Assembly (NCBI GenBank): GCA_030650395.1
Contig: JAUSDY010000016.1
Coordinates: 1-64,000 of the forward strand
Direction of reading: 5' to 3'
From: Acidobacteriota bacterium
GTDB taxonomy: Bacteria > Acidobacteriota > Vicinamibacteria > Vicinamibacterales > UBA2999
Length of the DNA: 64,000 nucleotides
Below are positions 1 through 64,000 of this stretch, piece by piece. A program made the position numbers and the translations under genes. The notes below the pieces were generated by a model. That model saw nothing but the letters and a program-made list of their open reading frames with translations, was not told where the DNA came from and searched no databases. Each line of letters opens with the position of its first letter. Position 1 is the first letter of the stretch.

Positions 1-1
1 G

Positions 2-2257
2 CCGCCCGGCGTGCCGGCCACCGCGCCGCCGCCGGCCGCGCCCGCCGGCCCGCCGCTGCCGGCCGAGTACGCGCTGACTGACGAACCGCTCTATGAAGGC
101 GAGCCGATCCTGGCGATCGCCGCCGACAGCGAAGAGCTCGCCGCTGAAGCGATCGAACGCATCGTGATCGAATTCGAGCCGCTGCCGTTCGTGATCGATC
201 CGCTCGATTCACTGCGGCCCGACGGCCCCAACGGACGCACCGAAGGCAACGTCTTCGTGGCGCCGAACATGAAGACGCTCAAGTGGACCGCGGCGCAGGC
301 CGAGCAGATCGCCGCCGGCAAGTTCCCGCACGACGCCGAGCCAATTGAAACGCTGACGTTCGGCGACATCGAGAAAGGCTTTGCAGAAGCGGATCTGATT
401 ATCGAGCGCGACAGCCAGCAGCAGACCACGTCGCACCAGCCGCTCGAATCGCGGACGGCGATGGCGTACTGGCAGAACGGCAAGTGCTACCTGCACGGAT
501 CCACGCAGAGCGTCGCCCGCACCGTGGCGGCGGCGTCCGGCTGGATCGGCATCAAGCCCGAAGAGCTGGTCCTGATCAGCGAGTACACCGGCGGCGGATT
601 CGGCAGCAAGATTCCCGGCTCGCAGACCATGGCGATTCCGGCGTTGATGTCGAAGAAGCTCAACGGCCGGCCGGTGATGATGCGCATCACGCGGGCCGAA
701 GAGACCTACATCGGCCGCGTCCGCCCGGGCTATCAGGGCTGGATCAAGATGGGCTTCAAGAAGGACGGCCGCGTCACCGCGATCGACACCTTCATCGTCG
801 AGGCCTCCGGCCCGTATCGCCGCCAAGGCGACAACGCGACCACCGCCAACCTCGGGTCGTTGCAGTTCCAGGCGCCCAACATGCGTTTCCGAGGCGTCTC
901 GGTGGCGACCAATACACCTCCGCCCACGTCGCAGCGCGCGCCGGGCGGGCTGCAGTCATCGGTGTGGTTCGAACCGGTCGTGGCCGAAGCGGCGCGCAAG
1001 CTCGGCGTCGATCAGGTTGCGATCCGCAGGATGAACGCGCCGGAAGGCGCGGCGCTTTTCGGTTTGGTCGCGCCCAACACGCCGGCCGGGCGTCCGCGAA
1101 ACAAGCTGACCAGCTGCTTCGTGAAGGAAGCGCTCGACAAGGGCGCGGAGATCTTCGGCTGGGAAGCGCGCAAGGCCAATAGCGGCAAGCGCACCGGCAG
1201 CAAGGTCCGCGGCATCGGCGTGGCGACCGGCGCCTACACCGCCGGCTCGATCGGCGTCGACGGTCTGTGCATCCTGCGTCCCGACGGCAAGCTCGAGATT
1301 CATCAGGGCATCGGCAACCTCGGCACGCAGTCGTTCAGCGATACGGCGCGCGTGATTGCCGAAGTCGTCAACATGCCGTGGGAAAACTGCGAGGTGGTGT
1401 GGGGCAATACGTCGAAGGGTCTGCCGTGGAGCTCGATCCAGGCGGGCAGCCAGACGACCTACGCGCACACCCGCGCCAACTACGCGACGGGCATGGACCT
1501 CAAGAAGAAGCTGACGGAAATTGCCGCGAAGGATTTTGGCGGCACGGCCGAACGCTATGACACCAACGCACAGGGCGTCACCCGCAAGGGCGGCGGCGTG
1601 GTGTTGACGTGGGCCAAGGCGGCTGAGCGCGCCATCGCGCTGGGCGGCATCTACGACGGCAGCGAAGTTCCGAAGGAACTGAATGCCATGACGAAGACGG
1701 CGGCCGCATCGCTCAAGGGCCTCGGCCTGATGGGCGTGGCGCGCGACAATCTGCCGCGTGACGGCCAGACCTACGGCTTCATGTCGGGCTTCGCGGAAGT
1801 CGAAGTCGACGTCGAGACGGGCGTGTGGACCATCATTGATTACGTTGGCGTCGCCGACGTTGGTACGGTGATCCACCCCAACAGCCTCGGCGGACAGATC
1901 TTAGGCGGCGGCATCCAGGGCATCGGCCACGTGCGCAGCCAGAAGCTGGTTTACGACCCGCACTACGGCGCGGGCCTGTCGACTCGGCTGCATCACAACA
2001 AGCCACCGACCATTCTCGACATTCCGCTCACGCTCAAGTGGGCGGCGGTCGAACTGCCGGACCCGACCAATCCGATCGGCGCCAAGGGCATCGGCGAACC
2101 GTCGGTGGGCGCGGCTGCCGGCGCGGTACTGAATGCGCTGGCCGATGCGGTCGGCGACGGCATCATCCGGCGGACGCCGGTGCAGCCGGAAATGATCATG
2201 GCGGCGCTGGCCAATGGCGGCAAGCCCACATACGAGCCGCTGACGGCGTTCATCTAG
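2..2257 (+). CDS. Xanthine dehydrogenase family molybdopterin-binding (catalytic) subunit, 5' truncated
   Basis: This is the large Moco subunit of a xanthine dehydrogenase/aldehyde oxidoreductase-family hydroxylase. The reading frame is open at the window edge, and the visible part begins inside the N-terminal a/b hammerhead domain, so roughly the first 100 or more residues lie outside. Counting from the GTG at 11, a Moco-binding GGGFGSK lies at residues 194-200, and the family's C-terminal GxGE motif (GIGE, 693-696) supplies the expected catalytic glutamate E696. A paired FAD subunit starts 14 bases downstream and a cytochrome b follows it. The [2Fe-2S] subunit is not in the window and may lie upstream. 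The substrate cannot be read from sequence; aldehydes, purines or N-heterocycles are all possible. Family assignment is confident, substrate unknown. Confidence 0.9.
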   Translation, partial: PPGVPATAPPPAAPAGPPLPAEYALTDEPLYEGEPILAIAADSEELAAEAIERIVIEFEPLPFVIDPLDSLRPDGPNGRTEGNVFVAPNMKTLKWTAAQAEQIAAGKFPHDAEPIETLTFGDIEKGFAEADLIIERDSQQQTTSHQPLESRTAMAYWQNGKCYLHGSTQSVARTVAAASGWIGIKPEELVLISEYTGGGFGSKIPGSQTMAIPALMSKKLNGRPVMMRITRAEETYIGRVRPGYQGWIKMGFKKDGRVTAIDTFIVEASGPYRRQGDNATTANLGSLQFQAPNMRFRGVSVATNTPPPTSQRAPGGLQSSVWFEPVVAEAARKLGVDQVAIRRMNAPEGAALFGLVAPNTPAGRPRNKLTSCFVKEALDKGAEIFGWEARKANSGKRTGSKVRGIGVATGAYTAGSIGVDGLCILRPDGKLEIHQGIGNLGTQSFSDTARVIAEVVNMPWENCEVVWGNTSKGLPWSSIQAGSQTTYAHTRANYATGMDLKKKLTEIAAKDFGGTAERYDTNAQGVTRKGGGVVLTWAKAAERAIALGGIYDGSEVPKELNAMTKTAAASLKGLGLMGVARDNLPRDGQTYGFMSGFAEVEVDVETGVWTIIDYVGVADVGTVIHPNSLGGQILGGGIQGIGHVRSQKLVYDPHYGAGLSTRLHHNKPPTILDIPLTLKWAAVELPDPTNPIGAKGIGEPSVGAAAGAVLNALADAVGDGIIRRTPVQPEMIMAALANGGKPTYEPLTAFI

Positions 2258-2270
2258 GGAGATCAGGAAC

Positions 2271-3281
2271 ATGCCTCCAATTCGCGATGCAATGCCGGCG
2301 TTTGAGCTCTTCCAGCCCGGGAGCGTGTCTGACGCGCTCGGGATTCTCGATCGACATGGCGCAGACGCCTGGGTGATGGCCGGCGGGATGGACACCTTCG
2401 ACTGGTTGAAGGACCGCATCAAGAAGCCGCGCGTGGTCGTCGACCTCGGAATGGTGAACGAGCTGCGCGGGATCAAGGACGCCGGCGGCGGCCTCGAGAT
2501 CGGCGCGATGACGACGCTCACCACGGTCGCCAACAATCCGCTCGTCAAGGAACGTTTTCCGATGCTGGCGGAGGCGGCCTTGATCGTCGCCTCGCCGCAG
2601 ATCCGCAATCAGGGCACGGCCGGCGGCAACGTATCGCAGGACGCGCGCTGCTGGTACTACCGGGCGGGCTGGCCGTGTTACCGCGCCGGCGGCAACATCT
2701 GCTACGCCGATACGCCGACGGCGGTGAACCGCGAGCACGCGATCTTCAACGCCGATCGCTGCGTGGCGGTGAACCCGTCCGACACCGCGCCGGCGCTGGT
2801 GGCGCTCGACGCGTCGTTCGTGATCAAGAACGGCTCGTCCGAGCGCGTGGTGCCGGCCGAGGAGTTCTTCATCGGCCCCGGCATCGACATCGAAAGGTTG
2901 ACGGTGCTGAGACCGGGCGACCTGCTGACGGCGATCCGCCTGCCGGCGACCTGGGCGGGCAAGGCGCACTACTTCGAGAAGGTCCGCGACCGCATGGTGT
3001 GGGACTTCGCGCTCGTCAACATCGCCGCGTCGATCAACGCGTCGGGCTCGACGATCGCCGACTCGCGCATGGTCGTCAACGGTGTGTCCGCCACGCCGTA
3101 TCGCCTCACCGCGGTCGAAGACGCGATCAGGGGCAAGGCCCGCGACAAGGCCACTGCCGACATGGCGGCCGAGATCGCCGTCCGCGGCGCCGTGCCGCTG
3201 CGTCACAACGCCTACAAGATCCCGCTGGTCAAGGCGCTGGTCAAGCGGGCGATTCGCGGAGAGGCTGAATGGACCTCCTAG
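2271..3281 (+). CDS. FAD-binding subunit of molybdenum hydroxylase with probable extra [4Fe-4S] site
   Basis: This 336-residue protein is the medium subunit that carries electrons from the iron-sulfur centre to FAD. The FAD motif region lies near residues 36-40 (AGGMD) and 115-120 (GTAGGN). Four cysteines at 127, 136, 144 and 164 sit in an inserted loop that also holds the phrases NREHAIF and CVAVNPSD. The same loop type occurs in PaoB (YagS) of E. coli and in the 4-hydroxybenzoyl-CoA reductase beta subunit, both known to bind a [4Fe-4S] cluster. The ATG at 2271 is preceded by GGAGATCAGGAAC. The last 13 bases overlap the start of the cytochrome b gene, indicating translational coupling. A [4Fe-4S] cluster is inferred from the cysteines. 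Confidence 0.9.
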   Translation: MPPIRDAMPAFELFQPGSVSDALGILDRHGADAWVMAGGMDTFDWLKDRIKKPRVVVDLGMVNELRGIKDAGGGLEIGAMTTLTTVANNPLVKERFPMLAEAALIVASPQIRNQGTAGGNVSQDARCWYYRAGWPCYRAGGNICYADTPTAVNREHAIFNADRCVAVNPSDTAPALVALDASFVIKNGSSERVVPAEEFFIGPGIDIERLTVLRPGDLLTAIRLPATWAGKAHYFEKVRDRMVWDFALVNIAASINASGSTIADSRMVVNGVSATPYRLTAVEDAIRGKARDKATADMAAEIAVRGAVPLRHNAYKIPLVKALVKRAIRGEAEWTS

Positions 3282-4105
3282 AACGGATGCGCAGTCCATG
3301 GGGCGAGTCGGTACTCGTCCACATTTCATGGGATCTGTTCTGGGCGTCGCTGGTCGGCGGATTGCTGTTCCTGCTCGCGCACGGTGGCTACATGCTGTTC
3401 TCGCAGCACCGCAAGCGCGAGCCGGCGGAAGTCGATCGCCTGGAGGCCGAGCGCAAGGGGCTGCCGGCCCGCATCACGCGCCACGGCTTCGTGGCGCGGG
3501 TGTTCCACTGGGTCCAGGCGTTTGCCATGCTGACGCTGCTCATCACGGCCTTCTTCCCGATCGTCGGGGTGAGGTTCGCGTGGGTGCAGTGGCACTGGAT
3601 GGCGGGCATCCTGCTCACCGCATCGATCCTCTTCCACATCGTCCACGCCACGTTCTTCCTGGACTTCTGGTCGATCTGGGTCGGACCGAAGGACATTCCG
3701 GAGCTGAAGACCGAGGTCCTGCGCGAGATGGGCCGCGAAGACGTGCCCGGCCCGCGGCCGGGTAAGTACCCGCTCGGCAATCGCCTGTATCACCTCGCCG
3801 TGGTGGTGGCGGGTCTGGCCGTGATCGCAACCGGCATCCTGATGATGGCGCGCGTTCGGAACACGCTGATTGAGCGCAATCCGTACTGGCTGAGCGACCC
3901 GGCGTGGGGCCTGACCTACGTGCTGCACGGCCTGGCGGGCGTGGGCTTTGTCGGCCTGGTGATCGCGCACATCTACTTCGCGCTGCGGCCGGAGAAACTC
4001 TGGATCACGAAGGCGATGATCTTCGGCACCATCTCGCGCCGGGAGTACCTCGAATACCACGATCCGGATCGATGGGTGGCCGAGCGAAAGTCCGATGTCG
4101 TCTAG
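3269..4105 (+). CDS. Membrane cytochrome b (b561 / formate dehydrogenase gamma-like)
   Basis: This 278-residue protein has about five hydrophobic helices. Histidines lie in the helices, in the phrases VHISW, FHWVQ, WHWMAG, FHIVHATFF, YHLAVV and LHGLAG..AHIYF, as in diheme cytochrome b subunits that pass electrons to or from quinone. It overlaps the upstream FAD subunit gene by 13 bases and is read in the same direction, so it probably connects the soluble molybdenum hydroxylase to the respiratory chain. This is less usual than the three-subunit soluble arrangement. Its stop codon TAG forms the loop of a perfect 12-bp hairpin (4091-4117). The heme-ligand assignment is inference. Confidence 0.85.
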   Translation: MDLLERMRSPWGESVLVHISWDLFWASLVGGLLFLLAHGGYMLFSQHRKREPAEVDRLEAERKGLPARITRHGFVARVFHWVQAFAMLTLLITAFFPIVGVRFAWVQWHWMAGILLTASILFHIVHATFFLDFWSIWVGPKDIPELKTEVLREMGREDVPGPRPGKYPLGNRLYHLAVVVAGLAVIATGILMMARVRNTLIERNPYWLSDPAWGLTYVLHGLAGVGFVGLVIAHIYFALRPEKLWITKAMIFGTISRREYLEYHDPDRWVAERKSDVV

Positions 4106-4117
4106 GACGACATCGGA
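4091..4117. repeat. Perfect 12-bp hairpin whose triloop is the stop codon
   Basis: Arms TCCGATGTCGTC (4091-4102) and GACGACATCGGA (4106-4117) pair perfectly around TAG, the stop codon of the cytochrome b gene. There is no T-run, so it is not a classical intrinsic terminator. Confidence 0.85.
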
Positions 4118-4121
4118 AGGT

Positions 4122-4140
4122 ATGCCGCGGGCCGCGGCAT
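4122..4140. repeat. Second perfect hairpin in tandem
   Basis: Arms ATGCCGCGG (4122-4130) and CCGCGGCAT (4132-4140) surround a single G. It lies four bases after the previous hairpin and ends nine bases before the next start codon. Confidence 0.8.
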
Positions 4141-4149
4141 CAGGAAATA

Positions 4150-4560
4150 ATGTCGCCTGACGCGGCACGCGAACAGCTGGCCCAACGGGCGGAAGCGATT
4201 GAGGGTGGCTACGAACTGATGCTCGCCTACGCGGCCCAGGGCCTGGCGACGGACCAGGGGGCCGCCAACAGCGGGCAGCTCCGCGAGCATCTCAAGCGAT
4301 TCGAAGCGGCGCTCACCGGCCTGGCGGAGTTTTACCGCCAGGCGGCAGCCGCGCTCGGTGTCGGCCCCAAAGACGCCCTCGACGGCTTCCTCGAAGTGGT
4401 CACGCGCGACGCCGCCGCAACGCAGTCGGCCCTGCGACTGGTACTCGGACAGCCCGGCATCAGCTCGCAGATGATCGACAACCTGAACGCGTCGATCCAC
4501 GTGAGGGCGCTGCTCACCGACGTCTTCGTCGTCGACGAGATCTTGAAGTCCGCGAAGTAG
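4150..4560 (+). CDS. Hypothetical protein, mostly helical, 136 aa
   Basis: The frame opens with ATG at 4150, just after two hairpins that follow the cytochrome b gene. An in-frame region further upstream is antisense-like and was not used. The protein has no signal peptide or membrane segment. It is rich in Ala, Leu and Gln and looks all-helical (for example EQLAQRAEAIEGGYELML and HLKRFEAALTGLAEFYR). I do not recognise the family. Its stop TAG (4558-4560) is the first part of a repeat element beginning GTAGAGGCGGGACT. The 3' end overlaps the convergent gene at 4514-5038 by 47 bases. Confidence 0.6.
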   Translation: MSPDAAREQLAQRAEAIEGGYELMLAYAAQGLATDQGAANSGQLREHLKRFEAALTGLAEFYRQAAAALGVGPKDALDGFLEVVTRDAAATQSALRLVLGQPGISSQMIDNLNASIHVRALLTDVFVVDEILKSAK

Positions 4561-5038
4561 AGGCGGGACTTCCGCCTTCGCGCGCGAAGCGCGCTTCGGC
4601 GAGACTCGCCGTAGCTGTGGCGGAGGCGGTTAGTCCCGCCTCTACATTCAATAGATCCGGCATCACGAACGTCGTGCGCGCCAGCGCAGACGCCAGCAAA
4701 TCTTTCGAGTAATACCGATCGAGGATCGACGGCTTCCAGCACAACAGATCCGCATTGTCGGCGGCGAACGTGTCCCACGCATCCGCCGGCTTGCGCGCGA
4801 GGCGCTCCGCGATGATCAAGACAAACGCCCACGTGATGGTCTCGTGATAGAGGCCGTGCACGCCTTTCGCATCGGCGAACCGTTTGATCGCGGTCGCGAA
4901 TTCGCTAAGCGCGGTGGGCATGCCGTGCTGCCGCACGAACAGCCACGCGACCCGCACGTGTTGTTCGTGATGAAACTGATCGGCGGGTAGTGCCGTGCTG
5001 ACGAATCCGTGGAGCAACTCGTCATCGCTCATGGCCAT
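4514..5038 (-). CDS. Conserved hypothetical protein with repeat-derived C-terminus
   Basis: A 174-residue frame starts at ATG 5038 (a second ATG is at 5032). The first about 125 residues look like a real soluble domain with conserved-looking phrases (FHHEQHVRVAWLFVRQHG, GLYHETITWAFVLIIAERLAR) and several histidines that could bind metal. I cannot name the family. The last about 45 residues are encoded by the palindromic element at 4557-4645 and then by the antisense strand of the neighbouring gene, ending in an Arg-rich tail. The natural stop was therefore probably displaced. The annotated C-terminus is doubtful. Confidence 0.6.
   Translation of the reverse strand: MAMSDDELLHGFVSTALPADQFHHEQHVRVAWLFVRQHGMPTALSEFATAIKRFADAKGVHGLYHETITWAFVLIIAERLARKPADAWDTFAADNADLLCWKPSILDRYYSKDLLASALARTTFVMPDLLNVEAGLTASATATASLAEARFAREGGSPASTSRTSRSRRRRRRR
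4557..4645. repeat. Long palindromic element (GTAGAGGCGGGACT arms) with nested hairpins
   Basis: Outer arms GTAGAGGCGGGACT (4557-4570) and AGTCCCGCCTCTAC (4632-4645) are perfect reverse complements. Inside are CCGCC...GGCGG and a perfect 7-bp hairpin CGGCGAG-A-CTCGCCG (4597-4611). The left end supplies the TAG stop of the 4150-4560 gene. On the other strand the whole element is read as codons of the convergent gene. Confidence 0.85.
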
Positions 5039-5062
5039 TCGCTTGTCCTCATCGCCTTGCTC

Positions 5063-5077
5063 GGGGTCAGACCCCTA
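5063..5077. repeat. GGGGTC-A-GACCCC palindrome abutting a stop codon
   Basis: Perfect 6-bp arms around one base lie directly against the TAG stop (read on the minus strand, 5077-5075) of the glycosyltransferase gene. The same GGGTCTGACCCC core recurs at 16976-16987 inside the ammonia-lyase gene. Confidence 0.75.
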
Positions 5078-5803
5078 GCGGTCGTCGTACCAGTAGCGCC
5101 GGGCGGCCGGCGCATCGCCGGCGCGCGCGCGGAGCGTCCCGGCCAGCAGCATCGGCATCATCGTGAAGTAATGCCAGTCGCCGTGGCGGTCGAACTTGCG
5201 GGTCGAGGCGATCGCCTTGACCGGCCTCAACCTGGTGAGCCGCTGGCCGCGCGACCAGCCACGCCGCAGCAGCTTCCACACGAAGTCGACGTCCTCCGCA
5301 AAATGCCGGGTCTCGTCGTAGCCGCCGATCGCGGCGAAGTCGTCGCGCCGGCAGAACACCACGCCTGTATCGAAGCGCGTCAGCCACACCAGCGGCACGA
5401 ACAGCGAATAGGTCACGGCGATGCCGGCCGACCAGCGCTCCATGGTGACCCCGGTCGCGCCGCCGATGATGCGCGGGTCGTCCAGCGCGCGCTCGATGGC
5501 GTTGAAGGTCTCAGGATGAATCTGCATGTCGGCGTCTGTGAAAGAGAGGATGGGAGCGGTCGCCAGCGCCGCACCACCGTTTCTTGCCGAGCCAATCATC
5601 CGCTTGGAAACGGAGGCGACACGGCAGCCGCGGGCCGCGGCGATCGCCGCGGTCGCATCCGTCGAGCTGTTGTCGGCGACGATGACCTCGACGGCATCGG
5701 GTCCGTGAGTAAACCGCGCCCGGGCGGTATCGACCGTATCGAGCAGCCGCGGCAGCAGCCGCGCTTCATTGAATGCAGGGATGATCAGAGATAGGTGTTT
5801 CAT
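5075..5803 (-). CDS. Family 2 glycosyltransferase (GT-A fold)
   Basis: This 242-residue cytoplasmic transferase uses a nucleotide-diphospho-sugar. The N-terminus LSLIIPAFNEARLLPRLL is the family's nucleotide-binding strand. ADNSSTD follows at 43-49, and the metal-binding DxD appears as DAD at 90-92 (SFTDADMQIHP). There are no clear membrane helices. It stands alone between unrelated genes and points in the same direction as the histidine kinase upstream of it, so no acceptor can be inferred. Its stop codon abuts a GGGGTCAGACCCC palindrome. Confidence 0.85.
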   Translation of the reverse strand: MKHLSLIIPAFNEARLLPRLLDTVDTARARFTHGPDAVEVIVADNSSTDATAAIAAARGCRVASVSKRMIGSARNGGAALATAPILSFTDADMQIHPETFNAIERALDDPRIIGGATGVTMERWSAGIAVTYSLFVPLVWLTRFDTGVVFCRRDDFAAIGGYDETRHFAEDVDFVWKLLRRGWSRGQRLTRLRPVKAIASTRKFDRHGDWHYFTMMPMLLAGTLRARAGDAPAARRYWYDDR

Positions 5804-5820
5804 GGCTACCGCGTTAACAC

Positions 5821-5896
5821 GGGATCAGGGATCAGGGATCGGGGATCGGGAATCAGCGACTCGGGTGCGCTGGTCCCTGATCCCTGATCCCTGAAT
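5821..5896. repeat. Inverted pair of GGGATCA tandem arrays
   Basis: Tandem GGGATCA units (from 5821) are followed after about 32 bases by the reverse-complement array of CCCTGAT units (to 5896). Together they form a long fold-back between the kinase and glycosyltransferase genes. The same heptamer recurs, without a partner, at 9286-9312. Confidence 0.85.
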
Positions 5897-5916
5897 CATT
5901 CTGTCAGGTCTCTGTC

Positions 5917-7239
5917 CTACTGCGTGGGGAGCGTCAACGTCGCGCGGCAGCCGCGCGCCTCCTTTCGGTTCGCGAGGGTCAGCGTGCCCTGGTGTGCTTC
6001 CGCGATCTGACGGCACAGCACCAGGCCGATACCTGATCCGCCGGGCTTGGTCGTGAAGAACGGCACGAACAGGTTGGCCGTGTTTGACAGTCCGGGCCCT
6101 TCGTCTTCGACAAAGATCTCGAGTCCCGCCCGCGTGCGGCGCCATCCCGTGGTCACGGTGCCGCCACCGACCTCCAGACACGCATCGGCGGCGTTGCGAA
6201 GCAGGTTGATCAACAGCTGCTCCAGCTGATCGGCATCGGCATCGACTGTGACGTCGGGTCCCGGCTTCATCTGCACTGGCACACGCGTGTCGAACGCGGC
6301 GATGCGTTGCAGCAGCGGCTTCAACACCACCGGCGCCAGCCGCGGCGCCGGCAGGCGCGCCAGCCGCGCCGATGCGCCTGTGAAGCGGCTGAGCGAATCA
6401 GTCCGCGACGAAATCACCTGCAGGCCGCGCTGCATGTCCTCGCGCCAGTCGGCGGGCGGCGGGTCCCGCTGCAACAGTGTTTCGAGCGTGCCGGCGATTG
6501 ACTTGATGGGGCCGAGCGAGTTGCCGAGCTCGTGGCCGATGACGCGGATCAACCGCTGCCACGCCTGCCGCTCCTGTTCTCGCAACGGACGACTGACATC
6601 CGACAGCACCAGCAGATCGTGCGGCAACCCGCCCAAGCGGAACGTCGTCCGGCGCACTTCCCATCGGCCGGGGCCGCCGCCGAGCGGCGAGATGTCGACC
6701 ACGCGCGGCGCCTCGCCGAACCAATCGGTCAGCGACAATTCCTCCGCGGTGCGCCCGAGCATGTGCTCCGCACTGCGGCCCATCAGCCGCTCGCCCGTGC
6801 GGTTGACGATGCGCAGGCGCTGTTGGGGATCGAAGGCGAACACCGCCACGTCGATCTCTTCCATGACGTTGCGGAGCAGGCCGGTGGCTTCGACCGCGCC
6901 GAGGCGCTGTTCGTGAAGGGTTTCCGCGAGCGCGTTGACTTCGAGCAGCGCGGCGCCGAGCGGGTCGTCAGGGTTGGCGGTGCGGCCGCGGATTGAGAAG
7001 TCGTCTTCGCGAAGGGCCGCCAGCAGGTTGGCTAATGTGTGAAGCGGCACGACGACGCGCGTGCGCACCGATGCGGCCAGGCCGAAGAGCGCCGACAGGA
7101 TGATGACGGTGAGCGTCCACTGGACCTTCGGCGTGTAATCGTCGGTCCAGAGGATCCACAGCGCCGTCAACGCGCCGGGGAACCCGGCGCTGATCGCCAG
7201 TAGGAAGACTTGTTGGTCGAGGCGAAGCCGCCTGAACAT
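5917..7239 (-). CDS. Sensor histidine kinase, NtrB/NtrY-like (HAMP-PAS-HisKA-HATPase)
   Basis: This is a membrane kinase that would phosphorylate the NtrC-type regulator encoded just upstream. Two hydrophobic segments lie at about residues 13-33 and 42-60 (numbered from a TTG at 7245), then a HAMP-like linker (about 60-115), a PAS domain (about 125-220), the phospho-acceptor box GHELGNSLGPIKS with H238, and the ATPase domain with NLLRNAADA (N box), DEGPGL (G1), PFFTTK (F) and GSGIGL (G2). The ATG at 7239 was chosen; TTG at 7245 is an in-frame alternative. It is the last gene of the efflux operon. The signal sensed is unknown. Confidence 0.9.
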   Translation of the reverse strand: MFRRLRLDQQVFLLAISAGFPGALTALWILWTDDYTPKVQWTLTVIILSALFGLAASVRTRVVVPLHTLANLLAALREDDFSIRGRTANPDDPLGAALLEVNALAETLHEQRLGAVEATGLLRNVMEEIDVAVFAFDPQQRLRIVNRTGERLMGRSAEHMLGRTAEELSLTDWFGEAPRVVDISPLGGGPGRWEVRRTTFRLGGLPHDLLVLSDVSRPLREQERQAWQRLIRVIGHELGNSLGPIKSIAGTLETLLQRDPPPADWREDMQRGLQVISSRTDSLSRFTGASARLARLPAPRLAPVVLKPLLQRIAAFDTRVPVQMKPGPDVTVDADADQLEQLLINLLRNAADACLEVGGGTVTTGWRRTRAGLEIFVEDEGPGLSNTANLFVPFFTTKPGGSGIGLVLCRQIAEAHQGTLTLANRKEARGCRATLTLPTQ

Positions 7240-7246
7240 ATTCAAG

Positions 7247-7262
7247 GTAGGGCACGCCCTAC
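7247..7262. repeat. GTAGGGC-AC-GCCCTAC palindrome overlapping a stop codon
   Basis: Perfect 7-bp arms around AC fill the gap between the regulator and kinase genes. On the minus strand its TAG (7261-7259) is the stop of the NtrC-type regulator. Confidence 0.75.
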
Positions 7263-8620
7263 AACTTATACCGCTCTAGCCGCCGATAGAGGGCGCTGCG
7301 CGACAGCCCGAGCGCGCGGGCCGCGTGGCTCACGTTGCCGTAGCGCGCCATCGCCTTCTTGATCAGGAAAGCCTCGACCTCTTCGAGGCTCATGTCTTCG
7401 AGCCGCGCCGTTGAGCCGCCTTCGGCGCGCAGGCCAAGGTCGGTGGCGCGGACCGTCGCCCCGCCAGACATCAGCACGGCGCGTTCCACCGAGTGGTCCA
7501 TCTCCCGCACGTTGCCGGGCCAGCGGTGATCCATCAGGACCTGCATCGCCGCGGGATCGAACCCCGAGAGCACCTTGCGATAGCGTTGCGCGTGCTGGCG
7601 GAGGAAATGCCTGGCGAGCAGGGGAATGTCTTCGCGCCGGTCGCGCAGCGGCGGCAGGTGAATCTCGATCGTGTTCAACCGGAAGTACAGGTCCTGCCGG
7701 AAACGGCCCGCTTCGACTTCGGCATTGAGATTGGCATTCGTGGCTGAGATCAGCCGCACGCTCACCTTGCGGGTCTTCGACGAGCCGAGCCGCTCGAATT
7801 CGCCGGTTTCGATCACGCGCAGCAGCTTCTGCTGTTGCGTCATCGGCACGTTGGCGATCTCGTCCAGGAACAATGTGCTGCCATCGGCGAGCTCAAACCG
7901 GCCGACGCGGTCGGCCTTGGCGTCGGTGAACGCGCCCTTGAGGTGCCCGAACAGCTCAGACTCGAACACGCCTTCCGCCATGCCGCCCGCATTGACCGTG
8001 ACCATCGGCCGGCCGGCCCGCGGCGACACGGTGTGGAGCGCCTGCGCCACCAGGCTCTTGCCGGTGCCGTTTTCTCCGGTGATCAGCACGTTCGCATCCG
8101 ACGGTCCGACGCGCGCGATCATCTCGAGCACCGGTCGCATCGCCGCCGATTCGGCGAGGATCGGCGAGCGCCCGTCGGCCTGCAGCGCCTGGTTGGCGGC
8201 TTCCAGTTGGCGGCCGCGGCGAATCGCGCGGCCCAATTCTGTTTGCGTGCGGACAATCGCCAGCAGCCGCTCGTTCTCCCACGGCTTCTGGATGAAGTCC
8301 CTGGCGCCGCGCCGCATCGCTTCCACCGCGACGTTGACCGAGCCCCACGCCGTCATCACCACCACCGGCAGCGACTCGTCGCCGGTATGGATCCGCTGCA
8401 GCAGGTCCAGGCCTTCTTCTCCTGACGTCGTATCGCGCGTGTAATTGAGGTCCATCAGCACGACGTCGTAGTCTTTCAACTCGAGCGCGCGCAGGATCTG
8501 TGGTGGCGACGTGGCGGTGTCGATCAGGAAGCCTTCCGGCTTCAGTAACAACCGCAGTGCTTCAATGACGTCGGCCTGGTCGTCGGCGATGAGGATCCGG
8601 GAAGGCGGATCAGTTCTCAT
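7259..8620 (-). CDS. Sigma54-dependent response regulator, NtrC family
   Basis: This 453-residue activator has three domains: a receiver (1-125) with acidic residues DD at 13-14, phospho-acceptor D57 (LMDLN) and K112; an AAA+ sigma54 activator domain with Walker A GENGTGKS (182-189) and the sigma54-contact GAFTDA loop (229-234); and a Fis-type helix-turn-helix at the C-terminus ([22 protein letters not shown]). It overlaps the upstream ABC ATPase gene by 11 bases and precedes its partner kinase. It probably activates this efflux operon from the candidate sigma54 promoter at 13894-13909, although the target is inferred from position only. Confidence 0.95.
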
Positions 8621-9278
8621 CGACGATCCAGCCGTCTTTCAGGTTGATGACGCGCCGGCCGTAGGCCGCGTTCGCCTGCGAGTGGGTGACTTGCACGATC
8701 GTGGTGCCGGCCTCGTTGAGGCGGCGGAACAGCTCCATGATCTCTTTGCCCTGATCGGTGTGGAGATTGCCGGTGGGCTCGTCCGCCAGGATCAGCGTCG
8801 GCTTGGCCACCACCGCGCGCGCGATCGCCACCAACTGTTGCTGTCCGCCCGACAGCTGGTTCGGAAACAGATCCTTCTTGCCGACGATGTTGAAGCGGTC
8901 GAGGATGTCGGCGACCATGCCTTCGCGCTCGCTCTTCTTGACGTCGCGGTACGACAGCGGCAGGTCGATGTTCTCGTAGACCGTGAGGTTGTCGAGCAGG
9001 TGATAGCTCTGGAACACGAACCCGACGTGCTGCTTCTGCACGCGCATCCGGTCTTTCGCCGACAGCTGGTGGATCGGATCGTCGAACAGCCAGTACTCGC
9101 CGGTCCACGCGCTGTCGTGCATCCCGAGGATGTGCAGCAGCGTACTTTTGCCCGCGCCCGACGGCCCCATGATCGACACGAAGTCGCCCTGCTTGATTTC
9201 GGCGTTGACGCGGCGCAGCACGAAGGTTTGAGACAGGCCGTGCCGGTAGGACTTTTCGATGCTATTCAGTGTGATCAT
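8610..9278 (-). CDS. ABC transporter ATP-binding protein (MacB/LolD type)
   Basis: This 222-residue ATPase carries Walker [10 protein letters not shown], signature LSGGQQQ, Walker B LILADEPT and the switch histidine in VTHSQ. This is the family that powers MacB/LolCDE/FtsX-type mechanotransmission permeases. It is the second ATPase gene of the operon and lies downstream of the single permease, so the operon holds two non-identical ATPases for one permease. Its end overlaps the response regulator start by 11 bases, tying transport to regulation. Confidence 0.9.
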
Positions 9279-9285
9279 TTTTTCG

Positions 9286-9312
9286 GGGATCAGGGATCAG
9301 GGATCAGGGATC
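9286..9312. repeat. GGGATCA tandem array (about 4 units)
   Basis: Four direct copies of the same heptamer as at 5821 lie between the permease stop and the ATPase start. No inverted partner is present here. Confidence 0.85.
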
Positions 9313-9322
9313 GGCGCATCCA

Positions 9323-11719
9323 TCATTCGGAGCGCAACGCGCGCATCGGGTCCACGCGCATCGCGCGCCTAGCCGGAACATAACACGCCACGCCCGCCAT
9401 CGTCAGCAGCAACAACGCGAGTGACGCGTAGATGAGCGGATCGGTTGCGCTGGTGTTGAAGAGCATGCCCCGCAGCAGCCGCGTGGCGAGGACGGCGGCG
9501 CCCAGCCCGAGCACCACGCCCATGACGGCAAGCCGCAGGCCCTGGCCGATCACGAGGCTGAACACCTGCCAGGGGTTGGCGCCGAGCGCGAGCCGCACGC
9601 CGATTTCCGGGATGCGCTGGGTCACCGTGAAGCTGATCAGGCCGTAGACGCCGACGGCGGCAAGCAGCAAGGCCAGGATGGCAAAGCTCGTGATCAGGAA
9701 CGATCGGAAGCGGGGCTGCCCGGTGGACTCGTCGATGATCTGCTCGATCGATTTGACGTCGCCAACCGGCAGGTCGGGGTCCAGTTGGGCCACCGCCGCC
9801 TTCACCGCAGACGCGGTCGCCGCAGCGCTCTTGTCGGTCCTCACCATGGCGCCCATATAGGGCAGCACAAACTGTGAATAGGGCAGATACACCGCCGGGC
9901 GAGGGGGCGCATCGAGAGACCGGCGGCGGGCGTCGGAGACGATGCCAACCACTGTGACCGGGCTGCCAAGGTCGACTTGTTCGCCGATCGGGTTCTTGCC
10001 GCCGAATTCTTTGAGTGCCGCTTCGTTGACCAGCGCAACCGGCGGTGAATCCGGGCCATCGGTCGCGGCAAAATCACGGCCGGCGATCAGCCGCAGGCCG
10101 GCCGTCTGCAGATACCCCGGCGAAATCGAATTCAGCTCCGCAACAGTCTTTTCAGCCGGCGGCTTCTCCGGTTGTCCGATCACCTGGAAGCCCGCTTGCG
10201 CGTTGCCACCGCCAAAAGGAAACGGAAATAGCATCGCCGACTGCGCGGTGAGCGGATTGGCCTGGAGCCGTTCGAGCACGCCCATGTAGAACCGTCGCTG
10301 TGCGGACTCGTCGTAGCGCGCGAGCGGCAGCATCAGCTCCACCGTGATCAGCTCAGTGGTGCGAAACCCCGGATCGACGGCGCGCAGCCGCGAGAAGCTG
10401 GTGAGCATCAGTCCGGCGCCGATGAGCAGCACCAGCGCGAGGGCGACTTGTGCGACCACCATCACATTGCGCGCGCCGGTGCGCGCGGTGCCGGTGCGGC
10501 CGCCGTCTTTCAGGTCCGCATTGAGCTCGGGACGAGACGCCTGCATCGCGGGTGTCAGGCCGAACAGGACGCCGACGACGATGGTGGCGGCGAAGGTGAA
10601 GAGCGCAACGCGCCAGTCGAGCGCGACTTCGTCCAGCCGCGGAAGATTCTCGGGAGCCACGCTCACGAGCAAGTCGAGCGCCCAGTTCGCGACCAACAAG
10701 CCGAGCGCGCCACCGGCGGCGGCGAGCACGAGGCTCTCGGTCAGCAGCTGCTGCATCAGCCGCCCGCGCCCAGCGCCCAGCGCCGTGCGCACCGCAAGCT
10801 CGCGGCGTCGCGACGCGCCCCTCGCCACCAGCAGGCCGGCCACGTTCGCGCACGCGATCAGGAGCACGAATCCTACCGCGCCCATCAGCACAAAGAGGGC
10901 GGTGCGGACATCGGCCACCATGCTGTCGGCCAGGGGCCTGCCGTCGAGCGCTTCACCGGCATTGGTCTTCGCGAATTCGTCCGCCAGCCTGGCGCCGATG
11001 CTTTTGAGTTGTTCCCGCGCCTCGACGAGACTCTTGCGCCGGTCGACACGAGCCACCGCAGTGAAGTACTGCACTTCGCGGTTGCCGGACGCGTCCAGGC
11101 TGAATGGCGAGGTTGGGACGTCGAGCGGCGACAGCATCCATGCGTCGCTCTTGCCCGGATGACGGAACCATTCCGGAACGACCCCGATGATCTCGGTCGG
11201 TGTGCCGTTGAGCCTGACCTGCGAGCCGATCACCGAATCGGCGCCGCCGAACTGCTGGCGCCAGATCGCTTCACCGATCACGGCCACCGCGGCGCCCGGT
11301 TTGTCGGTCGCCTCGTGGTACGTCCTGCCGCGCAGTGGCGGCGCATCGAACACATCAAAGAATCCGGCCGTCGTCTGCATGCCGATGATGCGCACGGGCT
11401 CGCCGCGCCCCGTGAGGTCAACGATGTCTGACCGATAGCCCGCGACGCTGGAGAGGTTGGTGGCATCTTTCTTCAGGTCGCGATAATCCGCGGCCGAGAA
11501 CGACGCTTCCTCGCCGCGGGCGCTGATGCGGACCAGCCGGAGAATGCGCTGTGAGTCGTTGTAGGGGAGAGGACGAAGCACCACGCCATCAACGATGCTG
11601 AAGATGGCCGTGGTGCCGCCGATGCCGAGCGCCAGAGTGACGAGGGCCACGAGCGTGAAGCCCTTGGCCTTCAGGAGCGATCTGAACGCGTACCGCACGT
11701 CCCGGGCGATGGCGTTCAC
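9323..11719 (-). CDS. ABC transporter permease, ADOP/MacB-FtsX family
   Basis: This 798-residue protein has two MacB periplasmic-core plus FtsX permease halves, the duplicated architecture typical of acidobacterial permeases. The N-terminus reads as a cytoplasmic lead (ARDVRYAFRSLLKAKG), then a first helix (FTLVALVTLALGIGGTTAIFS), a periplasmic core, three helices around the middle, and four-helix organisation repeated at the C-terminus, ending PARRAMRVDPMRALRSE. I chose GTG at 11719 because the frame further upstream is made only of a heptamer repeat array. It probably works with HlyD and the flanking ATPases in efflux or envelope export; the substrate is unknown. Confidence 0.88.
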   Translation of the reverse strand: MNAIARDVRYAFRSLLKAKGFTLVALVTLALGIGGTTAIFSIVDGVVLRPLPYNDSQRILRLVRISARGEEASFSAADYRDLKKDATNLSSVAGYRSDIVDLTGRGEPVRIIGMQTTAGFFDVFDAPPLRGRTYHEATDKPGAAVAVIGEAIWRQQFGGADSVIGSQVRLNGTPTEIIGVVPEWFRHPGKSDAWMLSPLDVPTSPFSLDASGNREVQYFTAVARVDRRKSLVEAREQLKSIGARLADEFAKTNAGEALDGRPLADSMVADVRTALFVLMGAVGFVLLIACANVAGLLVARGASRRRELAVRTALGAGRGRLMQQLLTESLVLAAAGGALGLLVANWALDLLVSVAPENLPRLDEVALDWRVALFTFAATIVVGVLFGLTPAMQASRPELNADLKDGGRTGTARTGARNVMVVAQVALALVLLIGAGLMLTSFSRLRAVDPGFRTTELITVELMLPLARYDESAQRRFYMGVLERLQANPLTAQSAMLFPFPFGGGNAQAGFQVIGQPEKPPAEKTVAELNSISPGYLQTAGLRLIAGRDFAATDGPDSPPVALVNEAALKEFGGKNPIGEQVDLGSPVTVVGIVSDARRRSLDAPPRPAVYLPYSQFVLPYMGAMVRTDKSAAATASAVKAAVAQLDPDLPVGDVKSIEQIIDESTGQPRFRSFLITSFAILALLLAAVGVYGLISFTVTQRIPEIGVRLALGANPWQVFSLVIGQGLRLAVMGVVLGLGAAVLATRLLRGMLFNTSATDPLIYASLALLLLTMAGVACYVPARRAMRVDPMRALRSE

Positions 11720-11734
11720 AGGGACCTGCTTGAG

Positions 11735-11837
11735 AAAAGGCAAAAGGCAAAAGGCAAAAGGCAGAAACCCTTGGTTACGACCATTCTGCCTTCTGCCTTC
11801 TGCCTTCTGCCTTCTGCCTTCTGCCTTCTGCCTTCCG
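11735..11837. repeat. Inverted pair of heptamer arrays (AAAGGCA / CTTCTGC)
   Basis: About four AAAGGCA units (11735-11766) face about seven CTTCTGC units (11786-11837) across a 19-base unique loop. The arms are complementary apart from one position per unit. It sits between the permease and ATPase genes of one operon. Confidence 0.88.
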
Positions 11838-11840
11838 CCG

Positions 11841-12545
11841 TTAGGCGGTAGCGCCGACGTTCTCTTCGACGACGCGGCCGTCAAAGAGGTGGACGCCGCG
11901 GTCGGCGTGCGCCGCGTAGCGCGGATCGTGCGTCACCATGCAGATCGTGGCACCGCCACGATGCAGCTCGCGCAGCAGATCCATCACGGCTTCGCCGTTC
12001 TTCGAGTCGAGGTTACCGGTCGGTTCGTCCGCCAGCAGGATCGACGGCTGCCCGCCAACCGCACGCGCCACGGCGACGCGCTGCTGCTGACCGCCGGAGA
12101 GCTGAGAGGGCAGGTGCTTGGCGCGATGGGCCATGCCGACGCGCTCGAGGGCGGCATTGGCGCGCTCGCGGCGCTCGGCGGCCTTCATGCCGCGGTAGAT
12201 CAGCGGAAGCTCGACGTTCTCGAAGACCGTGAGGTCGCCGATCAGGTTGAAGCTCTGGAAGATGAAGCCGATCTCGCGGTTACGCACGCGCGCGCGCTGC
12301 GACAGCGAGAGGTTGGCCACTTCGTTGCCGTTGAGCGTATAGGTGCCTTCGGTGGCGGTATCGAGCAGCCCGAGAATCGCGAGCAGCGTCGACTTGCCGC
12401 AGCCCGATGGGCCGGCGATGGCGACGTATTCACCCTGCTGGATTTCCAGGTGAATGCCGGCCAGGGCGTGGGTTTCGACCTCGTCGGTGTAGAACACCTT
12501 CTTGATGCCGTCGAGGCGAATCAGGGGCTGTGCGGAAGCGTTCAT
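11841..12545 (-). CDS. ABC transporter ATP-binding protein (MacB/LolD type)
   Basis: This 234-residue ATPase has Walker A GPSGCGKST, signature LSGGQQQRVAVARA, Walker [20 protein letters not shown] and switch VTHDPRYA. The start is ATG 12545, 17 bases after the HlyD stop; the upstream in-frame extension reads back into the HlyD gene and was not used. With the HlyD adaptor before it and the permease after it, this is the MacB-like ATPase of the efflux system. Confidence 0.92.
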   Translation of the reverse strand: MNASAQPLIRLDGIKKVFYTDEVETHALAGIHLEIQQGEYVAIAGPSGCGKSTLLAILGLLDTATEGTYTLNGNEVANLSLSQRARVRNREIGFIFQSFNLIGDLTVFENVELPLIYRGMKAAERRERANAALERVGMAHRAKHLPSQLSGGQQQRVAVARAVGGQPSILLADEPTGNLDSKNGEAVMDLLRELHRGGATICMVTHDPRYAAHADRGVHLFDGRVVEENVGATA

Positions 12546-12562
12546 CTGAGGGCTCCTTATAG

Positions 12563-13825
12563 TTAGCGCAACCGAATACGACCAAACTGATCCCACGCTG
12601 ACATGTCGGAGAGGACGACTTCGTCGCCTTCCGCCAAGCCGCCAAGAATCTCAATGGTGTTCACCGAACTGCGTCCGAGCTGCACCTGGATGCGGCTGGC
12701 TTCGCCCGTGGCCCTGTCGAGCTTGAAGAGCCCGACGGTGCTTTGTTCCTGGCCGAACGCCGGGCGCCCAACCGAAAGGACGTTATCGAGGCGCTCGAGC
12801 TCAATCGTGCCGTCCACGCTCAGGTCGGGGCGGGCGCCGCGCGGCAGCGCGCCCTCGAGGGCGACGTCGACGGTGACCGTGCCGTTCTGCGCGGCCGGGT
12901 CGATGCGGATGACTTTGCCCGGGATGATGCCGTTGCGCGTGTCGACCTGCGCGATTTGGCCGATGGTCAGGTCGCGGGCCTGCGTTTCCGCAATACGCAG
13001 CTCGGCTTTCAGTCGAGTCGGGTCCGCCACGCGAACCAGGTTGGTGCCCGGCGCGACCTGCTGGCCGACTTCGACCGGCACCTGCTCGAGCACGCCGAAC
13101 ATGCCGGCGCGAACGCGCAGCTGATCGACCTGCTGGCGGCGCAGGGACAGGTTCGACCGGCGCTGATCGACCAGGGCCTGCGCTGATTGCAACTGCGCGC
13201 GGGCGCTCTGTTCAGACACCTTCAGTCGTTCCGTTTCAATGCCGTCACGCGTCTTCAGCGATTCGGCTCGGACCACTGACTGCCTCAGGACCAGGTTCGA
13301 CACGAGGCCGTCCTTGGAGAGGCCTTCGTTCATCTCGCGTTCGGTCTGGGCATTCTGATAATCGGCGCTGACGATCGCGGCTTGCGCGCGCTGATTCAGC
13401 GCTTCGGCGTCGAGCCGGGCCTTCAGGCTGTTGAAGTCGGCTTCACTCGCACGCAGCTGCTGATCGGCATCGTTGAGCGCCTGCTGCACTTGCGGATCGC
13501 TCAGCTCGAGCACCACGGTGTCGGGCGTGACCTGCACGCCCGGGCGCAGGATGATTTTTTCGACGCGGCCCTGCGTGGACGCAGGAACCCACCGGCGCGC
13601 TTCGTCCACCGGCACCAGCGTGCCGAGGCCGCGAACCTGGCGCAGCATCGGTCCACGCTTGACCGTATCCACCCACACGGTGGCGCGCTCAACGGTGGGA
13701 GCCGCTGGTTTCAAGCGGGCCAACACCACCGAAACTGCCCCGACGGCGAGGACGGCCGCCACGGCAAAACCAATACGGCGGAGCTTCTTCTGCTTAGCTA
13801 CAGATGCGGGACGCTGAATGTCCAT
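12563..13825 (-). CDS. HlyD/MacA-family periplasmic adaptor (RND/ABC efflux)
   Basis: This 420-residue membrane fusion protein has a short cytoplasmic N-terminus, one transmembrane helix (about residues 18-36, IGFAVAAVLAVGAVSVVLA), barrel-sandwich hybrid halves around a long coiled-coil hairpin (about residues 110-240, rich in Q, A and E), a beta-barrel and a membrane-proximal domain. It would link the inner-membrane permease to an outer-membrane channel, but no TolC-like gene is present here. It is the first gene of the minus-strand operon. A candidate sigma54 promoter lies about 70 bases upstream. Confidence 0.92.
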   Translation of the reverse strand: MDIQRPASVAKQKKLRRIGFAVAAVLAVGAVSVVLARLKPAAPTVERATVWVDTVKRGPMLRQVRGLGTLVPVDEARRWVPASTQGRVEKIILRPGVQVTPDTVVLELSDPQVQQALNDADQQLRASEADFNSLKARLDAEALNQRAQAAIVSADYQNAQTEREMNEGLSKDGLVSNLVLRQSVVRAESLKTRDGIETERLKVSEQSARAQLQSAQALVDQRRSNLSLRRQQVDQLRVRAGMFGVLEQVPVEVGQQVAPGTNLVRVADPTRLKAELRIAETQARDLTIGQIAQVDTRNGIIPGKVIRIDPAAQNGTVTVDVALEGALPRGARPDLSVDGTIELERLDNVLSVGRPAFGQEQSTVGLFKLDRATGEASRIQVQLGRSSVNTIEILGGLAEGDEVVLSDMSAWDQFGRIRLR

Positions 13826-13893
13826 GTGTCGAGTTTGCCCTGTTAGACGGTGATCACCACCAAAAACGATGGCACCGGTTCACCAATTCCTTA

Positions 13894-13909
13894 CTCAAGG
13901 GTTGTGCCA
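13894..13909 (-). promoter_or_regulatory. Candidate sigma54 (-24/-12) promoter of the efflux operon
   Basis: Read on the minus strand the sequence is TGGCAC-AACCC-TTGAG, which matches TGGCAC-N5-TTGCW in spacing and in all but the last two bases. It lies about 69 bases before the HlyD start, in an operon that encodes its own NtrC-type activator. The -12 GC is GA here, so strength is uncertain. Confidence 0.5.
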
Positions 13910-14053
13910 CCGCTATGGGAGTAGTCAACCCATTGGAATAACGAGAGTTAGGGCCCGAAGGTTCCCTCCCTGGACGGGCAAAGTGTTCGGGCGTGGGACT
14001 GGCCAAGTCGTCGATGGGACTACTCTAGCGGAGTACTTGTTCGCGGGGCCAAG

Positions 14054-14076
14054 GGGCCGTTCCGTAGGAACGGCCC
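14054..14076. repeat. Perfect 10-bp hairpin GGGCCGTTCC-GTA-GGAACGGCCC
   Basis: It lies about 40 bases beyond the stop of the GT-C-like gene (minus strand), in the 291-base gap before the efflux operon. There is no T-run on either side. Apart from this and the sigma54-like site, nothing else is recognised in 13826-14116. Confidence 0.75.
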
Positions 14077-14116
14077 ATGGACGTTGGTTGAGAGACAGTG
14101 CCCGACCATGCGGAAG

Positions 14117-15778
14117 CTATTGAGACGCACCCTTGAGCAGGCGAAATACGACGTCCGGGCCTAACCGTTCTTCGTAGCGGGTAATAGCCCTAACATCCGG
14201 CCGAGCCAGCAGGCTGGACATGATCGCGCCGAACTGGTCGGGCGCCAGCAGGGAACCGTGGACGATGATCAGGTCCACCCCCCGTTTCTTGAAGTAGTCG
14301 ATCGAGACCTCATCCGGAAACCCCTTGGCGTATTCCGTGAGATCCAAATACGACTGGGGAAAGAAGCCGCTGTAGCCGTTCAGGATCGGCTGCCAGTGCG
14401 CGGTGCTGTGCAACATGTAGAGGCCATCGGGCACGATGTCGAGCCGATCGGCCGTGGAGACCGGCAGTTCCAGAACGACCGATCGCGGCTGATCGGCCAG
14501 CCAGCGGTAGACCTGCGGCGTCGGTGGCACGACGAACCACGCCTTCATCGGCGTGGCGTACTCCAGCAACATCACTGAGGCGACGATCGCGGTCGCGACA
14601 GGCACCCCCAAGAAGGGGGTGCCTCCACCTATGGACGCATCCCTTTTGAATCTCCTTTCCAGCCTCGCCCAGCCGAACGCCGCCAGCGCCGCCAGTGCGA
14701 AGTACACGAGGATGCTGGCGCGCGCCGGCGCGCGCAACCCGCGATAGATGAACACGACGGTGCGAATTGGTTCGTATAGCGGCGTGTTCAGCCCAAGGGA
14801 AAGAATGAGGCCGACTAGACCAACGCACACCAGGGCGAAGCGGCGCCGGTCAATTTGCCACAGCCCGACGCCCGCGAGCGCGATCGCGATCGCGCCTGGA
14901 AACAACCGGCGCTCTGATTGTCCGAGCGGCGCGCTCCACCATCCGTGAACGAGGTTCTCCTTCAGCTTCGCCAGATAGTCTTGCGCCGTCGCCGAATACA
15001 GCAGCACGTCTCGATCGGATCGTTCACCGAGCGTGCCGCGGTTCATCACATAGGCGGCGAGGTAGGGCGCAATTACCAGCGCGCCGACCGCAAGCGCGGG
15101 GATGCTCGCGCGCACGAGCGCCTTGCGCCGCTGCGCGGGCAACGCGCTCAGTTGCAGAGGGACCACGATCAGCAGCGCCGTCACCAGGAACACGGCGTAA
15201 TAAATTCCGCAGTAGACCTGCGCGACCAGGCACGCGGTCGCGCCCCAGACGTTGCGCCGCTGTCCCGAGTCGAATGCCCGCGCCAGGCACCACAGCGTCA
15301 GCGGCATGAACATGGTGGCTTGCAGCTCGAGGTGCTGAAAGTGATCGAAACGAAACGGCACGAACGAAAAGACGATGCCGGCGATCACGCCGGCGGAGGC
15401 GCTGCCGGTCAGATGCCGCGCGTATCGCCACATCGCGGCGCCCGATAACGCCATCGAGATAAGGATCAGCAGGTTGTAGGTGACGATCGGCAAGACCCCC
15501 GCCCAGATCGCCGGCGCCGCGACGAAGCCTTGCAAGAGTACCGAGTCCGTGTAGGCGAGCGTCCGCTTTTCGGGATAGAAGATGTTGCCGTTGAGGAGAT
15601 CGCCGGGACTCGCCGGCAACGCATGGGCAATCCACGAGATTCGCCAGATGCTGAGGAGCGGATCGTCGGCATCCGGCACGTGCGTCGACAGATGACGGGC
15701 CTGCGGCCACGTCATGAGGACCGTCAGCGCGGCGAAGAGAACGACGGCGGCGAGGCCAGGTCTGAAGCGGCGCCTCAA
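14117..15778 (-). CDS. Polytopic membrane protein, GT-C glycosyltransferase-like
   Basis: This 553-residue inner-membrane protein has about ten or more hydrophobic helices in the first 420 residues and a soluble C-terminal domain of about 130 residues. An early acidic loop (HVPDADDPLLSIWRISWIAH, about 34-53) resembles the first periplasmic loop of GT-C enzymes, where acidic residues act in catalysis with lipid-linked sugars. The C-terminal part (VVLELPVSTADRLD, KKRGVDLIIVHGS) resembles conserved uncharacterised acidobacterial proteins. A hairpin repeat (14599-14623) is translated in frame as part of GGGTPFLGVP in the linker between helix and cytoplasmic segment. Function is inferred by topology only. 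Confidence 0.7.
   Translation of the reverse strand: MRRRFRPGLAAVVLFAALTVLMTWPQARHLSTHVPDADDPLLSIWRISWIAHALPASPGDLLNGNIFYPEKRTLAYTDSVLLQGFVAAPAIWAGVLPIVTYNLLILISMALSGAAMWRYARHLTGSASAGVIAGIVFSFVPFRFDHFQHLELQATMFMPLTLWCLARAFDSGQRRNVWGATACLVAQVYCGIYYAVFLVTALLIVVPLQLSALPAQRRKALVRASIPALAVGALVIAPYLAAYVMNRGTLGERSDRDVLLYSATAQDYLAKLKENLVHGWWSAPLGQSERRLFPGAIAIALAGVGLWQIDRRRFALVCVGLVGLILSLGLNTPLYEPIRTVVFIYRGLRAPARASILVYFALAALAAFGWARLERRFKRDASIGGGTPFLGVPVATAIVASVMLLEYATPMKAWFVVPPTPQVYRWLADQPRSVVLELPVSTADRLDIVPDGLYMLHSTAHWQPILNGYSGFFPQSYLDLTEYAKGFPDEVSIDYFKKRGVDLIIVHGSLLAPDQFGAIMSSLLARPDVRAITRYEERLGPDVVFRLLKGASQ
14599..14623. repeat. Perfect 10-bp hairpin inside a coding sequence
   Basis: Arms AGGCACCCCC and GGGGGTGCCT around AAGAA lie in frame in the GT-C-like gene. 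The arms share their GGCACCCC core with the hairpins at 22424-22444 and 59324-59346. Confidence 0.8.
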
Positions 15779-15814
15779 GGCGTCACTATCATAGTGGCCC
15801 CGCCGTCGGTTGAC

Positions 15815-16408
15815 TTAGCTGCAGACGCCGACGCGTTGAACCGCGCGCGCCCGCATTTCCTTATTCAGCAGCACGCCGGTGACGGTGACGCGCTGGCCGA
15901 CATGCGTCGGCAGCCCCAGCCGGTTCGCCGAGTCAACCACCTCGACTGACGCGGCGCGCTTCCTCAGGAAGCCCGACTTCCAGTTCCGCGATTTCGGCGC
16001 GTCTGCGCCGGCCGTGTCTTTCAACCGGAACGTCCCGTCATCGTGCTGCAGACAGCCCGTCAGGCTGATGAGTTCGGGCGATTGCGCCACCGCGCTGGCC
16101 GGCGCGTCGACGGCCGGTGTCGTGGCTGCCGCCATGACTACGGGCTTCGCAGCCGGCGTTGCCGCTGCTGGTCGTGATGGTGTCGTCTTCGCCGTGCGGC
16201 CGGTGCCTTTAGCGGGCGCCACCAGCAATTGTTTCGGCGCTGCTGCAGGAGCGTTCTCCGCCGGAGACTGCGCCGCCGTCGTCTTCGCGAGCACGGACGG
16301 CCCGCGGCGCGCGAGCACCATCGCGCCTGCCAGCACGCCGATGAGGACGACGCCGAGGAGCGCTGCGCGCGTGAGCCCGCCCTTGAGTTGCATCTTCTTC
16401 AACGACAT
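15815..16408 (-). CDS. Membrane-anchored protein with C-terminal OB-like domain, 197 aa
   Basis: The ATG at 16408 follows AGGAGG at good spacing on the minus strand, which decides the start. The protein has one N-terminal helix (about residues 14-34, TRAALLGVVLIGVLAGAMVLA), a low-complexity Ala/Pro/Thr linker (about 40-110), and a small domain (about 115-197) beginning LISLTGCLQHDDGTFRLKD and ending VGQRVTVTGVLLNKEMRARAVQRVG, a pattern seen in OB-fold-like extracytoplasmic domains. It probably faces the periplasm. No enzyme motif was seen and function is unknown. Confidence 0.7.
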   Translation of the reverse strand: MSLKKMQLKGGLTRAALLGVVLIGVLAGAMVLARRGPSVLAKTTAAQSPAENAPAAAPKQLLVAPAKGTGRTAKTTPSRPAAATPAAKPVVMAAATTPAVDAPASAVAQSPELISLTGCLQHDDGTFRLKDTAGADAPKSRNWKSGFLRKRAASVEVVDSANRLGLPTHVGQRVTVTGVLLNKEMRARAVQRVGVCS

Positions 16409-16543
16409 GATCGATGTCCTCCTGTTGGGAACCAAGGAGGACAGAGCAATCCCAGTGCCTAGCAGGTGCCAGAAGGGCAACAGCTGTAACCAGCCGTTGC
16501 AATGGAGGTTGTTCGCGTTCGACCCAATTCCGTAATCGTCAAC

Positions 16544-17695
16544 TCACTTTTGGGCGTCCATAACTTGTGATCGGAGTTGCGGATCTGTCACGCCTTCACT
16601 GACGATCACGAGCACGCGCGAGGCCGGGCCCAGTCGCAGATGTTCGCGCACCGGCGCCATGGTGGGCTCCGTGCACACGGCCAACAGCCCTCCGAGAGCA
16701 GCGGATCCCGATGCTCCCGCCGCAATCGCGGGATCGTCGCCGGCCGGGCGCGCGAAGCGCCGCATCGCGTCGTGCGCCCACTGATCGTCAATCGCCACGT
16801 ACGCGTCGACGATTGGCTGCACCGCCTCGAACGCGAGCGGCGACACCTCGCGATTGCGAAGGCCGGCCATGCTGGTACTGAGCGGACCATCGACCGCGAC
16901 TGGATGGCCCGCTTGCGCCGACGCCATCAGGCACGCGGCCTGCGACGGTTCTACACACACAACATTGGGACGGTGGGGGTCTGACCCCGAGCGAGAGGTG
17001 CCGAGGGGTCTCCACCCCGCCACGCGAAGTCCGCGTGGCGGGGGCCCCGGTCTGACCCGCACGCACGCGCTGGCGACGCCGCACAACAACCCACCGACGC
17101 CACCTTGCACAAACACAACGTCAAACCGTTCGGAGATCTCGGCGATCATCCGCGTGTAGCCGAGCACGATCAAACGGGGGATTCGTTCGTAGCCCTCCCA
17201 CGATGTGTCCGACACGATCGTCCACCTGTGGTCCGCGGCCTCACCCCTCATGATGCGCACCGCATCATCGTACGATCCGTCGACGCGCACGACCTCCGCG
17301 CCTTCGCCGGCGATCGCCGCCACGCGCGCGGCCGCGGCGTCGCCGGCCATGTAGACCCGCGATTGGCAGCCCGCGTCGCGTGCAGCGCGCGCGACGGCGC
17401 GGCCATGGTTGCCTTCGCTCGCGCAGACCAGCGTGTCGCCGGGCCGGATCGCGCCTTCGGCGATCAGCGTTTCGATCGCGAAGAGCCCGCCGAGCAGCTT
17501 GAATGCGTTGAGGCCAAAGCGTGCGGTTTCGTCCTTCGCGAAGATCGCGCCGAGACCCAGATGGTCGGCTAACGCAGGCAAATGACGCGTCGGTGTCGGC
17601 TGTAACCGCGGCCTCGCGTCGAAGAATGCGCGGACTTGTGCATACTCCGCCGGCGAGAAAAGACCGGCCGATTCGGAAGGTCGCGGAGACGGCAC
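16544..17695 (-). CDS. PLP-dependent ammonia-lyase (diaminopropionate ammonia-lyase-like) with in-frame repeat insertion
   Basis: This 383-residue fold-type II PLP enzyme would deaminate an amino acid such as 2,3-diaminopropionate, serine or threonine. The PLP lysine is K66 in RFGLNAFKLLGG, the cofactor loop SEGNHGRAVA is at 93-102, and the phosphate-binding GGVGGLL is at 198-204. Between that loop and VVCVEPSQAA, where homologues are compact, there are about 30 extra Arg/Gly/Pro-rich residues (about 212-242) encoded by a palindromic repeat cassette at 16970-17060. The insertion keeps the frame but may disturb the enzyme. It is divergently oriented to the D-aminoacylase-like gene, suggesting linked amino acid catabolism. 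Confidence 0.82.
   Translation of the reverse strand: MPSPRPSESAGLFSPAEYAQVRAFFDARPRLQPTPTRHLPALADHLGLGAIFAKDETARFGLNAFKLLGGLFAIETLIAEGAIRPGDTLVCASEGNHGRAVARAARDAGCQSRVYMAGDAAAARVAAIAGEGAEVVRVDGSYDDAVRIMRGEAADHRWTIVSDTSWEGYERIPRLIVLGYTRMIAEISERFDVVFVQGGVGGLLCGVASACVRVRPGPPPRGLRVAGWRPLGTSRSGSDPHRPNVVCVEPSQAACLMASAQAGHPVAVDGPLSTSMAGLRNREVSPLAFEAVQPIVDAYVAIDDQWAHDAMRRFARPAGDDPAIAAGASGSAALGGLLAVCTEPTMAPVREHLRLGPASRVLVIVSEGVTDPQLRSQVMDAQK
16970..17060. repeat. Palindromic repeat cassette inserted in frame in a gene
   Basis: The centre is a perfect 12-bp hairpin CCCCGCCACGCG-AAGTC-CGCGTGGCGGGG (17015-17043). It is bracketed by two copies of GGTCTGACCC (about 16978 and 17049), the left one inside the palindrome GGGGTCTGACCCC. 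The ammonia-lyase frame runs through it. Confidence 0.8.
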
Positions 17696-17752
17696 AAAGG
17701 CCGAGGATGTGTTTGGGGACGGAATAGCAGAGCGATTATAGTGGCGTCGACG

Positions 17753-19428
17753 ATGTCTCGCCCCTCGCTCGCCGTATTACTGATGGCCGCAGGCCTCGTC
17801 GGGTCGGCTTGCCAGCAGAGCGAACCTGCCCTCGACGTCATCGTTCGAGGCGGCCAGGTGATCGACGGCATCGGCCAGCCGGCGCGGCGCGCCGATGTCG
17901 GCATCAGCGGCGATCGCATCACGACGATCGGCGACCTCGCCGCGACGCGCGCCGGTCTCGTCATCGACGCCACGGGCCTGGTGGTGGCGCCGGGCTTTAT
18001 CGACGTGCAAGGGCAATCGGGCACGACGCTGCTCGCCGACGGCAACGGCGAGAGCCACCTGCGACAGGGCATCACGAGCGAGATCATCGGTGAGGGCGGC
18101 TCGCCGGCGTTCTGGACCGCCGAGACCGCCGACACCGATGCGCTGACGCCCTTTGGCGTGAGCGTCGACTGGACCGGCTTCACCGGCTACTTCGAGCGCC
18201 TGCGCCAGCGCGGCATCACGATCAATCTCGGCACCTTCGTGCCGGCGACGATGGTGCGACGGACGATCATCGGCCTCGACAACCGCGCGCCGACACCAGA
18301 CGAGCTGCAGCGCATGTCAGCGATGGTCGATCAAGCGATGCGCGACGGCGCGTTCGGGCTGTCGAGCGCGCTCATCTATGTGCCCGGCTCGTTTGCGAAG
18401 ACCGACGAGCTCGTGGCGCTGGCGAAGGTCGCGTCGAAGTACCAGGGCATCTACATCTCGCACATCCGCGGCGAGAGCTTCAACCTGTTCAACGCGATGG
18501 ACGAGGCGATCGGCATCGGGCGCGAGGCGTCTCTGCCGGTCGTGATCTTTCACCTCAAGGTCGGCGCCAAGGCCAACTGGGGCCGAATGAGCGAGGCGCT
18601 GGCCAAGATCGATGCGGCCAACGCCGCCGGCGTGGCGGTGAGCGCGACGATGTACCCCTACACCGCGGGTGGAACCGGCCTGGCGGCGACGCTGCCGCTG
18701 TGGGTCCAGGAAGGCGGGCGCGAGAAGATGCTCGCGCGGCTGAACGATCCGAAGACGCGCGCCCGCGCGCGGCAGGAGATCGAGACCAAGCTCGATGGTT
18801 GGGAGAACCTGCTGAATGCCGCGACCTTCGACGGCATCCAGATTGCGTCGGTGCCGAAGGAGTTCGATCAAAGCGTGCTCGGCAAGCGCATCACCCAGAT
18901 TGCCGCCGAGCGGAAGCGCGATCCGTGGGAGGTCTACTTTCAGTTGTTGATCGACAGCGGCGGACGCATCGGCGCGCTGTATCACATGATGAGCGAGGCC
19001 GACGTGACCACCGGCCTCCAGTCGCACCGCGTCACGATCGGCACCGATTCGTCGGCGCTTCGCGCCGAGGGCGCGCTGGCGCAGGGCTCGCCGCATCCGC
19101 GGTCGTACGGCACCTTCCCGCGGATCCTCGGGAAGTACGTGCGCGAGGATAAGGCGCTCGGGCTGCCCGACGCGATTCGCCGCATGACGGCGGCCGCCGC
19201 TCAGCAGATCGGCATCAGGGACCGCGGCACGATCGCCAAGGGCGCGTACGCAGACCTGGTGGTCTTCAACCCCGCCACGGTGACAGACAACGCCACCTAC
19301 GAAAAGCCGCACCAGTACCCCGCGGCATCGAGCATGTCATCGTCAACGGCGTGCCGGTGCTCGATCCCAAGGGCCTCACCGGCGCGCGTCCCGGCCGCCC
19401 GCTCTACGGTCCGGCAAAACGGCCATGA
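17753..19428 (+). CDS. N-acyl-D-amino-acid deacylase-like lipoprotein (amidohydrolase), frameshifted near 3' end
   Basis: This is an amidohydrolase-superfamily enzyme of the D-aminoacylase/dihydroorotase branch. The ATG at 17753 gives a lipoprotein signal peptide with lipobox LVGSAC (C20); the longer upstream frame has no such signal. The region where the family's first metal-binding HxH is expected reads GFIDVQGQSG, with Gln at 86 and 88. Later motifs are ISHIRGE, FHLKVGAKANWG and GTDSSAL. A run of four C at 19318-19321 breaks the frame: adding one base restores a family-like C-terminus (a run reading RGIEHVIVNGVPVLDPKG) that ends in TGA at 19426-19428, overlapping the next ATG. Without the correction the frame runs to 19495. 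Confidence 0.82.
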
Positions 19429-21336
19429 TCGCGCCGCGCCACGTTGCGATCGTGACGGCTGCCGGCGTGATGGCGATTGCCCTCGTCTGGTCTGATCGCT
19501 GGCCTGCCGCGGCGCAAAGCGGCGCCGGGCGCGTCTCAGGCACGGTGCGACTGACGATGGCGGGCAGCGCGCCTTCAGGGGCGACGGTGTACGGTGGCCG
19601 ATCGGTGGCGCCGCGTGCGAAGGCGCAACCGGAGATTCGCAACGTCGTAGTGTTTTTTTGCCGACGCGCCGAAGGCGGCAACCAGGACCGCGCGGGCGTC
19701 GATCGCGCAGCGCGATGAACAGTTTATGCCCCACGTCGTCGCGGTGACGGTTGGTTCGTCGGTCGAGTTTCCCAACGATGACTCGATCTTCCACAACGTG
19801 TTCTCGCTGTCGCGACCCGCGACGTTCGATCTCGGCCGCTATCCCTCAGGCGCCAGCCGCGCCCGCACGTTTCAGAAGGCCGGCATCGTCAAGGTCTACT
19901 GTCAGATCCATTCACACATGAGCGCAGTGGTCCGCGTGTTCGACCACGGGTGGTTCACGATTCCCGAAGAGAACGGGGCGTTCTCGATGGACGGCGTCCC
20001 ACCCGGCTCGTACACGCTCGTGGCGTGGCACGAGCGCATTGGCGAGCGGCGCGACCGCGTGACGATTCGCGCCGGCGCGGGGAGCGACAACTCGACGTCC
20101 GACCGCCCGGTCACCGTTGCCGACGGGGTCTACCGCGTCGTCTCGGTGCCGTTGCAACTGGTTGACGCGGTAATTGGCTCGCTGGAGCTGGGGACCGCGC
20201 TCGATCGCAGCTATGCCCGCGAGCTCGCGGAGCTGTCGCGCGGGCATGCGGCGATCCTGAAGGACGGCGTCGTGCTGGCGAGCACGCTCGACGCGCCGGT
20301 CGCCGCGGATCTCGCGGCGCACCGGCCAACGGGTGGGCGCACCGCGCAGATTGTGACGCTGGCGGGCGAGTCGTGGGCGATTCAGCCGCTCTCGCAGATC
20401 GGCGATGTGGACTTTGTGGCCCTCGCCTCGATCGATGCCGCCGCCGCCGGGCAAACGCAGGCGGCGCTCACGAGCCTGGCCTGGATCGGATTGGGCGCGA
20501 TCAGCCTCGCGGTGCTGGGCAGCATCTGGCTGGCGCGCACGCTGACCAATCCGATCGATCATCTGTCGCAATCGCTGGCCGCGATGGCGTCCGCCGAACG
20601 CGCCCGCACGCCGGTGCCGGCGAGCGGCAGCAGCCGGGAGCTCGATCAGCTCACCGACACGTTCAACTCGCTGCTGCAGTCGGTCAGCGCGGCCGAAGCC
20701 GAAGCCGAAGCCGAGGCGACCTATTTGGGCGCGGTGCGCGCGCTGGCGGCCGCGCTCGACGCGCGCGATCCGTACACCTTCGGCCACTCGGAACGGGTCA
20801 GCGCATATTCGGTCGCGATCGGCCAGGAGCTGGCGCTCGATGCCGACGCCATGGAGATCCTGCGGCTGGGCGCGCTGCTGCACGACATCGGCAAGATCGG
20901 CGTGCCCGATGAGATTCTGCGCAAGCCCGGTGCGCTGACTCCCGCCGAGTTCGAAGCGATCAAGGCGCATCCGTCGGCCGGCGCGCGCATCCTGCGCAGC
21001 ATTCCTTTTCTCACGCCGCACATTCCGATCGTCGAACTGCACCACGAGCGGCCCGACGGCCGCGGCTATCCCCACGGCCTGCTCGCCGACGCGATTCCGC
21101 TGGCGGCCAGCATCGTGCACGTCGCCGATGCGTTCGACGCCATCACGAGCGCGCGCGCCTACCGCCCCGCCCGCATTCCGGCCGAGGCGATCGCCGAGCT
21201 GCGGCGATCGGTCGGCACCGACTTCGACGGCGCGGCCGTCGCGGGGCTCATTGCGGCACTGCCGCTGCTCGTCGGCGATCCGATGCCGCTCGACCCTTCC
21301 GCATTCCAATGGGCCCATCGCGCGCGATCCGCTTAG
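19425..21336 (+). CDS. Cupredoxin / sensor / HAMP / HD-GYP fusion protein (one frameshift)
   Basis: ATG 19425 overlaps the preceding stop. A signal/anchor segment is followed by a T7 run (19653-19659). Removing one T joins the frame to the one that continues from 19726, giving about 636 residues. The order is a cupredoxin-like domain with copper-type ligands (IFHNVF...VYCQIHSHM), a carboxypeptidase-regulatory-like strand segment (GVPPGSYTLVAWHE), a Cache-like sensor half (VYRVVSVPLQLVDAVIGSLELG), one helix (SLAWIGLGAISLAVLGSIWLA), HAMP, an EAEAEAE linker, and an HD-GYP domain with HDIGKIGVPDE and HHERPDGRGYP. HD-GYP domains degrade cyclic-di-GMP in the cytoplasm. The sensor half seems to lack its usual first helix, so this may be a gene fusion. 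Confidence 0.78.
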
Positions 21337-22400
21337 CTTCGGCGTGCGCCGCCGCGGCCGCGTGCCTGTTCGGCGCCGCGGCCCGCGACGCCGATGCGCA
21401 AACCTCGCGCTTCGCGCTCGATACCGTCGTGGCGGTCGACGGCGACGCCGGGTCACAGGTCGTGAGAAAAGCCACCGCGTGGTTCGATCTGTTTGGCGCG
21501 GTCCGGATTACAGACGGACTGGATCTCCGCGTGCGGCCGGTCGTGTTTCGCCGCTCGTTCGACGGCGGCTGGCGCGGGCAGATCTACGAGCTGGCGCTGC
21601 GATACGAACGACCGGGCGATGTCGGCTATCGGATCGAAGCCGGGCAGATTCCGTCGCCGATCGGCCTCAGCATTCTCGAGAATCGACCGAATCTCAACCC
21701 GGTCGTCTCGCAACATTCCACGTTGTATCTTCCGCTGCCGCGCTTTGAGGCCGGCACACCGACGAACTTCCTACTCGCTGCCTCGTATCCGCTCGGCGCG
21801 CAAGTTACCGTGACCGGGAAAACGTGGGACGCGCGCGCGGCGGTGACCGACGGATCGCCGGTGCGCGGCCGGCCGTTTTTCGGCGACAACAAGCCGCCGC
21901 GCATGGCCAACCTCATTTTCGGCGCCGGCGTCACGCCTCATATCGGCGTGCGTATCGGCGCCAGCGTCGCGCACGGCGGCTACGCCGGCAGCGGCGAGGT
22001 GCGCGACCCCGCCCGCGGCGATCGCAACGCCTCGGTGGCGCAAGTCGAAGGTGAATGGTCGTTCGGCCACACGCGCATGGCGGGCGAGTATTTATGGACC
22101 GGACGTGAAATGGCGGTGGGCGAGGCGCGCGCGCACGGCGGATGGGCCGAGATCACGCAGGCGATCCGGCCGCGCTGGTTCGTCGTGGCCCGCTATGACG
22201 ATCAGCGGACGCGATCGACGAGCCTCGTCGACAACACGCCGCGTCTCGAGATTTACCGGCGCTTTGAAACCGCCGTTGGCTACCGGCTGACGCCTGAACT
22301 CACCCTGCGCGGCAGCTACCTCACGCGCAAAGGCTACGTCGTCGGCTTCTGGGACGACCAGGTGCTCGGCTCGATCGTCTTCGCGCGAAAAATCCAGTAG
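21309..22400 (+). CDS. Outer-membrane beta-barrel (porin-like) protein
   Basis: This 363-residue protein has a signal peptide (residues 1-30, cut after DADAQ). It is a succession of amphipathic beta-strands with alternating hydrophobic residues, frequent aromatic girdles and a C-terminal strand LGSIVFARKIQ. It overlaps the HD-GYP gene by 28 bases and is probably co-translated with it. No close family is recognised; it resembles phosphate-selective-porin or outer-membrane beta-barrel models. The stop TAG is part of a GTAG-led hairpin element. Confidence 0.72.
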   Translation: MGPSRAIRLASACAAAAACLFGAAARDADAQTSRFALDTVVAVDGDAGSQVVRKATAWFDLFGAVRITDGLDLRVRPVVFRRSFDGGWRGQIYELALRYERPGDVGYRIEAGQIPSPIGLSILENRPNLNPVVSQHSTLYLPLPRFEAGTPTNFLLAASYPLGAQVTVTGKTWDARAAVTDGSPVRGRPFFGDNKPPRMANLIFGAGVTPHIGVRIGASVAHGGYAGSGEVRDPARGDRNASVAQVEGEWSFGHTRMAGEYLWTGREMAVGEARAHGGWAEITQAIRPRWFVVARYDDQRTRSTSLVDNTPRLEIYRRFETAVGYRLTPELTLRGSYLTRKGYVVGFWDDQVLGSIVFARKIQ

Positions 22401-22444
22401 GGCAACCCTTTATGGGTGCGTAGGGCACCCCTTTATGGGGTGCC
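22397..22444. repeat. Tandem GTAG hairpin elements with TTTAT loops
   Basis: Two units follow each other: GTAG-GGCAACCC-TTTAT-GGGTGC (22397-22419) and GTAG-GGCACCCC-TTTAT-GGGGTGCC (22420-22444, perfect 8-bp arms). The first TAG is the stop of the beta-barrel gene. A convergent gene ends at 22450. Confidence 0.85.
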
Positions 22445-22449
22445 GGGGA

Positions 22450-23721
22450 TCAAAACGCGCGCTTCCCGCCAATCCACACCTGTTCGATCGTTCGCGTGTT
22501 GCGAATGTTGTCGAGCGGGTTCGCGCCAAGAATCAGCAGATCGGCGGCACCGCCCGCGGCCAGCGTGCCCAGCTCGCCGGTCTTGTTGTAGCATCGTGCC
22601 GCGTCGCCCGTCGCCGAAACGATCGCCTGCATCGGCGTCAGCCCGGCCTCGACCATCATCTCGAGCTCGAGATGTTCGAAGAATCCCTGGAAGCGCGCCG
22701 GCGGCCCGGTGTCGGTGCCCATCGCGATGCGCACGCCTTTGTCGGAGAGCGCCTTCAGGTTGCGCTTCGCCACTTCGAGACCCACTTTGTATTGCTGCCC
22801 GGCCTTCCACGCGTTGCTGTTGCGGATCTGTGCGTGCCGTTTAGGATCCTTCAATTGCGCCGGTATGTCCTTGTCCACACCCTTGAGAAAGAACGGATCG
22901 TCGACCCATGACGGCGTCGAGTCGTAAATGAACGTCGAGATTTCACGGGTGAGCGTTGGGCTGTAGCAGACATCGCGGCTCTTGAGGCCGGTGATCAACG
23001 CCTCGTCGACGGGCTGGTCGCGCACGCTGTGCGCGATGAGGTCCGCCCCGGCGGCGAGCACGGCCCTGGCGTCTTCGAGCGAATAGACATGGACGGCGAT
23101 CCGCAGCCCGCGCGCGTGGGCCTGCTCGATGGTGGCCCGCCAGGCCGGCTCAGGCATCTTGCGGCTCGTGCCGAGGTTGTCGTCGACGCGGATCTTCAGC
23201 AGGTCGGGCTTCATGTCGGCGGCTTTGTTCGCGTTGGCGCGCGCCGCGTCCGCCGTATCGCCCGTGATCACGGGACCGGACACGAATAGCCTGGCGCGAT
23301 CGATCACGCCGCGTGATTGCTCGTCGCGCAGCTCGAAGGCGGGAGCCTGCTCGCCGCCGAGGCTGAAGACAGTAGTCACCCCGTACTGGGCGTAGGTCCT
23401 GAGCTGCCGCAGCACGTTGTCTCTCATGTATGACGCCGGATCTGTCCGCAGGCCCACCGTGTCCGCAACGTGGCCATGGGCATTCACAATGCCGGGCATC
23501 AACGTCTTGCCCTTGACGTCGACACGCGCCGCGCCCGCCGGCACCGGGGTCGAGGCCGAGGGGCCGGCCGCCGTGATCTTGCCGCCGTCGATGATCACGG
23601 TGCCGGCGTCGATCACACGGCCGGTGCCGTCGATCAGCCTGCCGCCCACAAACGCGGTCGGCTGGGCAGACGCTGGAATGCTCGCGGCCAGAACCGCCAC
23701 GGTGAGAAAAATGGTTCGCAT
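22450..23721 (-). CDS. Secreted amidohydrolase (imidazolonepropionase-like)
   Basis: This 423-residue metal-dependent hydrolase has a signal peptide (MRTIFLTVAVLAASIPASAQ, start 23721; an earlier ATG at 23739 is possible). It has the urease-like beta-sandwich N-terminus (GGRLIDGTGRVIDAGTVIIDGGKI), the metal-binding HxH in GIVNAHGHVAD, later histidines in AVHVYSLEDA and LIAHSVRD, and the C-terminal GTDTGPP aspartate region. It likely acts in the periplasm on cyclic amides or dipeptide-like compounds. It is divergently oriented to the response regulator at 23816, and the shared upstream region holds a nested palindrome. Confidence 0.88.
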   Translation of the reverse strand: MRTIFLTVAVLAASIPASAQPTAFVGGRLIDGTGRVIDAGTVIIDGGKITAAGPSASTPVPAGAARVDVKGKTLMPGIVNAHGHVADTVGLRTDPASYMRDNVLRQLRTYAQYGVTTVFSLGGEQAPAFELRDEQSRGVIDRARLFVSGPVITGDTADAARANANKAADMKPDLLKIRVDDNLGTSRKMPEPAWRATIEQAHARGLRIAVHVYSLEDARAVLAAGADLIAHSVRDQPVDEALITGLKSRDVCYSPTLTREISTFIYDSTPSWVDDPFFLKGVDKDIPAQLKDPKRHAQIRNSNAWKAGQQYKVGLEVAKRNLKALSDKGVRIAMGTDTGPPARFQGFFEHLELEMMVEAGLTPMQAIVSATGDAARCYNKTGELGTLAAGGAADLLILGANPLDNIRNTRTIEQVWIGGKRAF

Positions 23722-23732
23722 GGCGCGAAAGC

Positions 23733-23831
23733 TTACCATTCGACTCGGCGGGAATCACGCTTCTCGTGATTCCCGCCTCGCTCATGGCAAGTACCTGGCG
23801 GTCGCGGGGCCTGCCATGAGTCGAATGGTAA
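23733..23831. repeat. Nested palindromes in a divergent promoter region
   Basis: Outer perfect 14-bp inverted repeat TTACCATTCGACTC (23733-23746) / GAGTCGAATGGTAA (23818-23831). The left arm abuts a perfect 13-bp hairpin GGCGGGAATCACG-CTTCT-CGTGATTCCCGCC (23747-23777). ATGGCA/TGCCAT lie inside the remaining interval. Confidence 0.85.
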
Positions 23832-24487
23832 TATCGACGCAGAGCCTGCAGGTCCTGGTGGCAGACGACGAACCGGTGTCGCGGACCGTCGTGGGCGCCA
23901 TGCTGAAGAAGGCCGGCTATATCGTCCACTTCGCCAATGACGGCGACCAGGCGTGGAGCCAGCTGGACGGAGAAAATCCGCCGGCGATTGCCCTGTTGGA
24001 TTGGGAAATGCCGGGCCTCGCCGGTCCCGAGGTGGTCTCGCGGATCCGCGGACGCAAGGTGCCGACACCGACCTACGTGATCCTGCTGACCTCCCGCGAC
24101 TCGTCAGCCGACATCGTGGCCGGCCTCAAGGCCGGCGCCGACGATTACGTCACCAAGCCCGCCGATCAGGACGAGCTTATCGCCCGCGTCAACGTCGGCG
24201 CGCGGGTCGTGCAGCTGCAATCCGCGCTGGCCGAACGCGTCCGCAGCCTCGAAGAAGCGCTCGCCAACGTCAAGGCGTTGCAGACCCTGCTGCCGATGTG
24301 CGCGTACTGCAAGGCGATCCGCAACGACCAGAACTACTGGCAGAAGGTCGAGACCTACTTTCACGATCACTCGGGCGTCTCGTTCTCGCATAGTTACTGT
24401 CCGAACTGTTACGAGCGCTTCGTCAAGCCGCAGCTCGATGCGCTGGACGATGCCAGCCAGGCGGCGCAGAAACAGAAGCGCAAGTGA
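23816..24487 (+). CDS. Response regulator receiver protein with C-terminal CxxC domain
   Basis: This 223-residue protein has a receiver domain (about 12-130) with DD at 17-18, phospho-acceptor D62 and K114, a short coiled coil (about 132-158), and a conserved tail LLPMCAYCKAIRN...SYCPNCYERF with C162, C165, C195 and C198. Such tails follow receiver or PAS domains in many environmental bacteria and look like a zinc- or redox-type knuckle. The ATG at 23816 is used; ATG 23828 is possible. The stop overlaps the GTG of the Hpt gene, so it belongs to a phosphorelay operon. The kinase is not here. Confidence 0.88.
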   Translation: MSRMVISTQSLQVLVADDEPVSRTVVGAMLKKAGYIVHFANDGDQAWSQLDGENPPAIALLDWEMPGLAGPEVVSRIRGRKVPTPTYVILLTSRDSSADIVAGLKAGADDYVTKPADQDELIARVNVGARVVQLQSALAERVRSLEEALANVKALQTLLPMCAYCKAIRNDQNYWQKVETYFHDHSGVSFSHSYCPNCYERFVKPQLDALDDASQAAQKQKRK

Positions 24488-24855
24488 GCGGCACGCCGAT
24501 GTCTGAGCCGGTGCTCGATGCGGCGATGATCGACAACCTCAGGCAGTTGACGCCGCCGGGCGAGCCCGACGTCCTCGCTGAAGTGCTCGAGTTATTTCTG
24601 CAGGACGTGCCTCGGCGGATCGAAAAGCTGAGGGCCGCGTGGGCCGCCGGCGACGCGGCCGAGCTCCACAAGACCGCACATTCGTTGAAAGGCAGCGCCG
24701 GCAACATCGGCGCGCAGACCTTGTTCGGCGTGTGCCGTCAACTCGACGATAAGGGCCGGGCGGGCGACCTGACTGATGCGAAACCCCTCGTCGACGCGCT
24801 CGTGACGGAGTATGCGAGGGTCGAGGTAGCGATCGGCCTTATACTGAGAGGATGA
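24484..24855 (+). CDS. Hpt (histidine phosphotransfer) domain protein
   Basis: This 123-residue four-helix bundle has the phospho-histidine motif LHKTAHSLKGSAGNIGA, with H66 counted from GTG 24484 (an alternative ATG is at 24499). It would shuttle phosphate between a hybrid kinase and the adjacent receiver protein. Four-base overlaps join it to the response regulator before it and to the bacilliredoxin after it, so the three genes are likely translated together. Confidence 0.88.
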   Translation: MSGTPMSEPVLDAAMIDNLRQLTPPGEPDVLAEVLELFLQDVPRRIEKLRAAWAAGDAAELHKTAHSLKGSAGNIGAQTLFGVCRQLDDKGRAGDLTDAKPLVDALVTEYARVEVAIGLILRG

Positions 24856-25274
24856 TCGTACAACGTTATCCGGAACCGTTTATCGCGCCGATGCGCGCAG
24901 AACTTTCCCGCCTCGGGTTCGAAGATCTCAAGACACCGGAAGCCGTGGATGCCGCCATCAAGCAACCCGGCACGACGATGATCGTCGTGAACTCGGTGTG
25001 CGGGTGCGCCGCCGGCAAGGCCCGGCCCGGCATTGCCAAGGCGCTGCAGCAGGGCAAGCGGCCCGAACACCTCGCCACCGTGTTTGCCGGCGCCGATGTC
25101 GAAGCGACCGAACAGGCGCGCGCCTATTTCGCGCCCAACCCGCCCTCATCGCCGGCGATCGGCCTCATGAAAGACGGCAAGCTGGTGTACTTGATGGAGC
25201 GGCGCGATATCGAGAACCGATCGGCCGACATGATCGCTGCTGATTTGCAGAAAGCGTTCGAGACTCACTGCTGA
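24852..25274 (+). CDS. Bacilliredoxin-like protein (BrxA/BrxB family)
   Basis: This 140-residue thioredoxin-fold protein has the family's CGC active site (C50-G-C52, in VVNSVCGCAAGKARPG). Bacilliredoxins remove bacillithiol from proteins in Firmicutes; homologues are widespread in Acidobacteriota, where the thiol partner is uncertain. The length is normal for the family. It overlaps the Hpt gene by four bases (ATGA), an unusual pairing of a thiol-redox protein with a phosphorelay. Confidence 0.88.
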   Translation: MIVQRYPEPFIAPMRAELSRLGFEDLKTPEAVDAAIKQPGTTMIVVNSVCGCAAGKARPGIAKALQQGKRPEHLATVFAGADVEATEQARAYFAPNPPSSPAIGLMKDGKLVYLMERRDIENRSADMIAADLQKAFETHC

Positions 25275-25280
25275 CGCTGG

Positions 25281-25385
25281 GAGTGCAGAGTTCAGAGTGC
25301 AGAGTTCAGAGTGCAGAGTTCAGAGTGCAGAGTTAAGAGTCTTTGCGAGTCTGAACTCTGAACTCTGCACTCTGAACTCTGAACT
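25281..25385. repeat. Inverted pair of GAGTTCA/GAGTGCA tandem arrays
   Basis: About seven alternating heptamers (GAGTGCA, GAGTTCA) at 25281-25333 face their reverse complement (CTGAACT, CTGCACT units, 25351-25385) across a short loop. They fill the space between two convergent genes and could form a long hairpin terminating both. Confidence 0.88.
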
Positions 25386-25389
25386 GTCG

Positions 25390-26421
25390 CTACCCGCCGC
25401 GCGTATGCATCTCTAAATGCGGATCCCGGCGGAGGGTATTCACCGGAATCAATGGTGAACGTTCGCGCAGGCCGAGGCGCGCTTCCGCGCCGCGGTCGGT
25501 GCGAGCGTGCCACACGCTGGTGATGAGGTCGCGCAGCGCTTCGTCGGTCGCTCCGCCCCGCAGCGGCCCGCGCAAATCGACGCCGCGCGCGGCGTACAAA
25601 CACAGATACCAGACACCATCGGCGGTCAGCCGGCTGCGGTCGCACGCCTGGCAGAACGGCGCCGTCGTCGATGCGATGATCCCGAACACGGTGCCGTCCG
25701 GCAGGCGGAAGCGATCGGCCGGCGCCGAGGACTGCTCCTCGATCGCCGCGATCGGACCGTAGTGCGCCGCAACAGTGTCGAGCATGTCCTGGCGCGACAC
25801 CACTTGCGCCGTTGACCATGTCGTCGCGCCGCCGACATCCATGTATTCGATGAAGCGAATCTCGGCGCGCCGCGTCCGCGCGAACTCGAGCAGCGGAATC
25901 AGCTCGTCGTCGTTGACGCCGCGAATGACGACCGAGTCGATCTTGAAGCCCGGAAACACGTCGACGGCCGAATCAATGCCGGCCAGCACGCGCGGCAGCT
26001 CGTCGAAGCGCGCCAGCTTGATGAAGCGATCGCGCTGCAGCGTGTCGAGGCTGATGGTCAAACGATGCAGGCCGGCAGCCTTGAGATCGCCCGCGTGCGC
26101 CGCCAGCAGCACCGCGTTGGTGGTCATCGCGAGGTCGCGGATGGCCGCCTTGCGCGCGAGCCGCTCGACCAGCGCCGGCAGGTCGCGGCGCAGCAGCGGC
26201 TCGCCACCCGTCAGTCGAACCTTATCGACGCCGAGCGCGAGAAACTGATCGACGAGGCGATCGATCTCCTCGGACTGCAGGATGTCCTCGCGCGGCAGCC
26301 ACAGGTAGTCCGCCTCGGGCATGCAGTACTGACAGCGCAAGTTGCACCGATCGGTTACGGACAACCGCAGGTTTTGCAGCGGGCGCTGATGGACGTCTAA
26401 AACTGACACTGACGTGATCAT
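25390..26421 (-). CDS. moaA: GTP 3',8-cyclase MoaA (molybdenum cofactor synthesis)
   Basis: This 343-residue radical SAM enzyme converts GTP to 3',8-cyclo-GTP, the first step of molybdopterin synthesis. The N-terminal [4Fe-4S] motif is CNLRCQYC (C26, C30, C33). The C-terminal cluster motif is CQAC-x13-C (in CQACDRSRLTADGVWYLC), and the protein ends in the required Gly-Gly. No other moa gene is adjacent. The window encodes at least two molybdenum enzymes (the hydroxylase at 2-4105 and the sulfite-oxidase-family protein at 39077) that need the cofactor. Confidence 0.96.
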   Translation of the reverse strand: MITSVSVLDVHQRPLQNLRLSVTDRCNLRCQYCMPEADYLWLPREDILQSEEIDRLVDQFLALGVDKVRLTGGEPLLRRDLPALVERLARKAAIRDLAMTTNAVLLAAHAGDLKAAGLHRLTISLDTLQRDRFIKLARFDELPRVLAGIDSAVDVFPGFKIDSVVIRGVNDDELIPLLEFARTRRAEIRFIEYMDVGGATTWSTAQVVSRQDMLDTVAAHYGPIAAIEEQSSAPADRFRLPDGTVFGIIASTTAPFCQACDRSRLTADGVWYLCLYAARGVDLRGPLRGGATDEALRDLITSVWHARTDRGAEARLGLRERSPLIPVNTLRRDPHLEMHTRGG

Positions 26422-26428
26422 ACTGTGT

Positions 26429-26500
26429 CGGTGCCTAAGGTGCGTACGGTGCCTCGGTGCCTAAGGGTTGGTGCCAGGGTGCCGGGGTGCTAAGGTGCGG
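26429..26500. repeat. Left arm of a long inverted repeat flanking one gene
   Basis: GGTGCCTAA-type tandem units. The reverse complement, nearly identical over about 70 bases, is at 27602-27679 beyond the acyltransferase-like gene. The gene's GTG start lies at the inner edge of this arm. Confidence 0.85.
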
Positions 26501-27601
26501 AACGTCGTGAAGACCGCGCGCCTCAGATCGCTCGACGTGTTTCGTGGCCTCACTGTCGCGGGGATGGTCATCGTCAACAACCCCGGTGACTGGAGCACGG
26601 TGTATTGGCCGCTGCTTCACGCCGAATGGCATGGATGGACGCCGACCGATCTGATCTTCCCGTTCTTCCTGTTCATCGTCGGCGTGGCGATCACCCTCGG
26701 CCGGAGCGCCTCGAGCGTCCCGTCCATCCTCCGTCGGGGCGCAATCATTTGGGGTCTCGGGCTGCTGCTCGCAGCGTTTCCGTTCTTCCGTCTTGCGACG
26801 CTCAGGATTCCCGGAGTGCTCGCGCGCATTGCATGGTGTTACGTGGCCGCGGCGCTGATCACTCGGGTGGTCGCGGCAGACGAACGGCGGTATCGCGCGA
26901 TCGGAGCCATTGTCGCGATTCTGCTGGTGGGGTATTGGATCCTGCTCGCCGCCGTTCCGTTTCCGGGCGGCGCGGCTGGTGATCTCTCGCCGGCCGGCAA
27001 CATCGGCGCGTGGCTGGACCGCGCGCTGCTGTCGGGCCACTTGTGGAAACCAGATTGGGATCCGGAAGGCGTGCTCAGTACGATTCCGGCGATCGGCACG
27101 ACGCTGCTCGGCGTGTTGACCGGCTGGCTGATCCAGGACGCGCCGTCTCCGCGACTGACCGTCAGGGGTTTGCTCGTGTGGGGCCTGCTTGGCGTGCTCG
27201 CTGGACTCGCGTGGAGCGTGTGGCTGCCGATCAACAAGAGCTTGTGGACGAGCTCGTACGTCGTGTTTACCGCCGGCCTTGCCTCGTGCGGTCTCGCAAT
27301 TTGCTATTGGACCTGCGATGCATACGAAACCGAACGTGCGCGGAAGATCAGCGAACCGTTCGTCGCGTTGGGCCGGAACGCGATTCTTCTGTTCGTACTC
27401 TCGGGCCTGATGGCCAAGACGCTGATCTACGTCAAATGGCCCGATCCGGCGATGTCGTTGGGAAGGTGGATCTATACGTCGGCGTTCACGCCATTGGCAC
27501 CGCCACACGTGGCGTCGTTACTATTCGCGCTGGCGAATCTTCTCATGCTCTACGTGATACTCGCGATTCTTCACCGCCGGAAAATCTACCTGAGCGTCTG
27601 A
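26495..27601 (+). CDS. DUF5009 / heparan-alpha-glucosaminide N-acetyltransferase-like membrane protein
   Basis: This is a polytopic protein of about 368 residues with around ten helices. The N-terminal signature RLRSLDVFRGLTVAGMVIVNN and the following TPTDLIFPFFLFIVGVAITLG are diagnostic of the NagX/HGSNAT-like family, which is proposed to move acyl groups across the membrane to amino sugars. GTG 26495 or GTG 26507 is the start; the frame further upstream is repeat sequence. The gene is enclosed by about 70-bp inverted repeats on both sides, suggesting it was moved or framed as a unit. Confidence 0.82.
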   Translation: MRNVVKTARLRSLDVFRGLTVAGMVIVNNPGDWSTVYWPLLHAEWHGWTPTDLIFPFFLFIVGVAITLGRSASSVPSILRRGAIIWGLGLLLAAFPFFRLATLRIPGVLARIAWCYVAAALITRVVAADERRYRAIGAIVAILLVGYWILLAAVPFPGGAAGDLSPAGNIGAWLDRALLSGHLWKPDWDPEGVLSTIPAIGTTLLGVLTGWLIQDAPSPRLTVRGLLVWGLLGVLAGLAWSVWLPINKSLWTSSYVVFTAGLASCGLAICYWTCDAYETERARKISEPFVALGRNAILLFVLSGLMAKTLIYVKWPDPAMSLGRWIYTSAFTPLAPPHVASLLFALANLLMLYVILAILHRRKIYLSV

Positions 27602-27679
27602 GCACCGCGCACCTTGGCACCTGAGCACCCTGGCACCAACCCCTTAGGCACCCTAGGCACCGTACGCACCTTAGGCACG
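27602..27679. repeat. Right arm of the inverted repeat flanking the DUF5009 gene
   Basis: Reverse-complement counterpart of 26429-26500 with only a few mismatches and single-base gaps. It ends two bases before the end of the UPF0182 gene. Confidence 0.85.
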
Positions 27680-27680
27680 G

Positions 27681-30401
27681 TTATCTGGGTTGACGCATCC
27701 GTTCGAGGAGTTCGCCGAGGCGCTTGATTTCTTCCCCGTATTTGGCCCAATCACCCGCGCGCTGGGCATCGAGCGCGCGTTGATAGGTGTCGCGCGCCTC
27801 CGACGCCATCCGCTCAAAGGCCGACGCGTCGCCGGCTGACGGCGGAGCCGCCGGGGCCGTGCCCGCCGGAGTCGCAGCAGTCGTAGGCGCCGCCGCCGGC
27901 TTCTCGCCGCGCGCGCCGTCGCCAAACAACCGATCGATCGCCTGGTCGAGCGTCCGCTCCATCACGATGCGGTTTTGATAGGCGACGATGACCCGGGTGA
28001 GCTCGGGAATGCGTCCGGCTTGTGCGCGCAGATACAAGGGCCGCACGTAGATCAGCGACTCTGCGATCGGGATCACCATCAACGTGCCCTGGATGACCTC
28101 GGAGCCCCGCTGGTTCCACAACGAGATCTGCGGCGAGATCACCTGGTCCTGGTTGATACGGGCGACGACCTGTTGCGGCCCGAAGACGAGCGTCTGTTTG
28201 GGAAACGCGAACACCGCGAGCTTGCCGTAATTGTCACCATCGCTGCGCGCCACCATCCACGACGCGAGGTTGTCGCGCCGCCGCGGCGTGAACGGCAGCA
28301 TCTGGATGAACTCGGCGTCTTGTTCGCCGGGCAGTTTCATCATCGCGTAGTACGGCTCCATGCGCCGGTTCTCGCCGCTGCTGTCGACCGCCGGCGCCTC
28401 CCACTGGTCTTCCTTGTTGTAGAAGACCGCGGGATTGGTCATGTGGTACGTGGCGAAGACCGAGGCCTGGACCGCGAAGATGCCTTCGGGGTAGCGGACG
28501 TGGCGCCGCAGTTCCTCGGGCATCTCGCCGAGCGGTCGCATCAGGGTCGGAAAGATTCGCGCGATCGTCTGCGCGATCGGGTCGTCCGGTTCGGCGAAGT
28601 AGAACATCACCGTGCCCTGATAGGCGTCGATGACGACCTTCACCGAGTTGCGCATGTAGTTGAGCCCGCGGGCCGCCGCGGTGGCGTACGGATAGCGATC
28701 GCTGACCGTGTAGGCGTCCTGGATCCAGAAAATCCGCCCGTCGCTCACCACCGGATACGGGTCATCGTCATAGAGCAGGAACGGCGCGATCTTCGAGACC
28801 CGCTGGCGGATCTGGCGATCGAACATCAGCCGGCTTTCGCTCGTGATGTCGTCGCTCAGCAGAATCTGGTAGGAACGGAAGCGGATCGCGAAGAGCAGCT
28901 TGTTGAGGAACGAGCCGACCGGCACGCCGCCGGTGCCGTCATAGGTGCTGAAGACGTTGTCTTCGCCCTTGGGATAGTCGAACTCCTGTGCCCGGGTGCG
29001 CACGATGACGTAGTCGTTGGCCAGCTCGCCGAAATAGATGCTCGGCTCGGTGATGTTGATGTCGACCGTGGTGACCGGCGGCAAATCGCGAACGAACAGC
29101 ACCGGCAGTCCTTCGCTGGTGACCTGGTTGACCGGGCCGAGCGTGAGGCCGTGTCCGTGCGTGAACACCAGCCGTTCGTTCACCCAGGTGCGGTTGGGCA
29201 GCGCCGCGGGGTTCAGCTCGCGCGCCGACAGCATGACCTGCCGGTTCTGGCCGTTGATGAGATAGCGATCGTTGTCGACCGACACGAAGTCGTAGTAGGT
29301 CCGGATCTCCTGGATCTGGCCGAACGTTTCGAGCAGCGGCTGGTGATCCCACAGCCGCACGTTGTCGAGCGTGCCGCGGTTGGCCTCGATGTCGGCGCGC
29401 GTCAGCGCGGCGTCGCCGTTCAGCTCGCGCTCCTCGATCTGATCGAGCGCAAACGCTTCGCGCGTCGCCGCGATGTTGTATTCCATAAACGGCGTTTCGC
29501 GGACCTGCTCGTTGGGCGTGACGGCGAAGCGCTGCAGCATGGCGGCGTAGGCGCCGCCGCCGAGCATGGTGACGGCGTAGACCGCCGCGCCAGCGATCAA
29601 GAGGCGTCGCGAGCCGCCGATCGCCGAGGCCACGGCCAGCGCCGCGCCAACCAGCGCCGCCGCGGTCAGCGCAAGTGCCGCGGGCATGCGGGCATGCACG
29701 TCGGCGTAGCTGGCGCCCTGGATGATGCCCGAGGCCGTCACGATCTCCTGCACGCGCCCGAGCCACGCGCCGAGCGCCAGCACGAGGAAGAACGCCGCCG
29801 CGAGCCAGGTGAGATGACGACGGGCTGCCTCGCCGACGGTGAGGCCAAACGGCGTCAACGCCATCTGGCCCGCCGCGACATACAGCGCCGCCGAGCCGAT
29901 CGCGGCGAGCACGACGCTCGCCAGCGCCAGGCCGCGCACCAACTCGAGCACCGGCAGCGTGAAGACGTAGAACGCCGCGTCGCGCGCGAGCACCGGATCG
30001 ACCTTGCCAAACGGCACCTGGTGCCACCAGCTGAGGATGGTGAGCCACTGGCTCGACGCGTACGACGCGACCAGGAAGGCGGCGCCGGCGACGATCAGCA
30101 TCACCAGCGGACGCAGCTGGTCGCGCGTCGGCAGCGCCACGGTGAAGCCCTCGCGGGTGGTGAAGGCGAGCGGGGCAGGGGAGATCGAGGCGAGCGCCTT
30201 GCGGACGTTGAGCCCGAGCCACACCAGGGTGACCACGAAGGCGCCGGCGGCCAGGGCGGCCCGCGCGGTCAGCTCGGTCACGTAGAGCGGGCGATAGCCG
30301 ACCTCGCCGAACCACATCCAGTCGGTGAGAAACTGCACCATCGCGGGCACGACGAAAAACAGGCCGCCGGCCAGGATCAGGAACAGGAATCGAAGTGGCA
30401 C
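27681..30401 (-). CDS. UPF0182 family membrane protein (COG1615)
   Basis: This 906-residue protein has about seven hydrophobic helices in the first 300 residues and a large soluble extracytoplasmic domain (about 300-830), with conserved phrases such as YNIAATREAF, YYDFVSVDNDRY, FTHGHGLTLGPVNQV and RVSKIAPFLLYDDDPYPVV. The tail has a Pro/Ala-rich linker and a short helical end. Length and order fit the family, whose function is not known. It is transcribed convergently with the DUF5009 gene. The large open frame on the opposite strand is a codon-bias shadow. Confidence 0.93.
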   Translation of the reverse strand: MPLRFLFLILAGGLFFVVPAMVQFLTDWMWFGEVGYRPLYVTELTARAALAAGAFVVTLVWLGLNVRKALASISPAPLAFTTREGFTVALPTRDQLRPLVMLIVAGAAFLVASYASSQWLTILSWWHQVPFGKVDPVLARDAAFYVFTLPVLELVRGLALASVVLAAIGSAALYVAAGQMALTPFGLTVGEAARRHLTWLAAAFFLVLALGAWLGRVQEIVTASGIIQGASYADVHARMPAALALTAAALVGAALAVASAIGGSRRLLIAGAAVYAVTMLGGGAYAAMLQRFAVTPNEQVRETPFMEYNIAATREAFALDQIEERELNGDAALTRADIEANRGTLDNVRLWDHQPLLETFGQIQEIRTYYDFVSVDNDRYLINGQNRQVMLSARELNPAALPNRTWVNERLVFTHGHGLTLGPVNQVTSEGLPVLFVRDLPPVTTVDINITEPSIYFGELANDYVIVRTRAQEFDYPKGEDNVFSTYDGTGGVPVGSFLNKLLFAIRFRSYQILLSDDITSESRLMFDRQIRQRVSKIAPFLLYDDDPYPVVSDGRIFWIQDAYTVSDRYPYATAAARGLNYMRNSVKVVIDAYQGTVMFYFAEPDDPIAQTIARIFPTLMRPLGEMPEELRRHVRYPEGIFAVQASVFATYHMTNPAVFYNKEDQWEAPAVDSSGENRRMEPYYAMMKLPGEQDAEFIQMLPFTPRRRDNLASWMVARSDGDNYGKLAVFAFPKQTLVFGPQQVVARINQDQVISPQISLWNQRGSEVIQGTLMVIPIAESLIYVRPLYLRAQAGRIPELTRVIVAYQNRIVMERTLDQAIDRLFGDGARGEKPAAAPTTAATPAGTAPAAPPSAGDASAFERMASEARDTYQRALDAQRAGDWAKYGEEIKRLGELLERMRQPR

Positions 30402-30425
30402 GTAGGGAGTATAAGCGCCGGCGCC

Positions 30426-30809
30426 CTATTCCCTCCGCTTCATCCGGCGGCGGGCCCGGCGCTCGTCCCGCCCGGGCTTGCCGGCGGGCGTCGCCGCGGC
30501 GCGATAGATGCGTTCGAGCCGGCGCAGCTCGATTTCTTCCGGCGTCGGCTTCGGCGTGCGGTCTTGGTAGAGCAGCCGGGCGTCGGCCTTCGAAATATGC
30601 CTGTCGGCAAGTCCGAGCACGGTCAGCAACTGCTTGCGGCCGAGCGGACGCTGGATGACAAGCTCGTCGCCGATGCGCAGATCGCGGTGCGCCTTGGCCG
30701 TGGCGCCGTTGACGCTGACCTTGCCCAACCGGCAGGCCTTCTGCGCTTCCGATCGCGTCTTGAAGACACACGCCACGTCTAACCAGATGTCCAAACGAAC
30801 GGAGTCCAC
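30426..30809 (-). CDS. S4-domain RNA-binding protein (Hsp15/HslR-like)
   Basis: This 127-residue protein has an N-terminal S4 domain (VRLDIWLDVACVFKTRSEAQKACRLGKVSVNGATAKAHRDLRIGDEL, about residues 4-50) and a basic C-terminal tail (KPGRDERRARRRMKRRE), as in Hsp15-type proteins that bind stalled large-subunit-tRNA complexes. GTG 30809 was chosen because translation further upstream would read through the repeat array at 30821-30976. It follows UPF0182 on the chromosome but is transcribed first, in the same direction. Confidence 0.85.
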   Translation of the reverse strand: MDSVRLDIWLDVACVFKTRSEAQKACRLGKVSVNGATAKAHRDLRIGDELVIQRPLGRKQLLTVLGLADRHISKADARLLYQDRTPKPTPEEIELRRLERIYRAAATPAGKPGRDERRARRRMKRRE

Positions 30810-30820
30810 GGAAAAAGTAT

Positions 30821-30976
30821 AGGTGCGTAAGGCACGGTGCGTACAGTGCGAACAGTTCCAAGCGTGCGTACGGTGCACTCGTGCATAGAGTGCGGTGTGC
30901 ATTCGTGGCACAATCGACAGCCTTGGCACCAGAGCACTGTACGCACCCTTGGAACCGTACGCACTTTACGCACTTT
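30821..30976. repeat. GTGCGTA-rich tandem/inverted repeat between divergent genes
   Basis: Units of GTGCGTA/CGGTGC run from 30821 to about 30884, and their reverse complements (TACGCAC units) from about 30935 to 30976, including matching GTTCCAAG / CTTGGAAC. It occupies the whole divergent promoter region of the S4 gene and ilvD and is related in unit sequence to the 26429/27602 repeats. Confidence 0.8.
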
Positions 30977-30989
30977 GAATAGACGCACC

Positions 30990-32660
30990 ATGAATAAACG
31001 TCCGCATTCTTCACTGGTATTAGACGGCCCGGAACGCGCGCCGGGGCGCGCGATGTTGCATGCGGTCGGCTTCACGCGAGACGACTTTCAGAAGTCACAG
31101 GTCGGCGTCTGCTCGACCTGGAGCCAGGTGACGCCGTGCAACGTCCACATCGACGTGCTGGCGCGGCATGCCGCCGACGGCGTGGCCGGCGCCGGCGGCA
31201 AGCCCATCATCTTCAGCACCATCACCGTGTCCGACGGGATCTCGATGGGGACCGAAGGCATGAAGTACTCGCTCGTCTCGCGCGAGGTGATCGCCGATTC
31301 GATCGAGACCGTGATGGGCGCCGAGGGACTCGACGCGCTCGTGGCGATCGGCGGCTGCGACAAGAACATGCCGGGGTGCGTGATCGCGATGGCGCGCCTC
31401 AATCGGCCGGCGGTCTTCGTCTACGGCGGCACCATCATGCCCGGCACCTTCCAGGGCCGCGCCGTCGACATCGTCTCGGTGTTCGAGGCCGTCGGGCAGC
31501 ACGCCGCCGGCAAGCTGTCGGATGCGGCGCTTGCCGATCTCGAACAACACGCGTGCCCGGGCGCCGGCTCGTGCGGCGGGATGTACACCGCGAACACCAT
31601 GGCCTCGGCGATCGAGGCGCTCGGCCTCAGCCTGCCCAATAGCTCCGCGCAAGCCGCGATTTCCGATGCGAAGCGAGACGACTCCGCGCGCGCCGGCGCG
31701 GCGGCGGTGCGGTTGCTCGAGCGCGGCATTCGCCCGCGCGACATCCTGACGAAGAAGGCGTTCGACAACGCCATCACCGTCGTCACGGCGCTGGGCGGAT
31801 CGACCAACGCGGTGTTGCACCTGCTGGCGATTGCGCACGCGGCGGAGGTGCGCCTGTCGATGGACGACTTCACCCGTATCGGCCGGCGCGTGCCGGTGCT
31901 GGCCGATCTCAAGCCGAGCGGCAAGTACATGATGGCGGAGCTCGTCAAGATCGGCGGCCTGGCGCCGCTGATGAAGCGCCTGCTCGAGCGCGGCTTACTG
32001 CACGGCGACGTGATGACGGTGACCGGCCAGACACTCGCAAAGAACCTGCGCGAGGTACGCGACTATCCACCCGGCCAGGACGTGGTGCGCGGGTTCGACG
32101 CGCCGATCAAGAAAGACGGCCACCTGGTGATCCTGCGCGGCAACCTCGCGCCCGACGGCGCGGTGGCGAAGATCAGCGGGAAGGAAGGCGAGCGCTTCGT
32201 GGGCCGCGCGCGCGTTTTCGATCGCGAAGAGGCGGCGCTCTCGGCGATCCTCGCCGGCCGGATCACGAAAGGCGACGTCGTCGTGATCCGCTATGAAGGG
32301 CCGCGTGGCGGACCGGGGATGCGGGAGATGCTGTCGCCGACGAGCGCGATCATGGGCCGCGGCCTTGGCGCCGACGTCGCGCTCATCACCGACGGACGGT
32401 TCAGCGGCGGCACGCACGGATTTGTCGTCGGCCACATCACGCCCGAGGCGTTCGACGGCGGACCGCTGGCGCTGGTGAAGAACGGCGACACCATTACGAT
32501 CGATGCGCGGGCCCGCACGCTGACCCTCGACATCCCGGCGAAAGACCTCGCCGCCCGGCGGCGCAAATGGCGCCCGCGCAAACCGCGCTACACGCGCGGC
32601 GTCCTGGCGAAGTACGCAAAGTTGGTTTCGACTGCCAGTAGCGGTGCCGTGACGGATTGA
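30990..32660 (+). CDS. ilvD: Dihydroxy-acid dehydratase IlvD
   Basis: This 556-residue enzyme dehydrates 2,3-dihydroxy-isovalerate (and the methylvalerate) in valine, leucine and isoleucine synthesis. The iron-sulfur ligands are C50 (VTPCN), C123 ([10 protein letters not shown]) and C195 ([16 protein letters not shown]). The C-terminal substrate site includes [13 protein letters not shown]. The start is ATG 30990, 13 bases after the repeat array; the frame upstream is repeat-derived. No other ilv gene is nearby. Confidence 0.96.
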
Positions 32661-32949
32661 GGTCCTACGCCGCCGAAGGGGCGCCCACCGTGGGCCCACG
32701 CGGCCGACTTGTCCGCCGTAGCGGCTTTGCGCGAAGGCGGAAGGCCGCCCGTGCTGAATCCAAATATTTGTAGTGGATTCAGCCGTGTTTGGCTTGCAAA
32801 CCCGGAGGTTAGCGGCGTAAACTCCGGCATTCTCAGCCAGAGACCTGAAATAGCTCGCTCGTTGGACGGATTGATCCCTTAGAGGCGGCGTGGTGTCTGC
32901 ACAGCCAGTGCGGTGGCTGCAGACTTCTTCGATTTGGAGGAAAGCGAGT

Positions 32950-35900
32950 ATGAGGAACCTTGTTTCGCGGTGGTGCTTCCTGGCACTGCTGTTAGTTCCA
33001 TTGGCCACGAGTACAGCGTGGGCCCAGACGTTCACCGGTGGTCTCCGCGGTGCCGTTCGCGACGCCAACGGAGTGATTCCGGGCGTGACGGTCACACTGC
33101 TCAACGAGGAGACCGGCGCCTCGCGCGACGCCGTGTCGAACGCGCAGGGGCAATACAACTTTGCCGCCGTGCCTCCCGGGAATTACAACGTGAAGGCGGA
33201 GCTCACCGGCTTCAAGACATACGAAAACAGAAACCTCAGAATCGCCGCCCAGCAGTTCATCACGCTGGACATCACTCTCGAGGTCGGCCAGCTGCAGGAG
33301 ACCATTACTGTGACCGGCGAGTCGCCGCTGATCGACACGTCCAACGCCACCGGCGGCGGCGTGATCTCGACCGAGCAGTTGTCGACGCTGCCGAGCGGCG
33401 GCCGCTCCGCGTTCCTCTTCGCGGTCACGCTACCAACGGTTGTCGCCTCGGGCGACCCCCAGTTCAATCGCCAGCAGGATCAGACCAATGCGTCGCTGTT
33501 GTCGCTCGGCGGCGGTACGCGCCGCGGCAACAACTACCTGGTGGACGGCGTGCCGGTCACCGACATCCGCAACCGCGCGTCAGCCAATCCTTCGATCGAG
33601 GCGCTCGACGACGTCGCGGTGCAGGTGCACCAGTACGACGCGGAAGCCGGCCGCACCGGCGGCGGCACGTTCAACGTCGCCACCCGCTCGGGCACGAACG
33701 ACTGGCACGGCAGCGGCTTCTACCAGACCCGGCCGCGCTGGGGCTCGTCCAACAACTATTTCTCAGAGAAGGCGGGCGTTGCCAAGCCGAACACCTATTA
33801 CCACCTGGCCGGCGGCGGCGTGGGCGGCCCAATCGTCCGGAACCGCACGTTCTTCTGGTACGCGATGGAGGGTTACGGCTCGAACACGACGCGCAACGGC
33901 AGTCTGCGGTTGCCGACCGCCCGCGAGAAGGCCGGCGACTTTTCGCGATCGACCGATTCGTCCGGTGTTCCGGTCGTGGTCTACGATCCGCTCACCGGCG
34001 ATGCCAACGGCAATGGCCGGACGCCGTTCGCTGGGAACGTCATTCCCGCCGGCCGGCTGAACCCGGTGGCGACGAAGATGTTGAGCTATCTGCCCAATCC
34101 CACCAACGACGTCAGCAATGGTGGCTCGAATTTCTTCAGTACGGCCGAAATCATCGACAAGGCCATGATGTACTCGGGCAAGGCCGACCATCGGTTCAGC
34201 GACAGCGTTTCGCTCTCGGGTTACTACTTGTATAACGCCACCGACGAGCCGTGCGCGAACTACCTCGAGCCGGGATTGGATGGGCCGAACCGGTTTGTGG
34301 ACAGCGGCGACTACCTGCTGAAGCGTCGCGTCCACATCCTGGCGGTGAACAACACCTGGCTGCCGAGCAGCAACACGGTCGTGACGCTGCGCGCGGGCTG
34401 GACGCAGTTCATCGACGACGACACGCTGACCATCGACTTCGACCCGGCGCAGCTCGGCTTCAGCTCGAGCTATATCGGCGCGATGCAGGTGAAGAAGTTC
34501 CCCCAGGTCGGCATCACGGACTATTTCTCGCTCGGAAACAGCGACCCCTCTCCTCGCAACCTGTACTCGTATAGCGCCAACGGGACCATCTCGAAGCTGG
34601 TCGGCCGGCACACCATCAAGATGGGCGTCGACTACCGGACCCTTGGCATTGACACGCAGTCCTTCTCCGGCGGCGCCGGTGTTCTCAACTTCGATCGCCG
34701 CTACACATCGTCGAACCCGCTCGCCAACGGCACGGGCGGCACGACGCCGTCAGGGAACGCGTTGGCCACCATGCTGCTCGGCTATCCGAGCGGCGACCCC
34801 GGCACCCTGAGCCGCATCCTGGTGTCGGAGCCGGCCAACTACTTCGTGCGCTATTACGGTGGCTACTTCCAGGACGACTTCCGCGTCAGCTCGCGGTTTA
34901 CCATCAACGCCGGCCTGCGCATCGAGCGTGAAGACGGCTTGCGGGAAGAAGAGGACCGCTTCACGGTGGCGTTTGACCGCACCTTGAATCCCGGCGGGGC
35001 CCTCGGCGCCGCCGGCGCGCGTGGCGGTCTGGTCTATGCCGGCGTGAATGGCGCGCCGACTCAGCAGGGCAACCAGCCGGCGGCCAAGTTCTCGCCGCGC
35101 TTGGGCTTCGTCTATTCGGCCAACCCCAAGACCGTTCTCCGCGGCGGCTACGGCATCTACCAGGCGCCGTGGAACTATCAGTTCGTCGGCGGGACCAACT
35201 ACGGGCAGGTTGGCTACAGCCAGAACACGTTCATGGTCCAGGGCCAGTTCGTGCCCTCGGCCACGCTCACGAATCCCTTCCCGGCCGGCGTTGTGCAGCC
35301 GCGCGGGAACTCGTTCGGCGCGCTCGAAGGCGTAGGGAGCAACATCGAGTTCATCGATCAGGACAAGAAGGCGCCCTACGTGCAGCAGTACTCGATCGAC
35401 ATCGTTCGCGAGCTGCCAGGCAACATGGCCGTCGGCTTCGAGTACAACGGCGCCACGGGTCGTCAGCTCGGCCTGGGCGGGTCGAACGACGGCACCCTCA
35501 ACATCAATCAGCTCGATCCGCGCCATCTGTCGCTCGGCGCGGCCGCGCTGAACGCCCCGGTGCCGAACCCGTACGCCGGCCTTCTGCCCGGGACCAACCT
35601 GAACGGCGCGACCTTTTCTCGCGCCCAGTCGCTCCGCCCGTTCCCGCAGTTCGGCAACATCCTCATGCGGCAGAATACGGGCGGCAAAAACCAGTACCAC
35701 GCCGCGATCTTCAAGCTCGACAAGCGCATGAGCCACGGCTGGGGCGGCCGCGTCAACTACACCTACAGCCGGATGAAGGATAACCAGTTCGGCGAAGGCA
35801 ACAGCTATTCCGCGACGAACGGCAACATGGCCAACGCCTACGATCTCGACGCCGAGTACTCGACCGGCCTGCTGGACGTGCCGCACAAGATCGTGTTCTC

Positions 35901-36447
35901 GCCGATCATCGAGCTGCCGTTCGGCCAAGGCAAGCGTTGGGCGCAGAGCGGCGTCGGCGCCGCCATCCTCGGCGACTGGACCATCTCGTCGATCATCGCG
36001 TTCGAAAGCGGCTTCCCGATGTCGGTCGCGAACAGCTCCAACACGCTGTCGGCGTACGGCTTCCAGGTCCAGCGTCCGAACTTGACGGGATCGTCTCTCG
36101 AAACCACGGGCGGCCGCGAAGAGCGGCTGTATGCCCCCCCGGTGAGCACGAACACGTGGCTGGACCTCGCCGGGTTTGTGCATCCGGGGCTGGCTCTGGG
36201 CACGGCGCCGCGGACCCTCACTGACGCTCGCACGCCCCACCGGAACAACTGGGACTTCGTCGCCAGCAAGGACGTGCGGCTCGGCGGCAGCGTCCGGGCG
36301 CAGGTCCGCCTCGAAGTGTTGAACATCACCAACACCGTGAAGGCGTGGGCGCCGACCACCACGTTTGGCTCGGCGGCCTTCGGCCAGGTCAGGACCCAGC
36401 GCGGGTTCATGCGGCTGACGCAGCTGATGTTTCGCCTCAGTTTCTAG
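32950..36447 (+). CDS. TonB-dependent receptor, Oar-like, with carboxypeptidase-regulatory domain
   Basis: This 1165-residue outer-membrane protein has a signal peptide (1-26, ending TAWAQ), a carboxypeptidase-regulatory-like domain (about 30-110, GLRGAVRDANGVIPGVTVTLLN), a plug domain (about 115-230, VTGESPLIDTS...YLVDGVPVTD) and a 22-strand-type barrel ending MFRLSF. ATG 32950 follows GATTTGGAGGAAAG; the TBDR at 47437 has the same GATTTGGAGGA leader. Substrate unknown, probably a large organic ligand. The 289-base region before it shows hairpin-prone GC-rich DNA but no clear operator. An intrinsic terminator follows. Confidence 0.92.
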   Translation: MRNLVSRWCFLALLLVPLATSTAWAQTFTGGLRGAVRDANGVIPGVTVTLLNEETGASRDAVSNAQGQYNFAAVPPGNYNVKAELTGFKTYENRNLRIAAQQFITLDITLEVGQLQETITVTGESPLIDTSNATGGGVISTEQLSTLPSGGRSAFLFAVTLPTVVASGDPQFNRQQDQTNASLLSLGGGTRRGNNYLVDGVPVTDIRNRASANPSIEALDDVAVQVHQYDAEAGRTGGGTFNVATRSGTNDWHGSGFYQTRPRWGSSNNYFSEKAGVAKPNTYYHLAGGGVGGPIVRNRTFFWYAMEGYGSNTTRNGSLRLPTAREKAGDFSRSTDSSGVPVVVYDPLTGDANGNGRTPFAGNVIPAGRLNPVATKMLSYLPNPTNDVSNGGSNFFSTAEIIDKAMMYSGKADHRFSDSVSLSGYYLYNATDEPCANYLEPGLDGPNRFVDSGDYLLKRRVHILAVNNTWLPSSNTVVTLRAGWTQFIDDDTLTIDFDPAQLGFSSSYIGAMQVKKFPQVGITDYFSLGNSDPSPRNLYSYSANGTISKLVGRHTIKMGVDYRTLGIDTQSFSGGAGVLNFDRRYTSSNPLANGTGGTTPSGNALATMLLGYPSGDPGTLSRILVSEPANYFVRYYGGYFQDDFRVSSRFTINAGLRIEREDGLREEEDRFTVAFDRTLNPGGALGAAGARGGLVYAGVNGAPTQQGNQPAAKFSPRLGFVYSANPKTVLRGGYGIYQAPWNYQFVGGTNYGQVGYSQNTFMVQGQFVPSATLTNPFPAGVVQPRGNSFGALEGVGSNIEFIDQDKKAPYVQQYSIDIVRELPGNMAVGFEYNGATGRQLGLGGSNDGTLNINQLDPRHLSLGAAALNAPVPNPYAGLLPGTNLNGATFSRAQSLRPFPQFGNILMRQNTGGKNQYHAAIFKLDKRMSHGWGGRVNYTYSRMKDNQFGEGNSYSATNGNMANAYDLDAEYSTGLLDVPHKIVFSPIIELPFGQGKRWAQSGVGAAILGDWTISSIIAFESGFPMSVANSSNTLSAYGFQVQRPNLTGSSLETTGGREERLYAPPVSTNTWLDLAGFVHPGLALGTAPRTLTDARTPHRNNWDFVASKDVRLGGSVRAQVRLEVLNITNTVKAWAPTTTFGSAAFGQVRTQRGFMRLTQLMFRLSF

Positions 36448-36546
36448 CGCTGAGGGCTTGAGGGCCTAAGGGCTTGAAAATTGAAGGCCTGGAGAAGTGG
36501 AATTCCCACCGCTCCAGGCCTTTTCTCTTGCTCAAGCCGTCAAGCC
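36448..36546. repeat. GGGCTTGA tandem repeats flanking a terminator
   Basis: GAGGGCTTGA-type units (36451-36478) and reverse-complement CAAGCC units (36532-36546) enclose the terminator hairpin, giving a long fold-back after the TonB receptor. The same octamer family occurs at 38183-38217 and 56010-56085. Confidence 0.75.
36484..36527 (+). terminator. Rho-independent terminator after the TonB receptor
   Basis: An 11-bp stem AAGGCCTGGAG / CTCCAGGCCTT is extended by GTGG/CCAC inside and is followed by TTTTCTCTT. It lies 37 bases past the receptor stop. Confidence 0.85.
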
Positions 36547-36569
36547 CCCACCGCCGCAGTCTCTGCGCT

Positions 36570-36605
36570 TTGACAGGTGTCACTTACAAGTCTAGAATGA
36601 CACAT
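36570..36605 (+). promoter_or_regulatory. Sigma70-type promoter and operator of vapBC, possibly leaderless
   Basis: TTGACA (36570-36575), a 17-base spacer, TAGAAT (36593-36598). The ATG of the antitoxin begins seven bases later, about where transcription should start. GTGTCA (36577-36582) and TGACAC (36598-36603) form an inverted repeat over the spacer and -10, a likely autorepression site. Confidence 0.7.
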
Positions 36606-36815
36606 ATGACCAAAACGCAAGTCTATCTGCGCGACGAGGAGCTCGAGGCGCTGCACGACGTCGCGGAACGCTCGGGTCGAAGCGTCGCCGACCTTGTTCG
36701 TGAGGCCGTCCGGCGCGTATGGCTCCGTCCGGATGCGCAAGGACCCGTCGCCCTCTGGGATGGCCTGCCCTCGCACACCTCCGTCGAGCATGACCGTATC
36801 TACGACGAGCCCTGA
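36606..36815 (+). CDS. VapB-like antitoxin, ribbon-helix-helix
   Basis: This 69-residue protein has a CopG/Arc-type ribbon-helix-helix (TKTQVYLRDEELEALHDVAERSGRSVADLVREAVRRVW) and a toxin-binding C-terminal tail. It would bind the VapC toxin encoded nine bases downstream and repress its own promoter. Start ATG 36606 is set by the promoter position and the family N-terminus; ATG 36597 is an alternative. It lies directly after a terminator, as an independent module. Confidence 0.85.
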   Translation: MTKTQVYLRDEELEALHDVAERSGRSVADLVREAVRRVWLRPDAQGPVALWDGLPSHTSVEHDRIYDEP

Positions 36816-36823
36816 CGCACCGT

Positions 36824-37240
36824 ATGCGGTCGGGTGAGTTGGTCTTCGTCGATACCGGTGCATGGATTGCGCTGGCCTTGACGCGCGACCCGCTGCACCC
36901 GCGGGCTCGCGCGACCTGGGAGCAATTGCTGGGAACCGGTGTCCGGTTTCACACCTCGGTCCCCGTCCTGTTGGAGACTTTCACATTCCTGGACCGCAAC
37001 GCGGCGCGGAAGGTCGCCCTTGCCTGGAAGGATTCGCTGACAACCGTTCCGCGCTTGAAGGTCTTGCCGTCCACCGTCAAGGATCTCGGGCAGGCCTGGT
37101 CGTATTTCGACCGCCCCGACCTTCACAAGCTGTCGGCGGTCGATGCGGTCAGTTTCGTGTTGATGACCGAGCGCCGCATTCGAGTGGCGTTTGCGTTCGA
37201 TTCACACTTCGCGACCGCCGGATTCCGGATGGTGGGCTAG
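36824..37240 (+). CDS. VapC-like toxin, PIN-domain ribonuclease
   Basis: This 138-residue PIN-domain protein has acidic active-site residues D10 (VFVDTGAW), E51 (VPVLLETFTF), D107 (LSAVDAVSFVLM) and D126 (AFAFDSHFATAGF), which bind Mg2+ for RNA cleavage, commonly of tRNA or rRNA. It is paired with the upstream antitoxin and ends 22 bases before the next gene. The full catalytic set suggests it is active. Confidence 0.88.
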   Translation: MRSGELVFVDTGAWIALALTRDPLHPRARATWEQLLGTGVRFHTSVPVLLETFTFLDRNAARKVALAWKDSLTTVPRLKVLPSTVKDLGQAWSYFDRPDLHKLSAVDAVSFVLMTERRIRVAFAFDSHFATAGFRMVG

Positions 37241-37262
37241 TCACTGTAGTACTCTGCCGCCG

Positions 37263-38882
37263 ATGACCCGTTTCGCTCTGGCGCTGCTGGTGGCGGCGGC
37301 GACGCAATCCGGCGCGCCGGTGGGCCGAGTCGTGTTTCCCAACTCAGGTAGTCCGAAAGCGCAGGCCGATTTCCTGCGCGGCGTGGCCTGGCTGCACAGC
37401 TTCAGTTACGAAGACGCCATCGACGCCTTCCGCGCGGCGCAGAAGATCGATCCCAGTTTCGCGATGGCGTACTGGGGCGAGGCGCTGAGCTTCAGTCAGC
37501 CGCTCTGGTTCTACGAGGAAGTGCCGCAAGCGCGCGCCGCGCTTGCGAAGTTGGCGCCGACACCGGAGGCGCGCCTGGCAAAGGCCGCCTCACCGCGGGA
37601 GCAGGGGTTTCTGCGCGCGGCCGGGGCGTTGTTCGGCTCGGGCGACACTTTGGCACGCGCGGCGGCCTACGCGCAGGCCATGGCCACAGTCGCGACCGAC
37701 CATCCCGCCGACGATGAGGCGCAGACCTTCTACGCGTTGGCGCTGCTCGGCACGCTGCCTCGCGGCGACGCCTCCTTGCCGTTGCGGCGGCAGGCCGGCG
37801 CGATCGCCGAGCGCGTGTTTGCGCGCAGTCCCAATCACCCTGGCGCCGCGCACTACATCCTGCATGCCTACGACCACGTCAGCCTCGCGCCGAAAGGCCT
37901 CGCGGCCGCGCGCGCGTACGCGAAGATCGCGCCCGCGGCCAGCCACGCCCTTCACATGCCGGCTCACGCCTTCCTGCAGCTCGGGTTGTGGGATGAAGCC
38001 GCGTCGGCGGATCAGGCCTCGTGGAATGCCTCGATCGCCTGGGCGAAACGCCGCGGTTTGCCGATCAGCAGCCGCGACTTTCACAGCTTGTCGTGGCTGC
38101 AGTATGAGTGGACGCAGCAGGGCCGGTTCTCGAAGACCAAAGAGGCGCTCGCCTTCGTGAACGAAGCGATGAAGGTGCCGGCAAGCCCCCAAGTCCTCAA
38201 GCCCTCAAGCCCTCAACATTCCGCAGGCCACGCCTATGGCGAGAGTGAAATTGGGCGAGCCAGTGGCGTGGACGCGTTGCGCAACGATCGCGGCTCGATG
38301 CGCGCGCGCTACATCATCGAGAGCGAGCGCTGGAGCGAGATGAAGGGGCAGGGCACCTTCGATAACATCGAGGAGCTGTTCGCGCTGGGATTGAGCGCGG
38401 TCAACCTGGCCGATGCGCCGAGGGTCCGATCCACCATCGACCAATTGCGAAAAGCAGCAGGCCCTGATCAGTCGGCGGAGCTCCGCGAGCAGGCGGAGGT
38501 CATGCTGCGGGAAATGGAAGCACTCGATCTGTTTGCGCAGGGCCGTCATGCCGACGCGTTCGCGATGATGGATCGCGCCGCTGCACTGCAGGCCCGGATG
38601 CCCAAGCCGATCGGCCGGCCGTTTCCCGTCAAGGGCGCCGACGAGTTATACGGCGAGTTGTTGCTGCAGGCCGGGCGCGCCAAGGAAGCGGTGCTGTGGT
38701 TCGATCGCGCGCTGGCCCGCACGCCGAACCGCAGCAGGGCAGTATTGGGACTTGCCCGGGCCTACCGCAATTCCGGCGACGCTGTTTCCGCGCGAGCCGC
38801 CTACAAACGTTTTCTGGCCAACTGGCGTCTCGCCGACGCAGGTTTACCAGAGGTTTCCGAGGCACAGCAGGCGCTCCGCTAG
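37263..38882 (+). CDS. Secreted TPR-repeat protein with in-frame repeat insertion
   Basis: This 539-residue protein has a short N-terminal hydrophobic segment (MTRFALALLVAAATQSG), probably a weak signal peptide, and then tetratricopeptide-like helices (for example YEDAIDAFRAAQKIDPSFAMAYWGEAL and AKEAVLWFDRALARTPNRSRAVLGLARAY). Residues about 307-318 (ASPQVLKPSSPQ) are encoded by CCCTCAAG tandem repeats of the intergenic type. It probably mediates protein contacts; partner unknown. It begins just after vapC but has its own leader. Confidence 0.78.
   Translation: MTRFALALLVAAATQSGAPVGRVVFPNSGSPKAQADFLRGVAWLHSFSYEDAIDAFRAAQKIDPSFAMAYWGEALSFSQPLWFYEEVPQARAALAKLAPTPEARLAKAASPREQGFLRAAGALFGSGDTLARAAAYAQAMATVATDHPADDEAQTFYALALLGTLPRGDASLPLRRQAGAIAERVFARSPNHPGAAHYILHAYDHVSLAPKGLAAARAYAKIAPAASHALHMPAHAFLQLGLWDEAASADQASWNASIAWAKRRGLPISSRDFHSLSWLQYEWTQQGRFSKTKEALAFVNEAMKVPASPQVLKPSSPQHSAGHAYGESEIGRASGVDALRNDRGSMRARYIIESERWSEMKGQGTFDNIEELFALGLSAVNLADAPRVRSTIDQLRKAAGPDQSAELREQAEVMLREMEALDLFAQGRHADAFAMMDRAAALQARMPKPIGRPFPVKGADELYGELLLQAGRAKEAVLWFDRALARTPNRSRAVLGLARAYRNSGDAVSARAAYKRFLANWRLADAGLPEVSEAQQALR
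38183..38217. repeat. CCCTCAAG tandem repeat inside a coding sequence
   Basis: Four imperfect CAAGCCCT/CAAGTCCT units of the same type (opposite orientation) as the intergenic repeat at 36451-36478, translated in frame in the TPR gene. Confidence 0.8.
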
Positions 38883-38886
38883 CCTG

Positions 38887-39076
38887 TATCTGTTGATCTG
38901 TTGAGGTTGTGAGCGGTTGATCGATCTTTTGATCTGATCATCTTGTGAGCGGTTGATCGATCTATTGAGCTAGTGCGCCACCGGTGAGATCAGCAGATCG
39001 AAGATCGAGAGATCAACCGCTCAAAAGATCAACCGATCGATCACCAGCTCACCACGTCAACAGATCACAAGATCTG
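38887..39076. repeat. GTTGATC-rich inverted tandem array between convergent genes
   Basis: Units such as GAGCGGTTGATCGATCT repeat twice in the left half and their reverse complements in the right half, meeting near 38980. The whole 194-base gap is this structure. Confidence 0.82.
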
Positions 39077-40258
39077 TCATACCTCGTCGACCTTGACCTG
39101 GCGCATGTAATACCCGGTTTCGAGGCGGCGTTGAGGGACTGACGGATCGGCGACCTTCAATGCGATGTCGTAGGTGCCGGGCGCCGACGGCTTCCAGCGG
39201 TACTCCCACAACGACCACATCGCGTGCGTCTTCGGCGTCGGGCACACCGTAAACGGCACGAACTCATCGTCTTTTCTGAAGCGAATCGCGAGCCGATCGA
39301 CCGGCCTGGTGCCGCCCCACACGATGCCGACGATCCGGTACTCGAGGCCGGCCGGCGTCTTGCGCTTCTCGACCCGCACCGCGGTAGCCGCCGTCTGGAT
39401 ATCGGCGGGCGCGTAGTCGCGGGCGAGCTTGTGCGGTTCGGTTTGGTGGGTGCGCCCCGCAAACTCCACCATCTGCGTCGTCGCGGGTTCATCGGGGCCG
39501 ACCAGCCGGATTTCGTTCACCCACTTGATCCAGGAACAGCCATACCAGCCCGGTATCGCGAGGCGCACGGGTTTGCCGTGATCGGCCGGCACCGGCTCGC
39601 CGTTCATCCGCACCGCGAGGAACGCCCCGAGCTTGTCGACAGAGGCGAGCGGAAGGACCCAGCTGGCGCCGACGATCGAGCGTTGGGAGTTCTGGCCGAT
39701 GTGATCGAAGCCGCTGACCAGCACGCCGGTCGCATCCTTCGACGGCTTGAGCCGGGCGACGACCTCGGCCAGCGGAATGCCGTTCCACTCGGCCACGCTC
39801 ATCAGGCCGAAGTTCGAGGGGTTGCCGTTGCCCGAGCATTCGAACAGGTGCGGCCCCATCTTCTTCGAGCTACGCATCAAGTCGTCGAGCACGAGCGTGC
39901 CGTCCTTGGCGAGCAGCCCGGAGGCGGCGATCGTCCACGGGCCTTGATGCGCCGCAGCCGCGGCCGGGATCTCGGTGCGAATGTAGGCCAGCTCGTTTGG
40001 CGTGATCAGCGTGTTGGGCTCGAGGATCGAAAGATCCGTGATGAGCCGGGCATCGAGTCTCGCGCCGCTGATCTTCTGCCCGAACGGCTGCACCTGCGAG
40101 CGACCCCTGAACAGCGGCAGCGTGCCGACCAGCTCGCCGGCCGGCGCGGCGCACGGCACAGCGGCGGCCAGCCGGGCCAGGATCTCGCCCGGATCGGCCA
40201 GCGTCGCGGCTCCGGCAGCGGCCAGCGTGCCGAGGACCTGTCGTCGCGAAGGATTCAT
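39077..40258 (-). CDS. Sulfite-oxidase-family molybdopterin oxidoreductase (Tat-exported)
   Basis: This 393-residue enzyme has a twin-arginine signal (NPSRRQVLGTLAAAGAATLA), the Moco domain with the molybdenum-ligating cysteine C141 (HLFECSGNGNPS), and a C-terminal Mo-co dimerisation Ig-like domain (about 280-390, YRIVGIVWGGTRPVDRL, APGTYDIALKVADPS). There is no heme domain, so an external cytochrome must accept electrons. ATG 40258 is used because the upstream extension is repeat-derived. The divergent VWFA gene starts only 20 bases away. Confidence 0.92.
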   Translation of the reverse strand: MNPSRRQVLGTLAAAGAATLADPGEILARLAAAVPCAAPAGELVGTLPLFRGRSQVQPFGQKISGARLDARLITDLSILEPNTLITPNELAYIRTEIPAAAAAHQGPWTIAASGLLAKDGTLVLDDLMRSSKKMGPHLFECSGNGNPSNFGLMSVAEWNGIPLAEVVARLKPSKDATGVLVSGFDHIGQNSQRSIVGASWVLPLASVDKLGAFLAVRMNGEPVPADHGKPVRLAIPGWYGCSWIKWVNEIRLVGPDEPATTQMVEFAGRTHQTEPHKLARDYAPADIQTAATAVRVEKRKTPAGLEYRIVGIVWGGTRPVDRLAIRFRKDDEFVPFTVCPTPKTHAMWSLWEYRWKPSAPGTYDIALKVADPSVPQRRLETGYYMRQVKVDEV

Positions 40259-40278
40259 GACGACATTATACTGACGGG

Positions 40279-41529
40279 ATGCGATTTGGTTTTGCCTTGT
40301 GCCTTCTGCCTTGTGCCTTCCTGGGGGCACAAGCCCCAGCGACGCCGCCGCAGCCGACGTTCCGTGCCGGCGTGACGCTGGTCACGACCGACGTGATCGC
40401 GCGTGACGATCGCGGCCAGTTCGTCTCGGACCTGACCAAAGACAGTTTCACGGTGCTCGAGGACGGGCAGCCGCAGACCATCCAGTCCTTCATCCTGGTC
40501 CAGGGCGGCCGCACCTTCAACCTGCTCGCACCGCCATCCGCAACGGCGGCGCCGGAGGGCATCATCCTGCCGCAGGCGCGGCCCCGCACCAGCGACACGG
40601 GCGGCCGCGTATTTCTGATTCTCGTCGACGACCTGCACTTCGAACCCGAGCTGACGCCACACGTGCGCAAGCTGATTCAGACGATCACCGATACGCTGCT
40701 GCACGAGGGCGACCTCGCGGCGGTCGTGTCGACTGGGCCGTCGTTCATCGAGGTCGGCCTCACCTACGATCGTAAACTGGTCGCCGAGGCCGCGAACAAG
40801 GTGCGCGGGTCTGGCTACCTGCCGTCGGAGATCTTCAAGCTGATGGAGAACTCGCAGGGGCCGGGCGATGTCCGCAACAAGGCGCAAATGGCGTTCCATA
40901 CCGCCTACAACATCCTGGCGGATCTCGAGAAGGTGCCCAATCGGCGCAAGGCCGTGATCTATATCAGTACGGGCTATGACTTCGATCCGTTCGCCGAGGG
41001 CCGCAACAGCCGCGATCGGGTGATGGGCGGCCGCTTCTCGGATCCGATGCGGCTCCTGATCGATGAAGACAACCCGTACTTCTCGATGGGCCGCGTGACC
41101 GCCGACATCGACCTGTATCGGCTGACGCGCGAGCTGACGCTCTCCGCCAATCGCGCCAACGCCTCGATCTACACGATCGATCCGCGCGGCCTCGCCGGCA
41201 CGCTGGACGCGGGGCAGTACGTTGATCAGAGCGAGTGGCGCACCTACATTCAAAAGACCACAAGCACGCTGAAGTATCTGTCTGAGGAAACCGGTGGGTT
41301 CGCGATCGTGGACACGAACGACTTCGCCGCCGCGCTGAAGCGGGTCGATGCGGAAACCAGCGACTATTACGTGCTCGGCTTCTACTCCAGCAATCCCGAT
41401 CCGGCAAGGCGCACGCGCATGTTGGAAGTGAAGGTTGATCGGCCGAATGTCTCCGTCGCGGCACGCCGGGCCTACTCGCTCAGGACCGACGGCAAGCCTC
41501 CGGCACCGCTGCCGCTCAAGAAGAAGTAG
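40279..41529 (+). CDS. VWFA-related acidobacterial domain protein
   Basis: This 416-residue exported protein has a signal peptide (cut after FLGAQA) and a von Willebrand A-like domain typical of acidobacterial proteins (FRAGVTLVTTDVIARDDRGQFVSDL, DSFTVLEDGQPQTI, RVFLILVDDLHFEP, ADYYVLGFYS-like YYVLGFYSSNPD). Its role is unknown; adhesion or complex assembly is inferred from the fold. The signal peptide is encoded by four TTxTGCC heptamers (40290-40317). Its stop TAG is the start of a palindrome shared with the convergent gene. Confidence 0.9.
   Translation: MRFGFALCLLPCAFLGAQAPATPPQPTFRAGVTLVTTDVIARDDRGQFVSDLTKDSFTVLEDGQPQTIQSFILVQGGRTFNLLAPPSATAAPEGIILPQARPRTSDTGGRVFLILVDDLHFEPELTPHVRKLIQTITDTLLHEGDLAAVVSTGPSFIEVGLTYDRKLVAEAANKVRGSGYLPSEIFKLMENSQGPGDVRNKAQMAFHTAYNILADLEKVPNRRKAVIYISTGYDFDPFAEGRNSRDRVMGGRFSDPMRLLIDEDNPYFSMGRVTADIDLYRLTRELTLSANRANASIYTIDPRGLAGTLDAGQYVDQSEWRTYIQKTTSTLKYLSEETGGFAIVDTNDFAAALKRVDAETSDYYVLGFYSSNPDPARRTRMLEVKVDRPNVSVAARRAYSLRTDGKPPAPLPLKKK
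40290..40317. repeat. Heptamer array encoding a signal peptide
   Basis: TTTTGCC, TTGTGCC, TTCTGCC, TTGTGCC in tandem, the same unit family as at 11735-11837. They encode FALCLLPCA of the VWFA protein leader. Confidence 0.82.
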
Positions 41530-41547
41530 CCCCGCCTTAAGGCGGGG
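41526..41547. repeat. GTAG + CCCCGCC-TTAA-GGCGGGG palindrome at convergent gene ends
   Basis: The perfect 18-bp palindrome at 41530-41547 directly follows the TAG of the VWFA gene. Its centre holds the TAA (41539-41537, minus) of the convergent gene. Confidence 0.85.
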
Positions 41548-43543
41548 CGGCAGGCAGTTGCCGCGCCATGCCCAACCATTCAGCCGTAAGCGCCGAGTGC
41601 GGCCCCTGCGCGTCGATGTAGCGTGGTGCTTCCGCGAGGAAGCGCGCGCGGCGATCGCCGTTGCCGTTCACGAAGTCAGCATAGAGCGCATGGAGCAGGA
41701 GCCATCGCGCGTCCAGATCGCCGGGATGGCGGGCGAGCCGCGCGTCGAGCGCGACGATGGCGTCGCCCTCGCGCCGCGTCGCGATCCGTGTGGCGGCTAG
41801 CACCCGCGTCCACTCCTCATCATCCTCGCTGCCAGCGGCAGGAACCGCTTCGGCAGCGCCTTTCGGGTCGCCGCGACGGAGATAGGCGTCGGCCAGGAAC
41901 GGCGACAGCATGGCCGGCGGCAACCCGGCGCTTCGCGCCGCCTCCCAGGCGTCGATGGCGTCCTGGTCGCGGTTTTGCATCGCGCGCGCGACGCCAATGA
42001 GGAATTGGTCGGGCGCCGCGGCCGCGCCCGACTCCAGCGCGCGTTGGAACTGTCGGAGCGCGCCGAAGTCCCCGACCGACACCAGCGCCAGGCCGGTCAA
42101 CATCGCGCGAACGCCCTGTTCGTGGGCGGGCACGCGGTCCTCGACCAGCAGATCGACGAACCGGCCGGCGCGGGCCGCGGCGATCGCCCTGGCCAGCCCC
42201 GGTGACGACGCTGCCGGTGCCAGTCGATCGAGCAGCTCGGCGACAATTGCCGGCTGCAGCGCGGCGGCGCGATCGAAGCGGCGGCCGAGTGGCGGCGCCT
42301 CGGCGAGGAGACCGGCCGGAGTGCCGGCAACGGTAAACGCGGTGCTACCCGCGATGACCGTCGAGGACAGCCTGTCCTCGGCCGTGATCAGCAACCGGTA
42401 CTCCCCCCGGCGCAGCGACGCGAGCGGCACGGACATCGCGGCGATCACCGGATGCCCGAGCCGGACGTCGAAGTCGGCCGGGAGCGTCGTCGCGTTGTAG
42501 GTGAGCGGCGACAGCGACGCGACCGGTTCCTCGCGCGCGCCCACGAGGCGGACGATCCGTGAGTTCACCTGCAGGTCGGGCTTGCCCGATCCGGAGGGCA
42601 TCGGGTTCACGAGCTGGAACGCTACCGCCAGCCGCTCGTTCGGCGTGAACACCGTGTCGCGCGCCGGGACGATCTCCGTGGGCCCGATGGTGTACGGATG
42701 AGCGCGTTGCTCGAGCGCGGTATAGGGTGTCTCCCTCACGCCGATCCTGTCGGCGACGATGATGCTGCTCAGTCCAAGTTCGGTCGCCGCCGCCGGCGCC
42801 AGTTGGAGCGATCGGCGCGCGACGTGGATCCGCGCCTTGGCCGCTGGTTGCGCGGCGTCGCTCCAGGCCACGAACAGATCGTAGGTGCCGGGCCCTGCCG
42901 TGAGCGCGCGCTGGATCGCCCGCGTGCCGTCCGCGAACCCTGCCGCCGACGCGATCTCGAAATCCTCGAAAGGCAGACGGTCGGACGGCGAAGCGCCGAC
43001 CCCCTCGAGCGCCTCCCGGCGGCGTTTCTCCTCGTCCTCCCGCCGCTGGCGCGAGCGTTCGCGCTCGAGTTCCATGATCTTCAGATCCGGCGAGCCGACG
43101 GAATTGACGCCACCTCGCGTGACGTTGGCGCCCATGGCCGGCATATCGCCGATCGCCATGCCGCGTCGCGGCAGCATCCGCGGGTCCGTCCGCGATCCCT
43201 GCAGCCACTCGCGCACCGTCGATCGTTCCGTGACCGTGGTCACGCCAGCGGCGGTGGCCGTCGCCAGGCGGACATACAGCACGATCGAACTCGGCGGCAA
43301 GGTGTCTGGCGGCGGCGTGATGGAAAAGGCGACGTAATGGGATCCATCGGAAGCGCGCAACACGTGAAGCAGCCACGTCTGATCGGAGGCCGCCGGCGTG
43401 CCGGCGGCGCGATCAACCGCGGTGACCAGCGCTTGGAGGAGATCGCGTTGTTGCCGCGTGAGGTTCGGCGCCGCGGCCGGTTGCGCCGCCGCCTGCCCGC
43501 AGAGACAAGTCGTGACAACCGCCGCCGCGAGTCGAATCTTCAT
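41537..43543 (-). CDS. Exported TPR-like hypothetical protein
   Basis: This 668-residue protein has a signal peptide (MKIRLAAAVVTTCLCGQAAAQ), an N-terminal domain with beta-strand character (about 50-120), a charged coiled coil (about 158-182, LERERSRQRREDEEKRRREAL), a central beta-rich GWxTD-like region (about 190-420), and helical repeats at the C-terminus (about 440-668, TPR-like). It resembles acidobacterial proteins of unknown function. It is divergent to the CBM9/DUF5916 gene with 81 bases between starts. Confidence 0.75.
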   Translation of the reverse strand: MKIRLAAAVVTTCLCGQAAAQPAAAPNLTRQQRDLLQALVTAVDRAAGTPAASDQTWLLHVLRASDGSHYVAFSITPPPDTLPPSSIVLYVRLATATAAGVTTVTERSTVREWLQGSRTDPRMLPRRGMAIGDMPAMGANVTRGGVNSVGSPDLKIMELERERSRQRREDEEKRRREALEGVGASPSDRLPFEDFEIASAAGFADGTRAIQRALTAGPGTYDLFVAWSDAAQPAAKARIHVARRSLQLAPAAATELGLSSIIVADRIGVRETPYTALEQRAHPYTIGPTEIVPARDTVFTPNERLAVAFQLVNPMPSGSGKPDLQVNSRIVRLVGAREEPVASLSPLTYNATTLPADFDVRLGHPVIAAMSVPLASLRRGEYRLLITAEDRLSSTVIAGSTAFTVAGTPAGLLAEAPPLGRRFDRAAALQPAIVAELLDRLAPAASSPGLARAIAAARAGRFVDLLVEDRVPAHEQGVRAMLTGLALVSVGDFGALRQFQRALESGAAAAPDQFLIGVARAMQNRDQDAIDAWEAARSAGLPPAMLSPFLADAYLRRGDPKGAAEAVPAAGSEDDEEWTRVLAATRIATRREGDAIVALDARLARHPGDLDARWLLLHALYADFVNGNGDRRARFLAEAPRYIDAQGPHSALTAEWLGMARQLPAAPP

Positions 43544-43567
43544 GACCTCACCTCGGATCTCACTCGC

Positions 43568-43596
43568 TTGTCTCGACTGTGCACCTCAAGTACACT
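43568..43596 (+). promoter_or_regulatory. Possible promoter of the CBM9/DUF5916 gene
   Basis: TTGTCT, a 17-base spacer and TACACT lie about 29 bases before the ATG at 43625 in the divergent region. Four of six bases match in each box, so this is a weak prediction. Confidence 0.35.
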
Positions 43597-43624
43597 TTGT
43601 CGCGATTATCCATTATTCAAACCC

Positions 43625-45943
43625 ATGCATCGCAACAACTTCGTCTGCTCGTGTACGGCCCGCTGTCTTGGCTTACTTCTATCGGCGGCCTGCTTTTCCC
43701 TCCCGGTTTTCGCGCAATCCCCAGCAGTTCCCACGATCACGGCCGGCAAGCTCGATAGCTCCGCCGAAGGTCCCGTGATCGACGGCCGGGTGAACGACGC
43801 GATTTGGCAGACGGTGCAGCCATACACGTCCTTTACGCAGCAGGATCCGATCGAAGGCGCACCGGCGAGCGAGCGCACGGAAGTCCGGGTTATCGTTGGC
43901 AAAGGCAACGTCTACATCGGCATCATCGCCTTCGACAGCGACCCGTCGAAGATCATCGTGTCGCAGGCGCGGCGCGACGCGTCGCTGAACGACACCGATT
44001 CGATCGTGATGGTGCTCGACACCTTCAACGACAGTCAGAACGCGTTCGTCTTCGGCACCAACCCACTCGGTATCGAGTACGACGGCCAGGTCGCCCGTGA
44101 AGGACAGAGCAGCGGTGTGTCCTTTGGCAGTGGCGGGGGTGGTGGTGGCGGCGGTGGCGGCACGCAGCGCGGCGGCATTAGCGCGTTCAATCCGAATTGG
44201 GATGGCGACTGGACGGTGCGGTCGCAGATTACCGATCGAGGCTGGGAGGCCGAAATGGCCATCCCGTTGAAGACGCTGCGTTACCAGACCGGATCCAACC
44301 AGACCTGGGGCTTCAACGTGCTGCGCAATATCCGGCACAAGAACGAGCAGGTCTACCTGGCGCCCATTCCCCGCGGCTTCGACATCTATCGCGTCTCGCT
44401 CGCGGCGAAGATGTCGGGGCTCGACCTGCCGGCGCGCCGCGACATCAAGCTGATTCCCTACGCGCTCGGCTCGGTCAACAAGGACTTCACGCGCACGACG
44501 GGCGACAAGGTCGACAAGAAGGGTAACGTCGGCCTCGACTTCAAGTGGGGGATTCGTCCCAACCTGACCTTCGACGCGACCGTCAACACGGATTTCGCGC
44601 AGGTGGAAGCAGATGAAGAGCAGGTCAACCTGACGCGATTCGACCTGTTCTTTCCAGAGAAGCGGCCGTTCTTCCTGGAGAACGCGTCGACGTTCCAGTT
44701 CGGGCAGCCGCAGAACATCGACCTCTTCTTTTCCCGCCGCGTGGGTCTGTCGGCCACCGGGGTGCCGATCGACATCCTTGGCGGCGCGCGCCTCAGCGGC
44801 AAGCTCGGGGGCTGGAACGTGGGGGTCCTCAACATCCAGACCGACGAGGCGGAGAACGCCGCCGGCACCCAGGTCGTGGGCCCCGCAAACAATTTCAGCG
44901 TGTTGCGCATGCAGCGCGAAGTCGGCCGCTCGAGCTACGGCGCGATCTTCGTCAACCGCCAGGGCACCGGCGGGTTCAAGGGCGCCGATGACCACAACCG
45001 CGCCTACGGCCTGGACGCGAACATCCAGCTCTCTCCGAGCCAGCGAGTCTCGGCGTTCATCGCGCGCACCGATACACCGACCAGCCGCACGAGCGGTCCG
45101 AGGGGCAGCGACTACTCCGGCCGCGCGTTCTATAACTTCACCAACAACCTCTGGCAGATTTCCGGCGGCTACTCGCAGGTCGGCGATAACTTCAATCCCG
45201 AGGTCGGTTTCCTGCCGCGCCGCGGTTACCGCCGTCCCGAGTTCCGCGCGTTCTTCCAGCCACAACCGAAGAAGATTCCGTGGATCCGCCGGTTCGCGCC
45301 GCACGTGTCGTACGACGCCTTCTACGGCTTCAACGACAAACTCCAGACCTCGAGGGCCCATCTGCATCCGCTCGAGGTGCAGCTGGCCCAGGGCGGGCGC
45401 TTTGGCTGGTTCTTCGACCATACCCGCGATAATCCGACGGCCCCCTTTACCGTCTACAATCGCGACGGCAAGCGCGTGGTGATTCCGGCCGGCACTTACG
45501 GGTGGGTGCAGCACGGCTTCGAGTATTTCCACAACCCGAGCGCGCGCGTCACCGGCACCATTCGCTATCGCCTCGGCCGCTACTACGACGGCGACTTCAA
45601 CGGCTTCGAGATCAACAGCGATTACCGCATCACGCCGAAGATGACGGCCAGCCTCGGCTGGACGCGCCAGGACATCGACTTGCCGCAAGGGAGCTTCGTC
45701 AACAACCTCGTGCCGATCAAGGCGAACTACTCGTTCACCACGCTGGCGAGCCTGTCGGCGCTGCTGCAGTACAACGGTCAGACCGGCCAGTTCTCGTCCA
45801 ACGTGCGCCTGGCGCTGCTCAACCGCAGTGGCACGGGATTGTTCGTCGTGTTCAACGATCGCCGCGATGTGCTGAGCTCGACGTCGCAAGAAACGCTCGG
45901 CCGTTCGTTCGTCGTGAAGTACACGCGCCTCGTAGATTTCTAA
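43625..45943 (+). CDS. CBM9-like / DUF5916 outer-membrane-associated protein
   Basis: This 772-residue exported protein has a signal peptide (cut after PVFAQ), a family 9 carbohydrate-binding-like beta-sandwich (about 35-230, VIDGRVNDAIWQ, VRVIVGKGNVYIGIIAFD, GWEAEMAIPLKTLRY) and a long C-terminal DUF5916 beta-barrel-like region (about 270-772, starting FDATVNTDFAQVEADEEQVNLTRF). A run of ten glycines (about residues 170-180) interrupts the first domain. ATG 43625 was chosen over upstream frames because the signal peptide begins there. Probably an envelope protein; ligand unknown. Confidence 0.85.
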   Translation: MHRNNFVCSCTARCLGLLLSAACFSLPVFAQSPAVPTITAGKLDSSAEGPVIDGRVNDAIWQTVQPYTSFTQQDPIEGAPASERTEVRVIVGKGNVYIGIIAFDSDPSKIIVSQARRDASLNDTDSIVMVLDTFNDSQNAFVFGTNPLGIEYDGQVAREGQSSGVSFGSGGGGGGGGGGTQRGGISAFNPNWDGDWTVRSQITDRGWEAEMAIPLKTLRYQTGSNQTWGFNVLRNIRHKNEQVYLAPIPRGFDIYRVSLAAKMSGLDLPARRDIKLIPYALGSVNKDFTRTTGDKVDKKGNVGLDFKWGIRPNLTFDATVNTDFAQVEADEEQVNLTRFDLFFPEKRPFFLENASTFQFGQPQNIDLFFSRRVGLSATGVPIDILGGARLSGKLGGWNVGVLNIQTDEAENAAGTQVVGPANNFSVLRMQREVGRSSYGAIFVNRQGTGGFKGADDHNRAYGLDANIQLSPSQRVSAFIARTDTPTSRTSGPRGSDYSGRAFYNFTNNLWQISGGYSQVGDNFNPEVGFLPRRGYRRPEFRAFFQPQPKKIPWIRRFAPHVSYDAFYGFNDKLQTSRAHLHPLEVQLAQGGRFGWFFDHTRDNPTAPFTVYNRDGKRVVIPAGTYGWVQHGFEYFHNPSARVTGTIRYRLGRYYDGDFNGFEINSDYRITPKMTASLGWTRQDIDLPQGSFVNNLVPIKANYSFTTLASLSALLQYNGQTGQFSSNVRLALLNRSGTGLFVVFNDRRDVLSSTSQETLGRSFVVKYTRLVDF

Positions 45944-45972
45944 GAAACGGCGATTTCATGAGGAGAAACGCC

Positions 45973-47301
45973 ATGCAGTCACGTCGCACATTCCTTCGCG
46001 GATTTTCGGGTGGGGTGGTGGCCACCGGCGCGGCGCTGGCTGCCGGCCGGACGTCTTTGGCTGCCAGGGGTGGCGAGCAGGTCATCGCGCCGACACTGTC
46101 GGCGGCGAACCTCAAGCCGGCCGGGCCGCTGGACGAGGCCTACTGGTGGAAGGTCCGCAGCCAGTTCAACATCATCGACGGCATGACCTTCATGAACAAC
46201 GGCACCGAAGGGCCGGTGCCGCGCGTGGTGCTCGAGGCCAACGAGCGGTTCTTCCGCGAGATTGCGGAGAACCCCTCGAACAACTACCGCCGCGAAGAGA
46301 TTGACGTGGTCCGCGGCGAGGTCGCGAGGTTTGTCGGCGCCAACGCCGATGAGATCGCGCTGACGCGCAGCACCACCGAGGGCATGAACATCTTCACCCA
46401 CGGCCTCGACTGGAAGGCCGGCGACGAGGTGATCTACTGCAGCCACGAGCACGGCGGCGGCATCGGCTGCATCACGACCATGGCCAAGCGTGCGGGCATC
46501 AAGCCCGTCGTCATCGACATCCCGTCGCCGCCACAGAGCGTCGATCAAATCGTCGGGCTATACGAGAAGGCGATCACGCCGCGGACCAGGGTTATCATGG
46601 TGAGCCACATGACCTATGTGACGGGGCTCGTCACGCCGGTCAAGGAGCTCGCCGACCTGGCGCATCGCCGCGGCCTGCTGATCTCGGTGGACGGCGCGCA
46701 TCCGCTCGGGATGATGGATCTGGATTTCAAGGCGATGAACGTCGATCACTACGCCGCCGCCGGCCAGAAATGGCTGATGTGCGGCACCGGTACCGGCGTC
46801 TGCTACATCAAGCGCGACGTGCAGGATCGGATCTGGCCGCTGATGGGGCCGCCCGGAGACCCCAAGGACGGCGCCAAGAAGTACGAGGCCTTCGGCCAGC
46901 GCGACGTGCCGTCGGCGCTTGGCATGTCTGCCGCGGTGGCGCTGCAGACCGCGATCGGCAAGCAGAACGTCGAGGCGCGAGCCCGGGCGCTCAGCACCCG
47001 GTTCCGCACGGGACTCAAGGGCATCCCGGGTGTGAAGATGTGGACGTCGGAAGACCCGCGCTTCGCTGCCGGCCTGACGCTGTTCAGCGTGCGCGACGTG
47101 CCGATGGCCAACGTGCAGCAGGCGATCCTCAATCGCGATCGCATCTACATCCGCACCATGACGACCGGCAACCTGAACGGCTGCCGCGCCGCGACGCACA
47201 TCTACAACATGCCGGACGAAGTCGATCGCTTGATCGCCAGCGTGAAGCATGTCGCGGAGAACGCCAGCCGCTACATGACGACGACCGCGCAAGCGCGATA
47301 A
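45973..47301 (+). CDS. Class V aminotransferase (isopenicillin-N-epimerase-like), Tat-exported
   Basis: This 442-residue PLP enzyme of fold type I has a twin-arginine signal (SRRTFLRGFSGGVVATGAALAA), the PLP-ring aspartate in SVDGAH (D240) and the Schiff-base lysine K266 (AAGQKWLMCGTG). The family includes cysteine desulfurases and isopenicillin N epimerases; no conserved desulfurase cysteine loop was recognised. AGGAGA seven bases before ATG 45973 fixes the start. It lies 29 bases after the DUF5916 gene and is probably co-transcribed. Substrate unknown. Confidence 0.87.
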   Translation: MQSRRTFLRGFSGGVVATGAALAAGRTSLAARGGEQVIAPTLSAANLKPAGPLDEAYWWKVRSQFNIIDGMTFMNNGTEGPVPRVVLEANERFFREIAENPSNNYRREEIDVVRGEVARFVGANADEIALTRSTTEGMNIFTHGLDWKAGDEVIYCSHEHGGGIGCITTMAKRAGIKPVVIDIPSPPQSVDQIVGLYEKAITPRTRVIMVSHMTYVTGLVTPVKELADLAHRRGLLISVDGAHPLGMMDLDFKAMNVDHYAAAGQKWLMCGTGTGVCYIKRDVQDRIWPLMGPPGDPKDGAKKYEAFGQRDVPSALGMSAAVALQTAIGKQNVEARARALSTRFRTGLKGIPGVKMWTSEDPRFAAGLTLFSVRDVPMANVQQAILNRDRIYIRTMTTGNLNGCRAATHIYNMPDEVDRLIASVKHVAENASRYMTTTAQAR

Positions 47302-47436
47302 TTTCGCTGTGACGGGCCGCCGCCGGCCCGTTCCCAGCACCTTTCTTCACGGCTCATAACCCTTGCGCCACGGTGACAACTGCGGTACGGTTTGTCGATC
47401 CTTTTCGCGTTGGTCACACTGATTTGGAGGAGAGCC

Positions 47437-50403
47437 ATGGGTAGCAAGTGGCGTTTTGCTCGTTTCGGCGGCGCAGTGATGCTGGTTCTGTTGGTCGGCG
47501 TGACGTCAGTGGCGAGTGCGCAGAGCGGCCTGGGCGGTCTTCGCGGCGCGGTCACTGATCAGCAGGGTGCGGGGCTGCCGGGCGTGACCATCACCGCCAC
47601 GTCTCCCGACGTGCTGCGGCCGCAGAGCGATGTCACCAACGAGCGCGGTGAATACCGGCTCAACAACCTGCCTCCCGGCACGTACCTGCTCGTCGCCGAA
47701 TTGCCGGGATTTGCGACGTTCCGGCGCGAAGCGATTCTGGTCCGGGTCGGCGCCACCTTCGCGCTCGACTTCACGATGCAGTTGAGCGCGGTCCAGGAAA
47801 CCGTCACGGTGACCGGCGACTCGCCGATGATCGAGGTCGACAAGCCCGGCAACGTCCTCAACATCGACGGCGAGTTCCAGCGCCTGCTGCCGATTCAGGC
47901 GCGGCGCAACTACAGCGACTTCCTCGAGCTCACGCCGGGTGTGATCTCGCGTGGATTTGACGACGGTAGCGGGCGCCAGGTGTATTTCGGCCACGGCACC
48001 GAGCACTTCGCTCACGTCCTCCAGCTCGAAGGCACGATCGCCACCAACTATCACGACGCCCAGCTCACCTATGTCTCGATGGGCGCCGACATGGTGCAGG
48101 ACATCCAGGTCAAGACCGGCGGCGTTGACGCCAGCTCGCCGATGGGCGTCGGCCTGGTCATGAACATCGTCACCAAGAGCGGCGGCAACACGTTCCGCGG
48201 CAGCGGCGCGGTGGGGTATCAGCCGTTCGACTGGAACGGCAACAACGTCGACAACTGCTCGACTGCGCCGGGGTGCAAGCCGGGCACCGGCGGCACGCCG
48301 ACTACCGCCTATGTGCGACAGTTCGATGCCGCCCTCGGCGGTCCGATCAAGAAGGACAAGGTCTGGTTCTTCGGCGCGTTGCGGCGGGCGGTGTCGGCCG
48401 CCGGCATCAGCCGGACGGCCACCGAAGTCGAGCGCATCAAGGCCTACAAGCCGGACGCCGAGCTCTTCAACAACGACAGCGAGAGCTGGCAGCCCTTCTT
48501 GAAGATCAGCACGCGCGCCGGGCAACATGACATTCAAGGCTTTTACCAGCAGGACCGACTCCTGCTATCGGGAGACCGCGAGTACAATTATGAGCCGGTC
48601 CAGGCGCAGTCAACGGGAGGGCCACTCTACAGCGGCAAGATCACGTCGGTCTGGGGCCTGCGCACGACCACGACGTTTACGGCGTCGTACAACGGCAAGG
48701 GCGGGAATGACGCCCAGACGTTTGCATCGCTCGGCAGGACGGGCCCGCAGATCACCATCCATAATTCTGCCAATGTCTCCGGCAACATCGTCTCGGGATC
48801 CGGACGCATCCTCGAGGGCGGCAACCTGCCGTCGTATAGTTTTCAGCCCGCGTCACAGATCGTGGTGCGTGGCGACCTCACCTACTACAAGGACGGCTGG
48901 ATGGGCAGCCATCAGCTGCAGACGGGTTTCTTTGCGGCCCCGCGTAGCACTTACGACCAGCAGACGGAATACGTCAACGGCGGGTTCGTCTGGGAAGAAC
49001 ACCGACTGCGCACGCCGGGCAACGTCGCTGGCGGCACGGTGCCGTTCCATCGCCGTTATCAAACACCCGTTTCGCTGACCACCCGCGCCGCGCGCGACCG
49101 CGACATCGGCATCTACGTTCAGGACACGTGGCACCCGAATAACCGGGTCACACTGAACCTCGGCGTCCGCGCCGACTTCGTCAAGCGCAACGACGACATC
49201 TTCAACATCGTGAGGCAGAACAGCACGTCGATTGGTCCGCGTCTCGGCTTCTCGTATCTGCTGACTAAGGATTCGCGCAACGTCTTGCGGGGCAGCTACG
49301 CACGCGTCCACGAGCAGGTGATGGGGCGCGACGCGATCACGCTCTTCGGGGCCAACGAGGCGGCGGGGCAGCGGGATGAGTATGACGCCGACGGCGACGG
49401 CCGATTCGAGATCGTCGTGCCGACGGCCGCCCGTTCGGCCACCATTGCCGCCGGCGAATTCGCGGACGACCTCCACCAGCCCTACGTCGATGAGCTGATT
49501 CTCGGCTTCCGCAAGCAGTTCCCCGGCCAGATCAGCTTCGACATCGCGGGCATCAGCCGCAGCTACCAGGACATGTGGGCCCGGGTGGACGTCAACGGCA
49601 TCTATCCGAGCGGTCCGAATCAGCCCTTTGGCGGATTCGGCCGGATCGATCCCACGCGGGGCATCATCTTCCAGCAGCAGAACAATTCGTGGAGCACGCT
49701 CGAGTACCGGGCGATCGAGATGACCATGGCGAAGAACCTGTCGCGAAACTTCCAGGCGATGGCCAGCGTCAATCGCCAATGGCAGCACTTCGGCGGCACG
49801 TGGAACCCCACGGACCCGGCGGGGTTCATCCAGCCGACCACGTTCGACAGCGACGCGCTGCTCTACATGCCGCGCGGCAACAATGAAGACAACAGCCTGC
49901 CGCTCAATACGGGATCGACCGTGCACACCTACGGCCCGACCTGGCAGAAGTACTCGACACGCTTCGGTGGCACCTACCAAGCGCCGTGGCGAGTAGTGAT
50001 CTCGGCGAGCTACACGATACTCGCCGGTCCTTGGTCGGGGCCCATCGTTGACCTGCTACCCGTGGGCGATCCGCAGCTGGCCGCGTTTGGTCCCGCCCGT
50101 GCGTCGAACGGGCAGAACAACCCACTGGCGACGCGCATGAGGTTCGTGAATGCGAACCGCGGTGAGGGCCAGGTCCAGGCGCCGGCCATCAAGACGCTCG
50201 GGCTGAACTTCAACAAGTCAATTGGCTTTGGTGGCGGCCGCGAGGTAGTGCTGAGCGGCGCCATCTTCAACGTGCTGAACGACGGCAACTACACTCAGTA
50301 CAACTATAGCGGCGCGAACGAGAAGTTCAACCCGAACTTCCTGCAATTGCGCAATCAGCAAGCCGCGCGCGCCTTCCAGTTGACGGCGCTCGTGAAGTTC
50401 TAA
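47437..50403 (+). CDS. TonB-dependent receptor with carboxypeptidase-regulatory domain
   Basis: This 988-residue outer-membrane receptor has a signal peptide (ending VASAQS), a carboxypeptidase-regulatory domain (about 28-110, GLRGAVTDQQGAGLPGVTITATSP), a plug (about 115-240, VTGDSPMIEVDKPGNVLNIDGEF) and a barrel ending FQLTALVKF. The GATTTGGAGGAGA ribosome-binding site is strong. It closely resembles the receptor at 53084 (shared SPMIE, RNVxRxxxxRVHEQV and WNPTDPAxFIQP phrases), so the two are likely paralogues. It starts the island with the beta-lactamase-RidA and creatininase genes. Confidence 0.92.
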   Translation: MGSKWRFARFGGAVMLVLLVGVTSVASAQSGLGGLRGAVTDQQGAGLPGVTITATSPDVLRPQSDVTNERGEYRLNNLPPGTYLLVAELPGFATFRREAILVRVGATFALDFTMQLSAVQETVTVTGDSPMIEVDKPGNVLNIDGEFQRLLPIQARRNYSDFLELTPGVISRGFDDGSGRQVYFGHGTEHFAHVLQLEGTIATNYHDAQLTYVSMGADMVQDIQVKTGGVDASSPMGVGLVMNIVTKSGGNTFRGSGAVGYQPFDWNGNNVDNCSTAPGCKPGTGGTPTTAYVRQFDAALGGPIKKDKVWFFGALRRAVSAAGISRTATEVERIKAYKPDAELFNNDSESWQPFLKISTRAGQHDIQGFYQQDRLLLSGDREYNYEPVQAQSTGGPLYSGKITSVWGLRTTTTFTASYNGKGGNDAQTFASLGRTGPQITIHNSANVSGNIVSGSGRILEGGNLPSYSFQPASQIVVRGDLTYYKDGWMGSHQLQTGFFAAPRSTYDQQTEYVNGGFVWEEHRLRTPGNVAGGTVPFHRRYQTPVSLTTRAARDRDIGIYVQDTWHPNNRVTLNLGVRADFVKRNDDIFNIVRQNSTSIGPRLGFSYLLTKDSRNVLRGSYARVHEQVMGRDAITLFGANEAAGQRDEYDADGDGRFEIVVPTAARSATIAAGEFADDLHQPYVDELILGFRKQFPGQISFDIAGISRSYQDMWARVDVNGIYPSGPNQPFGGFGRIDPTRGIIFQQQNNSWSTLEYRAIEMTMAKNLSRNFQAMASVNRQWQHFGGTWNPTDPAGFIQPTTFDSDALLYMPRGNNEDNSLPLNTGSTVHTYGPTWQKYSTRFGGTYQAPWRVVISASYTILAGPWSGPIVDLLPVGDPQLAAFGPARASNGQNNPLATRMRFVNANRGEGQVQAPAIKTLGLNFNKSIGFGGGREVVLSGAIFNVLNDGNYTQYNYSGANEKFNPNFLQLRNQQAARAFQLTALVKF

Positions 50404-50570
50404 CCGCACTCCTTGCCGGGAGGCACTTCCTGTCGGGAGGGCACTCCTGGTCGGGAGGGCACTTTCGGTCGGGAAAGCATTGCTTGTCGGGATTTCGTTC
50501 CCGACAAACAGCGCTCCCCGACACGAGGCGCCCTCCCGACAAGAGTTGCCCTCCCGGCAAGGAGTGCGTA
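50404..50570. repeat. Inverted array of TCGGGAGGGCACT-like units
   Basis: About five units with cores such as GTCGGGAGGGCACT run to 50487, and reverse-complement units (CCCTCCCGACAAGAG) continue to 50570. The outer ends CGCACTCCTTGCCGGGAGG match perfectly except for one base. Confidence 0.85.
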
Positions 50571-50576
50571 TTGACC

Positions 50577-52082
50577 ATGCGTCGACTACATTTCTGCGTC
50601 GTAGTCCTGCTTGCCCTGAGCCCCGTCGAAGGGCTAAGCCTCTGGATCGCGCGGGGTGATGCGCAGACCCCGAAGACCGCGCTCACGGTTGCGCTCGAGA
50701 CGGAGCTCGATCGATTTCCTGCCAGGACCAGCATCTACGTGAAAGATCTCAAGACCGGCGCCGAGGCCACGGTTCGCGCCGGGGAGTCGTTCAACAGTCA
50801 AAGCGTCATCAAGATCCCGATCATGGTCCGCGCTTTCCAGCTTGCCGAGGAGGGCAAGTTGGACCTCGATGCGCGTGTCACGCTCGGTCGCGCGGACTTG
50901 CGCGATGGCACGGGTGTGTTTCAGTACGCCGATCTGGGTCTCGCGCCGACCGTTCGCGATCTCATCCTGCAGATGATCATCACCAGCGACAACACCGCCA
51001 CCGATCAGATCACGACCAAGGTTGGTGGCGTCGACGAGTTGAACGCGTGGCTCGCGCGATCCGGCTACACGATGCGGATGCTGAATCGCGGCCACGAATA
51101 CCGGCGCAAGCTGCTTGCGCGGCTCGACCCGCGCCTGGCGGGCATCACGCCGGAGGAGACGACGGGCCTGCAGTACGCGCTGTCGGACAACCCATTGTTC
51201 GAGCTGTACCGCCCGCTGTTTCGCGGCGAGCGAGCGGCGTGGCTGGACGTGGTTCGTAATCCGGCGAATCGCCGGAGCCATGCGGAGAACCAGCGGAAGC
51301 TGATGGTCGAAGACCGCAACTACTGGCTCGGCGACATCAGCGCGGACGAGATCGGCCGCATGCTCGAAGGCATCGAGCGCGGGACGATTGCGTCACCCGC
51401 GAGTTGCGCGATTATGCGGACGTTCTTGCGGCGGCAGCTCGCCGGCTCTCGCCGGTTGCCGCATTTCGTCGACGTTCCGGTGGCCCACAAGACCGGCGAC
51501 AGCGGCAACATCGCCAACGACGTCGGCATCATCTATGCGCGATCCGGGCCGATCGTCATTGCCGTCCTGGTCAATGGCATTACGGGTTCATACGGCGAGG
51601 CCGAGGATCGGATCGGGCGGATCGGCAAGTTGGTCGTCGATCATTTCGACGCCTCCACTCCGCTCGGTTCGGTCGAGCCGGCGCAATCATCGGATCGGAA
51701 GCGCGTGATTCAGCCGGCGGGGTACAAGCCCACGCCGTCTCCCTTGTCGCCGGGGATCCTGGTGGGTGACACGCTCTATCTGTCCGGAAGCACGGGCGGC
51801 GATCCCGTCACCGGCCAGTTGGTCAAAGGCGCGTTCGAGCCGGAGATGCGGCAGATCATGGCCAACGTGCAGACGGTGCTCGCGGCTGCAGACATGCGGC
51901 TGGCCGACGTCGTTGTCGTGACGGCCTATCTCGCCGAGATGTCGGACTTCGCGCGATTCAACGAGATCTACAAGGAGTATTTCACGTCAACCCCTCTGCC
52001 GACTCGATCTACCGTCGCGGTGAAAGAGCTGGCCCGCGGCGCCCGCCTCGAGTTAACGATGACCGCTGTGAGGTCGCGATGA
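50577..52082 (+). CDS. Class A beta-lactamase-like serine hydrolase fused to a RidA domain
   Basis: This 501-residue exported protein has residues 1-29 as signal peptide. A class A beta-lactamase/DD-peptidase-fold domain (about 35-360) has S76-V-I-K79, SDN 137-139 and K305-T-G307. The usual omega-loop ExxLN is not clear (NRGHEYRRKLL instead), so beta-lactamase activity is uncertain. A RidA/YjgF-like domain (about 374-501) ends PTRSTVAVKELARGARLELTM and keeps the conserved Arg (R477) used in imine deamination. Its stop overlaps the creatininase start by four bases. The fusion is unusual; substrate unknown. Confidence 0.85.
   Translation: MRRLHFCVVVLLALSPVEGLSLWIARGDAQTPKTALTVALETELDRFPARTSIYVKDLKTGAEATVRAGESFNSQSVIKIPIMVRAFQLAEEGKLDLDARVTLGRADLRDGTGVFQYADLGLAPTVRDLILQMIITSDNTATDQITTKVGGVDELNAWLARSGYTMRMLNRGHEYRRKLLARLDPRLAGITPEETTGLQYALSDNPLFELYRPLFRGERAAWLDVVRNPANRRSHAENQRKLMVEDRNYWLGDISADEIGRMLEGIERGTIASPASCAIMRTFLRRQLAGSRRLPHFVDVPVAHKTGDSGNIANDVGIIYARSGPIVIAVLVNGITGSYGEAEDRIGRIGKLVVDHFDASTPLGSVEPAQSSDRKRVIQPAGYKPTPSPLSPGILVGDTLYLSGSTGGDPVTGQLVKGAFEPEMRQIMANVQTVLAAADMRLADVVVVTAYLAEMSDFARFNEIYKEYFTSTPLPTRSTVAVKELARGARLELTMTAVRSR
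50613..50634. repeat. GCCCTGAGCCCCGTCGAAGGGC element in a signal peptide
   Basis: GCCC/GGGC ends enclose the widespread TGAGCC..GTCGAAGG-type repeat core. It is in frame inside the signal peptide of the beta-lactamase-RidA protein. Confidence 0.5.
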
Positions 52083-53008
52083 CAACGTTGCTGTTACTGC
52101 TTGCCGTGCTGATGCTGCCCGTCTCGGTGTCCGCACAGGTGTCCGCATCCACCAATCCGCTGTGGCACGAGTCGAAGACGCGTAACTATCTGCCGCACAT
52201 GACGTGGCCCGAAGTGCGGGACCTGCGGACGCGGACCGACATGGTGATCATCCCGGTGGCGGCCATGGAGCAGCACAGCCTGCATCTGCCGATCGGCACC
52301 GACTTCCTGAATGGACTCGAACGCGCGAAGCTGGTCGCGCAGAAGGCCGACGTGCTGGTCGCGCCGATTCTGCTTCCGGGCAATTCGCCGTACCACATGG
52401 AGTTTCCCGGCACGATCACGTTGTCGTCGCAGACCATCCAGCAGGTCTATTTCGAAGCGGCGCAGAGCCTGATGAAGCACGGCTTTCGCCGCTTCCTGCT
52501 GCTCAACAGCCACGGCGGCAATCAGATCATCACGCGCTACATCGCCGATCGGATCAACCAGGAGACTGAAGGGATCGCGGTCGAGCTCGGTGAGGCCGCG
52601 GCGCCGTTCCTGACGCGGGCACCGCAACCTGCAGACGGCACGGCCCGCGTCTTCGATCGGCATGGCGGTGTCGGCGAGACGTCCACGTCCCTCTACATGA
52701 CGCCCAACCTCGTGGACCTCGAGGCCGCTCGCCGCGCTACGCTCACCATGCCCGAGCATCTGCAGAAGATGCTCCCTGAGGTCGTCGCCGGCGATCCCAC
52801 CGCGACGCTGGTCTTTCTGGCCGAAGGCCTCAAGGCCACGGCCACCGGCAAGGGCACGTCCACGCGCGAGATCTCGGACACCGGCACCTGGGGATTGCGC
52901 GATCCGCGCGAGGCGACGGCGGAAGCGGGTCGCCGTGACACTGAAAATTTCGTGCAGGCTGCCGTGAAGTTCATCGAACGGTGGAACCAACTCCGGCCGA
53001 TGCGTTGA
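52079..53008 (+). CDS. Creatininase-family amidohydrolase, exported
   Basis: This 309-residue hydrolase has a signal peptide (ending SVSAQ). Creatininase-family metal motifs are visible: EQHSLHLPIGTD (E, H and D), NSHGGN and RHGGVGETS. The family cleaves cyclic amides or amidines. The ATG overlaps the upstream fusion gene stop (ATGA), so the two are translationally coupled. With the flanking TonB receptors it suggests periplasmic hydrolysis of an imported amide. Confidence 0.9.
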   Translation: MTTLLLLLAVLMLPVSVSAQVSASTNPLWHESKTRNYLPHMTWPEVRDLRTRTDMVIIPVAAMEQHSLHLPIGTDFLNGLERAKLVAQKADVLVAPILLPGNSPYHMEFPGTITLSSQTIQQVYFEAAQSLMKHGFRRFLLLNSHGGNQIITRYIADRINQETEGIAVELGEAAAPFLTRAPQPADGTARVFDRHGGVGETSTSLYMTPNLVDLEAARRATLTMPEHLQKMLPEVVAGDPTATLVFLAEGLKATATGKGTSTREISDTGTWGLRDPREATAEAGRRDTENFVQAAVKFIERWNQLRPMR

Positions 53009-53083
53009 CAGGCGCAGGCGATCGGCGTAGCCTGCGCGCCAGGCGATTTCGTTTCAGTCACCGGCCATTCCAGGAGGGCAGAA

Positions 53084-56004
53084 ATGTTCCGTTGCATTCT
53101 TGCCGCGGCCTTAGCCGCGTTGATCGTGACCAGTTCATCGGCGTCTGCCCAGACCGGCGACGGCAGCCTGCGCGGGTACGTTAAGGACGAGCAGGGCGCC
53201 GTGTTGCCAGGCGTCACGGTGACCGCGACCAGCCCGACGCTCCTGACGCCCGTCGTGGGCGTCACCGATAGCAGCGGCTACTACCGCGTGCTCAACCTGC
53301 CGCCGGGTACCTACGCGATCGCGGCGGAGCTGGCCGGCTTTGCCACGACCCGCCGGGAGGGCATCGTCATGCGGGCCGGCATTACCTTCAGTGTCGACCT
53401 GCAGATGAAAGTCGGCACCCTGGCCGAGACCATCACGGTGACGGGCGATTCGCCGATGATCGAAACGGGCCGGCCGACAAGCGTGCTCAACATCGACGGC
53501 GACCTGGTCCGCGCGGCGCCGATCACCTCGCGCCGGCTGTTCAGCGATGCGCTCGACCTGGCGCCCGGGGTCGGGTCGCGCAACGTCGACGACGGCATGG
53601 GGCGGCGGGCGTACTATTTCCGCGGCTCGCACATTTACGCGCACGCCTTTCAGCTCGAAGGCGCGCCGGCCTCGGCGTACGTCGACTCCGCGGCGCATTC
53701 GATGGGCATGGGCGGCGACACGGTGCGGACGTCGAGATCAAGCTGGGCGGCGCCGACGCGTCCACGCCGCTTAGCACCGGCGTCGTGATGAACGTCGTGA
53801 CGCCGCGCGGCTCGAACCAATTCAAGGGCTCCGTGTCGTACTCCTTTCAGCCGCTCAGCTGGAACACCGATAACACCAAGGGCGGCGCGGCGCCCGGCGG
53901 CCTGCCGACCTTCCAGGAGGTCAACCAGTGGGACGGGTCGCTCGGTGGCCGTATCATCCGCGACCGGATTTGGTTCTTCGCGACCTACCGTCATGCCGAC
54001 CTGGTCAACGGCATCAGCCGCACCCCACAGGACCTCGCATTTCTCACCGCGTTCCGACGCGATTTTCAGCCCTTTGACAACGTCTCGGTCAGCAAGCAGC
54101 CGTACCTTAAGGTCACGACGACCATGAGCAACCGCCACGAGCTCTCCGGGTTGTGGCAGTACGATCGCAACAAGTTCAGCAGCAATCGCGAGCGCGATAC
54201 GCATAACATCAACCCGCGCGGGGCGGGCGGCTCGTTGTTCCACGCCAAGCTGAATTCAGCCTGGTCCGACCGCTTCCAGACCATGTTCTCCGCCTCGTAC
54301 AACAACAAGGGTGGAGCCGAGGAAGACACCTTCAAGAACTTCCCGGGGTTCGGGCCGTCCGTGCTGGTGCATCAGTCGACCCGGATCTCCGGCGGCCTGC
54401 CGACCGGGAGCGGCATTCTCGTCACGATGAACAACGTCCAGACGATTTCCATCGCGCCGTCGTCGATGGTCAACTTCAGGGGCGACCTGACGTACTTCCT
54501 GCAGGGATGGGGAGGGTCGCACGAGCTCAAGACCGGCATCTGGGGCGCGCCCAGTCTCGAGCGCGACGTGCTCAGCCGCGCGTTGAACGACGGCTTCACG
54601 CTCGAGCAGGTGGTGCAGCGCGATCCGAACAATCCGGCGGCCGGGCTCGTGCCGTACCACCGCCGTTACACGTCACCCCTCGAAGTGCTGACGACGGCGG
54701 CCCGTGACCGCGACATCGGGGTGTACGCGCAAGACACGTGGAGGCCTGGCCAGGGGCGACTCACGCTCAATTTCGGCGTGCGCGCGGATTTCGTCCGCCG
54801 CTTCGACGAAATATTCGGCGTCCAGCGCATGAAGAGCACCAACATCGGGCCGCGCATCGGCGGCGCGTATGTGATCGACAAGGACTCCCGCAATGTCGTC
54901 CGTGCCTTCTTCGGGCGGGTGCACGAGCAGGTGAACGGCCGCGATCCCATCACGACCTTCGGGCCGACGTCGCGGCGGTTCCAGCGCGACATCTACGACG
55001 CCAACCTCGATGGCGTCTTCGAGACCGAAGTCATCACGCCCGCGGCGACAGCGGCCATCAACCAGCTGGCCTTCGATCCCGAGCTGCACCAGCCATTCGT
55101 CGACGAGTACGCCGTTGGATTCGCCAAGCAGTTCAAAGGGCAGATCACCCTCGACGTCTCGTTCAACCGTCGCTTCTTCAAGGACGCCTACGGCGAGGTG
55201 GACATCAACGGCATCTATCCGGACGGGTCGAACAAGCCCTTCGGCGGGTTCGGCCGCGTGGATCCCAATCAGGGCAGGATCATGCAGCAGACCAACGCAA
55301 CCTGGAGCCAGGTCGTCGTGACCAACCTCGAGCTAATTCTCGCCAAGAGCCTGTCCCACAATTTTCAGGTGATGGGGACGGCTACGCGGCAGTGGCAGCA
55401 CCTTGACGGCACGTGGAACCCGACCGACCCGGCGCGGTTCATCCAGCCTGATGCGTTCGCGAACAACCGCGATCTGTCACGGCATCTGTTCGGGAATGGT
55501 GACGACAACAGCCTCGACGGCGGAGGCAACGAGTCAGGCGTGGCCTACCGGCCGTTCTCGGTGCGGTTGGCGGGGCAGTACTTCGCGCCCTGGTCGGTGC
55601 GGCTGTCGGCAAGCTACGTGATTCAGGCCGGCGGTTATCTGGGCCCGGTGGTGGTGCAGAATGCCACGGGCGATCCGGTCTTCGGGCCCGGAACGGTCCG
55701 GCTGGCCAACGGCACGACGCAGTCCAACCCGCTGGCGACGTCGTGGCGCTTTGTCCACACGGACCGGTCGGGCGGTCAATTGCGCAACGAGACCGCGCGC
55801 TACTTGCAGCTCAACCTGGGTCGCACCGTCAAGTTCGGACGGCAGAGCGTCGATGCCGGGCTTGGCATCTTCAACGTCTTCAACAATGGTGCGTTCACCC
55901 AGTGGAACACGGGCGCGCAGCGGCTCAACAGCCCTCTGTATTTGTCGCGCTTCAACCGGCACCCGCCGCGCGCGTTCCAGCTGACGTTGTCGTACAAGTT
56001 TTAG
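53084..56004 (+). CDS. TonB-dependent receptor with carboxypeptidase-regulatory domain, one frameshift
   Basis: ATG 53084 follows AGGAGGGCAGAA. A signal peptide, regulatory domain (SLRGYVKDEQGAVLPGVTVTATSP) and plug (VTGDSPMIETGRPTSVLNIDGDL) run in frame to about 53726. A one-base deletion (GTGCGGAC, where homologues such as the 47437 receptor suggest GTG CAG GAC) then shifts the frame: uncorrected, it stops at 53788. The next frame carries the rest of the plug (DVEIKLGGADASTPLSTG) and barrel to 56004, ending FQLTLSYKF. With one base restored the product is about 973 residues, close to its paralogue. Confidence 0.85.
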
Positions 56005-56009
56005 AGGGG

Positions 56010-56085
56010 CGTAAGGACTTGGGGGCTTGAGGGCTTGGAATCCTCGAGCCTCCGGTCTTCGAGCCTCGAGCCTTTTGCACCCGGA
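56010..56085. repeat. GGGCTTGA / CTCGAGCC repeats before the BNR protein
   Basis: GGGGCTTGAGGGCTTGG units are followed by CCTCGAGCC/TTCGAGCC units, partially complementary, filling the gap between two genes. Confidence 0.7.
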
Positions 56086-56094
56086 GCCACACGC

Positions 56095-59000
56095 ATGTCA
56101 CGATTGTTCAGACGAACGGCCCGAGGCGCAGCCCTGGTCTTGGCGGCCTGCGGCGCCTTCCTCACCACCAGCTACGCCCAGCAAGCCGCACGTGTCAGCG
56201 GCGATCTCTACAGCCGCATGCACTGGCGCTTCATCGGACCCGAGGGCAACCGTTTCTCCGCCGCCGCGGGTGTGCCGGGTGATCCGCACGTCTATTACGT
56301 TGGCGCCGCGTCCGGGGGTATCTACAAGACCGTCGATGCCGGCGTGACGTGGCAGCCGATGTTCGACGGTCAGCCTGTTCAGTCGATCGGTTCGCTGGCC
56401 GTCGCCGCTTCGGATCCCAACACGGTCTGGGCCGGTACCGGCGAAGGAAAGATCCGTAGCCACATCTCGGTCGGCCAGGGCATCTACAAATCCCTCGATG
56501 CCGGCAAGACGTGGGCGCTCATGGGGCTGGAGCAGACCGGCCGCATTCCCCGTCTCGTGATCGATCCCAAAGACTCGAAGGTCGTACTTGCGTGTGCGCT
56601 GGGCCACGCCTACGGACCGCAGCCGGAGCGGGGCGTCTTTCGGACCATCGACGGCGGCCAGACGTGGACTAAGGTGCTGTTCGTCGATGACAACACGGGG
56701 TGTTCGGACATCGCCATGGATCCGAAGAACCCGCGCGTGCTCTTCGCCGGAATGTGGCAACTGGAGATTCACACGTGGGGTCGTGACAGTGGCGGCCCGG
56801 GAAGCGGCTTGTACCGGTCTCAGGATGGCGGCGCGACCTGGAAAAAGCTGAGTGGGAGCGCGCTGCCGACGCGCCCGGTCGGCAAGGTCGCGGTGGCTAT
56901 TGCGCAGTCGAACCCGAATCGCGTCTACGCGATGATTGAAACCGGCGATGGCGTGCCCTGGAACGGCCAGGACACCGACACGGGCCAGGTCTGGCGGTCG
57001 GAGGATGGCGGCGACACCTGGCGCCTGGTGAGCCACGACCACCTCGCCATGGGCCGCGCGCATTATTACTCGCGCATGGCTGTGGCCCCGGACGACGAGG
57101 ACGAGGCATACTTTCTGACCGCATCGTTCGCCAAGTCGATCGACGGGGCGCAGACCCTCGCCGTGGTGCCGCGCGCCCCCGGCGGCGATCACCACGACAT
57201 CTGGATCGATCCCGGCAACGCCAATCGAATGATCGTCGCTCACGACCAGGGCCTGTCGATCTCGATCAACCGCGGCCGCACCTGGTTCCGGCAGCGCCTG
57301 ACCAATGCGCAGATGTATCACGTCACCGTCGACAACGAGATTCCCTATAACGTGCTCGGCAACAAGCAGGACGAGCCGTCGTACCGCGGCCCGAGCAACA
57401 GCCGGCTGCAGGGCGGGGGTGGCGACGGCATCATCCCGCGAGCGATGTGGCACTCGGTCAGCGGCGGCGAAAGCGGGTGGGCCACGCCGGATCCGGTTGA
57501 TTCCAAGCTGGTGTGGTCGTCGGCGTCCGGCTCCGGCTCGGTCGGCGGCATCGTCGTCCGCTTCGACGAGAACCGGCGTCAGTTCCGGAACGTCGAGGTC
57601 TGGCCGCACCAGTCGAACGGTCCGGCGGAGGGCGTGCGCTATCGCTTCGTGTGGGACGCGCCGCTCCACATTTCACCCCACGACCGGCACACCATTTACG
57701 TGGGCAGCCAACACGTGCATCGGACCACCGACGGCGGGCAGAGCTGGACGGTGATTAGTCCCGACCTCACGCTCAACGACAAGACCCGGCAAGGCAGCTC
57801 CGGCGGCCTGACGCCCGACAACATCGGCGTCGAGTATGCGGGGGTGGTCTTCGGGATCGCCGAATCGCCGAAGGAACGCGGCCTGATCTGGGCCGGCACC
57901 AACGACGGCTTGGTACAACTGACACGTGACGGAGGAAAGACGTGGACCAACGTCACGAAGAACCTTCCCAATCTGCCCCCGTGGGGAAGTGTCCGCAGCA
58001 TCGTCCCCTCTCGTTACGATGCGCCGACGGCGTACCTGACGGTGGATTTCCATCAAGTCAACAATCGCGACCCGTTCGTCTACAAGACCACTGATTACGG
58101 GCGGACCTGGCGGTCGATCACCAACGGCATTCCGCGCAGCATGCTGAGCTACGCCAAGGTCATTCAAGAAGATCCGGTGCGGCGCGGGTTGTTGTACCTC
58201 GGCACCGAGAACGCCATCTACGTGTCGTTCGACGATGGGGAAAACTGGCAGCCGCTGCAGAATGATCTGCCTCATGCGCCGGTCTCTGGCATCGTCATCC
58301 AGGAGCACTTCAACGACCTCGTGATCTCAACCTACGGCCGCGGCTTCTTCATCCTCGACGACATCACGCCGCTGCAGCAGTTGACGCCGCAAGTGCTCGC
58401 CTCGGACATGCATTTGTTTCCACTGCGCGCGGCCTATCGGTTCCGGTCGATCACGGCGCCTTCGAGCACCTATGACGACCCGACAGTGGGCGAGAACCCG
58501 AGATACGGCGCGTCGATCAATTACTACCTGAAGACGCCGCCGCCGGGTCCTGTCACGATCAGCATCGTCGACGCGAAGAGCCAGGTTGTCCGTACGTTCA
58601 CCGGGCCAAAGGTTGCGGGCCTCAATCGCGCTCAATGGGATCTGCGTTCGGAGCCGACGAAGGAAGTGCGGATGCGGACGAGCCCGATGTACGCGCCACA
58701 CATCAGGGTCGGTGCCGACGGGACGCGCCCGGCGCCTGGCGCTGGTCAGAACACCATGCTTATGCCCCCGGGCGTCTACACCGTGAAGCTGTCGGCTGGT
58801 GGACGCGAACTGACGCAGTCGCTGACCGTGCGGAAGGATCCGAATTCGGGTGGCACCGAGGAGGACATCGCCGCACAAACCCGCATGGTGGTCGATATTC
58901 GCGATTACCTGAACACGGCGGCGGACATGGTCAACCTGATCGAGGGCATGCGCAGCCAGATCGAAGCGTTGGACCGCGTGACGGGCGACCCGGCCATCAA

Positions 59001-59316
59001 GAAGGCGGCCGAAGAGGTCAACTCACTGCTGATGGCGGTGGAGATGAACCTGGTCGATCTGCGGATCACCGGCGGCCAGGACGGCGTTCGATACGCCTCC
59101 AAACTGATCGGCAAGCTGAACTACCTCGCCAACGGGCTGGCGAGCGGCGATTTCAAGCCGACCGATCAGCAGGTCGAGGTGCAAAAGCTGGTTGAGGGGC
59201 AGTTAAGGGACCTGCGAACGCAGCTGGAGGGGCTGCGTTCCCGAATTGTGAGCGGCTTCAACGACCAGTTGCGGAACAAGAATCTTCCGATTATCGTGGT
59301 GCCGCCACCGAAGTAA
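56095..59316 (+). CDS. Sortilin/VPS10-like BNR-repeat protein
   Basis: This 1073-residue exported protein has a signal peptide (ending SYAQQ). Multiple BNR/Asp-box motifs follow (S/T-x-D-x-G-x-T-W pattern: KTVDAGVTW, KSLDAGKTW, RTIDGGQTW, RSQDGGATW, RSEDGGDTW, HRTTDGGQSW, LTRDGGKTW, KTTDYGRTW), forming beta-propellers over about residues 30-760, and then a C-terminal helical region. Such proteins are common in Acidobacteriota and Bacteroidota and probably bind or cleave glycans or peptides. It lies between two TonB receptors. Enzymatic activity is not shown. Confidence 0.88.
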   Translation: MSRLFRRTARGAALVLAACGAFLTTSYAQQAARVSGDLYSRMHWRFIGPEGNRFSAAAGVPGDPHVYYVGAASGGIYKTVDAGVTWQPMFDGQPVQSIGSLAVAASDPNTVWAGTGEGKIRSHISVGQGIYKSLDAGKTWALMGLEQTGRIPRLVIDPKDSKVVLACALGHAYGPQPERGVFRTIDGGQTWTKVLFVDDNTGCSDIAMDPKNPRVLFAGMWQLEIHTWGRDSGGPGSGLYRSQDGGATWKKLSGSALPTRPVGKVAVAIAQSNPNRVYAMIETGDGVPWNGQDTDTGQVWRSEDGGDTWRLVSHDHLAMGRAHYYSRMAVAPDDEDEAYFLTASFAKSIDGAQTLAVVPRAPGGDHHDIWIDPGNANRMIVAHDQGLSISINRGRTWFRQRLTNAQMYHVTVDNEIPYNVLGNKQDEPSYRGPSNSRLQGGGGDGIIPRAMWHSVSGGESGWATPDPVDSKLVWSSASGSGSVGGIVVRFDENRRQFRNVEVWPHQSNGPAEGVRYRFVWDAPLHISPHDRHTIYVGSQHVHRTTDGGQSWTVISPDLTLNDKTRQGSSGGLTPDNIGVEYAGVVFGIAESPKERGLIWAGTNDGLVQLTRDGGKTWTNVTKNLPNLPPWGSVRSIVPSRYDAPTAYLTVDFHQVNNRDPFVYKTTDYGRTWRSITNGIPRSMLSYAKVIQEDPVRRGLLYLGTENAIYVSFDDGENWQPLQNDLPHAPVSGIVIQEHFNDLVISTYGRGFFILDDITPLQQLTPQVLASDMHLFPLRAAYRFRSITAPSSTYDDPTVGENPRYGASINYYLKTPPPGPVTISIVDAKSQVVRTFTGPKVAGLNRAQWDLRSEPTKEVRMRTSPMYAPHIRVGADGTRPAPGAGQNTMLMPPGVYTVKLSAGGRELTQSLTVRKDPNSGGTEEDIAAQTRMVVDIRDYLNTAADMVNLIEGMRSQIEALDRVTGDPAIKKAAEEVNSLLMAVEMNLVDLRITGGQDGVRYASKLIGKLNYLANGLASGDFKPTDQQVEVQKLVEGQLRDLRTQLEGLRSRIVSGFNDQLRNKNLPIIVVPPPK

Positions 59317-59320
59317 GTTA

Positions 59321-59348
59321 GTGGGGCACCCCTTTAAGGGGTGCCCTA
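59321..59348. repeat. GGGCACCCC-TTTAA-GGGGTGCCC hairpin element
   Basis: Perfect 9-bp arms (59324-59332 and 59338-59346) surround a TTTAA loop, with CCCTAC at the right end. It lies seven bases past the BNR gene stop. Confidence 0.88.
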
Positions 59349-59388
59349 CGAAGCCGCTTTCATTCGATACTCGTAACGGAGGCCAGAT

Positions 59389-62337
59389 ATGCGCAATCTC
59401 TTGGGATCGAGTCTCGGCAGTGTGGTATTCGCTGTGTGTCTACTCGGAGTGGCACGGCCCCTCCTCGCGCAGCAGGGCACCGCCGACATCAGCGGGAAGG
59501 TCAGCGACGATCAAGGCGCGATTTTGCCGGGGGTCTCCCTCGTGGTGACCAACGAAGCGACGGGGGTGTTCCGAGAGGTCACCACCAGCGCGGAAGGGAC
59601 CTACTCGGCGTCGCAGCTGGTGCCAGGGCGGTACAAGATTGTGGCGAAGCTGACCGGGTTTCGGACCGCCGAGCGCACCGGGCTGCAGCTGCAGGTCGGC
59701 ACCACGATGACGATCAACCTGTCGCTGGCCGTCGGGGGGGTCGAAGAGACCGTGACGGTTACCGGCCAGTCGCCGCTGGTGGACACGACGAGCGCCCGCG
59801 TGGGCGGCAACGTCGGCACCGCGGAGCTCAGCGAGCTGCCCGCGATGAACCGCAATTACTTCGCGGCCGTCGCCCTCCTGCCCGGCGTGCAGTTCTCGCC
59901 CTCGACGCAGCTGGGCAACGACACCATCGTCGCCTCCGGCCAGTCGTCGCAGGGCAACAACGTGTCGGTCGACGGCGGCTACAACGTCGACGACGCCCTG
60001 GGCGCCGTCGTGGGCGCGCAGGTGCGCACGCCGATTGAGGCGATCCAGGAATTCCAGGTGATGACGAGCATGTATGACGCGGAATACGGCCGCGCCAGCG
60101 GCGCAATCATCAACGCCGTCAGTAAGTCGGGGACCAACCAGTTCAAGGGCGTGATGTTCCTGAGCTCCGCCAGCAACAAGCTCACGTCGAAGGACTTCCT
60201 GGTCAAGCAGCAGAACCTGACCAAACCCACTCTGACGAAGCGCGATTGGGGCGGCGTTATCGGCGGACCGGTCGTCCGCAACAAGGCGCACTTCTTTTTC
60301 AGCCTCGAACGGCAGGTGGACAACCCGACCCGGACGCGCGTCTACCCGACGCGGCCGGATCTCAGCTTGTCGCAGGTCGAGGAGCGCTCGGGCTGGAACA
60401 CGATGGTCCGCTTCGACCACCAGATCAGCTCGACGCACACCTGGGCCGTCCGGTATCTGCGCGAGTCGGCGCCGCAAGTCCCCATCATCCTGGCTCGCCA
60501 CACGAAGGAGACGTTTCACGACGAGGTCGACCTCGACGAGACCGCGGTCGGCACGCTGACCAGCGTGTTCGGCAACACCAAGGTCAACACGGTCCGCGTC
60601 GCGCGGACGTGGGAACACTGGTGGCACGGCAATGCGTGCTCGCGCAGCCTGGGTTTCGAGCGCGAGGGGCCGCAGTCACAGTGCCCGCCGCAGCTCGACC
60701 ACCTGAGCTTCCTGGCCCAGGCCAGTACCGAGGCGCAAGGGCCGTGGGACTCCAACTATCAGATCGAAGACAACCTGTCCTGGTTCGTCCCCGGCAAGAA
60801 GGGCGACCACGAGCTGAAGTTCGGCGCCCGCTATAACTACACCGAGCTGACGCGCGTCTCGCAGATCAATCAGAACGGCACGTTCCGGTTCAACACCGAT
60901 CTGCCGTTCGACCCCGCCAACCCGCGGACCTACCCGGAACGGCTGACCATCCGCATCGGCGAGTTCGAGGAGTTCATCGATAACCACACGGTCGAGGCGT
61001 ACGCCCAGGACCGGTGGAAGATGGGCAACACGACCCTGAGCGCCGGGATTCGCTACGACCTCGAGATCATCCCGATCGACCAGACGCACAATCCGCTGTT
61101 CCCGGCCGGCGACAAGAAGTCGCCGGTCGACCGCAACAACTTCGCGCCCCGAATCGGGCTCACCCACGCGCTGGACGATCAGGGCAAGTCGGTCATCCGG
61201 GGCGGTTACGGGATTTTCTACAACCGCACGGTCCTTGGCGCGATCGACGACACCATCGAGCAATCCAAGTTCACCAATTCGGCTGTGGTCACCTTTCCGA
61301 ACGACAGCGCCGACCCGGGCCCGTCCGCGGGCCGGCTGCCCACCGATCCGTTCCTGGTCAATGGCCCGTTCCTCAACACGGCGCTGCTCAACCAGCGCTT
61401 CCCCCCTGGGACGCTCTTGAGAAACACCGGCGTCGTGGTCTATGACTCGCCGGATCGGAAGCAGCCTTGGGCGCATCAGCTCACGGTCGGCTACAGCCGC
61501 CAGATGGCGGCGTCGGTCGCCATCCAGGCCGATTACATCCACATGCAGAACAAGGACATGTTTCTGGCGCGCAACCTCAACCCGATGCTGCGGGCCAACA
61601 CCAGCCGGACCGGCGCCATCACGCGCGTCGACGCGTTCGGCGCACTGGGTGAGCCGTACAGTCAGCGGGTGTGGGTGATGGAGAACACCGGCGAGTCCAA
61701 GTACGACGCGCTGAACCTGTCGCTCGAAAAGCGCTACGCCAATAACTGGTCCGGCCGCGTGTCCTACTCGTTGTCGTCGTCGCGCGGAACGGCGGAGAAC
61801 CAGGCCGACAAGAACACCCACCAGGTCCTGACCGATCTGAATCTTGACGCCCGGTATGGGCCCATGAACGTGGACCGCCACCACATCCTGTCGCTCAACG
61901 GCCGGACCGAGGTCCCGAAAACCAAGGGGCTCACGCTGTCGTCCACGGTGCGGTGGATGAGCGGCGCGCCGTTCACGATCTTCGACAGTAACGTGGACGT
62001 GGACCGGAACGGCGAGCTGGACGATCCGCTCCCGGCGGGCACTTACAGCGGCACCGCGTTGAATGCCATGAAGGACGTGGAGTCCAAGGGCGGGCGTAAC
62101 GGCGCGATCGGCCCCGACTACTTCCAGGTCGACGTCCGCGCCGGCTGGCGGGCGCGCCTCGGCAAGGACCGGGCCCTGGACGTTTACCTGGACATCTTCA
62201 ACATCACCGACCGCGCGAATTGGGACAATCCGTCGGGAGACCAGCGCGTGGCGGCCACCTTCCTGCAGTTGAGAACTCTGCGCGGCGGCAGCGGGTTCCC
62301 GCGTTCTGCGAACTTCGGCCTCAGGTACGCGTTCTAG
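59389..62337 (+). CDS. TonB-dependent receptor with carboxypeptidase-regulatory domain
   Basis: This 982-residue receptor has a signal peptide (ending LLAQQ), a regulatory domain (GKVSDDQGAILPGVSLVVTNEATG), a plug (VTGQSPLVDTTSARVGGNVGTAELSELP...SVDGGYNVDDALG) and a barrel ending FGLRYAF. GGAGGCCAGAT precedes the ATG. It is less similar to the other three receptors. It is the last gene of the plus-strand island and is followed by hairpins. Confidence 0.92.
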   Translation: MRNLLGSSLGSVVFAVCLLGVARPLLAQQGTADISGKVSDDQGAILPGVSLVVTNEATGVFREVTTSAEGTYSASQLVPGRYKIVAKLTGFRTAERTGLQLQVGTTMTINLSLAVGGVEETVTVTGQSPLVDTTSARVGGNVGTAELSELPAMNRNYFAAVALLPGVQFSPSTQLGNDTIVASGQSSQGNNVSVDGGYNVDDALGAVVGAQVRTPIEAIQEFQVMTSMYDAEYGRASGAIINAVSKSGTNQFKGVMFLSSASNKLTSKDFLVKQQNLTKPTLTKRDWGGVIGGPVVRNKAHFFFSLERQVDNPTRTRVYPTRPDLSLSQVEERSGWNTMVRFDHQISSTHTWAVRYLRESAPQVPIILARHTKETFHDEVDLDETAVGTLTSVFGNTKVNTVRVARTWEHWWHGNACSRSLGFEREGPQSQCPPQLDHLSFLAQASTEAQGPWDSNYQIEDNLSWFVPGKKGDHELKFGARYNYTELTRVSQINQNGTFRFNTDLPFDPANPRTYPERLTIRIGEFEEFIDNHTVEAYAQDRWKMGNTTLSAGIRYDLEIIPIDQTHNPLFPAGDKKSPVDRNNFAPRIGLTHALDDQGKSVIRGGYGIFYNRTVLGAIDDTIEQSKFTNSAVVTFPNDSADPGPSAGRLPTDPFLVNGPFLNTALLNQRFPPGTLLRNTGVVVYDSPDRKQPWAHQLTVGYSRQMAASVAIQADYIHMQNKDMFLARNLNPMLRANTSRTGAITRVDAFGALGEPYSQRVWVMENTGESKYDALNLSLEKRYANNWSGRVSYSLSSSRGTAENQADKNTHQVLTDLNLDARYGPMNVDRHHILSLNGRTEVPKTKGLTLSSTVRWMSGAPFTIFDSNVDVDRNGELDDPLPAGTYSGTALNAMKDVESKGGRNGAIGPDYFQVDVRAGWRARLGKDRALDVYLDIFNITDRANWDNPSGDQRVAATFLQLRTLRGGSGFPRSANFGLRYAF

Positions 62338-62350
62338 TTACTGATCGTGG

Positions 62351-62372
62351 CGACAAACCTTTAGGTTTGTCG
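62351..62372. repeat. CGACAAACC-TTTA-GGTTTGTCG hairpin
   Basis: Perfect 9-bp arms around TTTA, 14 bases past the TonB receptor stop. The loop is shared with other hairpins here although the arms differ. Confidence 0.9.
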
Positions 62373-62398
62373 AGTGATATCGCGTCGCGACATACATG

Positions 62399-62435
62399 CG
62401 GCCGGGGGAGCAGGCTCCTCCGGCCGTTGTCATTG
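62399..62435 (+). terminator. Possible terminator after the TonB receptor
   Basis: A 12-bp stem CGGCCGG...CTCC, with one G-U pair, has a CAGG loop (62411-62414) and is followed by TTGTCATT. The T-run is weak. The rest of 62436-62631 contains further GC-rich hairpins (for example around 62488-62512 and 62570-62600) and no gene. Confidence 0.45.
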
Positions 62436-62631
62436 GAATCAGAGTGGCTTGCCATCCGAAGCTCGTTCTGAATTGGGAACAGCCCACCTTCGCGCTGCGC
62501 GCTTCGGTGGGCATCCTTCGCGAATGATTGCTCGCGGGGTTTACCAACCGTAGCTCGCTGCGAGCGCTGAGTCCACCGTCGCGGCTTCGCCGCTATGGTG
62601 GACAACCTCCGCGAGGATCGAGAGCGGAGGT

Positions 62632-62707
62632 TGGTGGCCAGGGAGGGAATTGAACCCCCGACACCACGATTTTCAGTCGTGTGCTCTACCAACTGAGCTA
62701 CCTGGCC
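62632..62707 (-). tRNA. tRNA-Phe (GAA)
   Basis: A complete cloverleaf reads on the minus strand. The acceptor GGCCAGG pairs with CCTGGCC, the D-arm contains AGCTCAGTTGGTAGAGC, the anticodon loop CTGAAAA lies between CACGA and TCGTG, the T-loop is GTTCAAT, and the 3' CCA is encoded (62634-62632). The anticodon is GAA. Confidence 0.96.
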
Positions 62708-62753
62708 TCAGGAGAGGCTTCCGAGTATATCGCGGAGCTTTTCGGCCGCGCAA

Positions 62754-63275
62754 TCAGTCGCCGGGCGTCTTCGAGGGAGGCCGGCCGCCGAGCACGAACC
62801 ACGCACAGGCGACGCCGACGATCGCGCCCGCGATCACATCGCTCGGCCAGTGCACGCCGACATATACCCGGGAGACGGCCACGATCACGCCGAGCGGCCA
62901 CAACACCCAGCCCGAGACCGGCAACATCCGAGAGCCGGCGAGAGCGCCCGCCATCGCCATCGCGGCATGGCCGGACGGGAATGACGACGTGGTCGGCTTG
63001 GCGTCGATGACCCGCAGTGCCGGAATCACCTCGAACGGCCGCGCGCGATCGAAGATCGGCCTCAACACGTAGTCGTTGATCAGGAACGTGAAGCCGATCG
63101 CGAGTAGCAATCGCCACGCAGCCGGCCGGCGGGCAGGGAAGATGCCGGTGATGAGCGCCAGCATCCACCACAGGAAGCCGGCGGCGCCGAGCGCGCTGGC
63201 AAGAACCATCACGTCATCCAGCCACGGGCGTCGTGACTGGATGACGTAATGCAGGAGAGAAGTGTCGAAATCCAC
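62754..63275 (-). CDS. PAP2-family membrane phosphatase
   Basis: This 173-residue membrane protein has about five helices and the three PAP2 phosphatase motifs: RPIFDRARP (motif 1, with R in place of the usual first K), PSGHAAM (motif 2) and SRVYVGVHWPSDVIAG (motif 3, His nucleophile). It probably removes phosphate from a lipid such as undecaprenyl pyrophosphate or phosphatidic acid. It stands between recA and tRNA-Phe on the same strand. Confidence 0.88.
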   Translation of the reverse strand: MDFDTSLLHYVIQSRRPWLDDVMVLASALGAAGFLWWMLALITGIFPARRPAAWRLLLAIGFTFLINDYVLRPIFDRARPFEVIPALRVIDAKPTTSSFPSGHAAMAMAGALAGSRMLPVSGWVLWPLGVIVAVSRVYVGVHWPSDVIAGAIVGVACAWFVLGGRPPSKTPGD

Positions 63276-63289
63276 GGTCAGGCGGGTCT

Positions 63290-63313
63290 CGCGGAACTAA
63301 AGTTCCGCGCTAC
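63290..63313. repeat. GTAG-led TTTA-loop hairpin at the recA stop
   Basis: Read on the minus strand: GTAG, then CGCGGAAC-TTTA-GTTCCGCG with perfect arms. The TAG (63312-63310) is the recA stop codon. Confidence 0.88.
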
Positions 63314-64000
63314 ACCGCAACCGCAGCGGGCTCGGGCTCGCGCGACATGCCGAGCACCTTCCGCACCTTCTCTTCGATCGCCGTGCGGATGTCGATGTGC
63401 TCTTTGAGGAACGTCTTGACGTTCTCGCGGCCCTGCCCGAGGCGCTCGCCGCCGTAGGCGAACCACGCGCCGCTCTTCTCGATGATCTTGTGCTCGACCG
63501 CGATGTCGATGAGGTCGCCTTCGCGCGACACGCCCTCGCCGTACATGATGTCGAACTCGGCCTCGCGGAAGGGCGCCGCCATCTTGTTCTTGACGATCTT
63601 GACCCGCGTGCGCCCGCCGACGACGTTCTCGCCGTCCTTGATGGCGCCGATGCGGCGGATGTCGATGCGCACCGACGCATAGAACTTGAGCGCGCGTCCG
63701 CCCGTGGTGGTTTCGGGGTTGCCGAACATCACGCCGATCTTCTCGCGCAGCTGGTTGATGAAGATGAGCGACGTCTTCGACTTCGACACCGCGCCGGTGA
63801 GCTTGCGCAGCGCCTGCGACATCAGCCGCGCCTGCAGTCCCATTTGCGCGTCGCCCATCTCGCCTTCGATTTCGGCGCGGGGCACGAGCGCCGCCACCGA
63901 GTCGACCACCACGACGTCGACGCTGTTGGAACGGATCAGCACCTCGACGATCTCGAGCGCCTGCTCGCCGTTGTCGGGTTGCGAGACCAGCAGGTTGTCG
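63310..64000 (-). CDS. recA: RecA recombinase, C-terminal part (5' end outside the window)
   Basis: The visible 230 residues cover the RecA core after Walker [17 protein letters not shown] (start of view), [21 protein letters not shown] (Walker B and loop 1), [32 protein letters not shown] (loop 2, DNA binding), and the C-terminal domain up to PAAVAV. RecA binds single-stranded DNA and drives strand exchange and the SOS response. The N-terminus and Walker A lie beyond position 64000. The stop TAG belongs to a hairpin element. Confidence 0.97.

Follow-up and report, generated by a model that had tools for sequence, protein, structure and literature searches.

A class A beta-lactamase-fold hydrolase fused to a Rid domain, beside a creatininase-family gene, in Acidobacteriota

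Rid proteins are known chiefly for clean-up in the cytoplasm, acting on imines whose sources are mostly PLP enzymes and oxidases. In uracil breakdown by the Rut pathway, which is cytoplasmic, the product of RutB is placed before the step of the Rid protein RutC. PBP-A lacks Glu166 and is a single-domain protein, and to our knowledge it has no RidA or creatininase partner.

Two described pathways pair an amide hydrolase with a Rid protein. In the Rut pathway, as outlined in PMC8113886, the amide hydrolase step of RutB is followed by deamination of 3-aminoacrylate by RutC. The ong cluster for oxidised chitin (OngB, OngC, OngD), in the account of PMC9537276, comprises an amide hydrolase, a deaminase and a RidA protein; the RidA protein is required for growth, and OngD is assigned no defined role in that account. 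On the hydrolase side, PBP-A is described as a DD-carboxypeptidase/endopeptidase (PMC11189452), and the beta-lactamase activity of LRA-5, from a soil metagenome, is described as biologically insignificant (PMC12777564).

Here, we describe a gene in which a hydrolase of the PBP-A/LRA-5 kind and a RidA domain are joined in a single reading frame. It lies in the window, by which we mean the whole stretch of acidobacterial DNA analysed (64,000 nucleotides). The fusion is a variant of known families and not a new enzyme class; together with a constant third enzyme, it suggests a two-step breakdown outside the cytoplasm.

The fusion protein and its domains

The features of the locus are listed below, with conservation given as rows of an alignment, A2, of the window protein with 37 of 80 loci (L045, L053 and L055 were left out for want of a clean frame).

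47392..50403, + strand: TonB1, an Oar/TonB-type outer-membrane protein (CarboxypepD_reg and OMP_b-brl_4 by Pfam; start codon uncertain)
50577..52082, + strand: bla-RidA fusion open reading frame, 501 aa, no internal stop
50577..50669, + strand: probable Sec signal peptide and N-terminal stretch, residues 1-31 (read by eye; pLDDT below 50 at residues 1-28)
50670..51662, + strand: class A beta-lactamase-fold (PBP-A/LRA-5-like) serine hydrolase domain, residues 32-362 (PF13354, AF2 model, LRA-5 match)
50802..50813, + strand: S76-V-I-K79, the SxxK motif (Ser in 37/38 rows, Lys in 36/38)
50985..50993, + strand: S137-D138-N139, the SDN motif (38/38 rows)
51090..51311, + strand: Omega-loop-region insert, mostly helical, residues 172-245, with E174 at its start (AF2 model, alignment)
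51489..51497, + strand: K305-T306-G307, the KTG motif (38/38 rows)
51663..51695, + strand: linker, residues 363-373 (site of the FG-GAP propeller in triple-domain relatives)
51696..52079, + strand: RidA (Rid/YjgF/UK114) domain, residues 374-501, with R477 and E492 (PF01042; UK114 alignment)
52079..53008, + strand: creatininase-family hydrolase with a signal-like N-terminus (PF02633, E 2e-55; 4-base ATGA overlap with the fusion stop)
53084..56004, + strand: TonB2, a second Oar/TonB-type protein, split by a frameshift and loosely linked

The first-pass annotation had read SxxK, SDN and KTG motifs followed by a full RidA domain with its conserved arginine, and this reading is borne out: the frame is intact, R477 aligns with the arginine of human UK114, and Pfam finds both Beta-lactamase2 (PF13354, residues 52-332, E 1.3e-50, above the gathering cut-off) and the Rid family (PF01042, Ribonuc_L-PSP, residues 389-498, E 7.5e-28, 97.4 bits against a gathering score of 27.3), with no other Pfam domain in the frame at E 0.001. 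A chance arrangement is disfavoured by these E-values, by the recurrence of the fusion in relatives and by domain dN/dS clearly below 1. Assembly chimaerism was ruled out, since the fusion recurs in other genomes and its domains show dN/dS of 0.07-0.15. The N-terminus resembles, by eye, a Sec signal peptide, and similar N-termini stand on the fused relatives and on the one separate RidA among them; export of the fusion protein, which the earlier reading had assumed, is thus probable on its sequence.

The AF2 model of the hydrolase domain, built from the 38-row alignment, has pLDDT of 83-99 in ten-residue blocks, apart from one weaker block of 65 (residues 111-120); the RidA half is modelled poorly (block pLDDT 47-81). 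In VIA-align, LRA-5 (Z 33.8, rmsd 1.9, 259 residues aligned) tops both fold searches, where rows within 1 Z count as tied, and PBP-A follows at Z 31.6 (rmsd 2.0, 254 aligned). Scores in the same range are reached by true class A enzymes (6v4w, Z 33.6), and hence fold alone cannot separate an LRA-5/PBP-A-like protein from them. By sequence profile, the best match among solved chains is 4ewf, from Sphaerobacter (E 1.4e-39), followed by PBP-A (E 1.1e-35) and LRA-5.

All three class A motifs are present in this fold. The exceptions in A2 are L040, which lacks the SxxK segment, and L044, which has Arg for Lys79 (SVIR at the SxxK site of this stand-alone Gemmatimonas relative, near 8001-9005). By profile alignment, the Omega-loop glutamate is missing, as first noted. 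Residue 172 pairs with Val166 of LRA-5 and is Thr in 27, Gly in 8 and Ile, Val or Leu in 3 of the 38 rows; Glu at the Ambler 166 equivalent occurs in 0/38 rows of a profile alignment that ends beside the long insert. This supports the absence of the Glu166 deacylation base and would make the domain PBP-A-like, in the sense of a class A fold without that residue; the NCBIfam bla_class_A model scores 97.2 bits against a cut-off of 200. E174, which pairs with position 168, is Glu or Asp in 36/38 rows, and three conserved residues follow the insert, D246 (37/38 rows), W250 and G252 (both 38/38). The fusion marks a branch of the beta-lactamase fold that seems to do without Glu166 and is conserved for another job, which bears on the use of this fold beyond antibiotic resistance.

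In the RidA domain, R477 and E492 align with the Arg and Glu of human UK114 and E. coli RidA, which we take to be residues 107/105 and 122/120, respectively, and both are kept in all ten RidAs of the clade described below. By its Arg105 equivalent, R477, the domain would belong with the imine-deaminating Rid subfamilies; at the RidA Tyr17 position it has Leu, and it falls 6 bits short of the TIGR00004 cut-off (99.9 against 106.25). According to PMC4433059, loss of the Rid arginine almost abolishes activity, and changes at the Tyr17 and Glu120 equivalents of Salmonella enterica RidA have little effect. The premise that RidA is normally cytoplasmic, from which the first-pass annotation had argued, is weakened: among 30 distinct RidAs chosen for closeness to that of the fusion, 21 have, by eye, a signal-like N-terminus, so that RidA export in itself is not unusual in this group. 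A related clade with signal-like N-termini (48-52% identity) was inspected in 12 genomes, and an M19 dipeptidase with a Tat-like N-terminus adjoins it in at least three of them (L210, L212, L215; Pfam was run on the neighbours of 6 of the 12 loci). The fusion could give a first handle on these many signal-bearing RidAs. Elsewhere in the window's genome, a 406-aa frame (G000:C57:11805-12863) carries three tandem RidA domains, the 3x-RidA type of PMC4433059.

Relatives and the conserved gene cluster

A search for the domain pair across genomes, proposed with the first-pass annotation, recovered the fusion repeatedly. Using the RidA domain against 43 genomes of the window's family, we found a RidA of the same clade (at least 77% identity; next best 51%) in ten, and in nine of these it is fused to the same hydrolase. 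The fusion is direct in four (G000, the window's genome; G463; G486; G807) and has an FG-GAP propeller between the domains in five (G107, G213, G293, G348 and G499, the last inferred across a break between two contigs). A break between the domains does occur in the tenth genome, G191, but there bla-FG-GAP and RidA are neighbouring reading frames, the separate RidA has its own signal-like N-terminus, and the arrangement is a two-gene version of the same cluster. Duplicate records were counted once (L038 is G463; L039, G486; L041, G191; L062, G293; L040, G506 and G807). Relatives' genes were called with a custom script, with uncertain start codons, and their signal and Tat-like N-termini were judged by eye. 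A phylum-wide search covered 396 genomes with at most three candidates scored per genome and the best matches listed, so more distant fusions may escape it.

Purifying selection acts on the hydrolase, RidA and creatininase domains. Between the window and its three bla-RidA orthologues, dN/dS is 0.13-0.15 for bla, 0.07-0.11 for RidA and 0.07-0.13 for creatininase, with 0.10-0.18 for the insert and up to 0.96 for the short signal and linker stretches. Against four triple-domain proteins the values are 0.24-0.33, 0.14-0.18 and 0.24-0.27 for bla, RidA and creatininase, and these are rough, dS being near or above 1. One apparent exception to an intact active site is G807 (L040 7992-9320 / L277 857-2185), in which about 48 residues are lacking in frame and SxxK with them; the open frame, RidA and creatininase are retained, and the lack is either a real loss or an assembly fault.

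The bla tree, of 35 rows, places the four bla-RidA domains in a clade of their own (100/100) and the FG-GAP proteins with G191 in a second (100/99); both fall, with the stand-alone hydrolases L042-L044, into a 13-row group (99/97) whose internal order lacks resolution. Two of these stand-alone hydrolases are from Gemmatimonadaceae, L044 being a Gemmatimonas. They are the nearest of their kind (60-62% identity), and the DNA examined on either side, up to 8 kb each way, showed no RidA or creatininase gene. In the RidA tree, which has long branches, all ten RidAs group together (99/99), and that of G191 falls on the triple-domain side (96/90). As both parts of G191, the bla-FG protein and the stand-alone RidA, fall with the triple-domain proteins, this conserved cluster has seen either two fusions or one fusion and a split.

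The overlap with a creatininase-family gene, noticed in the first reading, proved to be more than a local feature. The 4-base ATGA overlap is shared by G000, G463, G486 and G807, and the gene lies directly downstream of the clade RidA in 10/10 loci. In the window its product scores 188.2 bits against a PF02633 gathering score of 31.3. Orthologues of this gene are found in 19/149 genomes of the class, the window's group included, and 11 of these genomes have the orthologue (63-70% identity) with no clade RidA in the assembly; eight of the 11 show both creatininase flanks with neither bla nor RidA, and in the other three the upstream flank ends at the contig end. In another family of the class, a similar 473-aa gene follows the creatininase orthologue in 3/3 loci (L189, L190, L191); in L191 it is by Pfam an amidohydrolase (PF01979) with a lipoprotein-like N-terminus, and an S9 peptidase and a TonB1-like protein lie upstream of the pair.

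The flanking TonB receptors are a less constant feature than the first reading implied. Oar/TonB-type proteins do stand on both sides of the window's cassette, and TonB1 is upstream in three of the four bla-RidA loci (G000, G463, G486; absent from G807), but it occurs at none of the four triple-domain loci with flanking DNA and not at G191. It also adjoins a broken window-type bla that G293 has besides its triple-domain gene. TonB2 is split by its frameshift into frames of 234 and 739 aa in the window, is a single 971-aa frame in the congener G491 (L261) and is apparently cut short at 434 aa in G463 (L038/L193), where it stands beside the cassette as in the window; in G491 it is present without TonB1, bla-RidA or creatininase.

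Two genes upstream of the fusion lies a PvdN-like class V PLP enzyme with a Tat-like N-terminus (45958-47301), whose best NCBIfam model is PvdN at 154.5 against a cut-off of 650. The site between this gene and a tRNA-Phe-PAP2-recA block (window 47301-62707) is variable in the genus (L258, L259, L261, L199): G463 and G107 have PLP, tRNA-Phe, PAP2 and recA together without the cassette, G491 has PLP-TonB2-sortilin-tRNA-Phe, G293 has a PLP remnant followed by TonB1 and the broken bla, and the window has the full set. Because this site varies, and because the G463 cassette is on another contig than its PLP gene, we regard TonB1, bla-RidA and creatininase as the unit. The PLP enzyme was considered as a member of the cassette and rejected on synteny, as G463 and G107 have it with no cassette beside it. 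Similar genes are seen elsewhere. In G356 (L127 7894-9668) a RidA reading frame comes directly after a class V PLP gene, and in the congeners L196, L197 and L198 a class V PLP gene and a RidA-less bla paralogue are some 0.5-2.8 kb apart; a Tat-like N-terminus is seen in L196 and L198, and an M28 peptidase gene follows in L196.

Outside the phylum, we searched 298 genomes of Gemmatimonadota, mostly with five candidates per genome, and found no bla and RidA in one frame among the matches listed. Only two RidAs exceed 60% identity among those matches (G773, 63%; G697, 61%), and both are near creatininase-family (PF02633) genes. In G773 the two genes are divergent, with 36 bases between the reading frames as called; in G697 the creatininase-family gene is about 2.1 kb from RidA, clustered with an FG-GAP protein, which matches a different FG-GAP model, and an amidase with a Tat-like N-terminus. 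With 13 and 7 PF02633 matches in G773 and G697, respectively, both proximities by chance are unlikely, though they were noticed after the fact. G697 thus has the same kinds of part, except that an unrelated serine amidase takes the place of the beta-lactamase fold. The RidAs of both genomes have a signal-like N-terminus and their creatininase-family neighbours have none, so that the partners there may occupy different compartments.

Possible roles of the fusion

What might a RidA domain do when tied to a hydrolase of this kind? Our preferred reading, which we hold tentatively as possible but short of probable, is that the protein is a periplasmic amide hydrolase coupled to enamine/imine deamination. 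The hydrolase, without Glu166, would form an acyl-enzyme on Ser76 in cleaving an amide or peptide bond, and the cut would leave an enamine or imine, such as an opened N-heterocycle or the newly released N-terminus of a dehydroamino-acid peptide. The tethered RidA could then use R477 to hydrolyse the imine, giving ammonia and a carbonyl compound, as its residues suggest. The creatininase-family metallohydrolase, with its overlapping start, may act on the same substrate by cutting another C-N bond, and TonB1, where present, may bring that substrate in. A hydrolase, a Rid domain and a creatininase-family hydrolase that are kept together, and are probably extracytoplasmic, fit an amide cleavage that frees an enamine or imine for Rid, by analogy with RutB/RutC and ong.

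In support of this coupled reading are the fusion in 9/43 genomes and the adjacency in a tenth, the creatininase gene at 10/10 loci, the repeated fusion (or fusion and split) that G191 reveals, the selection on all three domains, the kept Rid arginine and Glu120 equivalent, the two Gemmatimonadota RidAs near PF02633 genes and the M19 dipeptidase beside the related RidA clade. Against it stand the RidA-less creatininase orthologues, the signal-less creatininase-family proteins of G773 and G697, the different FG-GAP model in G697, the solitary L042-L044, the missing SxxK of G807, Leu at Tyr17 and the missed TIGR00004 and bla_class_A cut-offs. A more specific version would have an exported Rid covalently tied to its own imine-making hydrolase, with three hydrolase domains per Rid trimer and a creatininase-family partner, and with a dehydropeptide or natural product as the substrate. 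In this version the class A fold would have turned amide hydrolase and gained a new deacylation base, for which Asp246, directly behind the insert, and Glu174 are candidates. That all of this should hold together we consider somewhat unlikely. Both the coupled reading and its covalent-tie version are graded lower than they would otherwise be, because the Gemmatimonadota creatininases have no signal and signal-bearing RidAs are common.

Several other explanations deserve weighing. One option is that the hydrolase is a PBP-A-like DD-peptidase of peptidoglycan or muropeptides and that RidA cleans up scavenged amino-acid products, the two steps being chemically uncoupled. PBP-A, a DD-carboxypeptidase/endopeptidase in the description of PMC11189452, is indeed among the nearest solved relatives by profile, and S9, M19 and M28 peptidase and gamma-glutamyltranspeptidase genes lie around the relatives (in G463, S9 and M19 genes are a few kb from the cassette); yet muropeptide cleavage yields no imine, leaving the RidA fusion unexplained, and PBP-A has no Omega-region insert, so we judge this unlikely. 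RidA might also serve as an oligomerising module with little catalytic role, holding three hydrolase domains together. The usual assembly of Rid proteins is a trimer (PMC4433059) and the RidA domain is better conserved than the hydrolase by dN/dS, which would suit such a role. Retention of R477 and E492 in 10/10 clade RidAs does not, nor does the RidA of G191, a separate protein with its own signal-like N-terminus, and we find the proposal improbable.

The hydrolase would be a bystander if the task of RidA were to keep 2-aminoacrylate from harming exported PLP enzymes, of which the PvdN-like protein (45958-47301) would be one. The Tat-like N-terminus of that protein two genes upstream of the fusion, and the related PLP gene directly before RidA in G356, speak for this; the PLP orthologues without a cassette in G107 and G463, the G463 cassette on another contig and the commonness of such genes (10 matches scored in the window's genome) speak against it and make it, in our estimation, quite improbable. 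Finally, the pair could degrade beta-lactams, the hydrolase opening the ring and RidA hydrolysing an imine or enamine from opened cephems or penems. The class A fold with SxxK, SDN and KTG is what such an enzyme would have, but Glu166 appears by alignment to be absent, which lowers the case for a true beta-lactamase, and LRA-5 with the same lack is described in PMC12777564 as having biologically insignificant activity. This last explanation we consider very improbable. With its Rid domain joined to a probably exported hydrolase, the protein indicates a suspected source of the Rid substrate.

Comparison with known systems

PBP-A of Thermosynechococcus elongatus (tll2115; PDB 2j7v, 2j9o) has the same class A fold and the same SxxK, SDN and KTG motifs as the hydrolase domain described here, and the PDB titles name an L158E mutant of it; it differs in having no Omega-region insert. 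LRA-5 (PDB 8eo5-8eo7) has Val at 166 and likewise no Glu there, and, unlike the window protein, has neither insert nor fused domain. The same holds for the Sphaerobacter thermophilus beta-lactamase 4ewf, a 275-aa chain without insert or fused domain.

With UK114, E. coli RidA and TdcF, the RidA domain shares PF01042, the catalytic Arg and the Glu120 equivalent; unlike them, it is signal-bearing and fused, has Leu at Tyr17 and scores under the TIGR00004 cut-off. The creatininase-family protein shares PF02633 with creatininase and MftE but misses both NCBIfam cut-offs (90.7 against 235 for creatininase, 97.8 against 172 for MftE), and we assign neither function to it. Nor did our searches of open-licence PMC literature show RidA paired with a beta-lactamase fold as a characterised combination: none of the matches listed describes it.

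The Rut and ong systems are precedents for an amide hydrolase and a Rid protein in one pathway, and the fusion departs from both. RutB and RutC are separate proteins with uracil as the substrate. In ong, on the account in PMC9537276, a PLP enzyme does the deamination, the steps are cytoplasmic and there is no fusion.
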